Shown here piece after piece: positions 1 through 53,358 of a DNA stretch of 53,358 nucleotides (the first letter of the stretch is position 1; every line of letters begins with the position of its first letter). Source of the stretch: Actinokineospora pegani (GTDB lineage Bacteria; Actinomycetota; Actinomycetes; Mycobacteriales; Pseudonocardiaceae). Below the pieces are notes generated by a model that was given only the letters and a program-made list of their open reading frames with translations, ran no database searches and was not told where the DNA came from. The stretch spans positions 1 through 53,358 of the forward strand of contig NZ_WHOL01000072.1 of the NCBI RefSeq assembly GCF_009745975.1. The letters are read 5' to 3'. The position numbers were made by a program, and so were the translations under genes.

Positions 1-3000
1 CGGCGTTGTTCTGCAGCACGAGCATCACCTGGAACAGCGGGTGGTGCGCGGTCGAGCGGGCCGGGTTCAACTCCTCCACCAGCAGGTCGAATGGCAGGTC
101 CTGGTGCTCGAACGCGGCCAGGTCGGCGTCGCGCACCCGGGCCACCAACTCACCGAACGTCGGGTCACCGGAGACATCCGTGCGCAGCACCAACGTGTTG
201 ACGAAAAACCCGACCAACTCGTCCAACGCCTCATCCAGCCGGCCCGCGACAGCGGCGCCCACCGGGACGTCCTCGCCCGCGCCCATCTTCGACAGCAGCA
301 ACGCGAGCCCGGCCTGCACGACCATGAACACCGTCGCGCCGGTCGCCGAGGCCAGTGCCCGCAGCCTGGTCAGCGCGACCGCGTCGAGCACGAACGGCAC
401 GACGTCACCGAGGTGCGAGGCCGCGGCGGGCCGCGGCCGGTCGGTGGGCAGGGTCAGCACCTCGGGCGCCCCGGCGAGCGCTGCCCGCCAGAACGCCGTC
501 TGTGCCGGGCGCAGGCCGGCGAGCAGGTCGCGCTGCCAGAGCGCGTAGTCGGCGTACTGCACCGGCAGCGCGGGCAGCCCGGCCTCGTTCCCGGCGTAGG
601 CGGCGGCCAGGTCGCGCAACAGCGGCGCCATCGACCAACCGTCCCCGGCGATGTGGTGCACCAGCACGACCACCACGTGCTCACCCGGCGCGACGCGCAA
701 CACGGTGACCCGCACCGGCAGCTCGACACCGAGGTCGAACACGTGTCCGGTCGCGGTGTCCACAGCGGACTCCACAGCGTCCGGGGCGCAGTCGCGCACC
801 TCGACCACCGAACGCGCCCGCTCCACCGGCACCACCACCTGCACCGGCTCGCCGTCGACCGACGGGAACACCGTGCGCAGCACCTCGTGCCGGGCCACCA
901 CCCGCTCCACCGCCCGCGCCAGCGCGTCGACGTCGAGCCCGCCGGTCACCCGCAGGACGGTGGAGGTGTTGTAGGTGTGGCTGGTCCCCTCCAGCTCGGC
1001 CAGGAACCACAGCCTGCGCTGGGCGTACGACAGCGGCAGCACGTCCGGCCGGTGCTGTCGGACGAGCGCGGGCCGCACCGGCGCACCGGACAGTTCCGCC
1101 ACCCGCGTGGCCAGCCCGGCCGCGGTCGGCGCGCGGAACAGGTCGCGCACGCCCACCTCGACGCCGAGCATGGCCCGCACCCGGCCGATGAGCCGCACCG
1201 CCAGCAGCGAGTGGCCGCCGACCTTGAAGAAGTTGTCGGACGGCGCCACCGGGTGGCCCAGCACCTCGGCGAACAGACCGCAGAGGATCTCCTCCCGCGG
1301 CGTGCGCGGGGCACGGCCAGTGGCGGCGAGCTCGGACTCGGGCAGCGCACCCCGGTCGAGCGTGCCGTCGGCGGCGACCGGCATCCGCGCCAGCGGCACC
1401 ACCGCCGAGGGCACCAGGTGCTCCGGCAGGGCCCCCGCCGCCCAGGTCCGCAGGTCGCGGCCGACCACCGTCGAACCGGGCCGGGCCACGACGTAGGCCA
1501 CCAGTGCCCCGGTCCGCCTGGCCACCACAGCCACCTGGGCGACATCGGGGTGCCGCGCCAGCACGGCCTCAACCGCGGCGGGCTCCACCCGGAGCCCGCG
1601 GATCGTGACCTGCTCGTCCGCCCGCCCCACAAGGTCCAACACCCCGTCGGCCGTCCACCGCGCCAGGTCCCCGGTGCGGTGCATCCGCTCACCGGCCGCA
1701 CCCAGCGGGTCAGCGATGAACCGCTCCGCCGTCGCCCCGGGCCGTCCGGCGTATCCACGTGCCAAGCCGCCGCCGAGGTAGAGCTCGCCCACGACACCGG
1801 GGGCCACCGGCCGCAAGTGCGCGTCGAGCACGTAAACCCGCTTGTCGACCACGGCCCGGCCGATCGGCACGGCGCCGTCGACATCGGCGGGAACGGCGTG
1901 GGTCGTGGTGAGACCCGCCGACTCGGCAGGCCCGTACGCGTTGGCGACGCTCAGACCCGGGTGCCGGGCCAGGATGCGGGCGACGTGTGCGGCGGAGACC
2001 GCCTCGCCACCGGTGAAGACCGTCCTGACGCCGTCGAACGCCTCGGGGCACTCGTCGGCGAACTGGTTGAACAGGCTGGATGCCAGGTGGAGCATCGTCA
2101 CACCGTGGTCGGACACCAGTCGCCGCACCACCGCGGGCTCCGGCCGCTGCCCCGGGTACAGCACGCACGTGCCACCGAAGGCCAGCGCGCCCCAGAACTC
2201 CAGGGAGAATGCGTTCTGGGCCACCGGCGAGGACTGCAGGAACACCGCATCCGGCCCGAAGGCGGCGTACTGCTGTCCAAGCAGGCTGCCGACCACCGTC
2301 CGGTGGGTGGTCAAGACCGCCTTCCCGGAGGCGACCACGACACAGGCGAGGTCGTCCGGCGACAAGGGCAGGTTGAGATCCGCCTCGGACAGCTCGGGCA
2401 CCTGCGCGATGTCCACGGTCCTCGGCCCGCGCACCCGCTGCGCCAGCGTGGCGTCGGTGACGACCACACCGAGCCCGGTGTCGGCGACCAACTGGTCGGA
2501 CAAGCCCGGGTCGAGCACCGCGTATCCGGCGCCCGCCTTGACGACCGCGACCACCGCGACGGCGAGGTCGATGCCGCGTTCGATCAGCACGCCGACCACG
2601 TCGCCGCGCCGCACGCCCTGGTCGAGCAGGTGCCGGGCCAACCGGTTGGCCCGGGCGTTGAGCTCGGCGTAGCCCAGTCGCCCGTCGCCGGACACCAGCG
2701 CGTCGCCGACCCGGTGCCGCTGCACGAGGTCGACCAGCGTGACCCCGCCCAGCTCGACCGCCGCCGGGTTCCAGCCCGTGACGACCTCGTGCCGCTGCGC
2801 GGGGGTGAGCGCCTCGACCTCGGTGACCGGCCGCGCCGGGTCGGCGGCGACCTGTTCGAACAGGTGGGCCAGCGCCGCCGCGAACCGCTGCGCGGTGGTC
2901 CGGTCGAACAGGTCGGCCGCGTACTCGAGCACGCCCTCGACGCCGTCGGGGGTCTCGTGCACGGCCAGGGTGAGGTCGAACTTGGCCGTGCCGGTGGTGA

Positions 3001-6000
3001 ACGGCTCGTCGGTGGCGACCAGGTCGGCGAAGGCGGCGGGCGCGGGCGCGTCGTTGAGCAGCAGCATCACCTGGACCAACGGGTGCCAGGCCAGTGAGCG
3101 GGTCGGGTTCACCGCCTCGACCAGCGCCTCGAACGGCAGGTCCTGGTTGTCGAACGCGGCCAGGTCGGCGTCGCGCACCCGGGCCACCAGCTCGGTGAAC
3201 GTCGGGGCCCCGGAGACGTCGGTGCGCAGCACCAAGGTGTTGACGAAGAAGCCGACCACCTCGTCCAGCGCGGCGTCGGCGCGCCCGGCGACCACGGTGC
3301 CGATCGGCACGTCGTCGCCCGCGCCGAAGCGCGACAGCAGCAGCGCCAGCCCGGCCTGCAGCACCATGAACGGGGTCGCGCCCGCCTCGGTGGCGACCCG
3401 GCGCAGGGCGGCCTGGGTCGGCGCGTCGAGGGTGAACGGCACCGCGTCGCCGCGGAAGGTCGGCGCGGACGGCCGGACCCGGTCGTGCGGCAGCGCGAGC
3501 ACCTCGGGGGAGCCGTCGAGCGCGGCTCGCCAGAACTCCGTCTGGGCGGGGCCGATCTCGGCGAGCAGGCCCGCCTGCCACAGCGTGTAGTCCGCGTACT
3601 GCACGGGCTCCGCGTCCCACTCCGGGGCGCGCCCGCGCCTGCGAGCGGCGTAGGCGGTGGCGAGGTCGCGCAGCAACGGGCCCATGGACCAGCCATCGGT
3701 CGCGATGTGGTGCACCATCACCACGAGCACGTGCTCAGTGGGGCTGACCACGAACAGCCAAGCCCGCACCGGCAGGTCGGCGGCGAGGTCGAAGGTGTGG
3801 GTCAACGCGCAGGCCACCTCGGCGGGCACGGCCACCGCCGGGCAGTCGCGCACGGCCAGCTCCGGGACCGCGTCGACGCGGATCTGCTGGCGTGGCTCGC
3901 CGTCGATCGCCGGGTAGACGGTGCGCAGCGCCTCGTGGCGGGCGACCACGTCGCCCAGGGCCGCCGCGAGCGCGGCGGGGTCGAGGGCGCCGGTGAGTCG
4001 GCGGACCACCTGGACGTTGTAGGAGGTGCTCGGCCCCTCCATGCGGTCGACGAACCACAGCCTGCGCTGGGCCGAGGACAGCGGCAGCACCTCCGGCCGC
4101 TCCCCGACGACCACGGCCGGGCGGACGGGCGCGCCCGCCAGCTCGCCGATCCGGATGTCCAGCCCGGTGGGGGTCGGGCTGGCGAACAGGTCGCGAACGG
4201 CGACCTCCACGCCCAGCACCGACCGGATGCGCGACACCAGCCGCACGGCGAGCAGCGAGTGCCCACCGACCTTGAAGAAGTTGTCCGATGGGGCGACCGG
4301 GTGCCCGAGGGTGTCGCCGAACAGCCCGGCGAGGATCTCCGCCCGCGGCGACACCGACGCGGCCGCGGTGTCCACCTGGACGGTTTCGGCCTGGCGCGGG
4401 GCGAACCGGGAGCTCTCCTGCGCTGTCAGCGGCGCCAGGGAGTCCACGGTGGTCTCCACATCTCCCATGGCTGTCAGAACCCGTAGGTAGAGACCGGCGA
4501 TCGCCTCGACAGTGGGGGCGTCGAACAGGTCGGTGGCGTATTCGAACCACAGAGCCAGCCCGGCGTCGGTCTCGGTCGCCGACAGGGTCAGGTCGAACTT
4601 GGTCGAGGTCAGGTCGACCTGCTCCATCGCCGCGGGCACACCACCGAGCGCCAGTTCGGCCTTGGCGGTGTTCTGCAAGGTCAGCATCACCTGCACCAGC
4701 GGGTGCCAGGCGGGCGACCGGTCCGGGTTGACACCCTCGACGAGCAGGTCGAAGGGCAGCTCCTGGTGGTCGAACGCGGCCAGGTCGGCCTCCCGCACCC
4801 GGGCCAGCATCGCGCCCACGGTCGGGTCGCCGGAGGTGTCGGTGCGCAGGACGACGGTGTTGACGAAGAACCCGACCAGCTCGTCGAGAGCGCTGTCGCC
4901 CCGCCCCGCCACGGCGGTGGCGATCAGGACGTCGTCACCCGCGCCGAGCCGGGACAGCAGCACGCCAAGCCCCGCCTGCAGGGCCATGAACAGGGTCGCG
5001 CCCGCTTCGGCGGCGACCGCGGCGAGGCGCGTTGAGGCCGCCGAGTCGAGCGTGACCGCGAGGCCCTTGCCCGCGTGGGTCGGCGTCCGCGGCCGGGGGC
5101 GGTCAGTGGGCAGCGACAGCACGGTCGGCGCGCCGTCGAGAGCCGTGCGCCAGAAGTCGAGGTCCGTGGACCCGGCAAGCAGGTCACGCTGCCAGAGCGC
5201 GTAGTCGGCGTAGTGGACCGGCAGCGGCTCCCAGCGCGGGGCCGCGCCGAGACGGCGGGCGTCGTAGGCGGTGGCCAGATCACGCAGCAGCGGGCCCAAG
5301 GACCACCCGTCGGCGGCGATGTGGTGCAGCAGCACGACCAGCGTCGAACCGGTCAGCAGCGCGCGCACCGGCGGTTCGGTCGCCAGATCGAACGGGGTGT
5401 TGGCGAACTCGTTGACGTCCCCGGCCCGGACCAGCTCAGGCCGGACATCAGGGAGCACGACCTGGGCGGGCTCACCGTCGACCGACGGGTAGACGGTGCG
5501 CAGCACCTCGTGCCGGGCGGTGACGTCGGCCAGCGCGGACTCCAGCGCCACCGGGTCGACCGGCCCGCCGAGCCGCAGCACCACCGGGACGTTGTAGGAC
5601 GAGCTCGGGCCTGCCAGCCGGTCGACGAACCACAGCCTGCGCTGCGCGTACGACAGCGGCAGCGGGTCCGGCCGCCGCACCGGGGCCAGTGCGGGCCGCG
5701 CAGGCGCCCCGCTCAGCTCCCCCACCCGGGCGTCCAACCCCACCACCGTCGGCGAGCGGAACAGGTCGCGAACCCCCACCTCCACCCCGAGCACGGCCCG
5801 GACACGGCCGGTGAGCCGCACCGCGAGCAGCGAGTGCCCGCCGACCTTGAAGAAGTTGTCGGACGGCGCCACCGGGTGTCCCAGCACGTCGGCGAACAGA
5901 CCGCTCAGGATCTCCTGCCTCGGCGTCAGCGCGCGGTCTTCTCCCCCACTCTCCTGCGCCGACAGCCGCTCCACCACCGCCAGCGATTCCGCGCGCACCG

Positions 6001-7342
6001 CGGCGCGGTCGTCCACCAGCAGCAGGCGCTCCTCCTCGGTGAGCACGCGCAGGTCGGCCATCGTCGCCTCCGGCGTGGCGGCCATCGCCGCGAGGACGCG
6101 GCCGAAGACGTCGGCGAGCAGCTCGACGGTCCACTCGTCGAACAGGTCGGTCGCGTACTCGAACCAGGTGTCGAGCCCACCATCGGCGTTCTCCACGCAG
6201 GTGACCGACAGGTCGAACTTGGTCGACTCCAGCCGCGAGGGCTCCTCGACCGCGGTGAGGTTCGCGAAGTCGAGTCGGACGGCGGCGTTGTTCTGCAGGA
6301 CGAGCATCACTTGGACCAGCGGGTGCCAGGCCAGCGACCGCGCCGGGCTCAGCGCCTCGACCACCAGGTCGAACGGCAGCTCCTGGTGCTCGAACACGGC
6401 GAGGTCGGCGTCGCGGACCCGGTCGAGCAGCCCGGCGGCGCTCGGGGCGCCAGAGGTGTCGGTGCGTGTGACCACGGTGTTGACGAAGAAGCCGACCAGG
6501 TCGTCGAGGGCCTCGTCACCGCGCCCGGCAACCGCCGTGGCGATGGGGATGTCCTGACCCGCGCCCACCTGGTCCAGCGTCACCGCGAGACAGGCCTGCA
6601 ACGCCATGAACAAGGTGGCGCCACGCGAGCGGGCCAGCTCGGCCACCCCGCGGCGCACCTCGGCGCCGACGCTGTGGATGACCCGGCCGCCCCGGCCGGT
6701 GGGGTTCTGCGGACGAACCCGGTCCACCGGCAGCGGCAGCACCGGCGGTGCCCCCGCCAGCGCCGCACGCCAGAACGCCGCCTGCGCCCCGGCCAGCGAC
6801 AAACCATCCTCTTCGGACTCCAGGACTTCGCGCTGCCAGAGCGCGTAGTCGGAGTACTGCACCGGCAGCGGCTCCCACCCCGGGGCCGCGCCTGCCAGCC
6901 GCGCCGCGTAGGCCTGCGCCAGGTCCCGCAGCAGTGGCGCCATGGACCAGCCGTCAGCGGCGATGTGGTGCAACAGCACGACGAGCACGTTCTCCTCGTC
7001 GCCCACGCGGAACACCCGGGCCCGCACCGGGAGGTCCGAGGCGAGGTCGAACGCCTGGTTGGCGAAGTCCGCCACCTGCCGCCCGACCTCCGCCCCGTCG
7101 ACCACCTCGAACTCCGGCGCCGTCACCGGGAGCACGCGCTGGACCGGCTCACCGTCCACCGCCGGGTAGACCGTGCGCAGCACCTCGTGCCGGTCGACCA
7201 CGTCGGTCAGGGCCTCGCGCAGGGCGGCGAGGTCCAGCGCCCCGGTCAGCCGCAGCACGACCGGGACGTTGTAGGCGGAGTTGGGTCCTTCGAGCCTGTT
7301 CACGAACCACAGTCTGCGCTGCGCGTACGACAAAGGGAACAT
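1..7342 (-). CDS. NRPS with A-less modules, C-PCP-C-PCP-C-A*-PCP-C (partial, runs off left edge)
   Basis: At least 2447 residues of a peptide synthetase; the C-terminus lies outside the window. The start is ATG at 7342 with GGAGG six bases upstream, and the protein opens directly on a condensation domain. Order by approximate residue: C1 1-415, PCP1 470-535, C2 560-955, PCP2 1000-1060, C3 1088-1500, degenerate A 1515-2000, PCP3 2015-2075, C4 from 2095. All four C domains keep HHxxxDG and all three carriers keep the GGHS serine. Modules 1 and 2 have no A domain: the linker after C joins straight to the usual pre-PCP segment. The module-3 A domain looks dead (separate entry). It lies 45 bp behind the free-standing A-PCP gene, in the same operon. 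Inference: the carriers are charged in trans and the protein makes amide bonds without selecting substrates itself. Confidence 0.93.
1340..2800 (-). other. Degenerate (probably inactive) adenylation domain inside the NRPS
   Basis: This segment aligns along its length with the two intact A domains of the 11052-17102 NRPS, but three essential elements are changed. The A3 phosphate-binding loop, [10 protein letters not shown] in the sister domains, is reduced to ASGKA around 2318-2335. The Asp that anchors the substrate amino group (position 235 in GrsA numbering) is Asn, codon 2213-2215. The A10 catalytic Lys (GKLDR) is Thr (GTLDR), codon 1361-1363. Other cores such as RTGDL and YGPAE remain and the frame is open, so this is domain decay inside a living gene and not a pseudogene. 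From general A-domain enzymology, loss of any one of these would cripple adenylation. Confidence 0.88.
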
Positions 7343-7386
7343 GCCAGCCTCCGGCTGTGGATAAGTGGACGGCGACCCGGAAACAG

Positions 7387-9072
7387 TTATGCCTGAATGG
7401 TTTCGATGACCCGAGCCAGGTCACGCAGGCGGGGGTTCTGGTAGACCGCCTTGACCGGCAGCGCCACCTTCAACTCCGCCCGCACCCGGGCCACCAGCTT
7501 GATCGCCAGCAGGGAGTGCCCGCCCAACTTGAAGAAGTTGGCGTCGGCGGACAGGCCGTCGACACCGAGCACATAGGACCAGACCTCGGCGATCAACCGC
7601 TCCGCCGCGCTGTCCAGGCCTGAACCTGCTGTCTGCGCTGGAGTCGTCTCGGGCAGCGGCAGAAGTTCTCGATCGAGCTTGCCATTAACCGTTCGAGGGA
7701 AAGCGTTCACCTGAACGAGGACCGACGGGACCATGTACCTGGGCAGGACATCGGCGAGCCGACCAGCGAGGGCGTCGGCGGAAACGCTTGCGGTGGCACG
7801 GTAGTAGCCCACGAGCGCCGTCCCGCTCGGCAGGTCGTCGCGCAGCAGCACGGCCGACTCGACCACGTCGGGGCAGCGGGTCAGCGCCGCCTCGACCTCG
7901 CCGAGCTCGATCCGGTAGCCGTGCACCTTGACCTGGTTGTCACGACGGCCGATGTACTCGATGTCGCCGTTGGAACGCCTGCGCGCGAGGTCACCCGTGC
8001 GGTACACGCGCGAACCGTCCGGCCCGGCGACGAATCGCTCAGCGGTGAGACCCGGTCGATTGCGGTATCCGCGGGCGACGCGCGCGCCCCGAAGGTGGAT
8101 CTCACCGACTTCGCCGTCCTCGACCTGGCTGAGCTTCTCGTCGAGCAGCAGCAGATCGAGGCCGGGCAGAACGGTGCCGATGTGGGGGCTCTCCCCCTGC
8201 GCGATCCAACCTGCGGTGGCGTCGACAGTGCACTCAGTGGGCCCATAGAGGTTCACCGCCCGCACGTTCCGCAAAGACGCCATGCGCTCCCACAACGAGG
8301 GGCTGATCGGCTCGCCCCCTACAAGCAGCGTCAGCGGGCTCTCCAACTCGGTGAGCAGCGGAACAAGCGCCTCCGCGTGCGACGGGGTGAGGTCGAGGTC
8401 CGTGAGCCGCTGTTCGACAACCAGAGCGGCCATCAGCGCCGGGTCCGCGCGGGTCGCGTCGTCCAGGACGACCACCGCGTCACCCCGGCACAACCGGGTC
8501 CACTGCTGCACTGACGCGTCGAACGAGGCCGAGGCGTTCCACCCGACCCGCCCACCGTCGGTGGCCGAGATCCCAGCCTCCTCCAGGGCCTCGACCAGCA
8601 GGGCCGCGCTCCCCCGGGTGATCTCCACGCCCTTGGGCAGGCCCGTGGAGCCGGAGGTGTAGATGACGTACGCCAGGTTCCCCGGGCTGACCTCGACCGG
8701 GGTGAACTCCGCGCTGTGCCCCGCGCCGAGGTCGACGACGCTGACCGCCTCGACCTCACCGGCGGGCTCGCCGATGAGCAGGTCGGCGCGGGCGTCGGCG
8801 ACCAGGTAGCGGCGGCGCTCGGCGGGCAGCGCCGGGTCGACCGGCAGGTAGGCGGCGCCCGCGGTGAGCGCGCCGAGCAGGGCGACGACCAGGTCGGTGC
8901 CGCGCGGGAGGCTGATCGCGACCAGGCTCTCCCGGCCGATGCCCCGCGCGGTCAGCGCGCCCGCGATCCTGGCGGCCTCGGCGCGCAGCTCACCGAAGGT
9001 CAGCTCGCGCCCATGGGCGACGAGGGCGGGCCGGTCCGCGGGGACGGCGGCGAGTCGGGTGATGAGGTCCAT
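7387..9072 (-). CDS. Free-standing NRPS adenylation-carrier didomain (A-PCP)
   Basis: 561 residues. An intact A domain (about 1-475) with the [11 protein letters not shown] loop, RTGDL and catalytic NGKLDR is followed by a PCP (about 490-560) with GGHSLL. Read by eye against GrsA numbering the specificity code is D-A-Q-D-L-G-L-V-D-K, one position from the textbook glutamine code, so Gln or a related residue is the best guess. There is no C domain. The gene starts 2 bp after the stop of the hydroxylase gene and ends 45 bp before the A-less NRPS. Inference: it charges its own PCP, where the hydroxylase may act, and supplies aminoacyl groups to the NRPS modules lacking a working A domain. Kutzneride assembly is a known precedent for a free-standing A domain serving a module with a defective one. 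Confidence 0.9.
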
Positions 9073-9073
9073 G

Positions 9074-10102
9074 TCAGGCCCCGTACCGGGTCGTCGAGGG
9101 CTGCGCGGTGGGCGCGCAGTCGGCCAGCGCGACCGGGTCGCCCATGCCGACCACGATCTTGCGGGCGCCGGTGAAGGCCTCGCGGCCGTGCGCGCACAGG
9201 ATGTTGTCGACCAGCAGGAGGTCGCCCGCCTGATAGGTCTCGCGCATGGTCACCTTGTTGTAGACCTCGTTGAGCGCTTCAGCCTCCTCACGCGTGAGCG
9301 CGGTGCCGTCACCGACATAGGTCGCGAACGGGAGGCCGTCCTCCCCGTAGGTCTCCACGAGGACATCGCGGATGTCGGGGTCCAGGCTCCAGGAGTTCCA
9401 GAAGGCCATGTGGTTGAACCACACCCGGTCGCCGGTGACAGGGTGGGTCACGACCGCGGAGCGGCGCTGGGTGGTGCGGAAGGAGTCCTCGTCCACCCAC
9501 TCGTAACCGATGGTGTTCTCCGTGCAGTAGGCCTCCGCGACCGCCTTGTCCTCGGTGGCGAAGGAGGTCTGCCACGGCAGGCCGGCCATCTCGGAGTAGT
9601 TGCGCACGAGCAGCCAGCCCATCTTCTCGCAGCGCTCACGCAGGTCCTCGGGCAGCAGCGCGAGGGCCTTGCGCATGTCGCCCACGGTGGTGGCGCCGCC
9701 GGTCTCAGGGGCGATGAGGCAGCCGAACAGCAAAGCGCCGGGGAAGTCCAGGGTGTAGCTGTTCTCGTTATGCAGGCGGATCGGCTGGACCGCGGGGAGG
9801 TCGGTGGAGGAGAAGACCCCGTCCCCGAAGTCGGACCGCGGGGTGGCCTTCTCCTTGTAGTTGGCGCGCTTGGGGAAGAGGACGTCACGCACCGCCGCGA
9901 ACGCCTCGTTGGTGGTGACCGGGAGACCGCGCAGCATCAGGCAGCCGGAGCTGAGCAGCTCGGCGCGGATCGCGGGGAGGGCGCCGGTCACCCAGCGCAC
10001 CGCCTCGTCCAGGTCCGCGGTCACGGGGGCGGTGGCGATCGGGGGCTTGCCGGGTTCGCGGCTGACCTCCAGCGCACGCACCGAGTTGTCGAGGGATGTC
10101 AT
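9074..10102 (-). CDS. TauD/SyrP-like Fe(II)/2-oxoglutarate dioxygenase, probable carrier-bound amino acid hydroxylase
   Basis: 342 residues starting at ATG 10102, preceded by an AGGAGAGGAA ribosome site. The iron facial triad is visible as H111-x-E113 and H305, and R314 fits the 2-oxoglutarate anchor. An HNE first motif (Glu, not Asp) is typical of the SyrP group, which beta-hydroxylates aminoacyl-S-PCP. The gene lies between the type II thioesterase (20 bp) and the A-PCP didomain (2 bp), so the A-PCP-bound amino acid is the likeliest substrate. Together with the Gln-like code this suggests a beta-hydroxylated Gln/Glu-type residue. The position of hydroxylation is inference. Confidence 0.85.
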   Translation of the reverse strand: MTSLDNSVRALEVSREPGKPPIATAPVTADLDEAVRWVTGALPAIRAELLSSGCLMLRGLPVTTNEAFAAVRDVLFPKRANYKEKATPRSDFGDGVFSSTDLPAVQPIRLHNENSYTLDFPGALLFGCLIAPETGGATTVGDMRKALALLPEDLRERCEKMGWLLVRNYSEMAGLPWQTSFATEDKAVAEAYCTENTIGYEWVDEDSFRTTQRRSAVVTHPVTGDRVWFNHMAFWNSWSLDPDIRDVLVETYGEDGLPFATYVGDGTALTREEAEALNEVYNKVTMRETYQAGDLLLVDNILCAHGREAFTGARKIVVGMGDPVALADCAPTAQPSTTRYGA

Positions 10103-10122
10103 CGTCTTGTTCCTCTCCTGGG

Positions 10123-10881
10123 TCAGCCGAGCAGGCTCTGGACGACCTGGCCGACCCGCGCGAGGAACGGGGGCAGGTCCTGCTGGAAGTAGAAGTGGTC
10201 CCCGGCGAACATCTCGACGTGCGCCGACGCCGAGGTCGAGGTGGCCCACTGCGGCAGCGTCGCCACCGGGACGATCGGGTCGGCGTCGCCACCGAACACG
10301 GTGACCGGGCAGGTCAGCGGGGTGGTCGGGCCGGTGTAGCGGTAGACGTCGTCGATGCCGAAGTCGGCCCGGATGGCCGGGACGATGATCTCCCGCAGCT
10401 CCGGCTCGTCGAGGATCTCGTCCTGGGTGCCGCCGCGGGCCTTGATGGCCGCCACCAGCTCGTCGTCGTCGAGGCGCTCGGCGCGCACCGGGGCGGGGTT
10501 GGCCAGGTGCGGGGCGCGGCAGGCGCTGACGATGAGGCCCTTGGGCGGGGTGCCGCGCTCGGTGAGCAGCCGGGCCACCTCGAAGGCGACCAGGGAGCCC
10601 ATCGAGTGCCCCAGCACCACCAGGTCGCCGGTGTCCTCGGGCAGGCAGTCGACGACTGGGCCCGCCAGGTCGGCCACGCTCTCGGGCAGGTCGTCGACGA
10701 AGCGGGCGCCCCGGCCCGGGTATTGGCCGATGAGCAGCCGCAGGCTCTCCGGCAGGTGCTCCCGCCACTCGGCGTAGGCGTGGGCGTTGCCCCCCGCGTG
10801 CGGGAGCACGAGCAGGTCCGCGGTACCGGTGCCGAGTGCCCAGACCACGTCTTCGCGGTCGGCCATCGTGGGCGCGCTCAT
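10123..10881 (-). CDS. Type II thioesterase
   Basis: 252 residues, alpha/beta-hydrolase fold. The nucleophile elbow is GHSMG, a PHAGG oxyanion-loop motif stands near residue 27, and a late GDHF supplies the histidine. The start is ATG 10881 with GGAG seven bases upstream. Enzymes of this family clear misprimed or stalled carriers in NRPS/PKS systems, and some move aminoacyl groups between carriers. It is the first gene of a close-packed run with the hydroxylase, A-PCP and A-less NRPS, so editing or shuttling for that trans-loading line is the likely role. Confidence 0.92.
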   Translation of the reverse strand: MSAPTMADREDVVWALGTGTADLLVLPHAGGNAHAYAEWREHLPESLRLLIGQYPGRGARFVDDLPESVADLAGPVVDCLPEDTGDLVVLGHSMGSLVAFEVARLLTERGTPPKGLIVSACRAPHLANPAPVRAERLDDDELVAAIKARGGTQDEILDEPELREIIVPAIRADFGIDDVYRYTGPTTPLTCPVTVFGGDADPIVPVATLPQWATSTSASAHVEMFAGDHFYFQQDLPPFLARVGQVVQSLLG

Positions 10882-10945
10882 GGTTTCGCTCCATCTGGTC
10901 CAGGGTCACTGTCTGATGCGGAAACACTATGTGCGGCAATACTTT

Positions 10946-10960
10946 GCGAGAGGCACTCGC
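10946..10960. promoter_or_regulatory. Inverted repeat in the leader of the thioesterase operon
   Basis: GCGAG-N5-CTCGC, a perfect 5-bp inverted repeat in the 170-bp gap between the two NRPS transcription units, 65 bp upstream of the thioesterase start. It may be an operator or only a weak hairpin. No convincing -35/-10 pair was found beside it. Confidence 0.3.
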
Positions 10961-11008
10961 AGCGGCAGTTAGCGGCGGTATGGGCACTGCCGGTCCCGAT
11001 ACGCGCGG

Positions 11009-11039
11009 AGACCCCGCCGAGAGGTTCTCGACGGGGTCT
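11009..11039 (-). terminator. Hairpin downstream of the two-module NRPS gene
   Basis: A 14-bp stem (13 of 14 positions paired) closes a 3-nt GGT loop, 12 bp past the stop of the 2016-residue NRPS. There is no U-tract, as is common in actinomycetes. It separates this NRPS from the thioesterase operon. Confidence 0.6.
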
Positions 11040-11051
11040 TCCCGTAGCGGT

Positions 11052-14000
11052 TCAGATGGTTGTCTGCGTCCTGCGGCGGAGCATGGGCCTGCGCGTGGGC
11101 TTGCCCTTCGTGTCGATGACCTCCGCGAGCTGCGCGACGGTGGGGGCCTTAAAGATGTCCCGGATCGTCAGCTCGACGTCGAGTGCGTTGCGGACCCTGC
11201 TGATGAGGCGGGCGCCAAGCAGTGAGTGGCCCCCGAGGTCGAAGAAGCTGTCGTCGATGGTGGGGGTCTCTATGGACAAGAGTTCGGCGTAGAGCGCGCA
11301 CAGGACTGTCTCGCGCGGGGTGCGGGCCGCACGCCCCCCGGCGTTGCCGTGCAACTCGGGTTCGGGGAGGGCTTTGCGGTCCAGCTTGCCGTTGGGGGTG
11401 ATGGGGATGCGGTCGAGGACCGTGATGGCGGAGGGCACCATGTGCTCCGGGAGCCGGTCCGCGGCCCAGGCGCGAAGCTGCCTGCCGGTCGTGCTGCCGA
11501 CGACGTAGGCGACCAGGCGGGCCGGCCCGTCGGAACGCCAGGCGAGGACGGCAGCCTGGGTGGTGCCCGGGTGGGCGGTCAAGACGGCCTCGACCTCGCC
11601 GGGTTCGACCCGGAACCCGCGGATCTTCACCTGGTCGTCTGCCCGACCGACGAAGTCCAACACCCCGTCAGCAGTCCACCTGGCCAGGTCACCCGTGCGG
11701 TACATGCGCTCACCGGGCGCGCCCAGGGGATCAGCCACGAAACGCTCAGCCGTGATCCCTGGACGCCCCGCATACCCCCGTGCAAGACCGACGCCACCCA
11801 GATAGACCTCTCCGACGACACCGGGCTGGACGGGGTGCAGCCACTTGTCGAGCACATAAGCGCGCTTGTTGGCGACAGCGCGCCCCACGGGAACAGGCCC
11901 CTCGATGTCCGCGTGCGCGGTGTGGGTAGTGGTGAAACCCATCGACTCGGCGGGCCCATAGCCGTTGGAGACGGTGAGACCAGGGTGTTTCGCGAGGATG
12001 CGGGCGACGTGGACCGCAGAGGCCGCCTCTCCGCCGGTGAAAGCGATGCGCAGCGGTGCGAACGCTTGCGGGCACTCGTCGACCAGATAGTTGAAGAGGC
12101 TGGACGACACCTGCAGCATCGTCACCCCATGCTTGCCCACCAGGTCTGCGACCACCGCGGGCTCGGGCCGCTGCCCCGGGTGCAGGACACACGTCCCCCC
12201 GAAGGCGAGGGCGCCCCAGAACTCGAGCGAGAACGCGTCCCACGACACCGGCGAGCACTGCAGGAAAACCTCATCCGGCCCGAAGGTCGCGTACTCCTGG
12301 CCCAGCAGCGTGCCCACGAGCGCGCGGTGTGGAGCGACCACGCCCTTGGGGCGGCCAGTGGACCCGGACGTGAACATCACGCAGGCGACATCCGCGGGCG
12401 AGATGTCGATGTCGAGATTCGCTGTCTCGCCCTCGCTCGGTTCCAACACTGGCTCGACGGTGACCCGCCCCTTGAGGCCCTCGGTCGTGACCACCACCCC
12501 CACCCCGGTGTCCGCGACGACCACGGCGAGCCGGTCATCCGGGAAATCGGGGTCCAGCACGGTGTACCCCGCTCCGGCCTTGACCACCGCGACGACGGCG
12601 ACGGCGAAGTCGATGCCCCGCTCGACGAGCACGCCGACGACATCCCCTCGTTTCACACCTCGACCCATGAGATGCCGGGCGAGCCGGTTCGCCCTGGCGT
12701 TGAGCAGCCGGTAGGACAACTCCTCGCCGTTGAACACCAGCGCCGTCCGGTCGCTGTCGGCCACCTGCTCGAACAGCTCAACCACCGTGGCGTCAGCGAT
12801 GTCGACCGGGGCGGGGTTCCATTCCCCGACAACGATCCCGCGCTGTGCCTCGTCGAGCACGACGACCTCGCCCACGCGCCGCCCCGGATCATCCGCGACC
12901 TGGTCGAGGACGCGGGCCACCGTGGCGGTGAGGCGCTCGACGGTGGGGGCGTCGAAGACGTCGGTGTTGAACACGACCACGCCGGTCATGTCCTCGCGCA
13001 GCAGGAACTCCAGGTCGAACTTCGCCGAGCCGGTCTCGGCGTAGGCCATGCCCTCGGGCGGCGTGCCCTCCAGCGCGAGGCAGACCTGGAACAGCGGGTG
13101 GCGGGCTAGCGACCTGGCCGGGTTGACCGCATCAATCACCCGATCGAATGGGATCTCCTGGTGGGAGTAGGCGTCCAGCCCGGTCGAGCGGACCCGGCGC
13201 AGCAGTTCGGCGAAGGTCGGGTCGCCGGAAGTGTCGGTGCGCAGAACTAGCGTGTTGACGAAGAATCCAACCAGATCGTCCACGGTGGACTCGGGACGAC
13301 CGGCGACAGGGGAACCGATGGGGATGTCCTCGCCCGCACCCAAGCGGGTCAGCGTCAGCGCGAGCACGGCTTGCGCGACCATGAACGGTGTGGCGCGGTG
13401 CGCTGCCGCCAGCGCGGCGACCCGCTCCGCGTCCAAGGCGAACGGGATGGTCGCGCCCCGGTGCGAGCGGACCGGTGGTCGTGGCCGGTCGAAGGGCAGC
13501 GCGATCGCTTCGGGGAGGTCGTCGAGCGCTTTCCGCCAGAAGTCGAGACCGCGCGCGACCACGCTGCCCGGATCGTCCTCGGAGCCGAGGAGTTCGCGGT
13601 GCCACAGCGTGTAGTCGACGTAGGAGACGGGCAGTTCGGCCCACTGCGGCTCGTCACCCCGGCAGCGCGCCGCGTAGGCCGTGCGCAGGTCTTCCAGCAG
13701 CGGGCGCACCGACAGGCCGTCGGTGGTGATGTGGTGCAGCAGGATCAATACCCGGTCGGGGAACAACGTGACGCGGATGGGCGGTTCCACCGCCAGGTCG
13801 AAGCGGTGCTTGGCCGCGTCCTCGTCCTGCTCGCTTACCTGGAAGACGGTTGGGCCAGGCTCCGGCAGCACATGCTGGAACGGCTCGTCCCCGGCCATGG
13901 GGAAGACCGTGCGCAACGGTTCGTGCCGCATGGCGACGTCCCGGACGGCGGCGGCGAGCGCGTCGGTGTCGACCGGTTCGGTGAGCGGGAAGAGCATCGG

Positions 14001-17000
14001 CACGGTGTAGGCGGCGCCCGCTCCGTCGAACCGGTCGAGGAACCACAGCCTGCGCTGGGCGGCGGACAGTGGCGGGCGCCGTGGTCGGTCGGCGCGCACG
14101 AGCGCGGGCCGGTCCTGGGCGGTGACGTTCAGGTGCGGGTCGAGCGCGGCGACGGAGGGCGACTGGAACACGTCCCGGATGGTCAACTCGACGCCCAGGG
14201 CCTCGCGCACTCGCGCGACGAGCCGGGCGGCCATGAGCGAGTCGCCCCCGAGGTCGAAGAAGCCGTCGTCAACGGTCACCGCGTCGACCCCGAGCACCGC
14301 GGCGAAGAGACCGCAGAGGATCTCCTCACGCGGAGTGCGTGGGGCGCGGCCCGTGCAACCGGCGGTGAAGTCGGGCGCGGGCAGGGCCCGCCGGTCGAGC
14401 TTGCCGTTCGGGGTGAGCGGCAGCCGGTCCAGCACGACGACGGCCGCGGGCACCAGGTGGTCCGGCAGCCGAGCGGCCGACCACTCGCGCAGGGTCGCCC
14501 CGTCGACCGCACCCACGGCGTAGGCGACGATCCGGTCCGGGTCGCGCTGGACGACGATCGCGACCTGGGTGACCTCGGGGTGGCGGACCAGGACGGCCTC
14601 GACCTCGGCAGGTTCGACCCGGAACCCGCGCACCTTGACCTGGTCGTCCACCCGCCCGACGAAGTCCAGCACCCCGTCGGGGGCCCACCGGGCCAGGTCC
14701 CCGGTGCGGTACATCCGCTCCCCCGGCACGCCGAACGGGTCGGCGACGAACCGCTCGCCGGTCAACCCGGGCCGGGCAGCGTACCCCCGGGCCAGGCCGA
14801 CGCCGCCCAGGTACACCTCGCCCACCACTCCGGCCGGTGCGGGGCGGAGGCGGTCGTCGAGCACGTAGGCCCGCTTGTTGACCACCGCACGGCCGATCGG
14901 GACCGCCCCTTCGACGTCCGCGGGCACGGTGTGGGTGGTGGTGAAGCCCATCGACTCAGCGGGCCCGTAGCCGTTCGCCACGCTCAGCCCCGGGTGCGAG
15001 GCGAGCGCCCGCGCGACGTGCACGGCGGAAGCAGCCTCACCGCCGGTGAAGGCCAACCGCACACCGTCGAACGCGCTCGGGTACTCGTCGACGAGGAAGT
15101 TGAACAAGCTGGACGAGACCTGGAGCATCGTCACCCCGTGCCGTCCCACCAGGTCGGCGATCACCCCGGGGTCGGGGCGCTGGCCGGGCTGGAGCACGCA
15201 GGCGCCGCCGAAGGCGAGCGCTCCCCAGAACTCGAGCGAGAACGCGTCCCACGACACCGGCGAGCACTGCAGGAACACCTCATCCGGCCCGAAGGTGGCG
15301 TACTCCTGCGCGGCCAACGTCCCCACCAGGGCGCGATGCGGGGCCAAGACCCCCTTGGCGCGCCCGGTGGAGCCGGAGGTGAACATGACGCACGCGACAT
15401 CGTCGGCGGTGGCGACCATCCCCGGGTTGGTCCCGTCCCGGCCCTGGTCGACCACCACGACGGCAGAGGCCAACCCCTCCGCGCGGTCGCACTGCGCCGC
15501 ATCGGCCACGATGAGCCGCACCCCGGCATCGGCGACGACGACACCCAGTCGCTCGTCCGGGAACTCCGGGTCCAACACCGCGTACCCAGCGCCTGCCTTC
15601 ACAACGGCGACGACCGCGACAGCGAAGTCGATCCCGCGCTCGGCGAGCACACCGACCAAGTCCCCACGCTCGACCCCGGCCGCGCGCAGTCGCTGGGCGA
15701 GGTGGTTGGCGCGGGCGTTCAAGTCCCGGTAGGAAACCCGATCGGCGCCGAAGACCAGGGCGGTGGCGTCGGTGTCGGCCACGCGCTCGAACAGCTCGAC
15801 CAGGGTGACGTCCTCGGCCGGGGCAGGCCGGGGGTTCCACTCGCGCAAGACTGTTTCCTGCTCGGCGGCTGTCAGGGCGTCGATGTCGGCGACGCGCACG
15901 TCGGGGTCGGCCGCGAGCGCGCCGACGATCTCGCGGAACGCGCTCAGGTGCGCCCGGAGATCGACCGGCAGTGCCTCGTCGACGGAGAACTCCACCCGCA
16001 AACCGCCCGCGAACCGGGTCACCATCACGGCCATCTCGTCACCGGTGCCGCCGATGGCGACGACCCGCGCCCGTGCCGCGACACCGTCGAACTCGATGCC
16101 CTGGGCGTCGGTAAGGATGTTGACCACCGGCCCGAACTGGCGGCGGCCCAGCTCCCGCAACAGCACGGCCGGGTCGAACCGCTGGTGCCGCTGCACCAAC
16201 CGCACCTCGCCCGCCACGGCCGCGGCGAGGTCCGCGGCCCGGCAGGCGGGGTCAACGGGCACTCGCAACGGCATGACGGTCGACGACATCCCCGCCGCCG
16301 ACCGCGCCCGCGCCGACCCCCGAATGCTGACCGGCAGGCTGAGCAGCACATCCCTGTCACCGGTCCACAGGTAGCGGTGCAGCACAGCCGCCGTGACGAT
16401 GGCCTGCCGCCACGTCACTCCCGCGCGCTCCGCGAACGCCCGCAGACCGGCGAAGACCTCGTCGCCGAACTCGGCGCCCACCCGCGTGCTGCGGCCGCTC
16501 AAGGGCTGCTCGCCCCACGACACCGCCGCAGGCGCGTCGGCCACCCGCCGTCGCCAGAACTCGGCGTCGGCGGCCTGCTCGGCCGACCCGTCGTACTCGT
16601 CGTAGTCGTCCAGCACATGGGCGAAGGTGGCGATCGGCTCGCCCTCACCCCGGTACACCTCAGCCAGCCGCCGCCACATCAGCAACTGGGAGTGCCCGTC
16701 GTGAACGGTGTGGTGAAAGCGCTTGTGCCAGTAAACCCGGTCATCGGCGAGCCGGAGGAGGCAATGTCGGAACCGCGCACCCGCCCCGGTCTCCAAGTCG
16801 TTGAGCATGAACTCGTGCGCGGCCGCCGCCGAATCCGCCTCGCCCCGCAGGTCGATCACCTCCGGCTCGGCACCCACCACCACCCCGAACTCCTGCACCG
16901 GCTCCCCATCAACCTCTCGGAAGCGCAACCACAAAGCGTCGTTCTCCGCCGCGACCACCCTCGCCGCTTCCCGCAGCCGCCCCAGATCCACGGCCCCCCG

Positions 17001-17102
17001 CACCTCGAGGTACCCGCCGACGTTGAACGCCGGACTGGCCGGATCAAGCCGCTGCGCGAACCAGATGCCCCGCTGAGCCGGAACAAGCCGCCGCCCTGCC
17101 AT
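11052..17102 (-). CDS. NRPS, two modules, C-A-PCP-C-A-PCP
   Basis: 2016 residues. The chosen start is ATG 17102, with GGAGG seven bases upstream; the frame is open a further 73 codons upstream but shows no homology there. Domains by approximate residue: C1 1-405 (FHHTVHDG), A1 425-905, PCP1 930-990 (GGDS), C2 1005-1410 (HHITTDG), A2 1425-1905, PCP2 1935-2000 (GGHS). There is no E or TE domain, and the protein ends on the carrier. Both A domains are intact (TSGSTG loop, RTGDL, NGKLDR). Both give the same by-eye code, D-A-L-Q-F-G-G-G-F, which I cannot match to a known substrate, so the two modules probably add the same amino acid. The opening C domain implies an acyl or peptidyl donor from elsewhere. 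Confidence 0.95.
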
Positions 17103-17734
17103 GAGAACCCTCCGCTGCTCAAAGTCGGCGCCGGCCCACAAACCAGTCGGCGCCCCGGTCAACCCGCATTCGCGGTCGGATATCAGGACCACAGCCCTGC
17201 GCCGCCCCAGTGAACCGTCCCCCAAGCCCCCCAACCGGCAGTCCCACCGGCACTTGACAGGCGGCTCAAGCAGCCTCAAACCGCCCACCCGCTCCACGCC
17301 CGACCCGCCCAACAAGCTCAAGGAAGCCCAACAAGCTCACCCATCCACGCAGCCAAACCATGCCCACCCCGGCTGCAAGCAAGCACCATGCCGACACTTG
17401 CAGCCAACACCACCCGCAACACTCAAGACCCGCGAACCTCACACCAAGCCGACAATCGCCCACCGCACGCAGCGACACCGCATCCCACACAACCGTCCGA
17501 CAATCGCTCCCGTACTCATGAGCACCACGCCGACAGCTCGAGCAGCACTGATCGCGACACCTGCCAACCATCCACCACCCGCAGCAACACCACATCCGCC
17601 GAAGCAGGCCGCGCCCCAACAACCCAGCCGCAAGCACCGAACCGACAACCCCAACCGATATCGCCCGCACAACCCAACACGCGGACGCCACCCACCACAC
17701 GCGACCAGAAGCAGTCGCGCACCAACCACCCCAC
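17103..17734. other. 632-bp intergenic region with extreme A+C bias on the + strand
   Basis: No convincing gene. It must hold the promoter of the NRPS gene starting at 17102. From about 17270 the + strand is strikingly rich in C and A. The 11-mer CCGACAATCGC occurs twice, at 17449-17459 and 17497-17507. Long open frames exist on both strands but they translate to low-complexity Pro/His/Thr or Trp/Cys/Val-rich sequence with no family resemblance. Confidence 0.5.
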
Positions 17735-18955
17735 TCAAACAGCCACAACCACCAGATCAACAACCTGACCCAACACCACCCGCACAAGCCCCAACACCCG
17801 GAAGCCGTCCACCTCACGCGCCCGCACCACACCCCGCAGAAGGAGACCACGCACCACACGTCCGCACTCGGGCAGGCTCAACCCGCTGACCGCCACCACG
17901 TCGTCGAGGGTGAACTCGGCGGGCAACCGCCCGAGTAACCGCGGGTCGGGTAACTCCCGCACGCACCGGGAGACCCCCTCCCGAACCCCCGACGGGTTCA
18001 GCACACCTTCGACGTGGCCAAGCAGGTCGTCCCGCAAGGCGGTCTGCAACATCTCCACCCCATACACCGCCAACCACGACGCGGCCGCGATGACCGCCGC
18101 AGGCACCCCGTCCACCAGGCGACAGATCTCCGTCACCACGCTCCGGTCAGCCTCAGTCAGCACCCGCTCACCCCGCGCGCAGTGTTCAAACAGCTCTACA
18201 GCCTCCGCGTCACTCAGCGGCGACAACAAGAACAACCGCTCCCCAGCCACCTCCACAGGGGCAGGCGACGTGACCAGCACCCGCAGCCCCGGGCACTCAC
18301 GCATCAGCCCCCGAACCCGCTCCTCATCGAACGCAACCCCCGGGTCGTCAACCACCAGCAACGTCCGCCGCCCCGCGATGACCTCAACGAGCTCACCCAG
18401 CGCTTGGCCATCCCCGCCCCGCCCCAACCCGGCAACCCCGGCCGCGACAACACCGGCAAGCACCTCATCCCGCATCGGGCACTCACCCCCAACCCACAGA
18501 ACCGGCACGCCATCCCCGTGTAGCCGCCCAGCAACCTCAGCCACCAACCGCGTCTTACCCACCCCACGCAACCCCACCACGGTCACCAACCGCGCGCTCT
18601 CCAGCTCCCCCATCAACGAGGCAACTTCCCGCTCCCGCCCCACAAGAACCCCATCCACCACCGGCGCCGGAGCCATCTCCACCGGGTAGTCCGCACCCAC
18701 GGTGACCCCCGCCCGCCCCTGATGCGCGGCCCTCTCCAACTCCCCCCGCGCTTGCACCCCCAACCGCAGCGCGTCAGACACCAGCCGCACCGTGTCCTGC
18801 CGAGGCTTCCGGGCCCGCCCCTGCTCCAGATCCCGAATCGCCCGCACGCTCACAGTCGACAGGTCAGCCAACTCCCGCTGTGTCAGACCCACCCGCGCGC
18901 GGTGCCCGTGCAGCAACCGACCGAACCGGGAAGCCCCACCATCGACCTCGGACAC
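17735..18955 (-). CDS. XRE-family HTH regulator with NTPase domain
   Basis: About 406 residues. An N-terminal Xre helix-turn-helix (about 8-65, LTQRELADLSTVSVRAIRDLEQGR) is followed by an NTPase domain with Walker A GLRGVGKT near residue 140 and a Walker-B-like LLVVDDPG near 205, as in HTH-plus-NB-ARC regulators of actinomycetes. GTG 18955 is preferred because AAGGGAG lies five bases upstream; a GTG eight codons earlier (18979) lacks a ribosome site. No TPR tail is present, so the protein is shorter than AfsR-type relatives. It lies upstream of the left NRPS block in the same direction and may be its pathway regulator. On the + strand its DNA is strongly A+C rich, unlike the neighbouring AfsR-type gene on the same strand. 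Confidence 0.8.
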   Translation of the reverse strand: MSEVDGGASRFGRLLHGHRARVGLTQRELADLSTVSVRAIRDLEQGRARKPRQDTVRLVSDALRLGVQARGELERAAHQGRAGVTVGADYPVEMAPAPVVDGVLVGREREVASLMGELESARLVTVVGLRGVGKTRLVAEVAGRLHGDGVPVLWVGGECPMRDEVLAGVVAAGVAGLGRGGDGQALGELVEVIAGRRTLLVVDDPGVAFDEERVRGLMRECPGLRVLVTSPAPVEVAGERLFLLSPLSDAEAVELFEHCARGERVLTEADRSVVTEICRLVDGVPAAVIAAASWLAVYGVEMLQTALRDDLLGHVEGVLNPSGVREGVSRCVRELPDPRLLGRLPAEFTLDDVVAVSGLSLPECGRVVRGLLLRGVVRAREVDGFRVLGLVRVVLGQVVDLVVVAV

Positions 18956-19119
18956 GACAGCTCCCTTCCGCGAGACCACAGCCCCGCAATTCCTCTTACC
19001 CCTCCAATACTCAAAATCCCGCTATCCCCTCGGCATCACCCAGACAACCCCTCAGCGATAGCTACAAAACCCCAGCTCAACCCCACCCTCCAGCTCACGA
19101 TAATCCACCCGCCCCCCGT

Positions 19120-19164
19120 GATAGCGCCGCGATAAAGCCGGAGATAGCCCCGAGATTAGACAGC
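19120..19164. promoter_or_regulatory. Array of four 11-12-bp phased direct repeats (GATAGC type)
   Basis: Four units follow one another: TGATAGCG at 19120, CGATAAAG at 19131, AGATAGCC at 19143 and AGATTAGA at 19154. The steps are 11, 12 and 11 bp, one helical turn. Related sequences lie nearby: CGATAGCT at 19058 and the reverse complement of GGATAGCG at 19021-19028. Direct repeats one turn apart are the usual site type for SARP/AfsR proteins. The array lies 60-104 bp before the small peptide gene and in the divergent region with the XRE gene. Confidence 0.5.
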
Positions 19165-19223
19165 CACATAACTTTTTCCTCAGCACCCCGAAACACCCCA
19201 GCCCCCGAGCCCACGGAGCCCCA

Positions 19224-19376
19224 ATGCGCACCCTCGCCACCACCGCCGCCCTCGCCACCACCCTCTTCCTCGGCATCACCGCCCACGCCGCCGCAGACAC
19301 CACCCCCATCCCGTCCCCCGCCCCCACCACGACCACCACCCCGCCCTCCACCACCGACAGCAACCCCTGGGACTGA
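19224..19376 (+). CDS. Small secreted Thr/Pro-rich peptide (50 residues)
   Basis: A short open frame from ATG 19224 to TGA 19374-19376, with GGAG at 19215-19218 five bases upstream. The peptide has a short basic start (MRTL), a hydrophobic Ala/Leu/Thr core and AHAAA, which resembles a signal-peptidase I site near residues 20-24. A mature tail of about 26 residues rich in Thr and Pro ends in NPWD. No family is recognised. The gene lies between the XRE regulator and the 3' end of the AfsR-type regulator, downstream of a phased repeat array. The position recalls afsS, the small AfsR target gene, but I see no AfsS sequence features. It could be a spurious short frame. Confidence 0.5.
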   Translation: MRTLATTAALATTLFLGITAHAAADTTPIPSPAPTTTTTPPSTTDSNPWD

Positions 19377-20121
19377 CCCACCCCCACCGCACCAAACGCC
19401 AACCACTCCGCCGAGTCGACGCCCTCACCCACGCGACCACCGGGGCCCCGCAGCTTGTCACACGATCGAGCGCCCAGTCGGAAAGCCAAGGTCCCGAACC
19501 GCCGATCCCCCCACCGGCCACACACGAAACGCGCTCAACCGACGAACACAACGGCGGACTCCGCCCATCGGCCGTCGCGCCCCTGGCGGCAAGCACCATC
19601 ATCCTCGGCGCATCCCTCTGGCCGGACATCCGATCCGAGTGCGTTCGGCGAGGCGACTCGCGAACCCCGCCTCGCGCCCGCACACAAGCAGGAGCGCAGT
19701 GGCCGCACCACATTGCCGCCGCTCGTAGCATTCGACGCCCACAGCGTTCGACGCCCAGCCCACTCAGCCGGCGCAGCCCCGGACCGTGTCACGGATCGGG
19801 CGGGGCGGGGCGGGGCATCGGCCCGCGAGCACGAGGTCGGCACAAGGCGGCAGGGGTACAGAGCTGGTCGCGCAACAGAGCGGGGCGCTCGCAAGGGGGC
19901 TGGAGGCGTGTCCGCAGGAGCGAGCCGAATTCGGGTTCTGCACACCCCGGGCATCGGGCTCACCGACCGCGGCACCGTCCACATCCCACAGGCCACACCA
20001 GACCTGGGCAGCCAGAGACCTGAGAAACCCGACCGCCCACTGCCTTCGCGCGCCATTCCGAATTCAGGCTACCAGAGACCCCCGACAATTCCCGTTCCAA
20101 GATCCGGAGTTGTCCACAGCC
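19377..20121. other. 745-bp region without a recognisable gene
   Basis: It lies between the small peptide gene and the 3' end of the AfsR-type gene. Open frames of up to 244 codons cross it on the + strand, but their translations are Arg/Pro/Ser-rich with no domain. G+C is a little lower than in the flanking genes. No tRNA, repeat or strong terminator was found. Confidence 0.5.
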
Positions 20122-23100
20122 TCACCCGGCCACCACAACCGATGGTACCGAACCCTCCCCACGGATCGAGGACCCGATGGAGGAGTTGATCGCAGCGAGC
20201 GGGGCGGGAGGCAGGGCCGCCAGGTCGGACTGGGCGGCGGCTTGGTCTCGGGACAGGCCCCGGTCGGTGAAGGTGGTCAGGGCTTGTTCCAGGAGGAGGC
20301 GGGCTTGGGGGTGGTGGCCGGTGGTGGTGAGGAGCCGGGCCAGTTGGTGGCGGGTTCGGGCGGCGCCGGTGTGGTCGAGGATTGTCTCTCGGACGGAGAG
20401 GGCTTCTTCGTAGTAGGCGCGGGCTTTGGTGGGGTTGCCCGCGGCGGACCAGACTTCGCCGAGGTTGCAGAGGAGGTGGCCTTCGCCGATGACGTCGCGG
20501 GTGGTGCGGACCATGGTGAGGACCTTGGTCATGGTCTCGGCGGCGGCGGTGTGGTCGCCGGATTGGGATTGGACCTGGCCGAGGCGGCGGAGGGTGTGGG
20601 CCATGCCGTGGGTGTAGCCGACCTCGTGGTAGATGGACATGGCCTCGTCCAGGTGGGTGCGGGCTTCTGCCATGCGGTCGCGGCGGGTGAGTATGTGGGC
20701 GCTCTGGGTTCGGACGATGGCTCGGCCGACGATGTCGCCCGCGCGGTCGAAGTAGGACAGGGCTTTGTCGTAAAGGGACAGTGCGGTGTCGTCGTCGCCG
20801 GATTGGCGGCTGAGCAGGGCCAGGTCTCGGTGGCAGAGGCCTAGGCCGACGGGGTGGTCCAGGGCTAGGAACTCGGTGAGGGCGGCGCGCAGGGTCTGGT
20901 CGGCCCGGGTGGGGTGGCCGCGGTTGATGTGGAGGGTGCCGAGGGAGCCCAGCAGTGCCGCGGCGCCGAGGCGGTTTCCCGCGGTGCGGCAGGCGGTGAG
21001 GGCTTCCTCGTGGGTCTTCTCCCAGTCGTCGAGGTAGCCGCGGGCCTCGAAGAGGGTGGCGACGGTGACGGCGAGGTCCCAGGCGGCCTCGTGCAGGCCG
21101 CAGCGGGCGGCCTGGGTGATGGCGGCGCGGAGGTTGGCCTGTTCGCTGTCCATCCACTCGAGGGGGTCGGTGAGGACGGCGGTGACGTAGTCCTCCGGTG
21201 GTTGCCAGCGGGGTGCGGCGCCGTGCAGGACGGTGAAGTCGCCGCCGTAGATGCGGCGGTGGGCTTGTTCGGCGATGGCGAGCCAGCCGCCGATGACGCG
21301 TTCGACCGCGGGGGCGACGGGGTGGGGCAGCGTGGCGGCTTGTTCGCGGGCGAAGAGGCGGACGATGTCCTGGAAGCGGTAGCGGAACTCGCCGGTGGTC
21401 TCGACCGAGGCGACGTCGAGCATCTGCACGTCGACGAGGGGTTCGAGCAGGTCGGAGGGGAAGGGGCGGTCGTCGTCGAGGACGGCGCCCGCGGCCCAGC
21501 CGGGCAGGGTGGGGCCGTCGATGGCGCTGAGCAGGCCGAAGAGGGTGCGGGCGGCGGGGTCGAGGCCGTCGTGGGTGAGCGAGAGGCTGGCGCGGATGGT
21601 CATCTCGCCGTGGGCGAGTTCGTCGAGGCGGTGCCGTTCGCTGGCCAGGCGGGTGACCATGGAGGCCAGTGACCAGTGCGGGCGGGCGGCGAGCCGGGCG
21701 GCGATGATGCGCAGGGCGAGTGGGAGTCCGCCGACGGTGCGGACGAGTGCGGTGGCGGCCTCGGGCTCGCGGGCGACGCGCTGGTCGCCGATGACGCGGC
21801 GGAGCAGTTCGAGGGAGCGGGTGGGGTCGAGGGAGTCCAGTTCGATCTGGCGGGCGCCGGGGACGCCGGTGAGGCGGGTGCGGGTGGTGACCAGGACGGC
21901 GCAGCCGGAGCTGCCGGGCAGCAGCGGGATGACCTGGCTCTCGGCGACGGCGTCGTCGAGGACGACGAGGACGCGGCGGGTGGCGAGCAGGGTCCGGTAC
22001 ATCTCGCGGCGCTCGTCGAGTCCTTGCGGGATGACGGGTCCGGGGATGCCGAGGGCGACGAGGAAGCGGCCGAGGATGTCGGCGGCGGCGCCGGGTTCGC
22101 CCCGGGTGCCGCGCAGGTCGCAGTGCAGTTGGCCGTCGGGGAAGTGGTCGGCGGCGAGGCGGTGGCCGATGTGGGTGGCGAGGGTGGACTTGCCGACGCC
22201 GGGGCGGCCGACGATGACGACGACGCCGACGGCGGGGCCGTCGCCGGTGAGGGCGGTCTCGGCGGTGGCGATGAGGGCGGCGTCGCCGAGGAAGTCGGCG
22301 GTGTCGGCGGGCAGTTGGCGGGGGGTCTCGACGCGGTGCGGCGGTGCGGGTGGGTCGACGGGTTCGCGGGGCGCGGGGGCCTCGGTGGCGGGGCCGGAGA
22401 GGGCGGGGTCGCCCGCGAGGATGGCGCTCTCGAGCTTGCGCAGGTCCTCGCCGGGTTCGAGGCCGAGTTCGTCGATGAGCAGGTCGCGGCCCGCGCGGTA
22501 GAGGTCGAGGGCGTCGGCTTGGCGGCCGGAGCGGTAGAGGGCGAGCATGAGTTGGGCGCGGAGGCGTTCGCGCAGCGGGTGTTCGTGGACGAGGCGGGTG
22601 ATCTCGCCGACGAGGTGGTGGTGGCGGCCGATGCCGAGTTCGAGTTCGAGGTAGGTCTCGGTGGCGGCGAGGCGTTCCTCGTCCAGGCGCAGGGCGCGGG
22701 TGCGCAGGGCGCGGTGCGGCAGGCCGCTGAGGCAGGGGCCGCGCCACAGGCCGGTGGCCTCGCGCAGGAGGCGGGCGGCTTCGGCGGCGCGGCCTTCCTT
22801 GGCCAGGACCCGGGCTTCGGCGACGGTGCGGGTGAAGTGGTGGACGTCGAGGGCGGTCTCGTTCACGCGCAGGAGGTAGCCGGGTGGGCGGGTCTCGATG
22901 GGGACCGCGAGGCCCGCGTCGCCGAGGCTCTTGCGGAGGCGGGAGACGCAGATCTGGACCTGGGTGCGGGCGGTGTCGGGTGGTTGGTCGTCCCAGAGGG
23001 CGTCGACGAGGTGTTCGGTGCTGACGACCTGGTTGGCCTCGACCAGCAGGCAGGCGAGGATGACCTGTTGGCGGCCGGGCGGGATGCGGACCTGGCCGCG

Positions 23101-23151
23101 GGGTCCGCGCGCCTCCACCGGGCCCAGCACGCGGAACTCGGCCCCCGTCAC
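20122..23151 (-). CDS. AfsR-type transcriptional regulator (SARP DNA-binding/BTAD-NB-ARC-TPR)
   Basis: 1009 residues, the full AfsR-like layout. Residues about 1-95 form an OmpR-type winged helix (RVLGPVEARG, QVQICVSRLRKSLG), 96-250 a bacterial transcriptional activation domain (BTAD), about 290-560 an NB-ARC ATPase with Walker A GRPGVGKS and LLVVLDD-type Walker B, and about 640-960 TPR repeats. The start is GTG 23151; GGAGGTG stands about 12 bases upstream, a slightly long spacing. Such proteins activate biosynthetic genes at direct heptamer repeats. Two candidate 11-bp-spaced repeats (GGATAGCG) lie 215 bp upstream. Which block it controls cannot be told from sequence. Confidence 0.92.
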   Translation of the reverse strand: MTGAEFRVLGPVEARGPRGQVRIPPGRQQVILACLLVEANQVVSTEHLVDALWDDQPPDTARTQVQICVSRLRKSLGDAGLAVPIETRPPGYLLRVNETALDVHHFTRTVAEARVLAKEGRAAEAARLLREATGLWRGPCLSGLPHRALRTRALRLDEERLAATETYLELELGIGRHHHLVGEITRLVHEHPLRERLRAQLMLALYRSGRQADALDLYRAGRDLLIDELGLEPGEDLRKLESAILAGDPALSGPATEAPAPREPVDPPAPPHRVETPRQLPADTADFLGDAALIATAETALTGDGPAVGVVVIVGRPGVGKSTLATHIGHRLAADHFPDGQLHCDLRGTRGEPGAAADILGRFLVALGIPGPVIPQGLDERREMYRTLLATRRVLVVLDDAVAESQVIPLLPGSSGCAVLVTTRTRLTGVPGARQIELDSLDPTRSLELLRRVIGDQRVAREPEAATALVRTVGGLPLALRIIAARLAARPHWSLASMVTRLASERHRLDELAHGEMTIRASLSLTHDGLDPAARTLFGLLSAIDGPTLPGWAAGAVLDDDRPFPSDLLEPLVDVQMLDVASVETTGEFRYRFQDIVRLFAREQAATLPHPVAPAVERVIGGWLAIAEQAHRRIYGGDFTVLHGAAPRWQPPEDYVTAVLTDPLEWMDSEQANLRAAITQAARCGLHEAAWDLAVTVATLFEARGYLDDWEKTHEEALTACRTAGNRLGAAALLGSLGTLHINRGHPTRADQTLRAALTEFLALDHPVGLGLCHRDLALLSRQSGDDDTALSLYDKALSYFDRAGDIVGRAIVRTQSAHILTRRDRMAEARTHLDEAMSIYHEVGYTHGMAHTLRRLGQVQSQSGDHTAAAETMTKVLTMVRTTRDVIGEGHLLCNLGEVWSAAGNPTKARAYYEEALSVRETILDHTGAARTRHQLARLLTTTGHHPQARLLLEQALTTFTDRGLSRDQAAAQSDLAALPPAPLAAINSSIGSSIRGEGSVPSVVVAG

Positions 23152-23365
23152 CGTGTCGATGGGGCACCTCCGCGTCGGTCACCGGGCAACGCGCTGAGCG
23201 TAATCACCGTTAATCCCCGCTGTATATCCGTCGGATGCCAGCGGGTTTCCGCCGTTCGGCGCTCGCGGGCGAGCGCCGAACGCAGGCACCGGGCCGGTTT
23301 GCGACGGTGGGCGACAGGTCGCTGAGCTGCGATGACGCTGGGTGCGCGGGTGTTGGCCAACGGCG

Positions 23366-23384
23366 GGATAGCGCGCGGATAGCG
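23366..23384. promoter_or_regulatory. Two direct GGATAGCG repeats, 11 bp apart
   Basis: GGATAGCG occurs at 23366-23373 and exactly again at 23377-23384, one helical turn apart. They lie in the divergent region between the AfsR-type gene (minus) and the NTF2-like gene (plus). A reverse-complement copy occurs at 19021-19028 and looser copies in the array at 19120-19164. A SARP/AfsR-type binding site is plausible. Confidence 0.5.
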
Positions 23385-23386
23385 TT

Positions 23387-23396
23387 CGGTTAACCG
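23387..23396. promoter_or_regulatory. CGGTTAACCG palindrome
   Basis: A perfect 10-bp palindrome 3 bp after the GGATAGCG repeat pair and 65 bp before the NTF2-like start codon. It is a possible dimeric operator overlapping the promoter. The rest of the 23152-23461 gap holds AT-richer promoter-like sequence near 23200-23225 and no gene. Confidence 0.35.
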
Positions 23397-23461
23397 ATGG
23401 CGACAACCTCGTTGTCGGGCCCGGTGGTTTCCCGGTCCGGGCCACTGCTGGGAGGGAAGCC

Positions 23462-23830
23462 ATGGTGGTCGAGGCGGTTCCGAGCGCGGCGGTGCTGGCT
23501 GTGGCGGTCGACCACGTCCGGCTGTCGTACCTGTACCTGGACGGCGGGGACCTGGACGGTTATGGGTCGTTGTTGCACGCTGACGCCCAGTTCCGCAGGC
23601 CGGACGCGGCGGACGCGCGGGGGCGGGCGGAGGTGTTGGAGATGTTGGCGGCGCGGCGGGTGGTGGGCGCGCATGAGTTGTTCAAGGTTGTCGCGGACGG
23701 GGACTGCGTGGCGGCGGTTGGGCGGCACGCGGGTGTGGATGGCGTGGGGGTGGAGTTCGCGGACTTCTTCACCATTGGCGATGACGGGCTCATCCTGGGG
23801 TGCAGGCGGTTCTATTACCTGTCCCCGTGA
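23462..23830 (+). CDS. NTF2-like / SnoaL-like small protein
   Basis: 122 residues with a clear ribosome site (GGGAGGGAAG) before ATG 23462. The pattern of an N-terminal helix, LYLDGGDLDGYGSLLHADAQFRRP and a late ADFFTIGDDGLILGCRRFY strand fits the NTF2-like superfamily, which includes SnoaL cyclases and many limonene-hydrolase-like proteins. No catalytic residue can be assigned. It is convergent with the SDR gene (11 bp) and divergent from the AfsR-type gene. Its role in either pathway is unknown. Confidence 0.75.
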   Translation: MVVEAVPSAAVLAVAVDHVRLSYLYLDGGDLDGYGSLLHADAQFRRPDAADARGRAEVLEMLAARRVVGAHELFKVVADGDCVAAVGRHAGVDGVGVEFADFFTIGDDGLILGCRRFYYLSP

Positions 23831-23841
23831 CGCGGGGAGGG

Positions 23842-24633
23842 TTACGGCAGGATGGAGTCGACGTAGCCGCCGTCGACGCGCAGGGCTCCGCCGGTGGTGG
23901 CCGAGGCCAGCGGGGAGGCGAGGTAGACGCACATGTTGGCGATCTCCTCGGGTTCGATGAGCCTGCCGAGCAGGGACTGGGGGCGGTGCAGGCGCATGAA
24001 CTCGCGCTGGGCCCGCTCCCACGGCAGGGACTTGTCGACGAGGCTGTAGACGAAGTCCTCGACGCCGCCGGTGTGCGTGGGGCCCGCGATGACGGAGTTG
24101 ACGGTGACGCCGGTGCCCGCGGCGGCCTTGGCGAAGCCGCGGGAGACGGCGAGCAGGGCGGTCTTGCTCATGCCGTAGTGGATCATCTCCGCGGGGGTGG
24201 CGATGGCGGAGTCGCTGGCGATGTGCTGGACGCGGCCCCAGCCGCGCTCGGTCATGCCGGGCAGGTAGGCGCGGGTGAGGCGGACGGCGCTGAGGACGTT
24301 GACGTCGAAGTAGCGGCGCCACTGCTCGTCGGTGATGGACAGTGGGTCTTGGGCGCCGAAGATGCCGAGGTTGTTGACGAGGATGTCGACCTGGGGCAGG
24401 GCGCCGACGACGGCGGCGGCCCCGTCCTCGGTGGCGAGGTCGCCGGGGGCGGCGACGAACTCGGTGTCGGCGGCGGCGGCGAGGCGGTCGATGGTGGCGG
24501 AGACCTTGTCGGCGGTGCGGCCGTTGACGGCGACGCGGGCTCCTGCCGCGGCCAGTCCGGCGGCGATGGCCTCGCCGATGCCCTGGGTGGATCCGGTCAC
24601 CAGGGCGGTGCGGCCGCCGAGGTCGAGTCGCAT
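23842..24633 (-). CDS. Short-chain dehydrogenase/reductase (SDR)
   Basis: 263 residues from ATG 24633; an earlier in-frame ATG would add a Gly/Arg-rich stretch without homology. The classical SDR features are present: TGSTQGIG nucleotide loop near residue 12, NNLG near 86, catalytic Ser in IASDSA, and YGMSK (Tyr/Lys) near 150. The C-terminus LRVDGGYVDSILP is also typical. It follows the SARP gene on the same strand with a 159-bp gap, so co-transcription is possible. The substrate is unknown. Confidence 0.88.
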   Translation of the reverse strand: MRLDLGGRTALVTGSTQGIGEAIAAGLAAAGARVAVNGRTADKVSATIDRLAAAADTEFVAAPGDLATEDGAAAVVGALPQVDILVNNLGIFGAQDPLSITDEQWRRYFDVNVLSAVRLTRAYLPGMTERGWGRVQHIASDSAIATPAEMIHYGMSKTALLAVSRGFAKAAAGTGVTVNSVIAGPTHTGGVEDFVYSLVDKSLPWERAQREFMRLHRPQSLLGRLIEPEEIANMCVYLASPLASATTGGALRVDGGYVDSILP

Positions 24634-24792
24634 GTGTTGTTCCCGTCCCGTTCCTGGGCCGGGCCCGGTACCCGTCCCCCGTCGGCCATCCTGGCCCATC
24701 CGGGCGCTGCCCGCTGGGGTCGGGGCGTGGCCTCGGGGTGGCCGGCCAGGGTGGCTGCGTTGGCACCACTGGGCACAGCGGTCAGACGGCGG

Positions 24793-25578
24793 TCAGACGG
24801 CGGCGGCGGTGTGCCGGAAGTACGGGTCGAGCGACTGGTCGGCGCGCAGGATCGCCTGTTGCAGTGAGCGCAGCATGCGGCAGGGTTCGAGGCCGAGTTC
24901 GTGGTTGAGGGTGCTGCGGAGCTGGGAGTAGACGCGCAGGGCCTCGGACTGCCGCTCGGAGCGGTAGAGGGCGATCATGAGCTGGCGGTAGAAGGCCTCG
25001 CGGAACGGGTGCTCGCTGACCAGGGTGAGCAGTTCGCCGATGAGGTGGCGGTCGCGGCCCAGGGCCAGGTCCGCCTCGACGCGCATCTCGATGGCGGAGA
25101 CGCGCAGCTCGTCGAGGCGGATGGCGGCGTTGCGCAGCACGGAGCTGTCGTGCAGGCCGTGCAGGGTGGCGCCGCGCCAGTGGCCGAGTGCGGTGGACAG
25201 CGTCTCGGTGGTGGCGGTGTGGTCCTCGGCCTCGAGCAGCCTGCGGCCCTGGCCGATGAGGCGTTCGGCGCGGAAGGCGTCGATGCCGTCCGGGTCGGCT
25301 TCGAGCAGGTAGCCGCCCGCGCAGGTCTTGACCGGGCTGGTCTCCGCCCCCTGCTCGCCGAGGAACTTGCGTAACTGGGAGATGTAGACGTGCAGCGCCG
25401 TGCGGGCGCTGCGCGGGCCGTGGCCGCCCCACATGGACTCCTGGAGCTGGTCGAGCGAGACCACCTCGTTGGCGCGCACGAGCAGGGTGGCCAGCAGTGT
25501 TTTGACCTTGGCCGCCTTCGGCGCGAACGCTCCGGCCGCGGTGGCGACCTGTAACGGTCCGAGAACTCTGTATTCCAT
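24793..25578 (-). CDS. Small SARP regulator (winged helix-BTAD)
   Basis: 261 residues: OmpR-like winged helix (about 1-95, YRVLGPLQVATAAG, HVYISQLRKFLG) plus a BTAD (about 100-250). The start ATG 25578 has GGAGA just upstream and gives the standard MEYRVLGPL opening; the longer open frame upstream lacks homology. SARPs of this size (ActII-ORF4 or DnrI class) are pathway-specific activators. It lies between the AfsR-type regulator and the start of the right-hand block, so either the SDR/NTF2 genes or the decarboxylase/tetronate operons may be its targets. Confidence 0.92.
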   Translation of the reverse strand: MEYRVLGPLQVATAAGAFAPKAAKVKTLLATLLVRANEVVSLDQLQESMWGGHGPRSARTALHVYISQLRKFLGEQGAETSPVKTCAGGYLLEADPDGIDAFRAERLIGQGRRLLEAEDHTATTETLSTALGHWRGATLHGLHDSSVLRNAAIRLDELRVSAIEMRVEADLALGRDRHLIGELLTLVSEHPFREAFYRQLMIALYRSERQSEALRVYSQLRSTLNHELGLEPCRMLRSLQQAILRADQSLDPYFRHTAAAV

Positions 25579-25851
25579 TTCTCCGCACCCCGATTTCGAC
25601 AGGAAAATTGGCGGATCAACCGCGATCCCGACCCCCTCGGCCCCGCTGGATCGCGCTCGTTTGATGTTTTCGGGTGCCCGATCCACTCCGGCGATCCCCT
25701 TAGCGCGCTGGCTAATGCCACTAGTCTGCACGTGATCCACCAGCACCGTAATCCGCCGACCGGCCTAACCTGAGTCGTACGCGGAGCGGCTAGATCTTGT
25801 TTTACACGCAGCTAACAGTGAGCGCAGCCCAGTGCTCCGGATTCGGCGCAA

Positions 25852-25902
25852 AACCCCTATCGGTTGCCAACAACAAGCAAGGGGAACCCCTACCGAACCC
25901 CC
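25852..25902. promoter_or_regulatory. AACCCC direct repeats in 11-bp register
   Basis: AACCCC occurs at 25852, 25885 and 25896, at steps of 33 and 11 bp, all multiples of one helical turn. It lies about 275-325 bp upstream of the SARP start codon. It could be a regulator array or chance in a C-rich context. Confidence 0.25.
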
Positions 25903-26002
25903 AGGGGCGGCCCCGACAAAGGAGCCGCGCGGCCGCACAGTCCATTCACGACGAAGAGATTAGAGCGTTACTTGTGATGTGTCCCGCACTTGCCGACGCG
26001 AC

Positions 26003-26043
26003 GAGGCCGCCGCCCCGGGTCGGTGACCCGGGGCGGCGGCCTC
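26003..26043 (-). terminator. Strong hairpin terminator downstream of the decarboxylase-ACP gene
   Basis: A perfect 19-bp, G+C-rich stem with a 3-nt loop, 25 bp past the stop codon of the decarboxylase-ACP gene. It has no U-tract. It marks the end of the ligase/decarboxylase operon and insulates the SARP promoter region. Confidence 0.8.
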
Positions 26044-26068
26044 GGTGGTGCTGGTGGTCCACCCGGTT

Positions 26069-27556
26069 TCAGACGGGCGCACCCGCGGGGTGCAACTGGT
26101 CGGCCACGGCGGCCCAGAGGGAGCCGGGGCTGGCGAAGGCGTCGGGGGTGAGCACGTCGTCGGAAATGGTCACGCCGTAGGCGTTCTCCAGCAGCACGAG
26201 CAGCTCCACGGTGGCCAGCGAGTCCAGGCCCGCCGCGCGCAGGCTGGTGTCGGCGGCGACGGAGGCGGTCAGGCGGGGCAGGGCGGCGCGCAACTGCGCC
26301 TCGAACTCGGTGTCCCACGGCATGGGCTGGGTTCCTTTCTCGGTGAGGGGTTCGCGCGCGAGGCGCAAGCGGGACGCGTGCAGGACCTGGTCGCCGCGGA
26401 GGAGGACCTCGGCGGGGGCGGGCCTGCTGAGGAAGCCGATGAGGCTGGCGGTGAGGCCGTAGGCGCCGACGTTCGGGATCTCCAGCAATTGCCCGGGTTC
26501 GGCGGGGGGAAGGGTGGCGTGGCGGTTGACGATGTCGGCGGGGGTGCACAGCGGGCCGACGAGGGTGGTGGTGACCGGGTCGCCGGTCGCGGGGGTGACC
26601 GGGCGGGCGGTCATGGGGCGCAGGCGGCCGATGCCGGAGAGCCCGCCGAGGTGGTGGATGCCGGTGTCCAGCACGGTGTAGGTGCCGGGGCCGCTGGCCT
26701 TGACCTCGGTGACGGTGCACAGCAGGGTGCCGCTGTCGCCGACGAGGTAGCGGCCGGACTCGAAGACCAGCTCGAAGCCGGGTGAGCGCCAGGCCGGGAA
26801 GTGCTCGTCCAGCGCGGCCTCCAGCGGGGCGCGCAGCGTGGTGTAGACCGGCCGCCGCCCCGGCCCGGCGTACGGGGTGGAGAAGCCGCCGCCGAGGTCG
26901 AGGTGGGTGACCTCGAGGCCCCACCTGGCGGCGAGGTCGGCGGCGACGCCCACGCTGCCGAGCAGCTCGGCGCGCAGGGTGTCCTCGTCGGGGCTGTTGG
27001 TCAGCGGGTAGAAGTGGAACCCGCGCACGGTGGCCCCCGGCACGGCCAGGTCGGCGCCGGTGACCTCGGGGTTGGCGGCGATGTCCAGGCCGAACTGGGA
27101 GGGCTGGCCGGTCATCCGCAGACCGGCGCCGCCCGCGTTCGACGGCGGGTTGACCCGCAGCAGGCAGGTGGCGTGCGCGTCGAAGCGCAGCGCGACCGCG
27201 CCGACGCGGCGCAGGTCGGCCAGCGACTCCACGGAGAAGGCGCGCACGCCCGCGGTGAACGCGGCCGTCAGCTCGGCGACGGTCTTGCCCGGTCCGCCGT
27301 AGAGGCAGTCGGCCCCGGCGAACCCGGCGGTCAGGGCGCTGGCCAGCTCGCCTGCGGAGGTGAGCTCGACCCGGCAGCCCGCGCCGCGCAGCACGCGGAC
27401 CAGCTCGGGGTGCGGGTTGGCCTTGAGCGAGTACATGACCACGGCCCCGGTCGGCAGCGCGGCGCGCAGGTCGGCGGCGGCGGCCTCGACCTTCTCGGCG
27501 CGGTAGAGGTAGAGCGGGCTGCCGTAGCGGTCGACGAGGTCCTCAGCGGTGAGCAC
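26069..27556 (-). CDS. PLP-dependent carrier-bound amino acid decarboxylase fused to an acyl carrier protein
   Basis: 495 residues. Residues 1 to about 400 form an alanine-racemase-fold (ODC/DAP decarboxylase) enzyme: YSLKANP with the PLP lysine near 46, DLGGGFSTPY near 235, FESGRYLV, and GPLCTPAD carrying the second-subunit cysteine. From Met 412 a complete carrier protein follows, with GLDSLATVELL as the phosphopantetheine site. The junction contains AAAGGA and an in-frame ATG at 26323, as if two adjacent genes had merged. The start GTG 27556 (GGGAGG six bases upstream) overlaps the ligase stop by 14 bp. Relatives such as VinO and BtrK decarboxylate amino acids on a carrier; here the carrier is built in. 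Expected product: beta-alanyl, GABA-type or similar omega-aminoacyl-ACP. The substrate is unknown. Confidence 0.88.
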   Translation of the reverse strand: MLTAEDLVDRYGSPLYLYRAEKVEAAAADLRAALPTGAVVMYSLKANPHPELVRVLRGAGCRVELTSAGELASALTAGFAGADCLYGGPGKTVAELTAAFTAGVRAFSVESLADLRRVGAVALRFDAHATCLLRVNPPSNAGGAGLRMTGQPSQFGLDIAANPEVTGADLAVPGATVRGFHFYPLTNSPDEDTLRAELLGSVGVAADLAARWGLEVTHLDLGGGFSTPYAGPGRRPVYTTLRAPLEAALDEHFPAWRSPGFELVFESGRYLVGDSGTLLCTVTEVKASGPGTYTVLDTGIHHLGGLSGIGRLRPMTARPVTPATGDPVTTTLVGPLCTPADIVNRHATLPPAEPGQLLEIPNVGAYGLTASLIGFLSRPAPAEVLLRGDQVLHASRLRLAREPLTEKGTQPMPWDTEFEAQLRAALPRLTASVAADTSLRAAGLDSLATVELLVLLENAYGVTISDDVLTPDAFASPGSLWAAVADQLHPAGAPV

Positions 27557-29054
27557 TGGCGTCCTCCCAGTCGGCGAGCAGGGCCTTCTTGTCGAACTTC
27601 CCGTTGGGGGTGAGGGGGAGGGTGTCGCGGACGAGGCACACCGGGGGGACCTTGGCCTGTTCGAGGCGGTCGGCGACGCCCGCGAGGACGACCTCGGCCG
27701 CGGTGGCGCCGGTGACGACGAGGACCATGTCGCGGTCGCCGTCGGGGGGCAGCAGGGCGGCGGCGGTGACGCCGGGGACGTCGGCGGCGGCGGCCTCGAT
27801 CTCGATGGCGCTCATCCGGGTGCCGTGCCGCTTGAACTGGTCGTCGCGGCGGCCGGCGAAGTAGAGGTGGCCCTCGGCGTCGAGCGAGCCGTGGTCGCCG
27901 GTGTGCAGGCGGCGCCGCCCGGTCGGGCCGGTGCGGAAGCGGGCGGCGGTCAGCTCGGGGGCGTTCCAGTAGCCGGCCATGACGTGCGGGCCCTCGGCGA
28001 CGATCTCGCCGACCTGGCCCGCGGGCAGTTCGGCGCCGTGCTCGTCGAGGACGAGCACCCGGGTGCCGGGCAGGGCGGGGCCGACGGAGCCGGGCTTGGC
28101 CAGGTCGCCGTCGGGTTCGCAGATGGTGACGCGCTTGCACTCGGTGATGCCGTACATGGGGACGACGGCGGCGTTGGGGAACGCCGCGCGCAGGCCCGCG
28201 GTGGTGGGGGCGGTGAGGGCGGCGCCGGTGTTGGTGAGCAGCCGGACGTGGGCGGGGGTGGCGCCGCGGCGGACGAGGCGGGTGAGCATGTCGGCCAGCG
28301 ACGGCACGACGGGGACCACGGTGGCGCGGGAGGCGCGCAGGGTGGCCATGAGCGCGACCGGGTCGGCGGCGTCGGCCAGGCGCAGCTCGGCGTGCGCGAG
28401 GGCGGCGAGGAGGACCTGGTAGAGGCCGTAGTCGAAGGACAGCGGCGGGGCGGTGAGGATGGTGTCGTCGGCGCGGTAGCCCAGGCGGGCGGCGATGGCC
28501 GAGGCGGCGAAGCGGACCGCGCGGTGCGGGCAGACGACGCCCTTGGGGGCCGAGGTGCTGCCGGAGGTGTAGATGAGCAGCGCCAGGTCGTCGTCGCTGA
28601 CCGCGGGCAGCTCGGTGGTCGCGGTCGGGGCGAGGACCTCGTCGGCGGTGGCGAGGCGGGCGGTCCCGGCGCAGCGGGCGGCGGTCTGGTCGTCGGCGGG
28701 GGCGACCACGAGGCGCGGAGCGGCGTCGGCGACGACCTGGGAGAGGTGGTATCCGCGCATGGCCGGGTTGACCGGGACGACCGCGGCGCCCGCGCGGAGG
28801 GCGCCGTAGAGCAGGGCGACGAACTCGCGGGTGTTGCCCAGGCGCAGCAGGACCCGGTCGCCCACCTCGACCCCGGCGGCCCGCAGCCGGTGCGCGGCGG
28901 AGGTGGCGGCGGCGTCGAGTTCGGCGTAGGTCCAGGCGCCCGTGGCGTCGGACACCGCGGGCCGGTCGGGCGCGGCCGCCGCGGCGGCGTCGAGCAGGGC
29001 GGCGACGGAACCCGTGTCCGGGGGTGCGCTCGCCGCGCTCAGCACAGGGGTCAT
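27543..29054 (-). CDS. AMP-forming amino acid/acyl ligase partnering the decarboxylase-ACP
   Basis: 503 residues of the ANL superfamily: IYTSGSTSAPKGV (A3) near 163, MYGITE (A5) near 303, LHTGDHG (A7) and PLTPNGKFDKK with the catalytic lysine near the C-terminus. It has no carrier domain of its own. The start is ATG 29054 with GGAG seven bases upstream, 49 bp after a CGCTTAAG site. It overlaps the decarboxylase-ACP gene, matching the VinN-VinO-VinL arrangement in which the ligase loads an acidic amino acid such as Asp, methyl-Asp or Glu for decarboxylation. It also resembles ligases of exosortase-associated operons that sit beside a similar decarboxylase, but no exosortase genes are present here. 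Confidence 0.85.
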   Translation of the reverse strand: MTPVLSAASAPPDTGSVAALLDAAAAAAPDRPAVSDATGAWTYAELDAAATSAAHRLRAAGVEVGDRVLLRLGNTREFVALLYGALRAGAAVVPVNPAMRGYHLSQVVADAAPRLVVAPADDQTAARCAGTARLATADEVLAPTATTELPAVSDDDLALLIYTSGSTSAPKGVVCPHRAVRFAASAIAARLGYRADDTILTAPPLSFDYGLYQVLLAALAHAELRLADAADPVALMATLRASRATVVPVVPSLADMLTRLVRRGATPAHVRLLTNTGAALTAPTTAGLRAAFPNAAVVPMYGITECKRVTICEPDGDLAKPGSVGPALPGTRVLVLDEHGAELPAGQVGEIVAEGPHVMAGYWNAPELTAARFRTGPTGRRRLHTGDHGSLDAEGHLYFAGRRDDQFKRHGTRMSAIEIEAAAADVPGVTAAALLPPDGDRDMVLVVTGATAAEVVLAGVADRLEQAKVPPVCLVRDTLPLTPNGKFDKKALLADWEDASAHR

Positions 29055-29102
29055 GTCAGCACTCCGTCTTGTCGCGGTTTTCTGCCGCCACTTTCGACGA
29101 GC

Positions 29103-29126
29103 GGGCTAGGACGCTCCTTAAGCGCG
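29103..29126 (-). promoter_or_regulatory. CGCTTAAG-type site (a), before the ligase operon and divergent TetR gene
   Basis: On the minus strand the octamer CGCTTAAG is followed by GAGCG and TCCTAG, giving an imperfect palindrome (TAAGGA-GCG-TCCTA). It is 49 bp from the ligase start and lies in the gap shared with the divergent TetR gene at 29265. It is one of four such intergenic sites in the window. Confidence 0.6.
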
Positions 29127-29187
29127 GCCTACGAGCCGCCCTCTTTGCCGCGCAACGCTTTCCGAGCCGCTGCCCGCGGTGGGCATC

Positions 29188-29216
29188 TTGACAAAACCTC
29201 ACCCAGCTATTCTACT
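29188..29216 (+). promoter_or_regulatory. Sigma70-like promoter for the first TetR gene
   Basis: TTGACA at 29188-29193, a 17-nt spacer, then TCTACT at 29211-29216, with a start codon at 29265. TAGC-N6-GCTA at 29217-29230 would overlap the transcription start and is a candidate operator. Confidence 0.6.
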
Positions 29217-29230
29217 TAGCCAAAGAGCTA
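29217..29230. promoter_or_regulatory. TAGC-N6-GCTA inverted repeat at the TetR promoter
   Basis: A short inverted repeat directly downstream of the predicted -10 box of the TetR gene. AGCTAT occurs on both sides of the promoter. It is a possible autoregulatory site. Confidence 0.3.
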
Positions 29231-29264
29231 TGACCAATATCAAACCAGCCGGGGGTCACGAGCC

Positions 29265-29858
29265 ATGCCCAGACGAGGCCTGTCGACGGCGTCGGTCGTG
29301 TCCGCCGCCGCGGAACTGGCCGACGCCGACGGGTTGGGCACGCTGACGTTGAGCAAACTGGGCGCGCACCTGGGCGTCCGGGTCCCCTCGCTGTACAAGC
29401 ACATCGACGGCATCGCCGACCTGTTCCGCCGCCTCGCCGCCGACTCGACCAGCGAACTGGCCACCATCCTGCGCTCCGCCGCGGCGGGCCGCTCCGGCTC
29501 CGACGCCCTCGCGGCCACCTGCCACGCCTACCGCGAGTTCGCGACGACCCGACCGGGTCGGTACGACTCGATACAGCACCCGGTGGAGGTGTCGGACGAG
29601 TTGCGGCTGGCGCAGGGGGTGATGCTGCGGGTGGTGGCGGAGACGTTGCGGGGGTACCGGATCTCCGATGAGGACGAGTTGGTCTCGGCGGTGCGGATGC
29701 TGCGCAGTGTGCTGCATGGGTTTGTGTGCCTGGAGCGGGGGGCGGGCTTCCAGTTGTCGACTCCGTTGGGGTTGACCTTCGACGAGCTGATCGCCATGGT
29801 GCACAGCTCGCTGGCCGAGCGGGCGGGCGATGTCGCGGTGGCGCGGAACAGGCCCTAG
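29265..29858 (+). CDS. TetR-family regulator, WHG-type (first of two paralogues)
   Basis: 197 residues from ATG 29265. The N-terminal HTH (TLTLSKLGAHLGVRVPSLYKHI, about 26-50) is the TetR type whose C-terminal domain falls in the WHG class; RSVLHGFVCLERGAGF is present near 145-160. It is closely related to the second TetR gene at 33625: their first 60 residues match at most positions. It diverges from the ligase/decarboxylase operon across a CGCTTAAG site and a consensus-like promoter. The likely role is ligand-responsive repression of the neighbouring operon. The stop overlaps the 3' end of the convergent KASIII gene by 4 bp. Confidence 0.88.
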   Translation: MPRRGLSTASVVSAAAELADADGLGTLTLSKLGAHLGVRVPSLYKHIDGIADLFRRLAADSTSELATILRSAAAGRSGSDALAATCHAYREFATTRPGRYDSIQHPVEVSDELRLAQGVMLRVVAETLRGYRISDEDELVSAVRMLRSVLHGFVCLERGAGFQLSTPLGLTFDELIAMVHSSLAERAGDVAVARNRP

Positions 29859-30871
29859 AGAGCGGGCGTGTCCACGATCTCCACGACAGCGCAGGTCGCG
29901 GTGAAGCCCGCGCCGCCGCCGACGAGCAGGACCTTGTCGCCGACCCCCACGATGCCGGTGGCCAGCGCGTGGTGCAGGCCGGCGAACTGGTCACCGGCGC
30001 CGAGATGACCCGCGACCCGGCCGAAGGACCAGCTCGTCCTGTCCTCGGGGACGCCGATGAGCTGGTGAAGCTGCCACTGGAGCTTGGCTCGACCGCTGGC
30101 GGGGATCACGGCGTGGGCGATCTCGGAGATGTCGGTCTTGCCGTCGATGAGGGCCTGGTCGACGGACTCGCGGACGGTGGCGCCGAGGCGGGTGGCGGCC
30201 GCGCGGACGGCGCGCATGCCGCCGGGGTAGGCGGCGATGCGCTCGCCGATGGCGACCGGGCGGGCGCCGGGGGCGTCGTGCCAGTCGGGGCCGCGGACGA
30301 CCTGCTCGAGGGAGTTGTCGGCGGTGGTGGCGGTCGACAGGAGGCGGGCGAAGCCGCGGTCGTTGCTGAGCAGGAGGGCGGTGGCGCCGTCGCCGTAGAG
30401 GATGCCGCTCTCGCTGCGCCAGCGGTCGATGCCGGGGGCCGCGAAGCGGTCGCCGGTGGTGATCAGGGCGGTGGTGGGGGCGGTGCGGGCGCAGAGCTGG
30501 GTGGCGGCCAGTTCCAGCGCGCCCATGCCGCCGTTGCACTGCTGGAGCACCTCGAAGGCGGGGACGCGGTCGTTGACGGCGTTGCGCGCCACGTAGGAGG
30601 CGGCCGGGGCCATGTCCACGCCCTGGAACCACAGGCTGGCGTGCAGCACGAGGGCGCACTCGTCGGCGGGGCGGCGGGCGGCGGCCAGGGCGGCGGCGCC
30701 CGCGCGGGCGGCCATCACCGGGGCCGGGTCGTCCCCGACCAGGACCGAGACGATGCCGTTGGCCTCGTGGTCGACGGCGTCGTAGTGCCCGTCGGCGACG
30801 GCCTGGGCGGCGCTGCGCGGTTCCGGGAGGTCGACCCCCAGCCCGGCGATGTAGGTGCTCTCCCAGTACAT
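29855..30871 (-). CDS. KASIII-like protein, probable acyltransferase (ChlB6/CerJ class)
   Basis: 338 residues with a thiolase fold. The nucleophile is C112 in LQQCNGGMG. The usual FabH histidine motif (PHQAN) reads IPASGRAK, with Ala at about 258. Where FabH has its Asn, this protein has AGHLGAGDQ (H289, D294). That pattern is typical of KASIII homologues in natural-product pathways that transfer acyl groups to an alcohol or sugar (ChlB6, CerJ, DpsC) in place of decarboxylative condensation. It is downstream of the MFS gene by 52 bp. With the decarboxylase-ACP and ligase nearby, transfer of an omega-aminoacyl group to the product is a reasonable inference. The ribosome site is weak. Confidence 0.8.
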   Translation of the reverse strand: MYWESTYIAGLGVDLPEPRSAAQAVADGHYDAVDHEANGIVSVLVGDDPAPVMAARAGAAALAAARRPADECALVLHASLWFQGVDMAPAASYVARNAVNDRVPAFEVLQQCNGGMGALELAATQLCARTAPTTALITTGDRFAAPGIDRWRSESGILYGDGATALLLSNDRGFARLLSTATTADNSLEQVVRGPDWHDAPGARPVAIGERIAAYPGGMRAVRAAATRLGATVRESVDQALIDGKTDISEIAHAVIPASGRAKLQWQLHQLIGVPEDRTSWSFGRVAGHLGAGDQFAGLHHALATGIVGVGDKVLLVGGGAGFTATCAVVEIVDTPAL

Positions 30872-30923
30872 GGCTGGTCCCGCTTTCTTCAGTGGCTTCC
30901 CAGGCGAGGGTTCCCCGGGTGGT

Positions 30924-32441
30924 TCAGGGTGCTGCGACGGGCTGGGGCTGGTCCGGGGCAGGCAGGCGGGCGCTCGGACCGCGACCGGGCAGCCGGGTGG
31001 GCAGGGTCGCGAGGGCGAACAGCGCCCCCGCGAACACGACCGCCGCCGCCACGGTGAGCCCGAGGCCCACCGCGTCGGAGAAGGCGGCGGCGGCGCGGGC
31101 GGCGATGTCGGGCCGACCGTCCTGCTGGGACAACTGGGCGGCTCCGGCCAGCGACAGCCTGGCCTGTTCGGGCAGGTCGGCCAGCGAACCGGTGTAGAGG
31201 CGGTGGAAGACGGTGCCGACGACGGCGACGCCGAGGGCGTAGCCGAGTTCCTGCATGGTGTCGTTCATCGCCGAGGCCATGCCGCCGCGCTCGTCGGGGA
31301 CGGTGCTGAGCATGGCGTCGGTGGCCGGTGCGAGCGAGACGCCGAAGCCCGCGCCGACGGCGATCAGCCCGGCGAGCACCTGCCCGTAGCCATCGGCCCA
31401 GGCGATGGTGAGGATGCCCGCCGCCGAGCAGGCCAGGCCGAGCGCGACGGCGAGGCGGGTGCCGAGCCGGTCGGTCACCGGGCCCGCGAGGCCGGAGGCG
31501 AGGATGGTGGCCACCGCGGTGGGCGCGACGCCGAGCCCGGACTCCAGCGGGCTGAACCCGAAGGCGAACTGCAGTTGCTGGGCGAGCACGAACAGGGTTG
31601 CGGCCAGGCCGAAGACCACGAGCAGGTTTCCGACGCTGGCGCCGAGGAAGGTCTTGCTGCCCAACACCCGCAGGTCGATCAGCGGGTGCTCGGCGCGGCG
31701 CATCCGCACCGCGAACCCCACGCCCGCGGCCGCGGTGGCGACGAGCGAGCCGAGCACGGGGGCCGAGGCCCAGCCCTGGGCGGGGGCCTCGATGATCGCG
31801 AAGACCAGCGCGCAACTGGCGACGGCGCCCAGCAGCGCGCCGGGCACGTCGACCGGGGTCGCGGCGGGGTCGCGCCACTCCGGGACGGTGGCCAGCCCGA
31901 TCGCCAGGGTCACCACGACCAGGGGGATGTTGAGCACGAACACCGACGCCCAGCCGAAGGAGCCGACCAGCAGGCCGCCGACGACGGGGCCGATGGCCAC
32001 GCCGAGCGCGGACACCCCGCCCCAGACGGCGATGGCCCTGGGCCGCTCGGGGCCGTGGAAGACCTGCGCGATGATCGACAGCGTGCCGGGCATGACGAAC
32101 GCGGCGCCGAGCCCCATCACCGCGCGGGCCACGAGCAACTCGGTGACCCCGTCGGAGAACGCCGCCAGCACCGAGCCGAGGCCGAAGACCGCCAGGCCGC
32201 CGAGGGTGTAACGCTTGCGCCCGAAGCGGTCCGCGACGGCGCCCGCGGCCAGCAGCAGGCCCGCGAACACCAGGGAGTAGACATCGGCGATCCACTGCAC
32301 CTCGGTGGTGGTGGCCCCGAGGTCGGTGATGAGCTGGGGGATGGCGACGTTGAGGACGCTGTTGTTCAACACGATCGCCAACAACGACAACGACATCACC
32401 GCGAGTATCCAGTGGCGCCGGGGGTGTGGTGCGCTGTCCAC
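30924..32441 (-). CDS. MFS drug/proton antiporter, DHA2 (14-helix) type
   Basis: 505 residues from GTG 32441, chosen because GAGGAG lies five bases upstream and because the DSAPHPRRHW cytoplasmic leader follows; earlier in-frame ATGs lack a ribosome site. Hallmarks are QWIADVYSLVFAG (helix 2), motif A GAVADRFGRKR and motif C IGPVVGGLLVG, with about 14 hydrophobic segments. Relatives export antibiotics (EmrB/QacA group). It is transcribed away from the hydrolase-TetR genes with a CGCTTAAG site between them. The likely role is export of, or self-resistance to, the pathway product in the cytoplasmic membrane. Confidence 0.93.
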   Translation of the reverse strand: MDSAPHPRRHWILAVMSLSLLAIVLNNSVLNVAIPQLITDLGATTTEVQWIADVYSLVFAGLLLAAGAVADRFGRKRYTLGGLAVFGLGSVLAAFSDGVTELLVARAVMGLGAAFVMPGTLSIIAQVFHGPERPRAIAVWGGVSALGVAIGPVVGGLLVGSFGWASVFVLNIPLVVVTLAIGLATVPEWRDPAATPVDVPGALLGAVASCALVFAIIEAPAQGWASAPVLGSLVATAAAGVGFAVRMRRAEHPLIDLRVLGSKTFLGASVGNLLVVFGLAATLFVLAQQLQFAFGFSPLESGLGVAPTAVATILASGLAGPVTDRLGTRLAVALGLACSAAGILTIAWADGYGQVLAGLIAVGAGFGVSLAPATDAMLSTVPDERGGMASAMNDTMQELGYALGVAVVGTVFHRLYTGSLADLPEQARLSLAGAAQLSQQDGRPDIAARAAAAFSDAVGLGLTVAAAVVFAGALFALATLPTRLPGRGPSARLPAPDQPQPVAAP

Positions 32442-32483
32442 GACGACTCCTCGGGTGTGGGGTGCGCCCATGACAGGCCACAC

Positions 32484-32503
32484 CGCTTAAGCAGGGCTAA
32501 GCG
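32484..32503. promoter_or_regulatory. CGCTTAAG-type site (b), between the MFS and hydrolase-TetR operons
   Basis: CGCTT-N10-AAGCG, a perfect 5-bp inverted repeat with CGCTTAAG at its left end. It is 43 bp before the MFS start and 127 bp before the hydrolase start. A TTAGC/CTAGC-containing stretch near 32587-32603 may be a second, weaker site facing the hydrolase gene. Confidence 0.6.
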
Positions 32504-32629
32504 CCCGGTTGGCCCTGGCGGTGCGGGAGGGGTTCTCGTCGTGGTGATTGACACCGCCCCGGCCGGGGGGCACCATGGCTACTGTTGTTAGCTGCGCGGC
32601 TAGCCCTCCCGGCGAGAGGACTCAGGAGC

Positions 32630-33637
32630 ATGGACCGGAGCACCTCGGCGGGTGTGCGCTTCCTGGACCGGCCGGGTGGTCGCCTGGCCTACTCGGTGCG
32701 CGGCGAGGGGCCCCTGGTGGTGTGCGCGCCCGGCGTCGGCGACCTGGGGCGGCGGGGGTTCACCGCGCTCGCCGACCGGCTGGTCGCCGCCGGGCACCGG
32801 GTCGCGGTCGCCGACCCGCGCGGGCACGGCCGCTCCAGCGCGGACTGGCCCAGCCACACCGAGAGCGACGTCGCGGGCGATCTGCTGGCCCTGGCCCGCC
32901 ACCTCGGCGCCGACCGGGTGACGCTGGTGGGCAGCAGCTTCGGCGGCTCGGCCGCGGTCGTGGCCGCCGCCACCGACCCCGGCCTGGTGCGCGGTCTGGT
33001 GCTGCTCGGCGCGTTCGTCCGCGACCAGCCCCGCACCCCGCTCGACCGCGCGGGCACGCTGCTGCTGTCGGCCCCCTGGCTGGGCAGGCGGGTGTGGACG
33101 GCGTTCTGGGGTTCGCTGTTCGGACCGCGGCCACCGCTGGACCCAGGTCGTGTTTCGAAAGCCGCTGTCCGCGACAGCCGCGCCGGAGCGGCCCCTGACG
33201 GCACGGGGTGGAGGCACCGGTACAACACCGGTACCGGCACCTCCACCCCGCACCGCCAGGAACCACCCCGATCACGACTCTCATCGAACGGACTTCCGAA
33301 ACACGACCTAGCCGAGCGCAAGCGCGAACTGGCCGCCTGCCTCGCCGAACCGGGTCGGATGGCGGCGCTGCGGGCGATGCTGGGCAGCGACCACACCGCC
33401 GCCCTGGCCGCGGTGGGCCAGGTGCGCTGCCCGGCGGTGGTCGTCATGGGCGAGCTCGACCGCGACTTCGCCGATCCGGCCGCCGAGGCCCGCTTCACCG
33501 CCGACGCGCTGGGCGGGGCGCCGACCGTGCTGGCGCCGGGGGCCGGGCACTACCCGCACGCCACCCACCCGGACCTGGTCGCGGGCGCGGTCCTGAACGT
33601 GCTCGACCGCGCGCGGCGGCCCGCATGCCGCGACTAG
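32630..33637 (+). CDS. Alpha/beta-hydrolase carrying an in-frame MITE insertion
   Basis: 335 residues from ATG 32630, with GAGAGGA upstream. The fold is clear: GEGPLVVCAPGVGDLG near 27, nucleophile elbow GSSFGG near 103, acid residue in GELDRDF and catalytic His in GAGHYPH near 305. Residues about 172-227 (33145-33309) are not hydrolase sequence; they are the translation of a MITE-like element inserted in the cap region, which keeps the frame and contains no stop. Without it the protein would be about 280 residues, normal for the family. Whether the enzyme still works is unknown. The stop overlaps the next TetR gene by 13 bp, so the two form an operon. Possible roles are detoxification or product processing. 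Confidence 0.85.
   Translation: MDRSTSAGVRFLDRPGGRLAYSVRGEGPLVVCAPGVGDLGRRGFTALADRLVAAGHRVAVADPRGHGRSSADWPSHTESDVAGDLLALARHLGADRVTLVGSSFGGSAAVVAAATDPGLVRGLVLLGAFVRDQPRTPLDRAGTLLLSAPWLGRRVWTAFWGSLFGPRPPLDPGRVSKAAVRDSRAGAAPDGTGWRHRYNTGTGTSTPHRQEPPRSRLSSNGLPKHDLAERKRELAACLAEPGRMAALRAMLGSDHTAALAAVGQVRCPAVVVMGELDRDFADPAAEARFTADALGGAPTVLAPGAGHYPHATHPDLVAGAVLNVLDRARRPACRD
33145..33309 (+). repeat. MITE-like element, complete copy inside the hydrolase gene
   Basis: About 165 bp bounded by near-perfect terminal inverted repeats: AGGTCGTGTTTCGAAAG at the left, and on the other strand AGGTCGTGTTTCGGAAG from the right end. A central hairpin lies near 33208-33248 (GGTGGAGGCACCGGT pairing with its near-complement). 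The first 94 bp recur with a few mismatches at 53265-53358. It encodes no protein of its own. The exact ends and target duplication are uncertain by several bases. The TIRs resemble those of small non-autonomous relatives of insertion sequences, but the parent element is not in the window. Confidence 0.88.
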
Positions 33638-34212
33638 GGCTCAACACCGAGAAGGTGGTCCGGGAGGCGGCGGGCATCGCCGACGCCGAGGGTCTGGAGA
33701 CGCTGACCCTGGCCCGGCTGGCCGGGTCCCTGGGCATCCGGGTCCCTTCGCTGTACAAGCACATCGACGGCCTGGGCGACCTGCACCGGCGGCTGGCCAC
33801 CATCGCCAACGAGGACATGGCCGCGGCCATCCGCGACGCGACGGTGGGCCTGGCCGGGAGCGACGCGCTGCGGGCCTGCTGCCGCGCCTACCGCGCCTAC
33901 GCCTGCCAGTGCCCGGGCCGCTACGCCGCCGCCCAGCGGGCCCCCGACCCCGACGACCCGGACCAGGCGCGGCTGCGCGAGACCGGCGCCGAGCTGACCT
34001 CGCTGGCGCTGACGGTGCTGCGCAGCTACTCGCTGGCCGGTGAGGAGTCCATCCACGCCGCCCGCATCCTGCGCAGCGCCATGCACGGGTTCGTGAGCCT
34101 GGAGCTGCTCGGCGGGTTCGGCCTGCCGACCGAGATCGAGGCGAGCTTCGAGCGCCTGATCGACCTGCTGGACAAGGGTTTGCGCTCAATGGGGAGCGCT
34201 CCTACCGCATAA
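33625..34212 (+). CDS. TetR-family regulator, WHG-type (second of two paralogues)
   Basis: 195 residues from ATG 33625, overlapping the hydrolase stop. The HTH reads TLTLARLAGSLGIRVPSLYKHI (about 26-47) and the C-terminal part has RSAMHGFVSLELLGGF. It is a close paralogue of the TetR at 29265, both opening MPR-GL. The hydrolase-TetR operon diverges from the MFS-KASIII operon across site (b), just as the first TetR diverges from the ligase operon across site (a). The expected role is control of export and self-protection genes in response to the product or an intermediate. Confidence 0.9.
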   Translation: MPRLGLNTEKVVREAAGIADAEGLETLTLARLAGSLGIRVPSLYKHIDGLGDLHRRLATIANEDMAAAIRDATVGLAGSDALRACCRAYRAYACQCPGRYAAAQRAPDPDDPDQARLRETGAELTSLALTVLRSYSLAGEESIHAARILRSAMHGFVSLELLGGFGLPTEIEASFERLIDLLDKGLRSMGSAPTA

Positions 34213-34258
34213 CCCACCCCCTAGACAACCGCATACCGGCACCACCCAGCCACCTCAG

Positions 34259-34281
34259 CACCACCGCGACGCGCGGCGGTG
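34259..34281 (+). terminator. Hairpin after the second TetR gene
   Basis: A 10-bp stem (9 of 10 paired, CACCACCGCG with CGCGGCGGTG) and a 3-nt loop, 47 bp past the TetR stop and 29 bp before the DUF4260-like start. It has no U-tract. A weak terminator or attenuating hairpin. Confidence 0.45.
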
Positions 34282-34309
34282 CTCCCCCGCCGTGACCGGA
34301 AGGCCACCG

Positions 34310-34759
34310 ATGAACCCGCTGTTCCCCACCCGCACCGACAAGCCGTCCACCGCCAGCCGCGTATGCTGGGGCGCCGGAGGGGCGTTCCTCGCCGCGTTCG
34401 GCGTGTTCGAGATGGTCAAGCACGGCGGCGGCACCTGGGTCACCGGCCTGATCGGCGCGATCGGCCCGGATCTGGCCCTGTTCCTCGGGATCACCGCCAA
34501 GGGCCTGGCCCCGCGCCAGCTCAGCCCCAAGGCCGTCGCCGCCTACAACGCCACCCACCACTGGCTGCCGCCCACGGCGGTGCTGGTGTGGTTCACCGTC
34601 GTGCCGGAGACCAACGTGCAGGCCGCGACCGGGTTCACCCTGGGCCTGACGTGGCTGGCGCACATCGGCATCGACCGCGCGGCGGGCTACTGGCCGCGGG
34701 CGCGCGATGGCTTCCAGCGCTGGGAGTCCGCGCCCGCGGCGGCGCCGCAGCAGGTGTAG
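34310..34759 (+). CDS. DUF4260-like small membrane protein
   Basis: 149 residues from ATG 34310 with GGAAGG upstream. Three or four hydrophobic segments occur (about 20-35, 45-60, 85-105, 110-125). The arrangement IGPDLALFLG, AAYNATHHWLPP and HIGIDRAAGYWP fits the DUF4260 family of short membrane proteins of unknown function. It sits alone between the TetR gene and the CGCTTAAG site of the P450 operon. No function can be given. Confidence 0.7.
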   Translation: MNPLFPTRTDKPSTASRVCWGAGGAFLAAFGVFEMVKHGGGTWVTGLIGAIGPDLALFLGITAKGLAPRQLSPKAVAAYNATHHWLPPTAVLVWFTVVPETNVQAATGFTLGLTWLAHIGIDRAAGYWPRARDGFQRWESAPAAAPQQV

Positions 34760-34761
34760 GC

Positions 34762-34788
34762 GGCGCTTAAGGGGCGGGCTAGGGCGCC
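34762..34788 (+). promoter_or_regulatory. CGCTTAAG-type site (c), before the P450 operon
   Basis: GGCGCTTAAG and, 12 bp on, CTAGGGCGCC, an imperfect inverted repeat with GGCGC/GCGCC ends. It begins 3 bp after the DUF4260-like stop and ends 25 bp before the P450 start codon, so it must lie within the promoter or leader. Confidence 0.55.
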
Positions 34789-34812
34789 GGTCGAGACTGG
34801 GTGGGAGCACCA

Positions 34813-36102
34813 GTGACGACACCGATCGGAGCCCAAGTGGACACCGCAGCCGAGCCCCGCGTGCCGCAGACGCAGGTCGCCGAGGAAGGGGTCGCCGAGG
34901 CCGCGCCCCCCGCGGGGAAGTGCCCGTACTCCTACCCCTTCCACCGACCGTCGGCGGTCGAGATCCCGCCGCTGTACGACAAGCTGCGGGCCGACGAGCC
35001 GGTCGCGAAGGTCTCGCTGCCCAGCGGGGACGAGGGCTACATCGTCTCCCGCTACGACGACGCCAAGGTGGTGCTGTCGGACCTGCGGTTCAGCCGGGCG
35101 GCGACGGTGGAGCCCGGCGCGCCGAAGCTGACCCACGTGCCGATGCCGCCCAACAGCCTGTTCACCCTCGACCCGCCGGAGCACACCCGGCTGCGCAAGC
35201 TCGTGGCGAAGGAGTTCACCAACCGCCGCATCCGCGAGCTGCGCCCGCGCGTCCAGGAGCTCACCGACGAGCTGCTGGACCGCATGGCCGAGCAGGGCGG
35301 TGTCGCCGACCTCAACGAGGCGCTGGCGTTCCCGATGCCGGTCGCGGTGATCTGCGAGCTGCTCGGGGTCCCGTTCGAGGACCGGGAGAAGTTCCGCAAC
35401 TGGTCCAACGCCATCGTCGCGCTGACCACGCTGACGCAGGAAGAGATGATGGCCGAGCGGCTGGCCATGGCCGGCTACATCTGGGAACTGGTCCAGGTCA
35501 AGCGCAAGGAGCCGGGCACCGACCTGCTCAGCGCGCTGATCACCGCGCACGACGACGAGAACACCCTCGACGAGGGCGAGCTGGTCATGATGGCCATGAC
35601 GCTGCTCGTCGCGGGCCACGAGACCACCGTCAGCATGATCGGCGCGTGCGTGCTGACCATCCTGCGCGAGCCGCGCCTGCGCGCGATCGTCGACGAGCAG
35701 CCGGAGAAGATCGGCGCCCTGGTCGAGGAGCTGCTGCGGGTCAACCCGATCGGCGACGGCGGCCCGCTGCGCATCACCCTCACCGACGTCGAGATCGCCG
35801 GGACGGTGATCCCCAAGGGCAGCGCGGTGATGGCGGCGGTGGCCTCGGCCAACCGCGACGAGCGCCGCTACACCGCGCCCGCCGAGGTCGACGTCGACCG
35901 GGAGAACTCCCAGCACCTGGCCTTCGGCAACGGCGTGCACTTCTGCCTGGGCGCCAACCTGGCCCGCCTGGAGCTGGAGGTCGCGATCGCGTCGGTGTTC
36001 CGCAAGTTCCCCACCCTGCGCCTGGGGACGGAGGTCGACCAGCTCCGGATGAAGAGCGGCATGCTGGTGCACGGCCTCGAGTCCCTGCCGGTCGCGTGGT
36101 GA
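34813..36102 (+). CDS. Cytochrome P450 monooxygenase
   Basis: 429 residues from GTG 34813 (GGGAG five bases upstream). All P450 landmarks are present: I-helix AGHETT near residue 275, ExxR in EELLR near 305, and heme loop FGNGVHFCLG with the cysteine ligand near 378. Soluble bacterial class I type, depending on ferredoxin partners encoded elsewhere. The next gene, an FAD monooxygenase, follows after 25 bp. As the two form an operon with a CGCTTAAG site in front, both probably oxidise the polyketide/tetronate product; the position is unknown. Confidence 0.95.
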   Translation: MTTPIGAQVDTAAEPRVPQTQVAEEGVAEAAPPAGKCPYSYPFHRPSAVEIPPLYDKLRADEPVAKVSLPSGDEGYIVSRYDDAKVVLSDLRFSRAATVEPGAPKLTHVPMPPNSLFTLDPPEHTRLRKLVAKEFTNRRIRELRPRVQELTDELLDRMAEQGGVADLNEALAFPMPVAVICELLGVPFEDREKFRNWSNAIVALTTLTQEEMMAERLAMAGYIWELVQVKRKEPGTDLLSALITAHDDENTLDEGELVMMAMTLLVAGHETTVSMIGACVLTILREPRLRAIVDEQPEKIGALVEELLRVNPIGDGGPLRITLTDVEIAGTVIPKGSAVMAAVASANRDERRYTAPAEVDVDRENSQHLAFGNGVHFCLGANLARLELEVAIASVFRKFPTLRLGTEVDQLRMKSGMLVHGLESLPVAW

Positions 36103-36127
36103 GCCCAACCCCGTCTAGGAGAGGCTG

Positions 36128-37345
36128 ATGAGTCCTGTGGCAGTGGATGTCTGCGTGGTCGGCGGCGGGCCCGCGGGGCTCGCGCTGGCCCTGGAGCTGG
36201 CCCGCGGCGGCGTCGAGGTCGCCGTGGTCGAGCAGAGCGGGCACTTCAACCGGTCCTTCCGCGGCGAGTCGGTGTCCCCGGACGCCGTGCTGGTCCTGGA
36301 CCGGCTGGGCGTGCTGGACAAGATCATGGCCGAGGGGGCCCTGGTCACCACGCGGCTGGAGATCACCGAGGCCGGGCGGACGGTGCTCGACGCCGACTTC
36401 GCCGACTTCGACTACCCGCACCGGTACCCGTTGGAGCTGCCGCAGCCGACGCTGCTGGGCGTGCTCGACACCATCGCGTCCGGGTTCGACAACTTCACCA
36501 TGCACCGGCAGTCCAAGCTGGTCGGCCTGCTGGAGGAGGACGACGCGGTGGTCGGCGTGCGGGTGAAGACGCCCGACGGCGAGAAGGAGATCCGCTCGAA
36601 GATCGTCGTGGGCGCGGACGGCCGGTTCTCCAAGACGCTGGAGATGTCGGGACTGGCGCACGAGCGGGTGCCGCTGGAGCGCGACGTGGTGTGGCTCAAG
36701 CTGCCGCTGCCGCCGGAGTGGGACACCGAGACCTACCGGGTGCGGATCAACGGCGACCGGCACGGGCTGTTCATCCCGACCTACCCGGACATGGTGCGGG
36801 TGGGCTTCAACATCCCCAAGGGCGGCCTGCGGGACCTGCGCAAGCAAGGGATCGGGGCGCTGCACGAGAAGATCGACGAGCTGGCCCCCGAGCTGTCGGA
36901 CCTGGTGCGGGAGCGGGTGACCAGCTACTCCGACACGTCCATGCTGGACATCTTCACCTCCGTGGTGCCCCGGTGGTCCCGCGACGGGCTGGTGGTCATC
37001 GGCGACGCGGCCCACACGCTGACCCCGATCCTCGGCCAGGGCGTCAACCACGCGCTGATCGACGCGGTCACCCTGGCGCCGATGCTGGCCTCGGCGCTGG
37101 CCCAGGACGACCAGCGCGCGGCGCTGCGCGCGGCGACCGCCGAGTTCCAGGCCGTCCGCGAGCCGGAGATCAAGCGGTCGCGCGGGTTGCAGCTCCGGCA
37201 GGAGCGGATGTTCACCTTCGGCAGCAAGGCGGGCGTCCTGCTGCGCAGCACCCTCTACCGGGCGATGAACGCGAGCGCGTTCCTGCGGCAGCGGGTGCTG
37301 GCCGACGCCTACTTCCGCCTGCAGCGCAAGGAGAAGGGCGCCTGA
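36128..37345 (+). CDS. FAD-dependent aromatic-hydroxylase-type monooxygenase
   Basis: 405 residues from ATG 36128, with AGGAGAGG upstream. The FAD fold motif VVGGGPAGLALALELA is at 10-25, the GADG (DG) motif near 160, and GDAAHTLTPILGQGVNHAL (FAD ribityl/pyrophosphate) near 295-313: the PHBH/UbiH layout. The C-terminal helix (about 350-400) is basic. It is the second gene of the P450 operon and convergent with the next TetR gene (25 bp). A single-component hydroxylase or epoxidase acting on the pathway product is inferred. Confidence 0.92.
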   Translation: MSPVAVDVCVVGGGPAGLALALELARGGVEVAVVEQSGHFNRSFRGESVSPDAVLVLDRLGVLDKIMAEGALVTTRLEITEAGRTVLDADFADFDYPHRYPLELPQPTLLGVLDTIASGFDNFTMHRQSKLVGLLEEDDAVVGVRVKTPDGEKEIRSKIVVGADGRFSKTLEMSGLAHERVPLERDVVWLKLPLPPEWDTETYRVRINGDRHGLFIPTYPDMVRVGFNIPKGGLRDLRKQGIGALHEKIDELAPELSDLVRERVTSYSDTSMLDIFTSVVPRWSRDGLVVIGDAAHTLTPILGQGVNHALIDAVTLAPMLASALAQDDQRAALRAATAEFQAVREPEIKRSRGLQLRQERMFTFGSKAGVLLRSTLYRAMNASAFLRQRVLADAYFRLQRKEKGA

Positions 37346-37370
37346 GAGCGGTGCTGGCGCGGCCCCGGGC

Positions 37371-37985
37371 TCAGTCGGGTCCGGGGTCGCCCAGTTGGGC
37401 GGTGGAGACGTACCCGGTGACCAGGTGCACGATCTCGTCCAGCAGTTGGGCGCGGTCGGCGCCGGGCTCGTCGAGGACCCAGCGCAGGGTCAGGTTCTCG
37501 ATGGCCAGGACGATCACCCACGCCTGCACGTCCGGGGAGCGGCCGGGGTCGCCGGGGCGGGCGGTGAGGACAGCGGTCAGCAGTTGGCGCACCCGCTGCT
37601 CCAGGGCCCGGCGCTGTGCGGCCAGGCGGCGCGGGGGCAGGTCCTCGTGGATGACGCGCAGCAGCGCGCGGTCGGTCTCCAGGGCGGCGAGGGCGGCCGC
37701 CGCGGTGGCGCGGACCATGGCGGGCCCGGTCTCCCCGACCCGGTCGGCGAGGGCGGCGGCGACCCGGTCGGCGACCTCGTCCCAGTAGCGGTCGACGATG
37801 ACGTCGAGGACGGCGGCCTTGTCGGGGAAGTACTGGTAGAGCGAGCCGGGGCTGATGCCCGCGGCGGCGGCGACCCGGTTGGTGGAGAACGCGTCGTAGC
37901 CGCTGCCGACGAGCACCTCGCGACCCGCGGTGACGATGCGCTCGACCATCCGCCGGGAGCGTTCCTGCCTGGGGACCTTGCGCAT
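37371..37985 (-). CDS. TetR-family regulator (third, unrelated to the WHG pair)
   Basis: 204 residues from ATG 37985. HTH FSTNRVAAAAGISPGSLYQYFPDK (about 33-57), with a C-terminal domain different from those of the WHG pair. It diverges from the MpaB-like oxygenase gene with only 46 bp between start codons, and a perfect GCGAGC-TATC-GCTCGC palindrome lies in that gap. The usual logic is repression of the divergent gene and of itself. Confidence 0.9.
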   Translation of the reverse strand: MRKVPRQERSRRMVERIVTAGREVLVGSGYDAFSTNRVAAAAGISPGSLYQYFPDKAAVLDVIVDRYWDEVADRVAAALADRVGETGPAMVRATAAAALAALETDRALLRVIHEDLPPRRLAAQRRALEQRVRQLLTAVLTARPGDPGRSPDVQAWVIVLAIENLTLRWVLDEPGADRAQLLDEIVHLVTGYVSTAQLGDPGPD

Positions 37986-38000
37986 GAACGCGAATTGTAT

Positions 38001-38016
38001 GCGAGCTATCGCTCGC
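38001..38016. promoter_or_regulatory. TetR operator candidate GCGAGC-TATC-GCTCGC
   Basis: A perfect 6-bp inverted repeat with a 4-bp spacer in the 46-bp divergent gap between the third TetR gene and the MpaB-like gene. The size and placement suit a TetR dimer. It differs from the CGCTTAAG sites, so a separate switch is likely. Confidence 0.65.
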
Positions 38017-38031
38017 GTCACAGTGGAGGGC

Positions 38032-39225
38032 ATGAGCGCAGAGCCGACGACCCGCACCCCGCCCACCCGCTTCCGCGAGGCCGAGGCCAGGGGCAGGCGG
38101 CTGGGCCGGGCGTTGCGGGTGCTGGGCCGGGTCCCGGCCGAGGCCGACGAGGCGCTGCTGGCCCGGCTGGGCGCGGCGCTGCTCGAGCGCGACGAGCCCG
38201 GCGCGGCCCTGGCCGAGGCGATGCGAACGCGAGTGGTCTCCCGGGCGGACCTGGGAGCGGCGCTGGCCGGGGACCTGCCCGCGGACGCCGCCCCCGCCCT
38301 GGCCGACTTCGTCGCCGAGATCTCCGCCGTCCCGGACTGGGTCGACTGGGACAAGGTCGACCACGGCACCCGGGTCTTCACGCGCCTGGGCCGCACCGCG
38401 GCGGACGTGCTGCTGCAACTGTCCTTGATCGGCGGATACCGGTTCGGCGGGCCGACGGACCTGCTCGTGCGGACCGGCGCGCTCACCGGCGGGCAGACTT
38501 TGCGCAGGCTCGGTGAGACGCAGCGGTGGGCGTTGTCGCTGTCCTCCGCGCGGGCGCTGCGGCCGGGCGGTGAGGGATGGCGGCTGACCGCGCACGTGCG
38601 GGCGATGCACGCCCTGGTCAACGCCGCCGTGGAGCCCACGTGGGATGTCGAGCGGTGGGGCCTGCCGATCAACCAGGCCGACCAGGCGGGCACGCTGGGG
38701 TTGTTCGACGGCGTGCTCCTGATCGGCTGTCGGGCGCTGGGGGTCCGCATCCCGGCCGCTGACGCCCACGCCGTGATGCACCTGTGGCGTTATGTGGGCT
38801 GGTTGTTGGGCGTGCACCCGGATTTCCTCACCGATGACGAGCACGAGCGCCACCGGATCAACTACCACGTCCTGTTGGCGGCGCCGGGTCTGTCCCCGGG
38901 CTCCGGGCCCGCGCTCGCCCAGGCCGCGGTGGGGGCCCAGGCGGAGCGGTTTGGCCGGGTGCGGGGGTGGGTGGAGCGTGAGCGCGTGTTGAGCATGTTG
39001 ACCGGGTTCCTGGGGGCGCGGGGGATGCGGGAGTTCGGGTTGCCGGTGCGGGTGCCCTGGGCGTTCGGGTACCTGCTGCCGTTGAACCTGGTGCGGTACG
39101 GGGTGTTGGGGCGGACGGGGTGGGGGAAGCGGTGGTTGGAGGCCAGTGGTGGGCGGGTGCGGGATCGTGTTGTCGCCAGTCACTTCGTCGGCGTTGAGCA
39201 GGGGGTGGCTGAGTTGCCCGATTGA
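38032..39225 (+). CDS. MpaB/Lcp-like heme oxygenase family protein (DUF2236)
   Basis: 397 residues from ATG 38032, with GGAGGG upstream. WVDWDKVDHGTRVFTRLG, GGYRFGGPTDLL, and the conserved helical block HAVMHLWRYVGWLLGV with PDFLTDDEHERHRI place it in the oxygenase-MpaB/latex-clearing-protein family, which includes heme enzymes that cleave isoprenoid double bonds. It lacks an obvious signal peptide. It is controlled by its own divergent TetR and may be unrelated to the biosynthetic pathway, although its place between two pathway operons leaves a tailoring or resistance role open. Confidence 0.8.
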   Translation: MSAEPTTRTPPTRFREAEARGRRLGRALRVLGRVPAEADEALLARLGAALLERDEPGAALAEAMRTRVVSRADLGAALAGDLPADAAPALADFVAEISAVPDWVDWDKVDHGTRVFTRLGRTAADVLLQLSLIGGYRFGGPTDLLVRTGALTGGQTLRRLGETQRWALSLSSARALRPGGEGWRLTAHVRAMHALVNAAVEPTWDVERWGLPINQADQAGTLGLFDGVLLIGCRALGVRIPAADAHAVMHLWRYVGWLLGVHPDFLTDDEHERHRINYHVLLAAPGLSPGSGPALAQAAVGAQAERFGRVRGWVERERVLSMLTGFLGARGMREFGLPVRVPWAFGYLLPLNLVRYGVLGRTGWGKRWLEASGGRVRDRVVASHFVGVEQGVAELPD

Positions 39226-39311
39226 CTGGCGGTTGTGGGGGGCTGTCCCGGTCGAGGCCCAGGATGACCGGCTGGGTTCGTGGGGTGTGGTGGTGGAGGG
39301 CTGGGGTAGGG

Positions 39312-39334
39312 GCGCTTAAGGAGTGGCCAAGCGC
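39312..39334 (+). promoter_or_regulatory. CGCTTAAG-type site (d), before the FAAL-tetronate operon
   Basis: GCGCTT-N11-AAGCGC, a perfect 6-bp inverted repeat containing CGCTTAAG, 79 bp before the FAAL start. A CTTTAGG stretch at 39338-39344 could serve as a -10 box. The rest of the 187-bp gap is G+T rich on the + strand with no gene. Confidence 0.62.
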
Positions 39335-39412
39335 GATCTTTAGGCGTCAGGGGAACAGTGGTCTCCACACGAGCCGGACAGGGACGACAAAACGGGCTTG
39401 AGAGGGATCACC

Positions 39413-41134
39413 GTGAGCGAGCGCAGCGATTTCGTGGGCCACTTCCGGGACCGGGTCAGCGAGCAGGGGCCGAAGCAGGCCCTGGTGTTCCTCGCCGACT
39501 CCGGGTCCGGGGTGACCGAGCAGTCCTACGACTACATCGAGCTGGACCGGCGGGCGCGGCGGGTGGCCGTGTGGCTGGGTGAGCGGACCGAGCCCGGGGA
39601 CCGGGCGATGCTGCTGTTCCTGCCCGGGCCTGAGTTCATGGTCGGCTTCCTGGGGTGCCTGTACGCGGGGGTGGTGGCCGTTCCGGCGCCGATGCCGGAC
39701 TCCAACGGCCGGGGCATCACGCGGCTGGCCGGGATCGCCCGGGACGCCGACGTGCGCGCGGTGCTCAGCGAGAGCGCGGTCGAGCAGGCCATCGATGCCT
39801 GGATCACCGCGTCCGAGCTGACCGGCACGGTCGCGCACGCCGCTGTCGACACGCTGCCCGAGGGCGGCGAGGACGCGTGGGCCCCGGTGCCGTTGTCCGG
39901 CGAGTCGGTGGCGTTCCTCCAGTACACCTCCGGGTCGACCAGCGACCCCAAGGGCGTCATGGTCACCCACGCCAACCTGCTGCACAACGAGGCGGAGATC
40001 CACCGGGCCGTCGGGTCCACAGCGGACACCGCGGTGGGCTCGTGGCTGCCGCAGTTCCACGACATGGGGCTGATCGGGCAGCTCCTGCACCCGCTGTACC
40101 TGGGCAGCACGTCGGTGTTCATGTCGCCGCTGACCTTCCTCAAGCGGCCGTACCTGTGGCTGTGGGCGCTCAGCGAGTACAAGGTGCCGATCAGCGTCGC
40201 CCCCAACTTCGCCTTCGAGCTGGCGGTGCGCCGGATCACCGACGAGCAGCTCGCCACCCTGGACCTGTCGCACGTCAAGTGGATCCTCAACGGGTCCGAG
40301 CCGATCAACGCCGCGACCCTGGACGCCTTCACGGAGCGGTTCGCCGCGGCGGGTCTGCCCCGCGGCGCGGTGTTCCCCTGCTACGGCCTGGCCGAGACGA
40401 CGTTGTTCGTCACCGGCAGCCGCGGCGGCCGGGTGCACACCGACATCGACCCGAAGGCGCTGGAGGCGGGCGAGGTCCGCCGCAGCTCCGAGCCGGGCGC
40501 GCGCACGCTGGTCAGCTCCGGCACCGCGGGCGGGCTCGAGGTGCGCGTCGTCGACCCCGAGACCCACCAGGTGCTGGCCGAGGGCCGCACCGGGGAGATC
40601 TGGGTGCGCGGTGGCAGCGTGGCCGCGGGCTACTGGAAGAACCCGGAGAAGACCGCGGAGACCTTCAACGCCGCCGCGATCACCGAGGACGGCGCCACCG
40701 CGGGCTACCTGCGCACCGGCGACATCGGCGCCCTGCTCGACGGGCAGCTCTACGTGACCGGGCGGCTCAAGGACATGCTGATCGTCAACGGCCGCAACCT
40801 CTACCCGCACGACCTGGAGCTCACCGCCCGCGGCGTGCACCGGGCGCTGCACAGCGGTGTGGGCGCGGCGTTCGTGGTCGAGGGCAAGCCGGAGAAGCTG
40901 GTCGTGGTGCACGAGGTCAAGGCCTCCGAGCTGGACGGCTCCACGCTCGACGACATCGCCAAGGCCGTGCGCGCGGAGCTGCGCGCCGAGTACGACGTGC
41001 ACCTGCACGAGCTGGTCCTGCTGCCGCGCGGCGGCGTGTACCGCACCACCAGCGGCAAGGTGCGCCGCGGCACGATGCGGGACAAGTACGTCGCGGGCGC
41101 CCTGGAGCCGCTGCTGGTCGGGGCGGCCCGATGA
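39413..41134 (+). CDS. Fatty acyl-AMP ligase (FAAL)
   Basis: 573 residues from GTG 39413; AGAGGGA lies upstream, so this is preferred to a TTG 15 bp earlier. ANL fold with YTSGSTSDPKGVMVTH near 170, LPQFHDMGLIG, the FAAL-typical APNFAFELAVRR and NGSEPIN, CYGLAETT near 327, and C-terminal YRTTSGKVRRG containing the catalytic lysine. FAALs make acyl-adenylates from free fatty acids and pass them to a carrier protein, not to CoA. It begins the long + strand operon, coupled to the first dehydrogenase by ATGA, with an ACP three genes downstream as the likely acceptor. It supplies the lipid starter. Confidence 0.93.
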   Translation: MSERSDFVGHFRDRVSEQGPKQALVFLADSGSGVTEQSYDYIELDRRARRVAVWLGERTEPGDRAMLLFLPGPEFMVGFLGCLYAGVVAVPAPMPDSNGRGITRLAGIARDADVRAVLSESAVEQAIDAWITASELTGTVAHAAVDTLPEGGEDAWAPVPLSGESVAFLQYTSGSTSDPKGVMVTHANLLHNEAEIHRAVGSTADTAVGSWLPQFHDMGLIGQLLHPLYLGSTSVFMSPLTFLKRPYLWLWALSEYKVPISVAPNFAFELAVRRITDEQLATLDLSHVKWILNGSEPINAATLDAFTERFAAAGLPRGAVFPCYGLAETTLFVTGSRGGRVHTDIDPKALEAGEVRRSSEPGARTLVSSGTAGGLEVRVVDPETHQVLAEGRTGEIWVRGGSVAAGYWKNPEKTAETFNAAAITEDGATAGYLRTGDIGALLDGQLYVTGRLKDMLIVNGRNLYPHDLELTARGVHRALHSGVGAAFVVEGKPEKLVVVHEVKASELDGSTLDDIAKAVRAELRAEYDVHLHELVLLPRGGVYRTTSGKVRRGTMRDKYVAGALEPLLVGAAR

Positions 41135-42879
41135 GGTACGCGGCCTTCGGCGACGCCGAGCGGCTGGAGGGGGTGCTCGGCGACCCCGGCGACCCGGACT
41201 CGGTGTTCTCCCACCGGGCGTGCGCCGCGTACGACGACGCCGACGCCTTCCCGGCCGAGATCTGCGCCGAGCTCGACGGGTTCGACCTGGCCTCCCGGTA
41301 CGTGCCGACGGCGTTCGGCGGTCGGCTGGCCGACTACCAGGACTGCGTGCAGACGATGCGGATGGTGGCGCGCCGCGACGTGACGGTCGCGGTGGCGCAC
41401 GGCAAGACCTACCTGGGCGCGGTGAGCGCGTGGGTGGGCGGCAGCCAGGAGCAGGCCGAGCGGGTGGGCGCGCTGGTGCGCTCGGGCACGCCGATGAGCT
41501 GGGCGCTCACCGAGCAGGCGCACGGCAGCGACCTGCTGGCGGGCGGGGTGACCGCGACCCGCACCGAGACCGGGTACCGGCTCGACGGCGAGAAGTGGCT
41601 GATCAACAACGCCACCCGGGGCGGCGCGCTGTGCGTGCTGGCGCGCACCGACGTCAACGGCGGGCCGCGCGGGTTCAGCGTGCTCATCGTGGAGAAGGAC
41701 AAGCTCGACCCCGCTTCGCACACCCCGGTGCCCAAGCAGCGCACGCACGGCATCCGCGGCGCGGACATCTCCGGTATCGCCTTCGACGGCGCGCTGGTCG
41801 GCCACGACGACCTGGTCGGCCGCGAGGGCACCGGCCTGGAGAGCGTCCTCAAGGGACTCCAGCTCACCCGGACCCTGTGCTGCGCGCTGTCGCTGGGCGC
41901 GAGCGACCACGCCCTGGGCATCGCGACCCGGTTCGCCGGGCAGCGCCGCCTCTACGGCCGCGCCCTGGCCGGGCTGCCCGCCGCCCGGCACGCGCTGGCC
42001 ACCGCCTACGCCGACCACCTGCTCATCGAGGCGGTGTCGGTGGTGGGGTCGCGGGCGATCCAGGCGCTGACCGGGGAGATGTCGGTCATGTCGGCGGCGG
42101 TGAAGTACCTGGTGCCCACGCGCACCGAGGCGACGATCGCCGCCCTGCGCAAGCTGCTGGGCGCCCGGTCGCTGCTGCGCGACGTGCACGAGGACGGGGC
42201 GTTCGGCAAGAACGAGCGCGACCACCGGATCGTGTCGCTGTTCGACGGCAACACCCTGGTCTGCCTCAACGGGCTGGTCAACCTGTTTTCCATCCTCACC
42301 CGCACCGCCGAGCAGGGCGCCGTCCCCGACGCCGGGGGCCTCGCGCTGGCCGCGTCGGTCACCGAGCCGTTGGAGCCGGTCGACCACAAGAAGCTGTCGT
42401 TGCTGCCGCGCAGGGGTTCCAGCGTGCTGCTGGCGCTGCCGTCGGCGGTGGCCGAGGTCGAGGCCATGGCCGTCCTCGACGCGGACCTGGCCCCGCTGGC
42501 CGCGGCCGCGCGGTCGCTGCTGGACACCCTCGACGGGGTGTACGCGGCGATGCGCGGGCTGCCGCCCGCCCCGGTCAACGTGCCGCCCGCGTCGTTCGCG
42601 GTGGCCCGGCGGCTGGCAGCGTGCCTGGGCGGGGCGGCGGTGCTGCACCTGTGGCTGCGCAGCCACGCCGCCGCGCTGGCCGAGCCCGGCCCCAGCACCC
42701 CGCTGTGGCGCGGCGGGGTGTGGCCGACGCTGGCCCTGGACCGGCTGCTGGCCATGGCGGGCACGCCCACCCCGGCACCCGCCGCGTTCTACGAGACCGC
42801 CTGCGCCGTGCTGACCGAGCAGGTCGGGACCGGGCGGCTCACCTCCCTGTTCGACCTCGACCTGGCGGAGGCGCGATGA
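41131..42879 (+). CDS. Acyl-CoA-dehydrogenase-like flavoenzyme (first of two), probable acyl-ACP desaturating enzyme
   Basis: 582 residues from ATG 41131, overlapping the FAAL stop. The first 400 residues follow the acyl-CoA dehydrogenase fold (MSWALTEQAHGSDLLAG, EKWLINNA, KQRTHGIRGADI, RRLYGRALAGLPAARH). A C-terminal extension of about 170 residues is helical and unassigned. Pairs of such enzymes beside a FAAL and ACP introduce double bonds into the acyl chain in ramoplanin and enduracidin pathways. Carrier-bound acyl chains are therefore the likely substrate. It is translationally coupled to the second dehydrogenase. Confidence 0.88.
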   Translation: MRYAAFGDAERLEGVLGDPGDPDSVFSHRACAAYDDADAFPAEICAELDGFDLASRYVPTAFGGRLADYQDCVQTMRMVARRDVTVAVAHGKTYLGAVSAWVGGSQEQAERVGALVRSGTPMSWALTEQAHGSDLLAGGVTATRTETGYRLDGEKWLINNATRGGALCVLARTDVNGGPRGFSVLIVEKDKLDPASHTPVPKQRTHGIRGADISGIAFDGALVGHDDLVGREGTGLESVLKGLQLTRTLCCALSLGASDHALGIATRFAGQRRLYGRALAGLPAARHALATAYADHLLIEAVSVVGSRAIQALTGEMSVMSAAVKYLVPTRTEATIAALRKLLGARSLLRDVHEDGAFGKNERDHRIVSLFDGNTLVCLNGLVNLFSILTRTAEQGAVPDAGGLALAASVTEPLEPVDHKKLSLLPRRGSSVLLALPSAVAEVEAMAVLDADLAPLAAAARSLLDTLDGVYAAMRGLPPAPVNVPPASFAVARRLAACLGGAAVLHLWLRSHAAALAEPGPSTPLWRGGVWPTLALDRLLAMAGTPTPAPAAFYETACAVLTEQVGTGRLTSLFDLDLAEAR

Positions 42880-44483
42880 CCACCCTGGAAGAGGCGTTCG
42901 GCGACCCGTACGACGACGGCAACCCGCTCGGGCACCGGTCGGTCCTGGCCGCCGACGAGCGGGCCGCGGTCGCCGACGGCGCCGAGGCCGTGCTCGACGA
43001 CTACGGGCTCAACGCCGAGTTCGTGCCGGAGCGGCTCGGCGGGCGGCTGGTCGAGGTGGACGAGCTGGTGCGCCGCCTGCGCCCGGTGTTCCGCCGCGAC
43101 GCCGCGCTGGGCCTGGGCTACGGCGTCACCTCGCTGATGGCCGGGCTGAACGTGTGGCTGGGCGGGTCGGACGTGCAGCGCAAGTGGCTGGCCGACCTGC
43201 TGCTCGGCGGCGGCAAGGCGTCGGTGGGCTACCACGAGCTCGACCGGGGCAACGACCTGAGCAACAACGCGTTCACCGCCACCCGCACCGACGACGGGTT
43301 CCTGCTGTCGGGGCGCAAGGAGGTCATCAACAACGCCGCCCGCGCCGACGCGGCGGTGCTGTTCGCCAGGACGGGCGAGACCGGCGGCGGCCGTGACCAC
43401 TCGCTGCTGCTGGTCGACCTGCACCAGCTCGACCCCGACCGGTTCCGCAGGCTGCCGCGCTACCGCACGCACGGGCTGCGCGGGGTGGGCCTGTCCGGGT
43501 TCGAGTTCGACGGCTGCGCGGCGCCCGACAGCGCCCTGGTCGGCGACCTGGGCGCGGGCGGCGACCTGGCGCTGCGCTCGTTCCAGGTCAGCCGGTGCGT
43601 GATGGCCGGGACCGGGCTGGGCATCCTCGACGCCGGGCTGTTCGCCACGCTGCGGTTCGCCTTGGAGCGCAAGCTCTACGGGCAGGCCGTGGCCGACCTG
43701 CCGCACGCGCGGGCCACCCTGGTCGACGCGTTCACCGACCTGCTCACCGCCGACGCGCTGGTCACCACCGCCACCCGGGCGCTGCACGTGCTCCCCGCGC
43801 ACGCCTCCGCCTACGCCGCCGCCACCAAGTACCTGGTGCCGACGCTGCTGGAGGAGGCGATGAACTCGCTGTCGGTCGTCCTCGGCGCCCGGTTCTACCT
43901 GCGCGAGGGCGCCTACGCCGGGTTCGGCAAGCACATGCGCGACCTGCCGCCGCTGGGCATCGGGCACGCGGGCGGGGTCTCCTGCCAGCTCACCCTGCTG
44001 CCCCAGCTCGCCCGGCTGCTGCGCAAGCGGGCCGACCCCGCGCCCGTGGAGCTGTTCGCCGCGGGGGCGCCCCTGCCCGACCTCGACCTGGCCGGGCTGC
44101 GGCTGTTCGCCCCCTCCGGCGACCCGCTGCTGGCCGAGCTGGCGGGCACCCGGATGGCCCCGCACCTGGCCGACCTCACCGCCGAGGCCGCCGCCCTGCC
44201 CGCCCGCGACACCGGCGTCGCGGCCCCACCGGCCGCGCTGGGCCTGACCGACCGGTACGCGGTGCTGCTCGCCGCCGCGGCCGTCACCGGGTACGCCCGG
44301 CACAACCCCACCCCCGGCGGCTGGGCCGACCGGGCGCTGGAGCGGCTGGCCGACCGGCTGGCCCCGGCCCCGGCGCTGCCCGGCCCGGCGAACGAGGCGC
44401 TGTTCGCCGACCTGCTCGACCGCGCCACCACCGGTCACGGCCTCGGCCTCGACCGCGACCCCGTCACCCGCACCCTCGCTTAA
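42876..44483 (+). CDS. Acyl-CoA-dehydrogenase-like flavoenzyme (second of two)
   Basis: 535 residues from ATG 42876, in an ATGA overlap with the previous gene. The same long architecture is present: YHELDRGNDLSNN, GRKEVINNAARAD, YRTHGLRGVGLSGF, RKLYGQAVADLPHARA. It is clearly related to the first enzyme but diverged, fitting two successive dehydrogenations or a heterodimer. Its stop codon TAA lies inside a CGCTTAAG octamer that also supplies the AAGGA ribosome site of the ACP gene. Confidence 0.87.
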   Translation: MTTLEEAFGDPYDDGNPLGHRSVLAADERAAVADGAEAVLDDYGLNAEFVPERLGGRLVEVDELVRRLRPVFRRDAALGLGYGVTSLMAGLNVWLGGSDVQRKWLADLLLGGGKASVGYHELDRGNDLSNNAFTATRTDDGFLLSGRKEVINNAARADAAVLFARTGETGGGRDHSLLLVDLHQLDPDRFRRLPRYRTHGLRGVGLSGFEFDGCAAPDSALVGDLGAGGDLALRSFQVSRCVMAGTGLGILDAGLFATLRFALERKLYGQAVADLPHARATLVDAFTDLLTADALVTTATRALHVLPAHASAYAAATKYLVPTLLEEAMNSLSVVLGARFYLREGAYAGFGKHMRDLPPLGIGHAGGVSCQLTLLPQLARLLRKRADPAPVELFAAGAPLPDLDLAGLRLFAPSGDPLLAELAGTRMAPHLADLTAEAAALPARDTGVAAPPAALGLTDRYAVLLAAAAVTGYARHNPTPGGWADRALERLADRLAPAPALPGPANEALFADLLDRATTGHGLGLDRDPVTRTLA

Positions 44484-44494
44484 GGACGCCCGCC

Positions 44495-44767
44495 ATGACC
44501 GCCACTCAATCCCAATCAGACACCCGCATCCCGACCGACATCGCCGACTGGCTGACCGAGCGCGTCGCGTCCTACCTGGACACCGACGCCGACAGCATCG
44601 ACCGCGACCTGCCGCTGGCCGAGTACGGCCTGGACTCGGTGTACGCGCTGAGCCTGTGCGGCGACATCGAGGACACCCTCGGCCTGGTCGTCGAGCCCAC
44701 CCTGGCGTGGGACTACCCGACCGTGACCGCGATGGCCGAGTTCCTGCGCGCGGAGGTCGGTGCCTGA
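44495..44767 (+). CDS. Acyl carrier protein for the fatty acyl starter
   Basis: 90 residues from ATG 44495 (AAGGA eight bases upstream). The pantetheine site is YGLDSVYALSL near residue 46, and the helix pattern ends in PTVTAMAEFLRAE. It lies between the second dehydrogenase and the PKS, so it is the expected acceptor from the FAAL, the platform for dehydrogenation and the donor to the KS. Confidence 0.9.
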   Translation: MTATQSQSDTRIPTDIADWLTERVASYLDTDADSIDRDLPLAEYGLDSVYALSLCGDIEDTLGLVVEPTLAWDYPTVTAMAEFLRAEVGA

Positions 44768-44768
44768 C

Positions 44769-47758
<2,990 letters not shown>

Positions 47759-47762
<4 letters not shown>

Positions 47763-48790
47763 GCACCGACGAGACGTTCGTCCTGTCGACCGGCGCGGCG
47801 CTGCCCGGCGACCCGATCGACAACACCGCGCTGGCCAAGCGGTTCGGCGTCAACGCCCAGTGGGTGGAGCTGTTCGTCGGCACCCGCACCCGGCACTTCG
47901 CCGTCGACCTGGACACCGCCGCGCAGACGCACACGCTGACCGACCTGGCCACCGCCGCCGCCGAGCAGGCCATGGTCCGGGCGGGCGTGGAGGCCGCCGA
48001 CGTCGACTTCGTGGTGCTGGGCACGGCCACCCCGGACATGCTCATGCCCGCCACGGTCAACCTGGTCGCCGACCGGCTCGGCCTCGACCAGGTGGCCACC
48101 TACCAGTTGCAGTCCGGCTGCGCGGGCGCGGTGCAGGCGCTCGACCTGGGCCGCCGCCTGCTCGACGGCGGCGATGACACGGGCAACCGGACGGGAATCG
48201 TGATCGGCGGCGACGTGTGCGCCAAGCACCTGGTGCTCGACCGCGACACCACCGGCCAGCCGCCCTCGGAGCTGATCAACTACGTGCTGTTCGGCGACGG
48301 GGCGGGCGCGGTCGTGCTCAGCGCCGAGCCCGACGGCGCGCGGATGCGGCTGGACTCGGTGCTCAACCGCTTCACCGGTCTGGGCCGCGACCCGGCGCAG
48401 GTCATCCACTGGTGGGGCGAGACCGGCCCGGCTGAGGGCGTGCAGGCGGTCACCGAGGACTACAAGGCGATCGAGGAGCGGGTGCCCGGCATGGCCGTCG
48501 AGGTGCTGCACGAGCTGCTCGACGCGCGCGGCTGGGACAAGTCCGACCTGTCGTTCCTGCTGCCGCCGCAGCTCTCCGGGCGGATGACGCAGAAGATCGT
48601 CAAGGAGCTGGGGGTCGACGGCGCGGCCGAGGTCAGCGTGGTCGCCGACACCGGCAACAACGGCAACGCGCTGCCGTTCCTGCAGCTCGACGCGCTGGCC
48701 CCGCTGCTGGGCGCCGGGCAGCGGGCGGCGGCGGTCGCGATCGAGTCGAGCAAGTGGCTCAAGGGTGGATTCACCGTGGAGGGGCTGTGA
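47759..48790 (+). CDS. KASIII-family tetronate-forming ketosynthase (AbyA1-like)
   Basis: 343 residues from ATG 47759, preceded by AAAAGGAGAGG. FabH fold with nucleophile C121 (LQSGCAGA). The FabH histidine region reads LPPQLSGRMTQK, with Gln where PHQA would be expected, and the Asn region reads DTGNNGNALP. Its place directly before the FkbH-like gene and ACP matches abyA1-A3, so it should join the beta-ketoacyl chain to glyceryl-ACP and release the tetronate ring. Confidence 0.88.
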
Positions 48791-50637
48791 GCCTGGACCG
48801 GCTGAGGGAGCTGTCCCGCGCGGGCGGGCTCGCCGAGAACTACACCGAGGTCGCGCCGCTGCTGGCGGGCCTGGACGACACCGGACTGCGCCGCGCCGGG
48901 ATGCTGTTGTCCAAAGTAGACGCATCGGTTGTCGACGGGCCGCGGTTGACCGTGGCGGTGGTGGGGTCGTCGGCGCTGCAACCGATCGAGGCCCCGTTGA
49001 CCGCGCAGCTCGCCCGGCACGGGTTCGTCCCGGACGTGCGGCTGGGCGGGTACGGGCAGTACGGCATGGAGCTGCGCGACCCGGGCAACCCGCTGTGGGA
49101 CGTCGAGCCGGATCTGACCGTGTGCGTGCTCGACGCCGACGAGGTCTTCGACCACCTGCCCACCCCGTGGACGGTCGACGACGTGCGCGCCGCCCTCGAC
49201 GAGCACGTCGCCCAGGTCGAGTCGCTGGTCGCCGGGTACCGGGGCGACCACGTCGGCGCGCTGGTGCTGACCACCCCGCCGCTGCCCCGGCACTGGGCGG
49301 CGCAGGTCGTCGACCTGCGCGGGCGCGCCGAGCTGGGCATCGCCTGGCGCGGGTTCGAGTCGCGGCTGCTGGGCTTGGGCGTCGAGCACACCGGCGTGTT
49401 CGTGGTGGACCTCAACCCGCTGGTCGGCGAGCACGGCCCGCTGCGCGACCACCGACTGGCCGCCTACACCAGCGTCCGCTTCACCGACCCGGTGCTGACC
49501 GCGCTGTCGCGCGAGGTCGGGCACATCGCCCGGGCGCTGCGCGGCAAGACCAGCAAGGTGCTCGTGCTCGACCTGGACAACACCACCTGGGGCGGGGTCC
49601 TGGTCGAGGAGGGCCCACTGGGCATCACGACCGGCGCGGGCCCGGTCGGCGAGGCGTTCACCGCCGTGCAGAAGGCGGCCAAGCAGCTCGCCTCACAGGG
49701 CGCGCTGCTGGCGGTGTGCAGCAAGAACGACGAGGACAAGGTGCGTGAGGCCTTCGCGACCAACCCGGACCTGACCCTGCGCGAGGACGACCTGGTGGCG
49801 CTGGTGGCCAACTGGGGGGCCAAGCCGGACAACCTGCGCCAGATCGCCGAGCAGCTCAACCTGGGCGTCGACTCGCTGGTGTTCATCGACGACTCCCCCA
49901 GCGAGCGCGGCCTGGTCGCGGCGAACCTGCCGGGCGTCCCGGTGATCGCGGTCGAGGCGGGCGAGCCCGCCTTGCACCTGCACCGGCTGCTGGCCGACGG
50001 CTGGTTCACCACCCAGCGGGTCACCGACGAGGACCGGGTGCGCGGCGAGCGGTACCGCACCGAGCGCAGGCGGTTGGAGTTCAAGGAGCGCGCCGACTCC
50101 CTCGGCGACTACCTCGCCCAGCTCGGCACCGAGGTCGAGCTGTTCGCCCCCGGGCCGGGCGAGGTGGGCCGGATCGCGCAGATCACCCAGCGCACCAACC
50201 AGTTCAACCTGACCACGGTCCGCCTCGACGTCGCGGCGGTCACCGGGGCGCTGGCCGACCCGGGCCGCGAGGTGCTCGGGGTGCGCTGCGCCGACCGGTT
50301 CGGCGACCACGGCGTCGTCGGCGCGGTGTTCACCTCGACCGAGCCGGACGGGGCGCGCCGGGTGGACAACTTCCTGCTGTCCTGCCGGGTGCTGGCCCGG
50401 GGTGTCGAGGACGCCGTGTTGCGCGAGCTGGTGCTGGGCGCCCGCGACGCGGGGGCCACCGAGCTGCGCGCCGCCTACCGCCCGACCGCCAAGAACGGCG
50501 CCGTGGCCGGGTTCTACGCCAAGGGCGGCTTTAGCCTGGTCGCCGAGGATGGCGGTGCCAGGGAGTTCGCGCACGACCTGGCCGAGGCGCCCGCCGAGAT
50601 CCCGCACGTCGTCGTCCGCGCGGCGACCACAGTCTGA
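48787..50637 (+). CDS. FkbH-like glyceryl-S-ACP synthase (HAD family)
   Basis: 616 residues from GTG 48787 (GTGA overlap, GGAGGGG upstream). An N-terminal FkbH region of about 240 residues precedes the HAD phosphatase motif LVLDLDNTTWGGVL near 258-271, and VFIDDSPSERG near 365 is the later HAD motif. A GNAT-like C-terminal domain covers about 440-600. Such proteins take 1,3-bisphosphoglycerate and load the dephosphorylated glyceryl unit on a dedicated ACP, which is the next gene. In tetronate pathways this glyceryl unit provides the C3 part of the ring. No methoxymalonate oxidation genes are present, which supports tetronate over methoxymalonyl-ACP. Confidence 0.92.
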   Translation: MSLDRLRELSRAGGLAENYTEVAPLLAGLDDTGLRRAGMLLSKVDASVVDGPRLTVAVVGSSALQPIEAPLTAQLARHGFVPDVRLGGYGQYGMELRDPGNPLWDVEPDLTVCVLDADEVFDHLPTPWTVDDVRAALDEHVAQVESLVAGYRGDHVGALVLTTPPLPRHWAAQVVDLRGRAELGIAWRGFESRLLGLGVEHTGVFVVDLNPLVGEHGPLRDHRLAAYTSVRFTDPVLTALSREVGHIARALRGKTSKVLVLDLDNTTWGGVLVEEGPLGITTGAGPVGEAFTAVQKAAKQLASQGALLAVCSKNDEDKVREAFATNPDLTLREDDLVALVANWGAKPDNLRQIAEQLNLGVDSLVFIDDSPSERGLVAANLPGVPVIAVEAGEPALHLHRLLADGWFTTQRVTDEDRVRGERYRTERRRLEFKERADSLGDYLAQLGTEVELFAPGPGEVGRIAQITQRTNQFNLTTVRLDVAAVTGALADPGREVLGVRCADRFGDHGVVGAVFTSTEPDGARRVDNFLLSCRVLARGVEDAVLRELVLGARDAGATELRAAYRPTAKNGAVAGFYAKGGFSLVAEDGGAREFAHDLAEAPAEIPHVVVRAATTV

Positions 50638-50647
50638 GGAGACCGCC

Positions 50648-50875
50648 ATGACCGAGAACGACTTCGCCGAGCTGGTCGAGGCCGAGACCGGCCTGCCGCT
50701 GACCGCCGACGACCTGGCCACCCGGTTCGACGACCTGCCCGGCTGGGACTCCGTGCACCTGCTCAAGGTGCTCTCCGCGCTGGAGTCCGAGCACGGCATC
50801 ACGCTGCGGATCGCGCACCTGCTCGACGCGACCAGCCTGGCCGACCTGTACACCGCCGCCGCGGTGCCGGCATGA
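50648..50875 (+). CDS. Acyl carrier protein for the glyceryl unit
   Basis: 75 residues from ATG 50648, 10 bp after the FkbH-like stop, with GAGGAGA upstream. The pantetheine site is GWDSVHLLKVL near residue 33. The small discrete ACP directly after the FkbH-like gene corresponds to AbyA3. The stop overlaps the acyltransferase start by ATGA. Confidence 0.92.
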   Translation: MTENDFAELVEAETGLPLTADDLATRFDDLPGWDSVHLLKVLSALESEHGITLRIAHLLDATSLADLYTAAAVPA

Positions 50876-51663
50876 CGGTCGAGGTCGTCCCCGTCCCGGC
50901 GGCCCGCAGGCAGACGCTGCACTTCCTGCGGTTCGCCGAGGCTGCGGCCCCGGTCCACCTCGACACCGAGGTCGACGCCACCGCGCTGCTCGCGCACCGG
51001 GTGCGGGGCCGCCGGTACTCCGTCGTCAGCTACGCCATGCGCGCCCTGGGCGAGGTGATGCCGGGGTTCCCCGAGGCCAACGCCGCGTTCGCCGGGTCGC
51101 TGCGGCCCAGGGTCGCCCGGCACGCCGCCGTGGACGTGAAGCTGACGCTGGACAAGAAGGTCGACGGGACGCGGTCGGTGCTGTCGGTCGTGCTGCCCGA
51201 CGTGGACGGCTGCACCCTCGACCACCTGCAGAACGCCGTCGAGCGGCTGCGCGACACCCCGGTCGGCGAGATCCGGGAGCTCGACGGGGCCCGCGCGTTG
51301 CAGAAGCTCCCGCTGCTCGTGGGGCGGCTGGCGTTCGCGCTGGCCAACCGGCTGCGGGGCAGGCACACCCGGATGGGCACGGTGGCGCTGACCTCGCTCG
51401 GGCACGCCCCGGTCCGCCGCTTCTTCTCCCACGGCGGGACGACGGTGACCATCGGCCTGGGCCGCATCGCCCCGACCCCGGTCGTGGTCGACGGCGAGGT
51501 GGTCGTGCGGCCGGTGCTGCCGCTGAGCCTGACCTTCGACCACCGGGTGATCGACGGCGCGATGGCCGCCGACCTGCTGACCGCGCTCAAGACGACCTTG
51601 GAGGCCACTGGTGCGGGGGACGTGGACGGTGTGGGCGCGGGCGACCGCGCAGGAACCGCCTGA
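50872..51663 (+). CDS. E2-like acyltransferase of tetronate pathways (AbyA4/Agg4-like)
   Basis: 263 residues, the catalytic domain of the 2-oxoacid dehydrogenase E2 family without lipoyl or subunit-binding domains. The active-site motif is FDHRVIDGAMAA near 219-231. In agglomerin and abyssomicin pathways the matching enzyme acetylates the tetronate primary alcohol as a leaving group. Its position between the glyceryl ACP and an alpha/beta-hydrolase agrees. The end overlaps the PPTase frame by 53 bp. Confidence 0.88.
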   Translation: MTVEVVPVPAARRQTLHFLRFAEAAAPVHLDTEVDATALLAHRVRGRRYSVVSYAMRALGEVMPGFPEANAAFAGSLRPRVARHAAVDVKLTLDKKVDGTRSVLSVVLPDVDGCTLDHLQNAVERLRDTPVGEIRELDGARALQKLPLLVGRLAFALANRLRGRHTRMGTVALTSLGHAPVRRFFSHGGTTVTIGLGRIAPTPVVVDGEVVVRPVLPLSLTFDHRVIDGAMAADLLTALKTTLEATGAGDVDGVGAGDRAGTA

Positions 51664-52186
51664 CCTGCGGGACCTGCTCGGCGCGGAGTTCGACCGGTAC
51701 GCGCGGGCGACCGACGCGGGGTTCCGGGCCCGGATGCTCTCGTCCCGGGTGCTGGCGCTGCGGCTCGCCTCCGCCGTCGTGGGCGGGCCGGTGCGGCTGG
51801 TCAAGGACGCGCTGGGCAACCCCGGCCTGGCGCGGCCCGACGGCGCCCCCGTGCGCGGGGTGGACGTCAGCCTCGCGCACACCGGCGGGGTCGTGGCCGC
51901 GGCGGTGTCGGTGGCCGGGCGGGTCGGGGTCGACGTGGAGCCGCTCGGCCGCGACCTGGGCGCGGCGGGCGACCGCGCGTTCCACCCCGAGGAGTGCCGG
52001 GCCGACCCGGTGCGCGGGTGGACGGTGAAGGAGGCCGTCGCCAAGGCGGTCGGCCGGGGACTGCTGCTGGACCTGCGCACCGTGCGGGCGGACGCGCCGC
52101 CGCCGGGGTGGCGGGTGCGATCGGAGGCCATCGGGGCCTACCGGCTGACGACGGCGCTGGGGCCGTGGGAGGGGTGCACACCGTGA
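51611..52186 (+). CDS. Small Sfp-type 4'-phosphopantetheinyl transferase
   Basis: 191 residues if GTG 51611 is used; another GTG at 51629 is possible. VGVDVEPLGRD (Mg-binding Asp/Glu) is near 110 and WTVKEAVAKAVGRGL near 141, the standard Sfp signatures. The protein is a little shorter than typical Sfp (about 225). It is embedded in the tetronate operon with overlaps on both sides, so it probably activates the three carriers of this operon, the decarboxylase-ACP carrier and perhaps the NRPS carriers. Confidence 0.9.
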   Translation: MRGTWTVWARATAQEPPDLRDLLGAEFDRYARATDAGFRARMLSSRVLALRLASAVVGGPVRLVKDALGNPGLARPDGAPVRGVDVSLAHTGGVVAAAVSVAGRVGVDVEPLGRDLGAAGDRAFHPEECRADPVRGWTVKEAVAKAVGRGLLLDLRTVRADAPPPGWRVRSEAIGAYRLTTALGPWEGCTP

Positions 52187-53331
52187 CAACGGTTGAGAAA
52201 TCCTATGTGGACGAGGTCGCTGACCTCGTGCTGCTGCACGCCCGCGCGCAGGGCATGACGCCCGCGCAGGCCCAGGCGGTGTTGGCGGGGGTCGACCGGA
52301 TCGACTCGGACGGGCCCGGCTCGTGGTCGCACGCCTGGACCGCCGCGGGCGACGCGGCGCTGGCCGCGGGCGACCCGCTCAACGCCTGCCGCCGCTACAA
52401 CCTGGCGCGCTTCCCCTACCCGGCGACCGACGGGCAGCGCGTCGCGCTCGCCTCCTGCGTCGCCGCGTTCGATGAGTGGCGCGCGGCCCAGGGCGGCATC
52501 GAACGGCGTGAGCTGGACGTGCTCGGGGTGACGCTGCCGGTGTGGGCCGGCGGCCTGGACACCACCCGCCGCAAGCCGCTGCTGCTGATCACCGGCGGGA
52601 TCGTGTCGATCAAGGAGCAGTGGGGCCAGTTCCTGGTGGCCGCCCGCAGGCTCGGGATGGCCGTGGTGGTCACCGAGATGCCCGGCGTCGGCGAGAACCC
52701 GTTGCGCTACCGCCCGGACTCGCACCGGATGCTGGCCGCCGTGACCGACGCGGTCGCCGAGATCACCCCCATCACCGACGTGTACTCGGTCGCCATGAGC
52801 TTCGGCGGCACCATGGCCCTGGGCTGGGCCGCCCGCGACCCCCGGGTCAAGGGCGTGCTCACCGTCGGGGCGCCGGTCCGCCCGTTCTTCACCGACGCGA
52901 CCTGGTGGCCGGGCGTGCCCGAGACCACCAAGCGCACCCTGGCCCACGTCACCGGCCGCCCCGACATCACCGACGCCCTGCCCGCCTACGCCCTGACCCG
53001 CGACGAACTGGCCGACGTGCGCGCCCGCGTCGGCTACGTCGTCAGCCGCCGCGACGAGATCGTCCCCGCCGCCGACAGCACCCTGCTCGCCGCCTCGGTC
53101 CCCGACGCGGCCCTGCTGGCGTTCGACGACGTGCACGGCTCGCCCGCGCACCTGACCGACACCAAGCTGTGGATCACCAGGTCGCTGCTGACCTGGAGCA
53201 AGGGCCCCAGCGCTGTCACCGCCGCGCTCGGCCTGGTCTCGAAGCTGCGGAACAAGGGCCGCTCAGGCCGTGTTTCGAAAGCCGCTGTCCGCGACAGCCG
53301 CGCCGGAGCGGCCCCTGACGGCACGGGGTGA
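52183..53331 (+). CDS. FrsA-like alpha/beta-hydrolase, probable tetronate eliminase (AbyA5-like), C-terminus formed by a MITE
   Basis: 382 residues from GTG 52183, overlapping the PPTase stop (GTGA) with GGGAGGGG upstream. A helical N-terminal half (about 1-115) is followed by the hydrolase core: LLLITGGIVSIKEQW, MPGVGENP, nucleophile in SVAMSFGGTMAL near 205, an Asp in RRDEIVP and His in DVHGSPAH near 320. This matches the enzymes (AbyA5, Agg5) that eliminate acetate to make an exocyclic methylene. The last 22 residues or so are encoded by a second MITE copy, whose single-base difference from the first copy gives the TGA stop. The native C-terminus is probably lost or replaced; the catalytic core is intact. 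Confidence 0.87.
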   Translation: MTTVEKSYVDEVADLVLLHARAQGMTPAQAQAVLAGVDRIDSDGPGSWSHAWTAAGDAALAAGDPLNACRRYNLARFPYPATDGQRVALASCVAAFDEWRAAQGGIERRELDVLGVTLPVWAGGLDTTRRKPLLLITGGIVSIKEQWGQFLVAARRLGMAVVVTEMPGVGENPLRYRPDSHRMLAAVTDAVAEITPITDVYSVAMSFGGTMALGWAARDPRVKGVLTVGAPVRPFFTDATWWPGVPETTKRTLAHVTGRPDITDALPAYALTRDELADVRARVGYVVSRRDEIVPAADSTLLAASVPDAALLAFDDVHGSPAHLTDTKLWITRSLLTWSKGPSAVTAALGLVSKLRNKGRSGRVSKAAVRDSRAGAAPDGTG

Positions 53332-53358
53332 AGGCACCGGTACAACCCCGGTACCGGC
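53265..53358 (+). repeat. MITE-like element, second copy (cut by the window edge)
   Basis: The first 94 bp match 33145-33240 of the other copy except for the base at 53268, a G-to-A change at 53331 that creates a stop codon, and an A-to-C change in the central hairpin. It has the same left terminal repeat (GTGTTTCGAAAG). It lies in the same orientation and is read in the same reading frame (VSKAAVRDSRAG) as the copy in the hydrolase gene. Its right end is outside the window. Confidence 0.88.

What the first reader, a model, noticed from the sequence alone, without database searches (positions are those of the whole stretch)
1..7342. One NRPS shows stepwise loss of adenylation domains: two excised, a third triply disabled
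Modules 1 and 2 are C-PCP with the A domain cleanly missing between the post-C linker and the pre-PCP segment. Module 3 still has an A domain, but it lacks the STGRA part of the A3 loop, has Asn for the substrate-binding Asp, and Thr for the A10 Lys. All C-domain HHxxxDG motifs and carrier serines are kept, so the line appears under selection while substrate selection has been outsourced. Having both excised and decaying states in one protein is unusual. One trans-acting A protein feeding three carriers would predict a repeated residue in the product.
Basis: partly seen in the sequence, partly recalled or inferred. Interest (0 to 1): 0.75.

Follow-up and report, generated by a model that had tools for sequence, protein, structure and literature searches.

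The report
Peptide module switched to shared loader
In this soil-bacterium relative, one step of a peptide-making assembly line has lost its own amino-acid loader and had its docking domain overwritten by a copy from a neighbouring loader-less step, so it is probably now fed by one shared loader protein and makes a changed product.

Summary
The gene (7342→2) encodes C-T, C-T, C-A*-T, C…; A* lacks five A3-loop residues, has Asn for Asp235 and Thr for the A10 Lys. The contig cuts the gene; two contigs sharing an exact 241-bp end complete it: C-A-T, C-A-T-TE.

In Actinokineospora spheciospongiae the same line (76% identical) also lacks A in modules 1-2, but its module-3 A is intact. So the A-less modules are older and only A* died recently; 'two excised' is not shown.

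Two further results. (1) The window's module-3 carrier is a chimera: over 90 nt it differs from the module-1 carrier at 4 positions, while module-1 carriers of the two species differ at 16: gene conversion. (2) Carriers of A-less, relic or dead-A NRPS-B modules read FF[K/R] (61 of 61), carriers with an intact A never (0 of 42); the window's converted carrier has K. In 23 readable related clusters the corresponding module's A is intact (1), full-length but dead (4), internally deleted (1), a relic (16) or absent (1). Best reading: module 3 switched from its own A to the Gln/Glu-coded A-T protein.

The parts
2..7342 (-). NRPS-B, 5' part of the gene: C1-T1-C2-T2-C3-A*-T3-C4(cut); continues on contigs C71 and C70
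   Evidence: Open frame 2447 codons, Pfam, 241-bp exact contig overlaps
1..241 (-). Stretch of the fourth C domain identical to both ends of contig C71 and the start of C70; where the assembly broke
6026..7339 (-). C domain of module 1
5708..5953 (-). Carrier T1 (A-less module 1), FFK signature, donor of the conversion (tract about 5807-5908)
4403..5671 (-). C domain of module 2
4133..4375 (-). Carrier T2 (A-less module 2), FFK signature
2786..4096 (-). C domain of module 3
1343..2755 (-). A*, dead adenylation domain of module 3; pocket reads NALHFGAGLT
2300..2344 (-). A3 loop with 5 residues missing
2192..2218 (-). Asn in place of substrate-binding Asp235
1595..1618 (-). A8 motif, Thr for Lys
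1352..1369 (-). A10 motif, Thr for catalytic Lys517
1088..1330 (-). Carrier T3; chimera, tract about 1184-1285 converted from T1; FFK signature where the orthologue has FFA
7387..9072 (-). Stand-alone A-T protein (561 aa), pocket DAQDLGLVDK (Gln/Glu type)
9074..10102 (-). TauD-family Fe(II)/2-oxoglutarate oxygenase (342 aa)
10123..10881 (-). Type II thioesterase, GHSMG
11052..17321 (-). NRPS-A, C-A-T-C-A-T; both A pockets DALQFGGGFK, the pocket the intact module-3 A also has

Best explanation
Module 3 of this NRPS has moved from cis-loading by its own A domain to trans-loading by the stand-alone A-T protein that already served modules 1 and 2. In the ancestor shared with A. spheciospongiae, module 3 had a working A domain with the same pocket as the two A domains of NRPS-A. 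In the window's lineage a short gene conversion copied the loop and Ser region of the module-1 carrier into the module-3 carrier, giving it the FF-Lys signature, and the module's own A domain lost its A3 loop, Asp235 and catalytic lysine. Predicted outcome: one A-T protein (Gln/Glu code), with the TauD enzyme hydroxylating the residue, supplies three consecutive positions, so the product differs from that of A. spheciospongiae at one residue. The dead A domain stays on as a partly constrained spacer. Shown: the lesions, the intact orthologue, the converted tract, the carrier signature, and parallel decay in Streptomyces. Inferred: recognition by the A-T protein, substrate, hydroxylation, product, order of events, and whether the A domain loads the carriers directly or through its own T.
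For: Intact module-3 A in the sister species. T3-T1 differ at 4 of 90 nt, T3-T2 at 17, orthologous T1 pair at 16; the only carrier pair of 21 per genome with a 75-nt window at 93% or more. FF[K/R] in 61 of 61 carriers of A-less, relic and dead-A NRPS-B modules and 26 of 26 of the A-T protein itself, 0 of 42 with intact A, 0 of 18 in the A-less module that follows a displaced A domain; outside the family 4 of 432 (all R) and 0 of 2 A-less. Carrier tree groups the window's T3, not its orthologue, with A-less carriers (support 0.983). A-T pocket matches a published Glu/Gln code. Nocardiopsis ATB16-24 has three clean A-less modules with FFR carriers beside the same A-T protein. Streptomyces G502, G800 and G810 lost the same A motifs in a separate A lineage and have FFR.
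Against: No loading, activity or product data. The carriers compared are related, so the counts are not independent. Conversion occurs elsewhere in these genes (C and A domains), so T3 could have been hit by chance. The C domain of module 3 shows no sign of change (it groups with its orthologue, support 1.0), so its acceptor preference may still be for the old residue. The pairwise dN/dS of A* (0.33) is not clearly above its neighbours (0.11-0.40). In the carrier tree the clade of A-less carriers also holds the 18-type carriers without K/R, and the Streptomyces relic carriers fall outside it.
Confidence: 0.68

Rival explanations
1. One of the NRPS-A A domains, which have the pocket that the intact module-3 A has, loads the module-3 carrier in trans; A* decayed because it was redundant and the product is unchanged.
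For: Identical pocket DALQFGGGFK in A1, A2 and the orthologous module-3 A; precedent in capreomycin, where CmnA-A1 loads A-less CmnI (PMC12400406, passages).
Confidence: 0.13
2. The line is in decay: module 3 is no longer loaded, is skipped or blocks the line, and the carrier conversion is a coincidence.
For: A* is dead and conversion is not unique to T3 in these genes.
Against: About 4400 codons stay open over three contigs; C, T and TE domains have dN/dS 0.11-0.37; relatives with the same module dead keep the line and its signature.
Confidence: 0.11
3. A* is active after all, or the lesions are sequencing or assembly errors.
For: One assembly only; the A7 TGD is intact and Pfam still scores the domain at 177 bits.
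Against: Four separate in-frame lesions at conserved positions; 13 of 67 otherwise invariant columns affected; a similar set of lesions in an independent lineage.
Confidence: 0.04

Closest known systems
Inactive A domain complemented by a stand-alone [A-T] protein: albicidin Alb04, cystobactamid, ramoplanin, enduracidin, naphthyridinomycin (PMC8949500, section 4.1 read)
   Same: A dead A domain inside a multimodular line, a stand-alone A-T protein in the cluster
   Different: Here three adjacent modules share one A-T protein, two of them A-less; the A-T protein has neither the alpha-ANH-like extension of albicidin nor the 300-residue N-terminal extension of ramoplanin and enduracidin (Pfam A domain starts at residue 8); a carrier conversion marks the switch
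Syringomycin SyrB1/SyrB2/SyrC/SyrE (same section)
   Same: A-T protein with a tailoring oxygenase-type partner feeds an A-less C-T module
   Different: TauD enzyme rather than the SyrB2 halogenase; three served modules instead of one; the neighbouring hydrolase has a Ser nucleophile, whereas SyrC is recalled to use Cys
Capreomycin CmnI/CmnA-A1 trans-iterative A domain (PMC12400406, passages)
   Same: One A domain serves more than one carrier
   Different: There the A belongs to another module; here a dedicated stand-alone A-T protein is present
Fungal siderophore synthetases SidD, SidC, sib1 (PMC10192304 and PMC2644324, passages)
   Same: A-less T-C units, an A domain lacking about 290 N-terminal residues, a degenerate A, one A loading several carriers
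   Different: Loading there is ascribed to an A domain of the same protein; carrier conversion is not mentioned in the passages seen
Kutzneride KtzN with KtzO/KtzP (recalled; the six papers listed hold the name KtzN 0 times)
   Same: As recalled: stand-alone Glu-type A protein plus TauD-like hydroxylases serving a module with a defective A
   Different: Not checked here

Membership tests
NRPS module complemented in trans by a stand-alone A-T protein | C and T present, functional A missing in the served module | tested here: met
NRPS module complemented in trans by a stand-alone A-T protein | Stand-alone A-T protein encoded in the same cluster | tested here: met
   window 7387-9072; A-T protein found next to TauD in the readable relatives
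NRPS module complemented in trans by a stand-alone A-T protein | The A-T protein charges the carrier of the served module | not testable with these tools
   Needs a loading assay; only the FF[K/R] signature and the conversion speak for it
Albicidin/cystobactamid subtype | alpha-ANH-like extension between A and T of the A-T protein | tested here: not met
   561 aa with only AMP-binding, AMP-binding_C and PP-binding
Ramoplanin/enduracidin subtype | About 300-residue N-terminal extension of the A-T protein | tested here: not met
   Pfam A domain begins at residue 8
Syringomycin SyrC-type shuttle | Cys-nucleophile aminoacyltransferase (recalled) | tested here: not met
   GHSMG in the window and in 8 of 8 relatives compared
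Capreomycin-type trans-iterative A domain | A-less module served by the A of another module, no stand-alone A-T protein needed | tested here: inconclusive
   A stand-alone A-T protein exists, but NRPS-A A1/A2 share the old pocket
Functional NRPS adenylation domain (for A*) | A3 loop, Asp235, A10 Lys517 | tested here: not met

The most novel reading that the evidence does not exclude
NRPS modules can change substrate without any change of specificity in an A domain: the carrier is overwritten by a short conversion from a trans-served module, a basic residue right after the FF of the carrier (FF[K/R]xGGHS) acts as the address read by the stand-alone A-T protein, and the now useless A domain decays through a repeatable series (motif loss, internal deletion, C-terminal relic, complete loss) seen at the corresponding module in Actinokineospora, Streptomyces and Nocardiopsis.
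Probability: 0.45. Interest if true: 0.78.

Novelty: new variant of a known kind. Interest (0 to 1): 0.62.

Why it matters
What makes a carrier domain accept a trans-acting A domain is, to my knowledge, an open question, and NRPS engineering mostly swaps A domains. Here two sister species differ by a dead A domain and a carrier tract of roughly 90 nt, and one residue separates the carriers of modules without a working A of their own in NRPS-B (61 of 61 K/R) from those with an intact A (0 of 42) and from other A-less modules (0 of 18) in the family. That makes carrier recognition directly testable with two point mutants. I found no description of this cluster family, of a carrier conversion of this kind or of this signature in nine library searches (listings and the passages named in the report), which cover only openly licensed PMC papers.

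Tried and rejected
Rejected: (1) recent loss of A from modules 1 and 2: they are A-less in the sister species, and the first NRPS-B module is A-less in 23 of 23 readable clusters. (2) A SyrC-like shuttle: the hydrolase has a Ser nucleophile. (3) Pairwise dN/dS as proof of relaxation: 0.33 for A* is within the range of its neighbours; the relative-rate test and invariant-column count carry that point. (5) Repair of the A. spheciospongiae module-3 A by its conversion tract with NRPS-A A2: the tract (columns 954-1392) covers A7 and A8 but not the A3 loop, Asp235 or A10. (6) A blastn scan for conversion tracts was too coarse and missed T1-T3; replaced, which did not include the carrier of the A-T protein. 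(7) The first pocket read-out of the A-T protein was an alignment gap; 26 of 26 read FDASVQQW. (8) tRNA and Rfam scans of the window: nothing. (9) Plasmid search with the A-T protein: all 2436 records with a match below 60% identity. (10) Search for a hydroxyglutamine peptide from Streptomyces: one marine antiviral review.
Full report
WHAT IS THERE. The window is a whole contig (C72) of a 6.44-Mb genome. The same-genus genome G004 holds the best relative on a 78,323-base contig, the length and content of NZ_AYXG01000016.1 of Actinokineospora spheciospongiae EG49 (L039), so the window is taken to be an Actinokineospora. The finding's gene is on the minus strand and runs off the contig: C1-T1, C2-T2, C3-A*-T3, C4 cut. 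Upstream in the same direction lie a stand-alone A-T protein, a TauD-family oxygenase, a type II thioesterase and NRPS-A (C-A-T-C-A-T).

THE REST OF THE GENE. The first 241 bases of the window are identical to both ends of the 3334-bp contig C71 and to the start of C70. A path that uses both ends of C71 is C72, C71, C70; it gives C-A-T and C-A-T-TE and an open frame of 4391 codons. A short MbtH-like frame follows on C70 (read by eye, not scanned). The A. spheciospongiae gene has the same five modules in one 4520-codon frame. How many copies of C71 the true genome holds is not proved.

CHECK OF THE LESIONS. A* lacks five residues of the A3 loop and has Asn for Asp235, Thr for the A8 Lys and Thr for the A10 Lys; its pocket reads NALHFGAGLT against DALQFGGGFK in the orthologue. 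It is changed or gapped at 13 of 67 columns invariant in the other 12 aligned A domains. Relative-rate counts put 51-78 changes on the window side and 18-31 on the other, by outgroup; the other five A pairs are balanced except NRPS-A A1, which leans to the window with two of three outgroups (43:21, 40:23, 27:29). On a tree A* has branch length 0.32 and its orthologue 0.12.

THE SISTER SPECIES. In A. spheciospongiae modules 1 and 2 are also A-less and module 3 has an A domain with every motif present. The tree puts the module-3 A beside NRPS-A A2 (support 0.952), so it is a paralogue of the NRPS-A domains.

THE CARRIER. The orthologous module-3 carrier reads [22 protein letters not shown], like carriers with their own A. 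The window's reads [21 protein letters not shown], the same as T1 and T2 of the window. Over 90 nt T3 and T1 differ at 4 positions, T3 and T2 at 17, the T1 pair of the two species at 16. Outside the tract the ungapped identity to T1 is 0.31-0.58 upstream (partly out of register) and mostly 0.7-0.9 downstream. A 75-nt window at 93% or more occurs for no other pair of NRPS-A and NRPS-B carriers in either genome (21 pairs each); such windows also occur for C4/C5 and NRPS-A A1/A2 in the window species, and for C4/C5, module-3 A with NRPS-A A2, and NRPS-A A1/A2 in A. spheciospongiae. So conversion happens in these genes, but among carriers it is seen only here. That the window, not A. spheciospongiae, holds the derived carrier is inferred from the intact A of the latter.

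THE SIGNATURE. I classed 148 carriers from the family by architecture. The residue after FF is K or R in 26 of 26 carriers of the A-T protein itself, 41 of 41 A-less NRPS-B modules, 17 of 17 modules with an A relic (one of them the internally deleted G646) and 3 of 3 with a full-length dead A. It is D, A, T, H or G in 42 of 42 modules with an intact A; the 43rd C-A-T carrier is the window's T3, with K. In Streptomyces a further A-less module follows on a separate protein that, as a rule, starts with its own A domain; there it is S, T, D or A in 18 of 18. Outside the family, 4 of 432 carriers with an A (8 of them without a readable motif) have R and none K, 5 carriers after a partial A have A or E, and 2 A-less carriers have A; this used 117 of the 120 proteins listed out of 7947 matches, three rows of the window and A. 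spheciospongiae being dropped. Two Actinokineospora genomes with the TauD but no A-T protein have 0 of 8. These sequences are related, so the counts are not independent events. In the carrier tree the window's T3 groups with A-less carriers (0.983); the Streptomyces relic carriers fall elsewhere with weak support, and the 18-type carriers fall inside the A-less group, so the tree alone does not define the signature.

THE SERIES. TauD at 63% identity or more was found in 4 of 390 genomes of the window's family, 23 of 392 drawn from the genus of G150 (Streptomyces litmocidini) and 3 of 40 of the genus of G154 (Nocardiopsis), in three more Streptomyces and, by score, in S. otsuchiensis L027: 34 clusters. 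Two (G005, G007) have no A-T protein. Nine could not be judged at the key module: seven end too early (G571, G574, G605, G853, G151, G155, L027) and two are full of frame breaks (G156, G831). In the other 23 the A of the last served module is intact in 1 (A. spheciospongiae), full-length but dead in 4 (window, G502, G800, G810), internally deleted in 1 (G646), a C-terminal relic in 16, and absent in 1 (Nocardiopsis sp. ATB16-24). The 15 relics measured are 101-168 residues with linkers (G766 not measured). The first NRPS-B module is A-less in 23 of 23, with a second clean one in 15. G502, G800 and G810 have lost the A3 loop, Asp235 and the A8 Lys and have Arg at the A10 Lys, in another A lineage: convergence. 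Equating these modules rests on position and on the grouping of their C domains (0.943); concerted evolution within each genus blurs strict orthology. In 13 pairs of relatives the dead or relic A stretch has dN/dS 0.22-0.68, above the preceding C domain in 12 and equal in 1 (G646/G601), and below 1 in all. I read this as a dead enzyme kept as a spacer; the high G+C makes the method rough.

HOW IT PROBABLY WORKS. The A-T protein has the pocket DAQDLG[L/V]VDK once an alignment gap is corrected; DAQDLGVVDK is given for both Glu and Gln (PMC12283262, passages). Its TauD neighbour is nearest by sequence in the PDB to At3g21360 and the recent TauD/TfdA-like entry 9yut and reads H-N-E at the presumed metal site (motif recalled), so beta-hydroxylation of loaded Gln/Glu is an inference. 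The module order predicts X-X-Q*-Q*-Q*-Val-like-unknown in the window species against X-X-Q*-Q*-X-Val-like-unknown in A. spheciospongiae, X being the unassigned DALQFGGGFK residue (Val-like for DALW[I/V]GGVFK is recalled). The key step, charging of T3 by the A-T protein, rests on the conversion and the signature. Whether K/R contacts the A domain, and whether residues pass through the A-T protein's own carrier, is open. The C domain of module 3 is unchanged, which could work against the new residue; the Streptomyces relic modules also keep C domains of the cis-type group.

WHAT IS KNOWN. Inactive A domains complemented by stand-alone A-T proteins are described for albicidin and others (PMC8949500, section 4.1 read); one A serving an A-less module in capreomycin (PMC12400406, passages); truncated or degenerate A domains with A-less units in fungal siderophore synthetases (PMC10192304 and PMC2644324, passages). 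A review of A domains (PMC11253843, passages) showed nothing on this. Kutzneride KtzN is recalled only. New, as far as nine searches show, are the sister-species pair, the carrier conversion and the signature.

VERDICT.

Noticed in passing
L029 17798-21748 and relatives (Slit, Snym, G502, G646 and others): In Streptomyces the next protein starts with an A domain placed before C-T (order A-C-T-C-A-T); in three species its A3 motif reads TSGSTGTPNG with Asn for Lys.
   Followed up: partly
L027 (S. otsuchiensis), end of contig: The second NRPS-B module begins an A domain that already looks degenerate where the contig ends; possibly an earlier decay stage.
   Followed up: no
L159/L190 (G007) and L160/L191 (G005): Same TauD type (63-65% identical) in Actinokineospora NRPS clusters with intact A domains and no A-T protein downstream.
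   Followed up: partly
G004:C16, module-3 A and NRPS-A A2: Conversion tract between these two A domains in A. spheciospongiae, covering A7 and A8.
   Followed up: partly
window 1-241 with C71 and C70 ends: Identical 241-bp stretch in the C domains of modules 4 and 5, the cause of the assembly break.
   Followed up: yes
window 14229-14249: First NRPS-A carrier reads GGDSLMA, against GGHSLLA in A. spheciospongiae.
   Followed up: no
window 26069-30871: Decarboxylase-carrier fusion, adenylating enzyme and KAS III in a row; similar frames lie at the far end of the A. spheciospongiae contig by eye, not compared.
   Followed up: no
window 34801-51663, + strand: P450, FAD monooxygenase, MPAB-type oxygenase, fatty-acyl-AMP ligase, acyl-CoA dehydrogenase domains, KS-AT-ACP polyketide synthase, KAS III-like and E2-like genes: perhaps a second cluster.
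   Followed up: no
L113, L116, L120: Three distant TauD homologues (46-48% identical) in the window's family carry one in-frame TGA.
   Followed up: no
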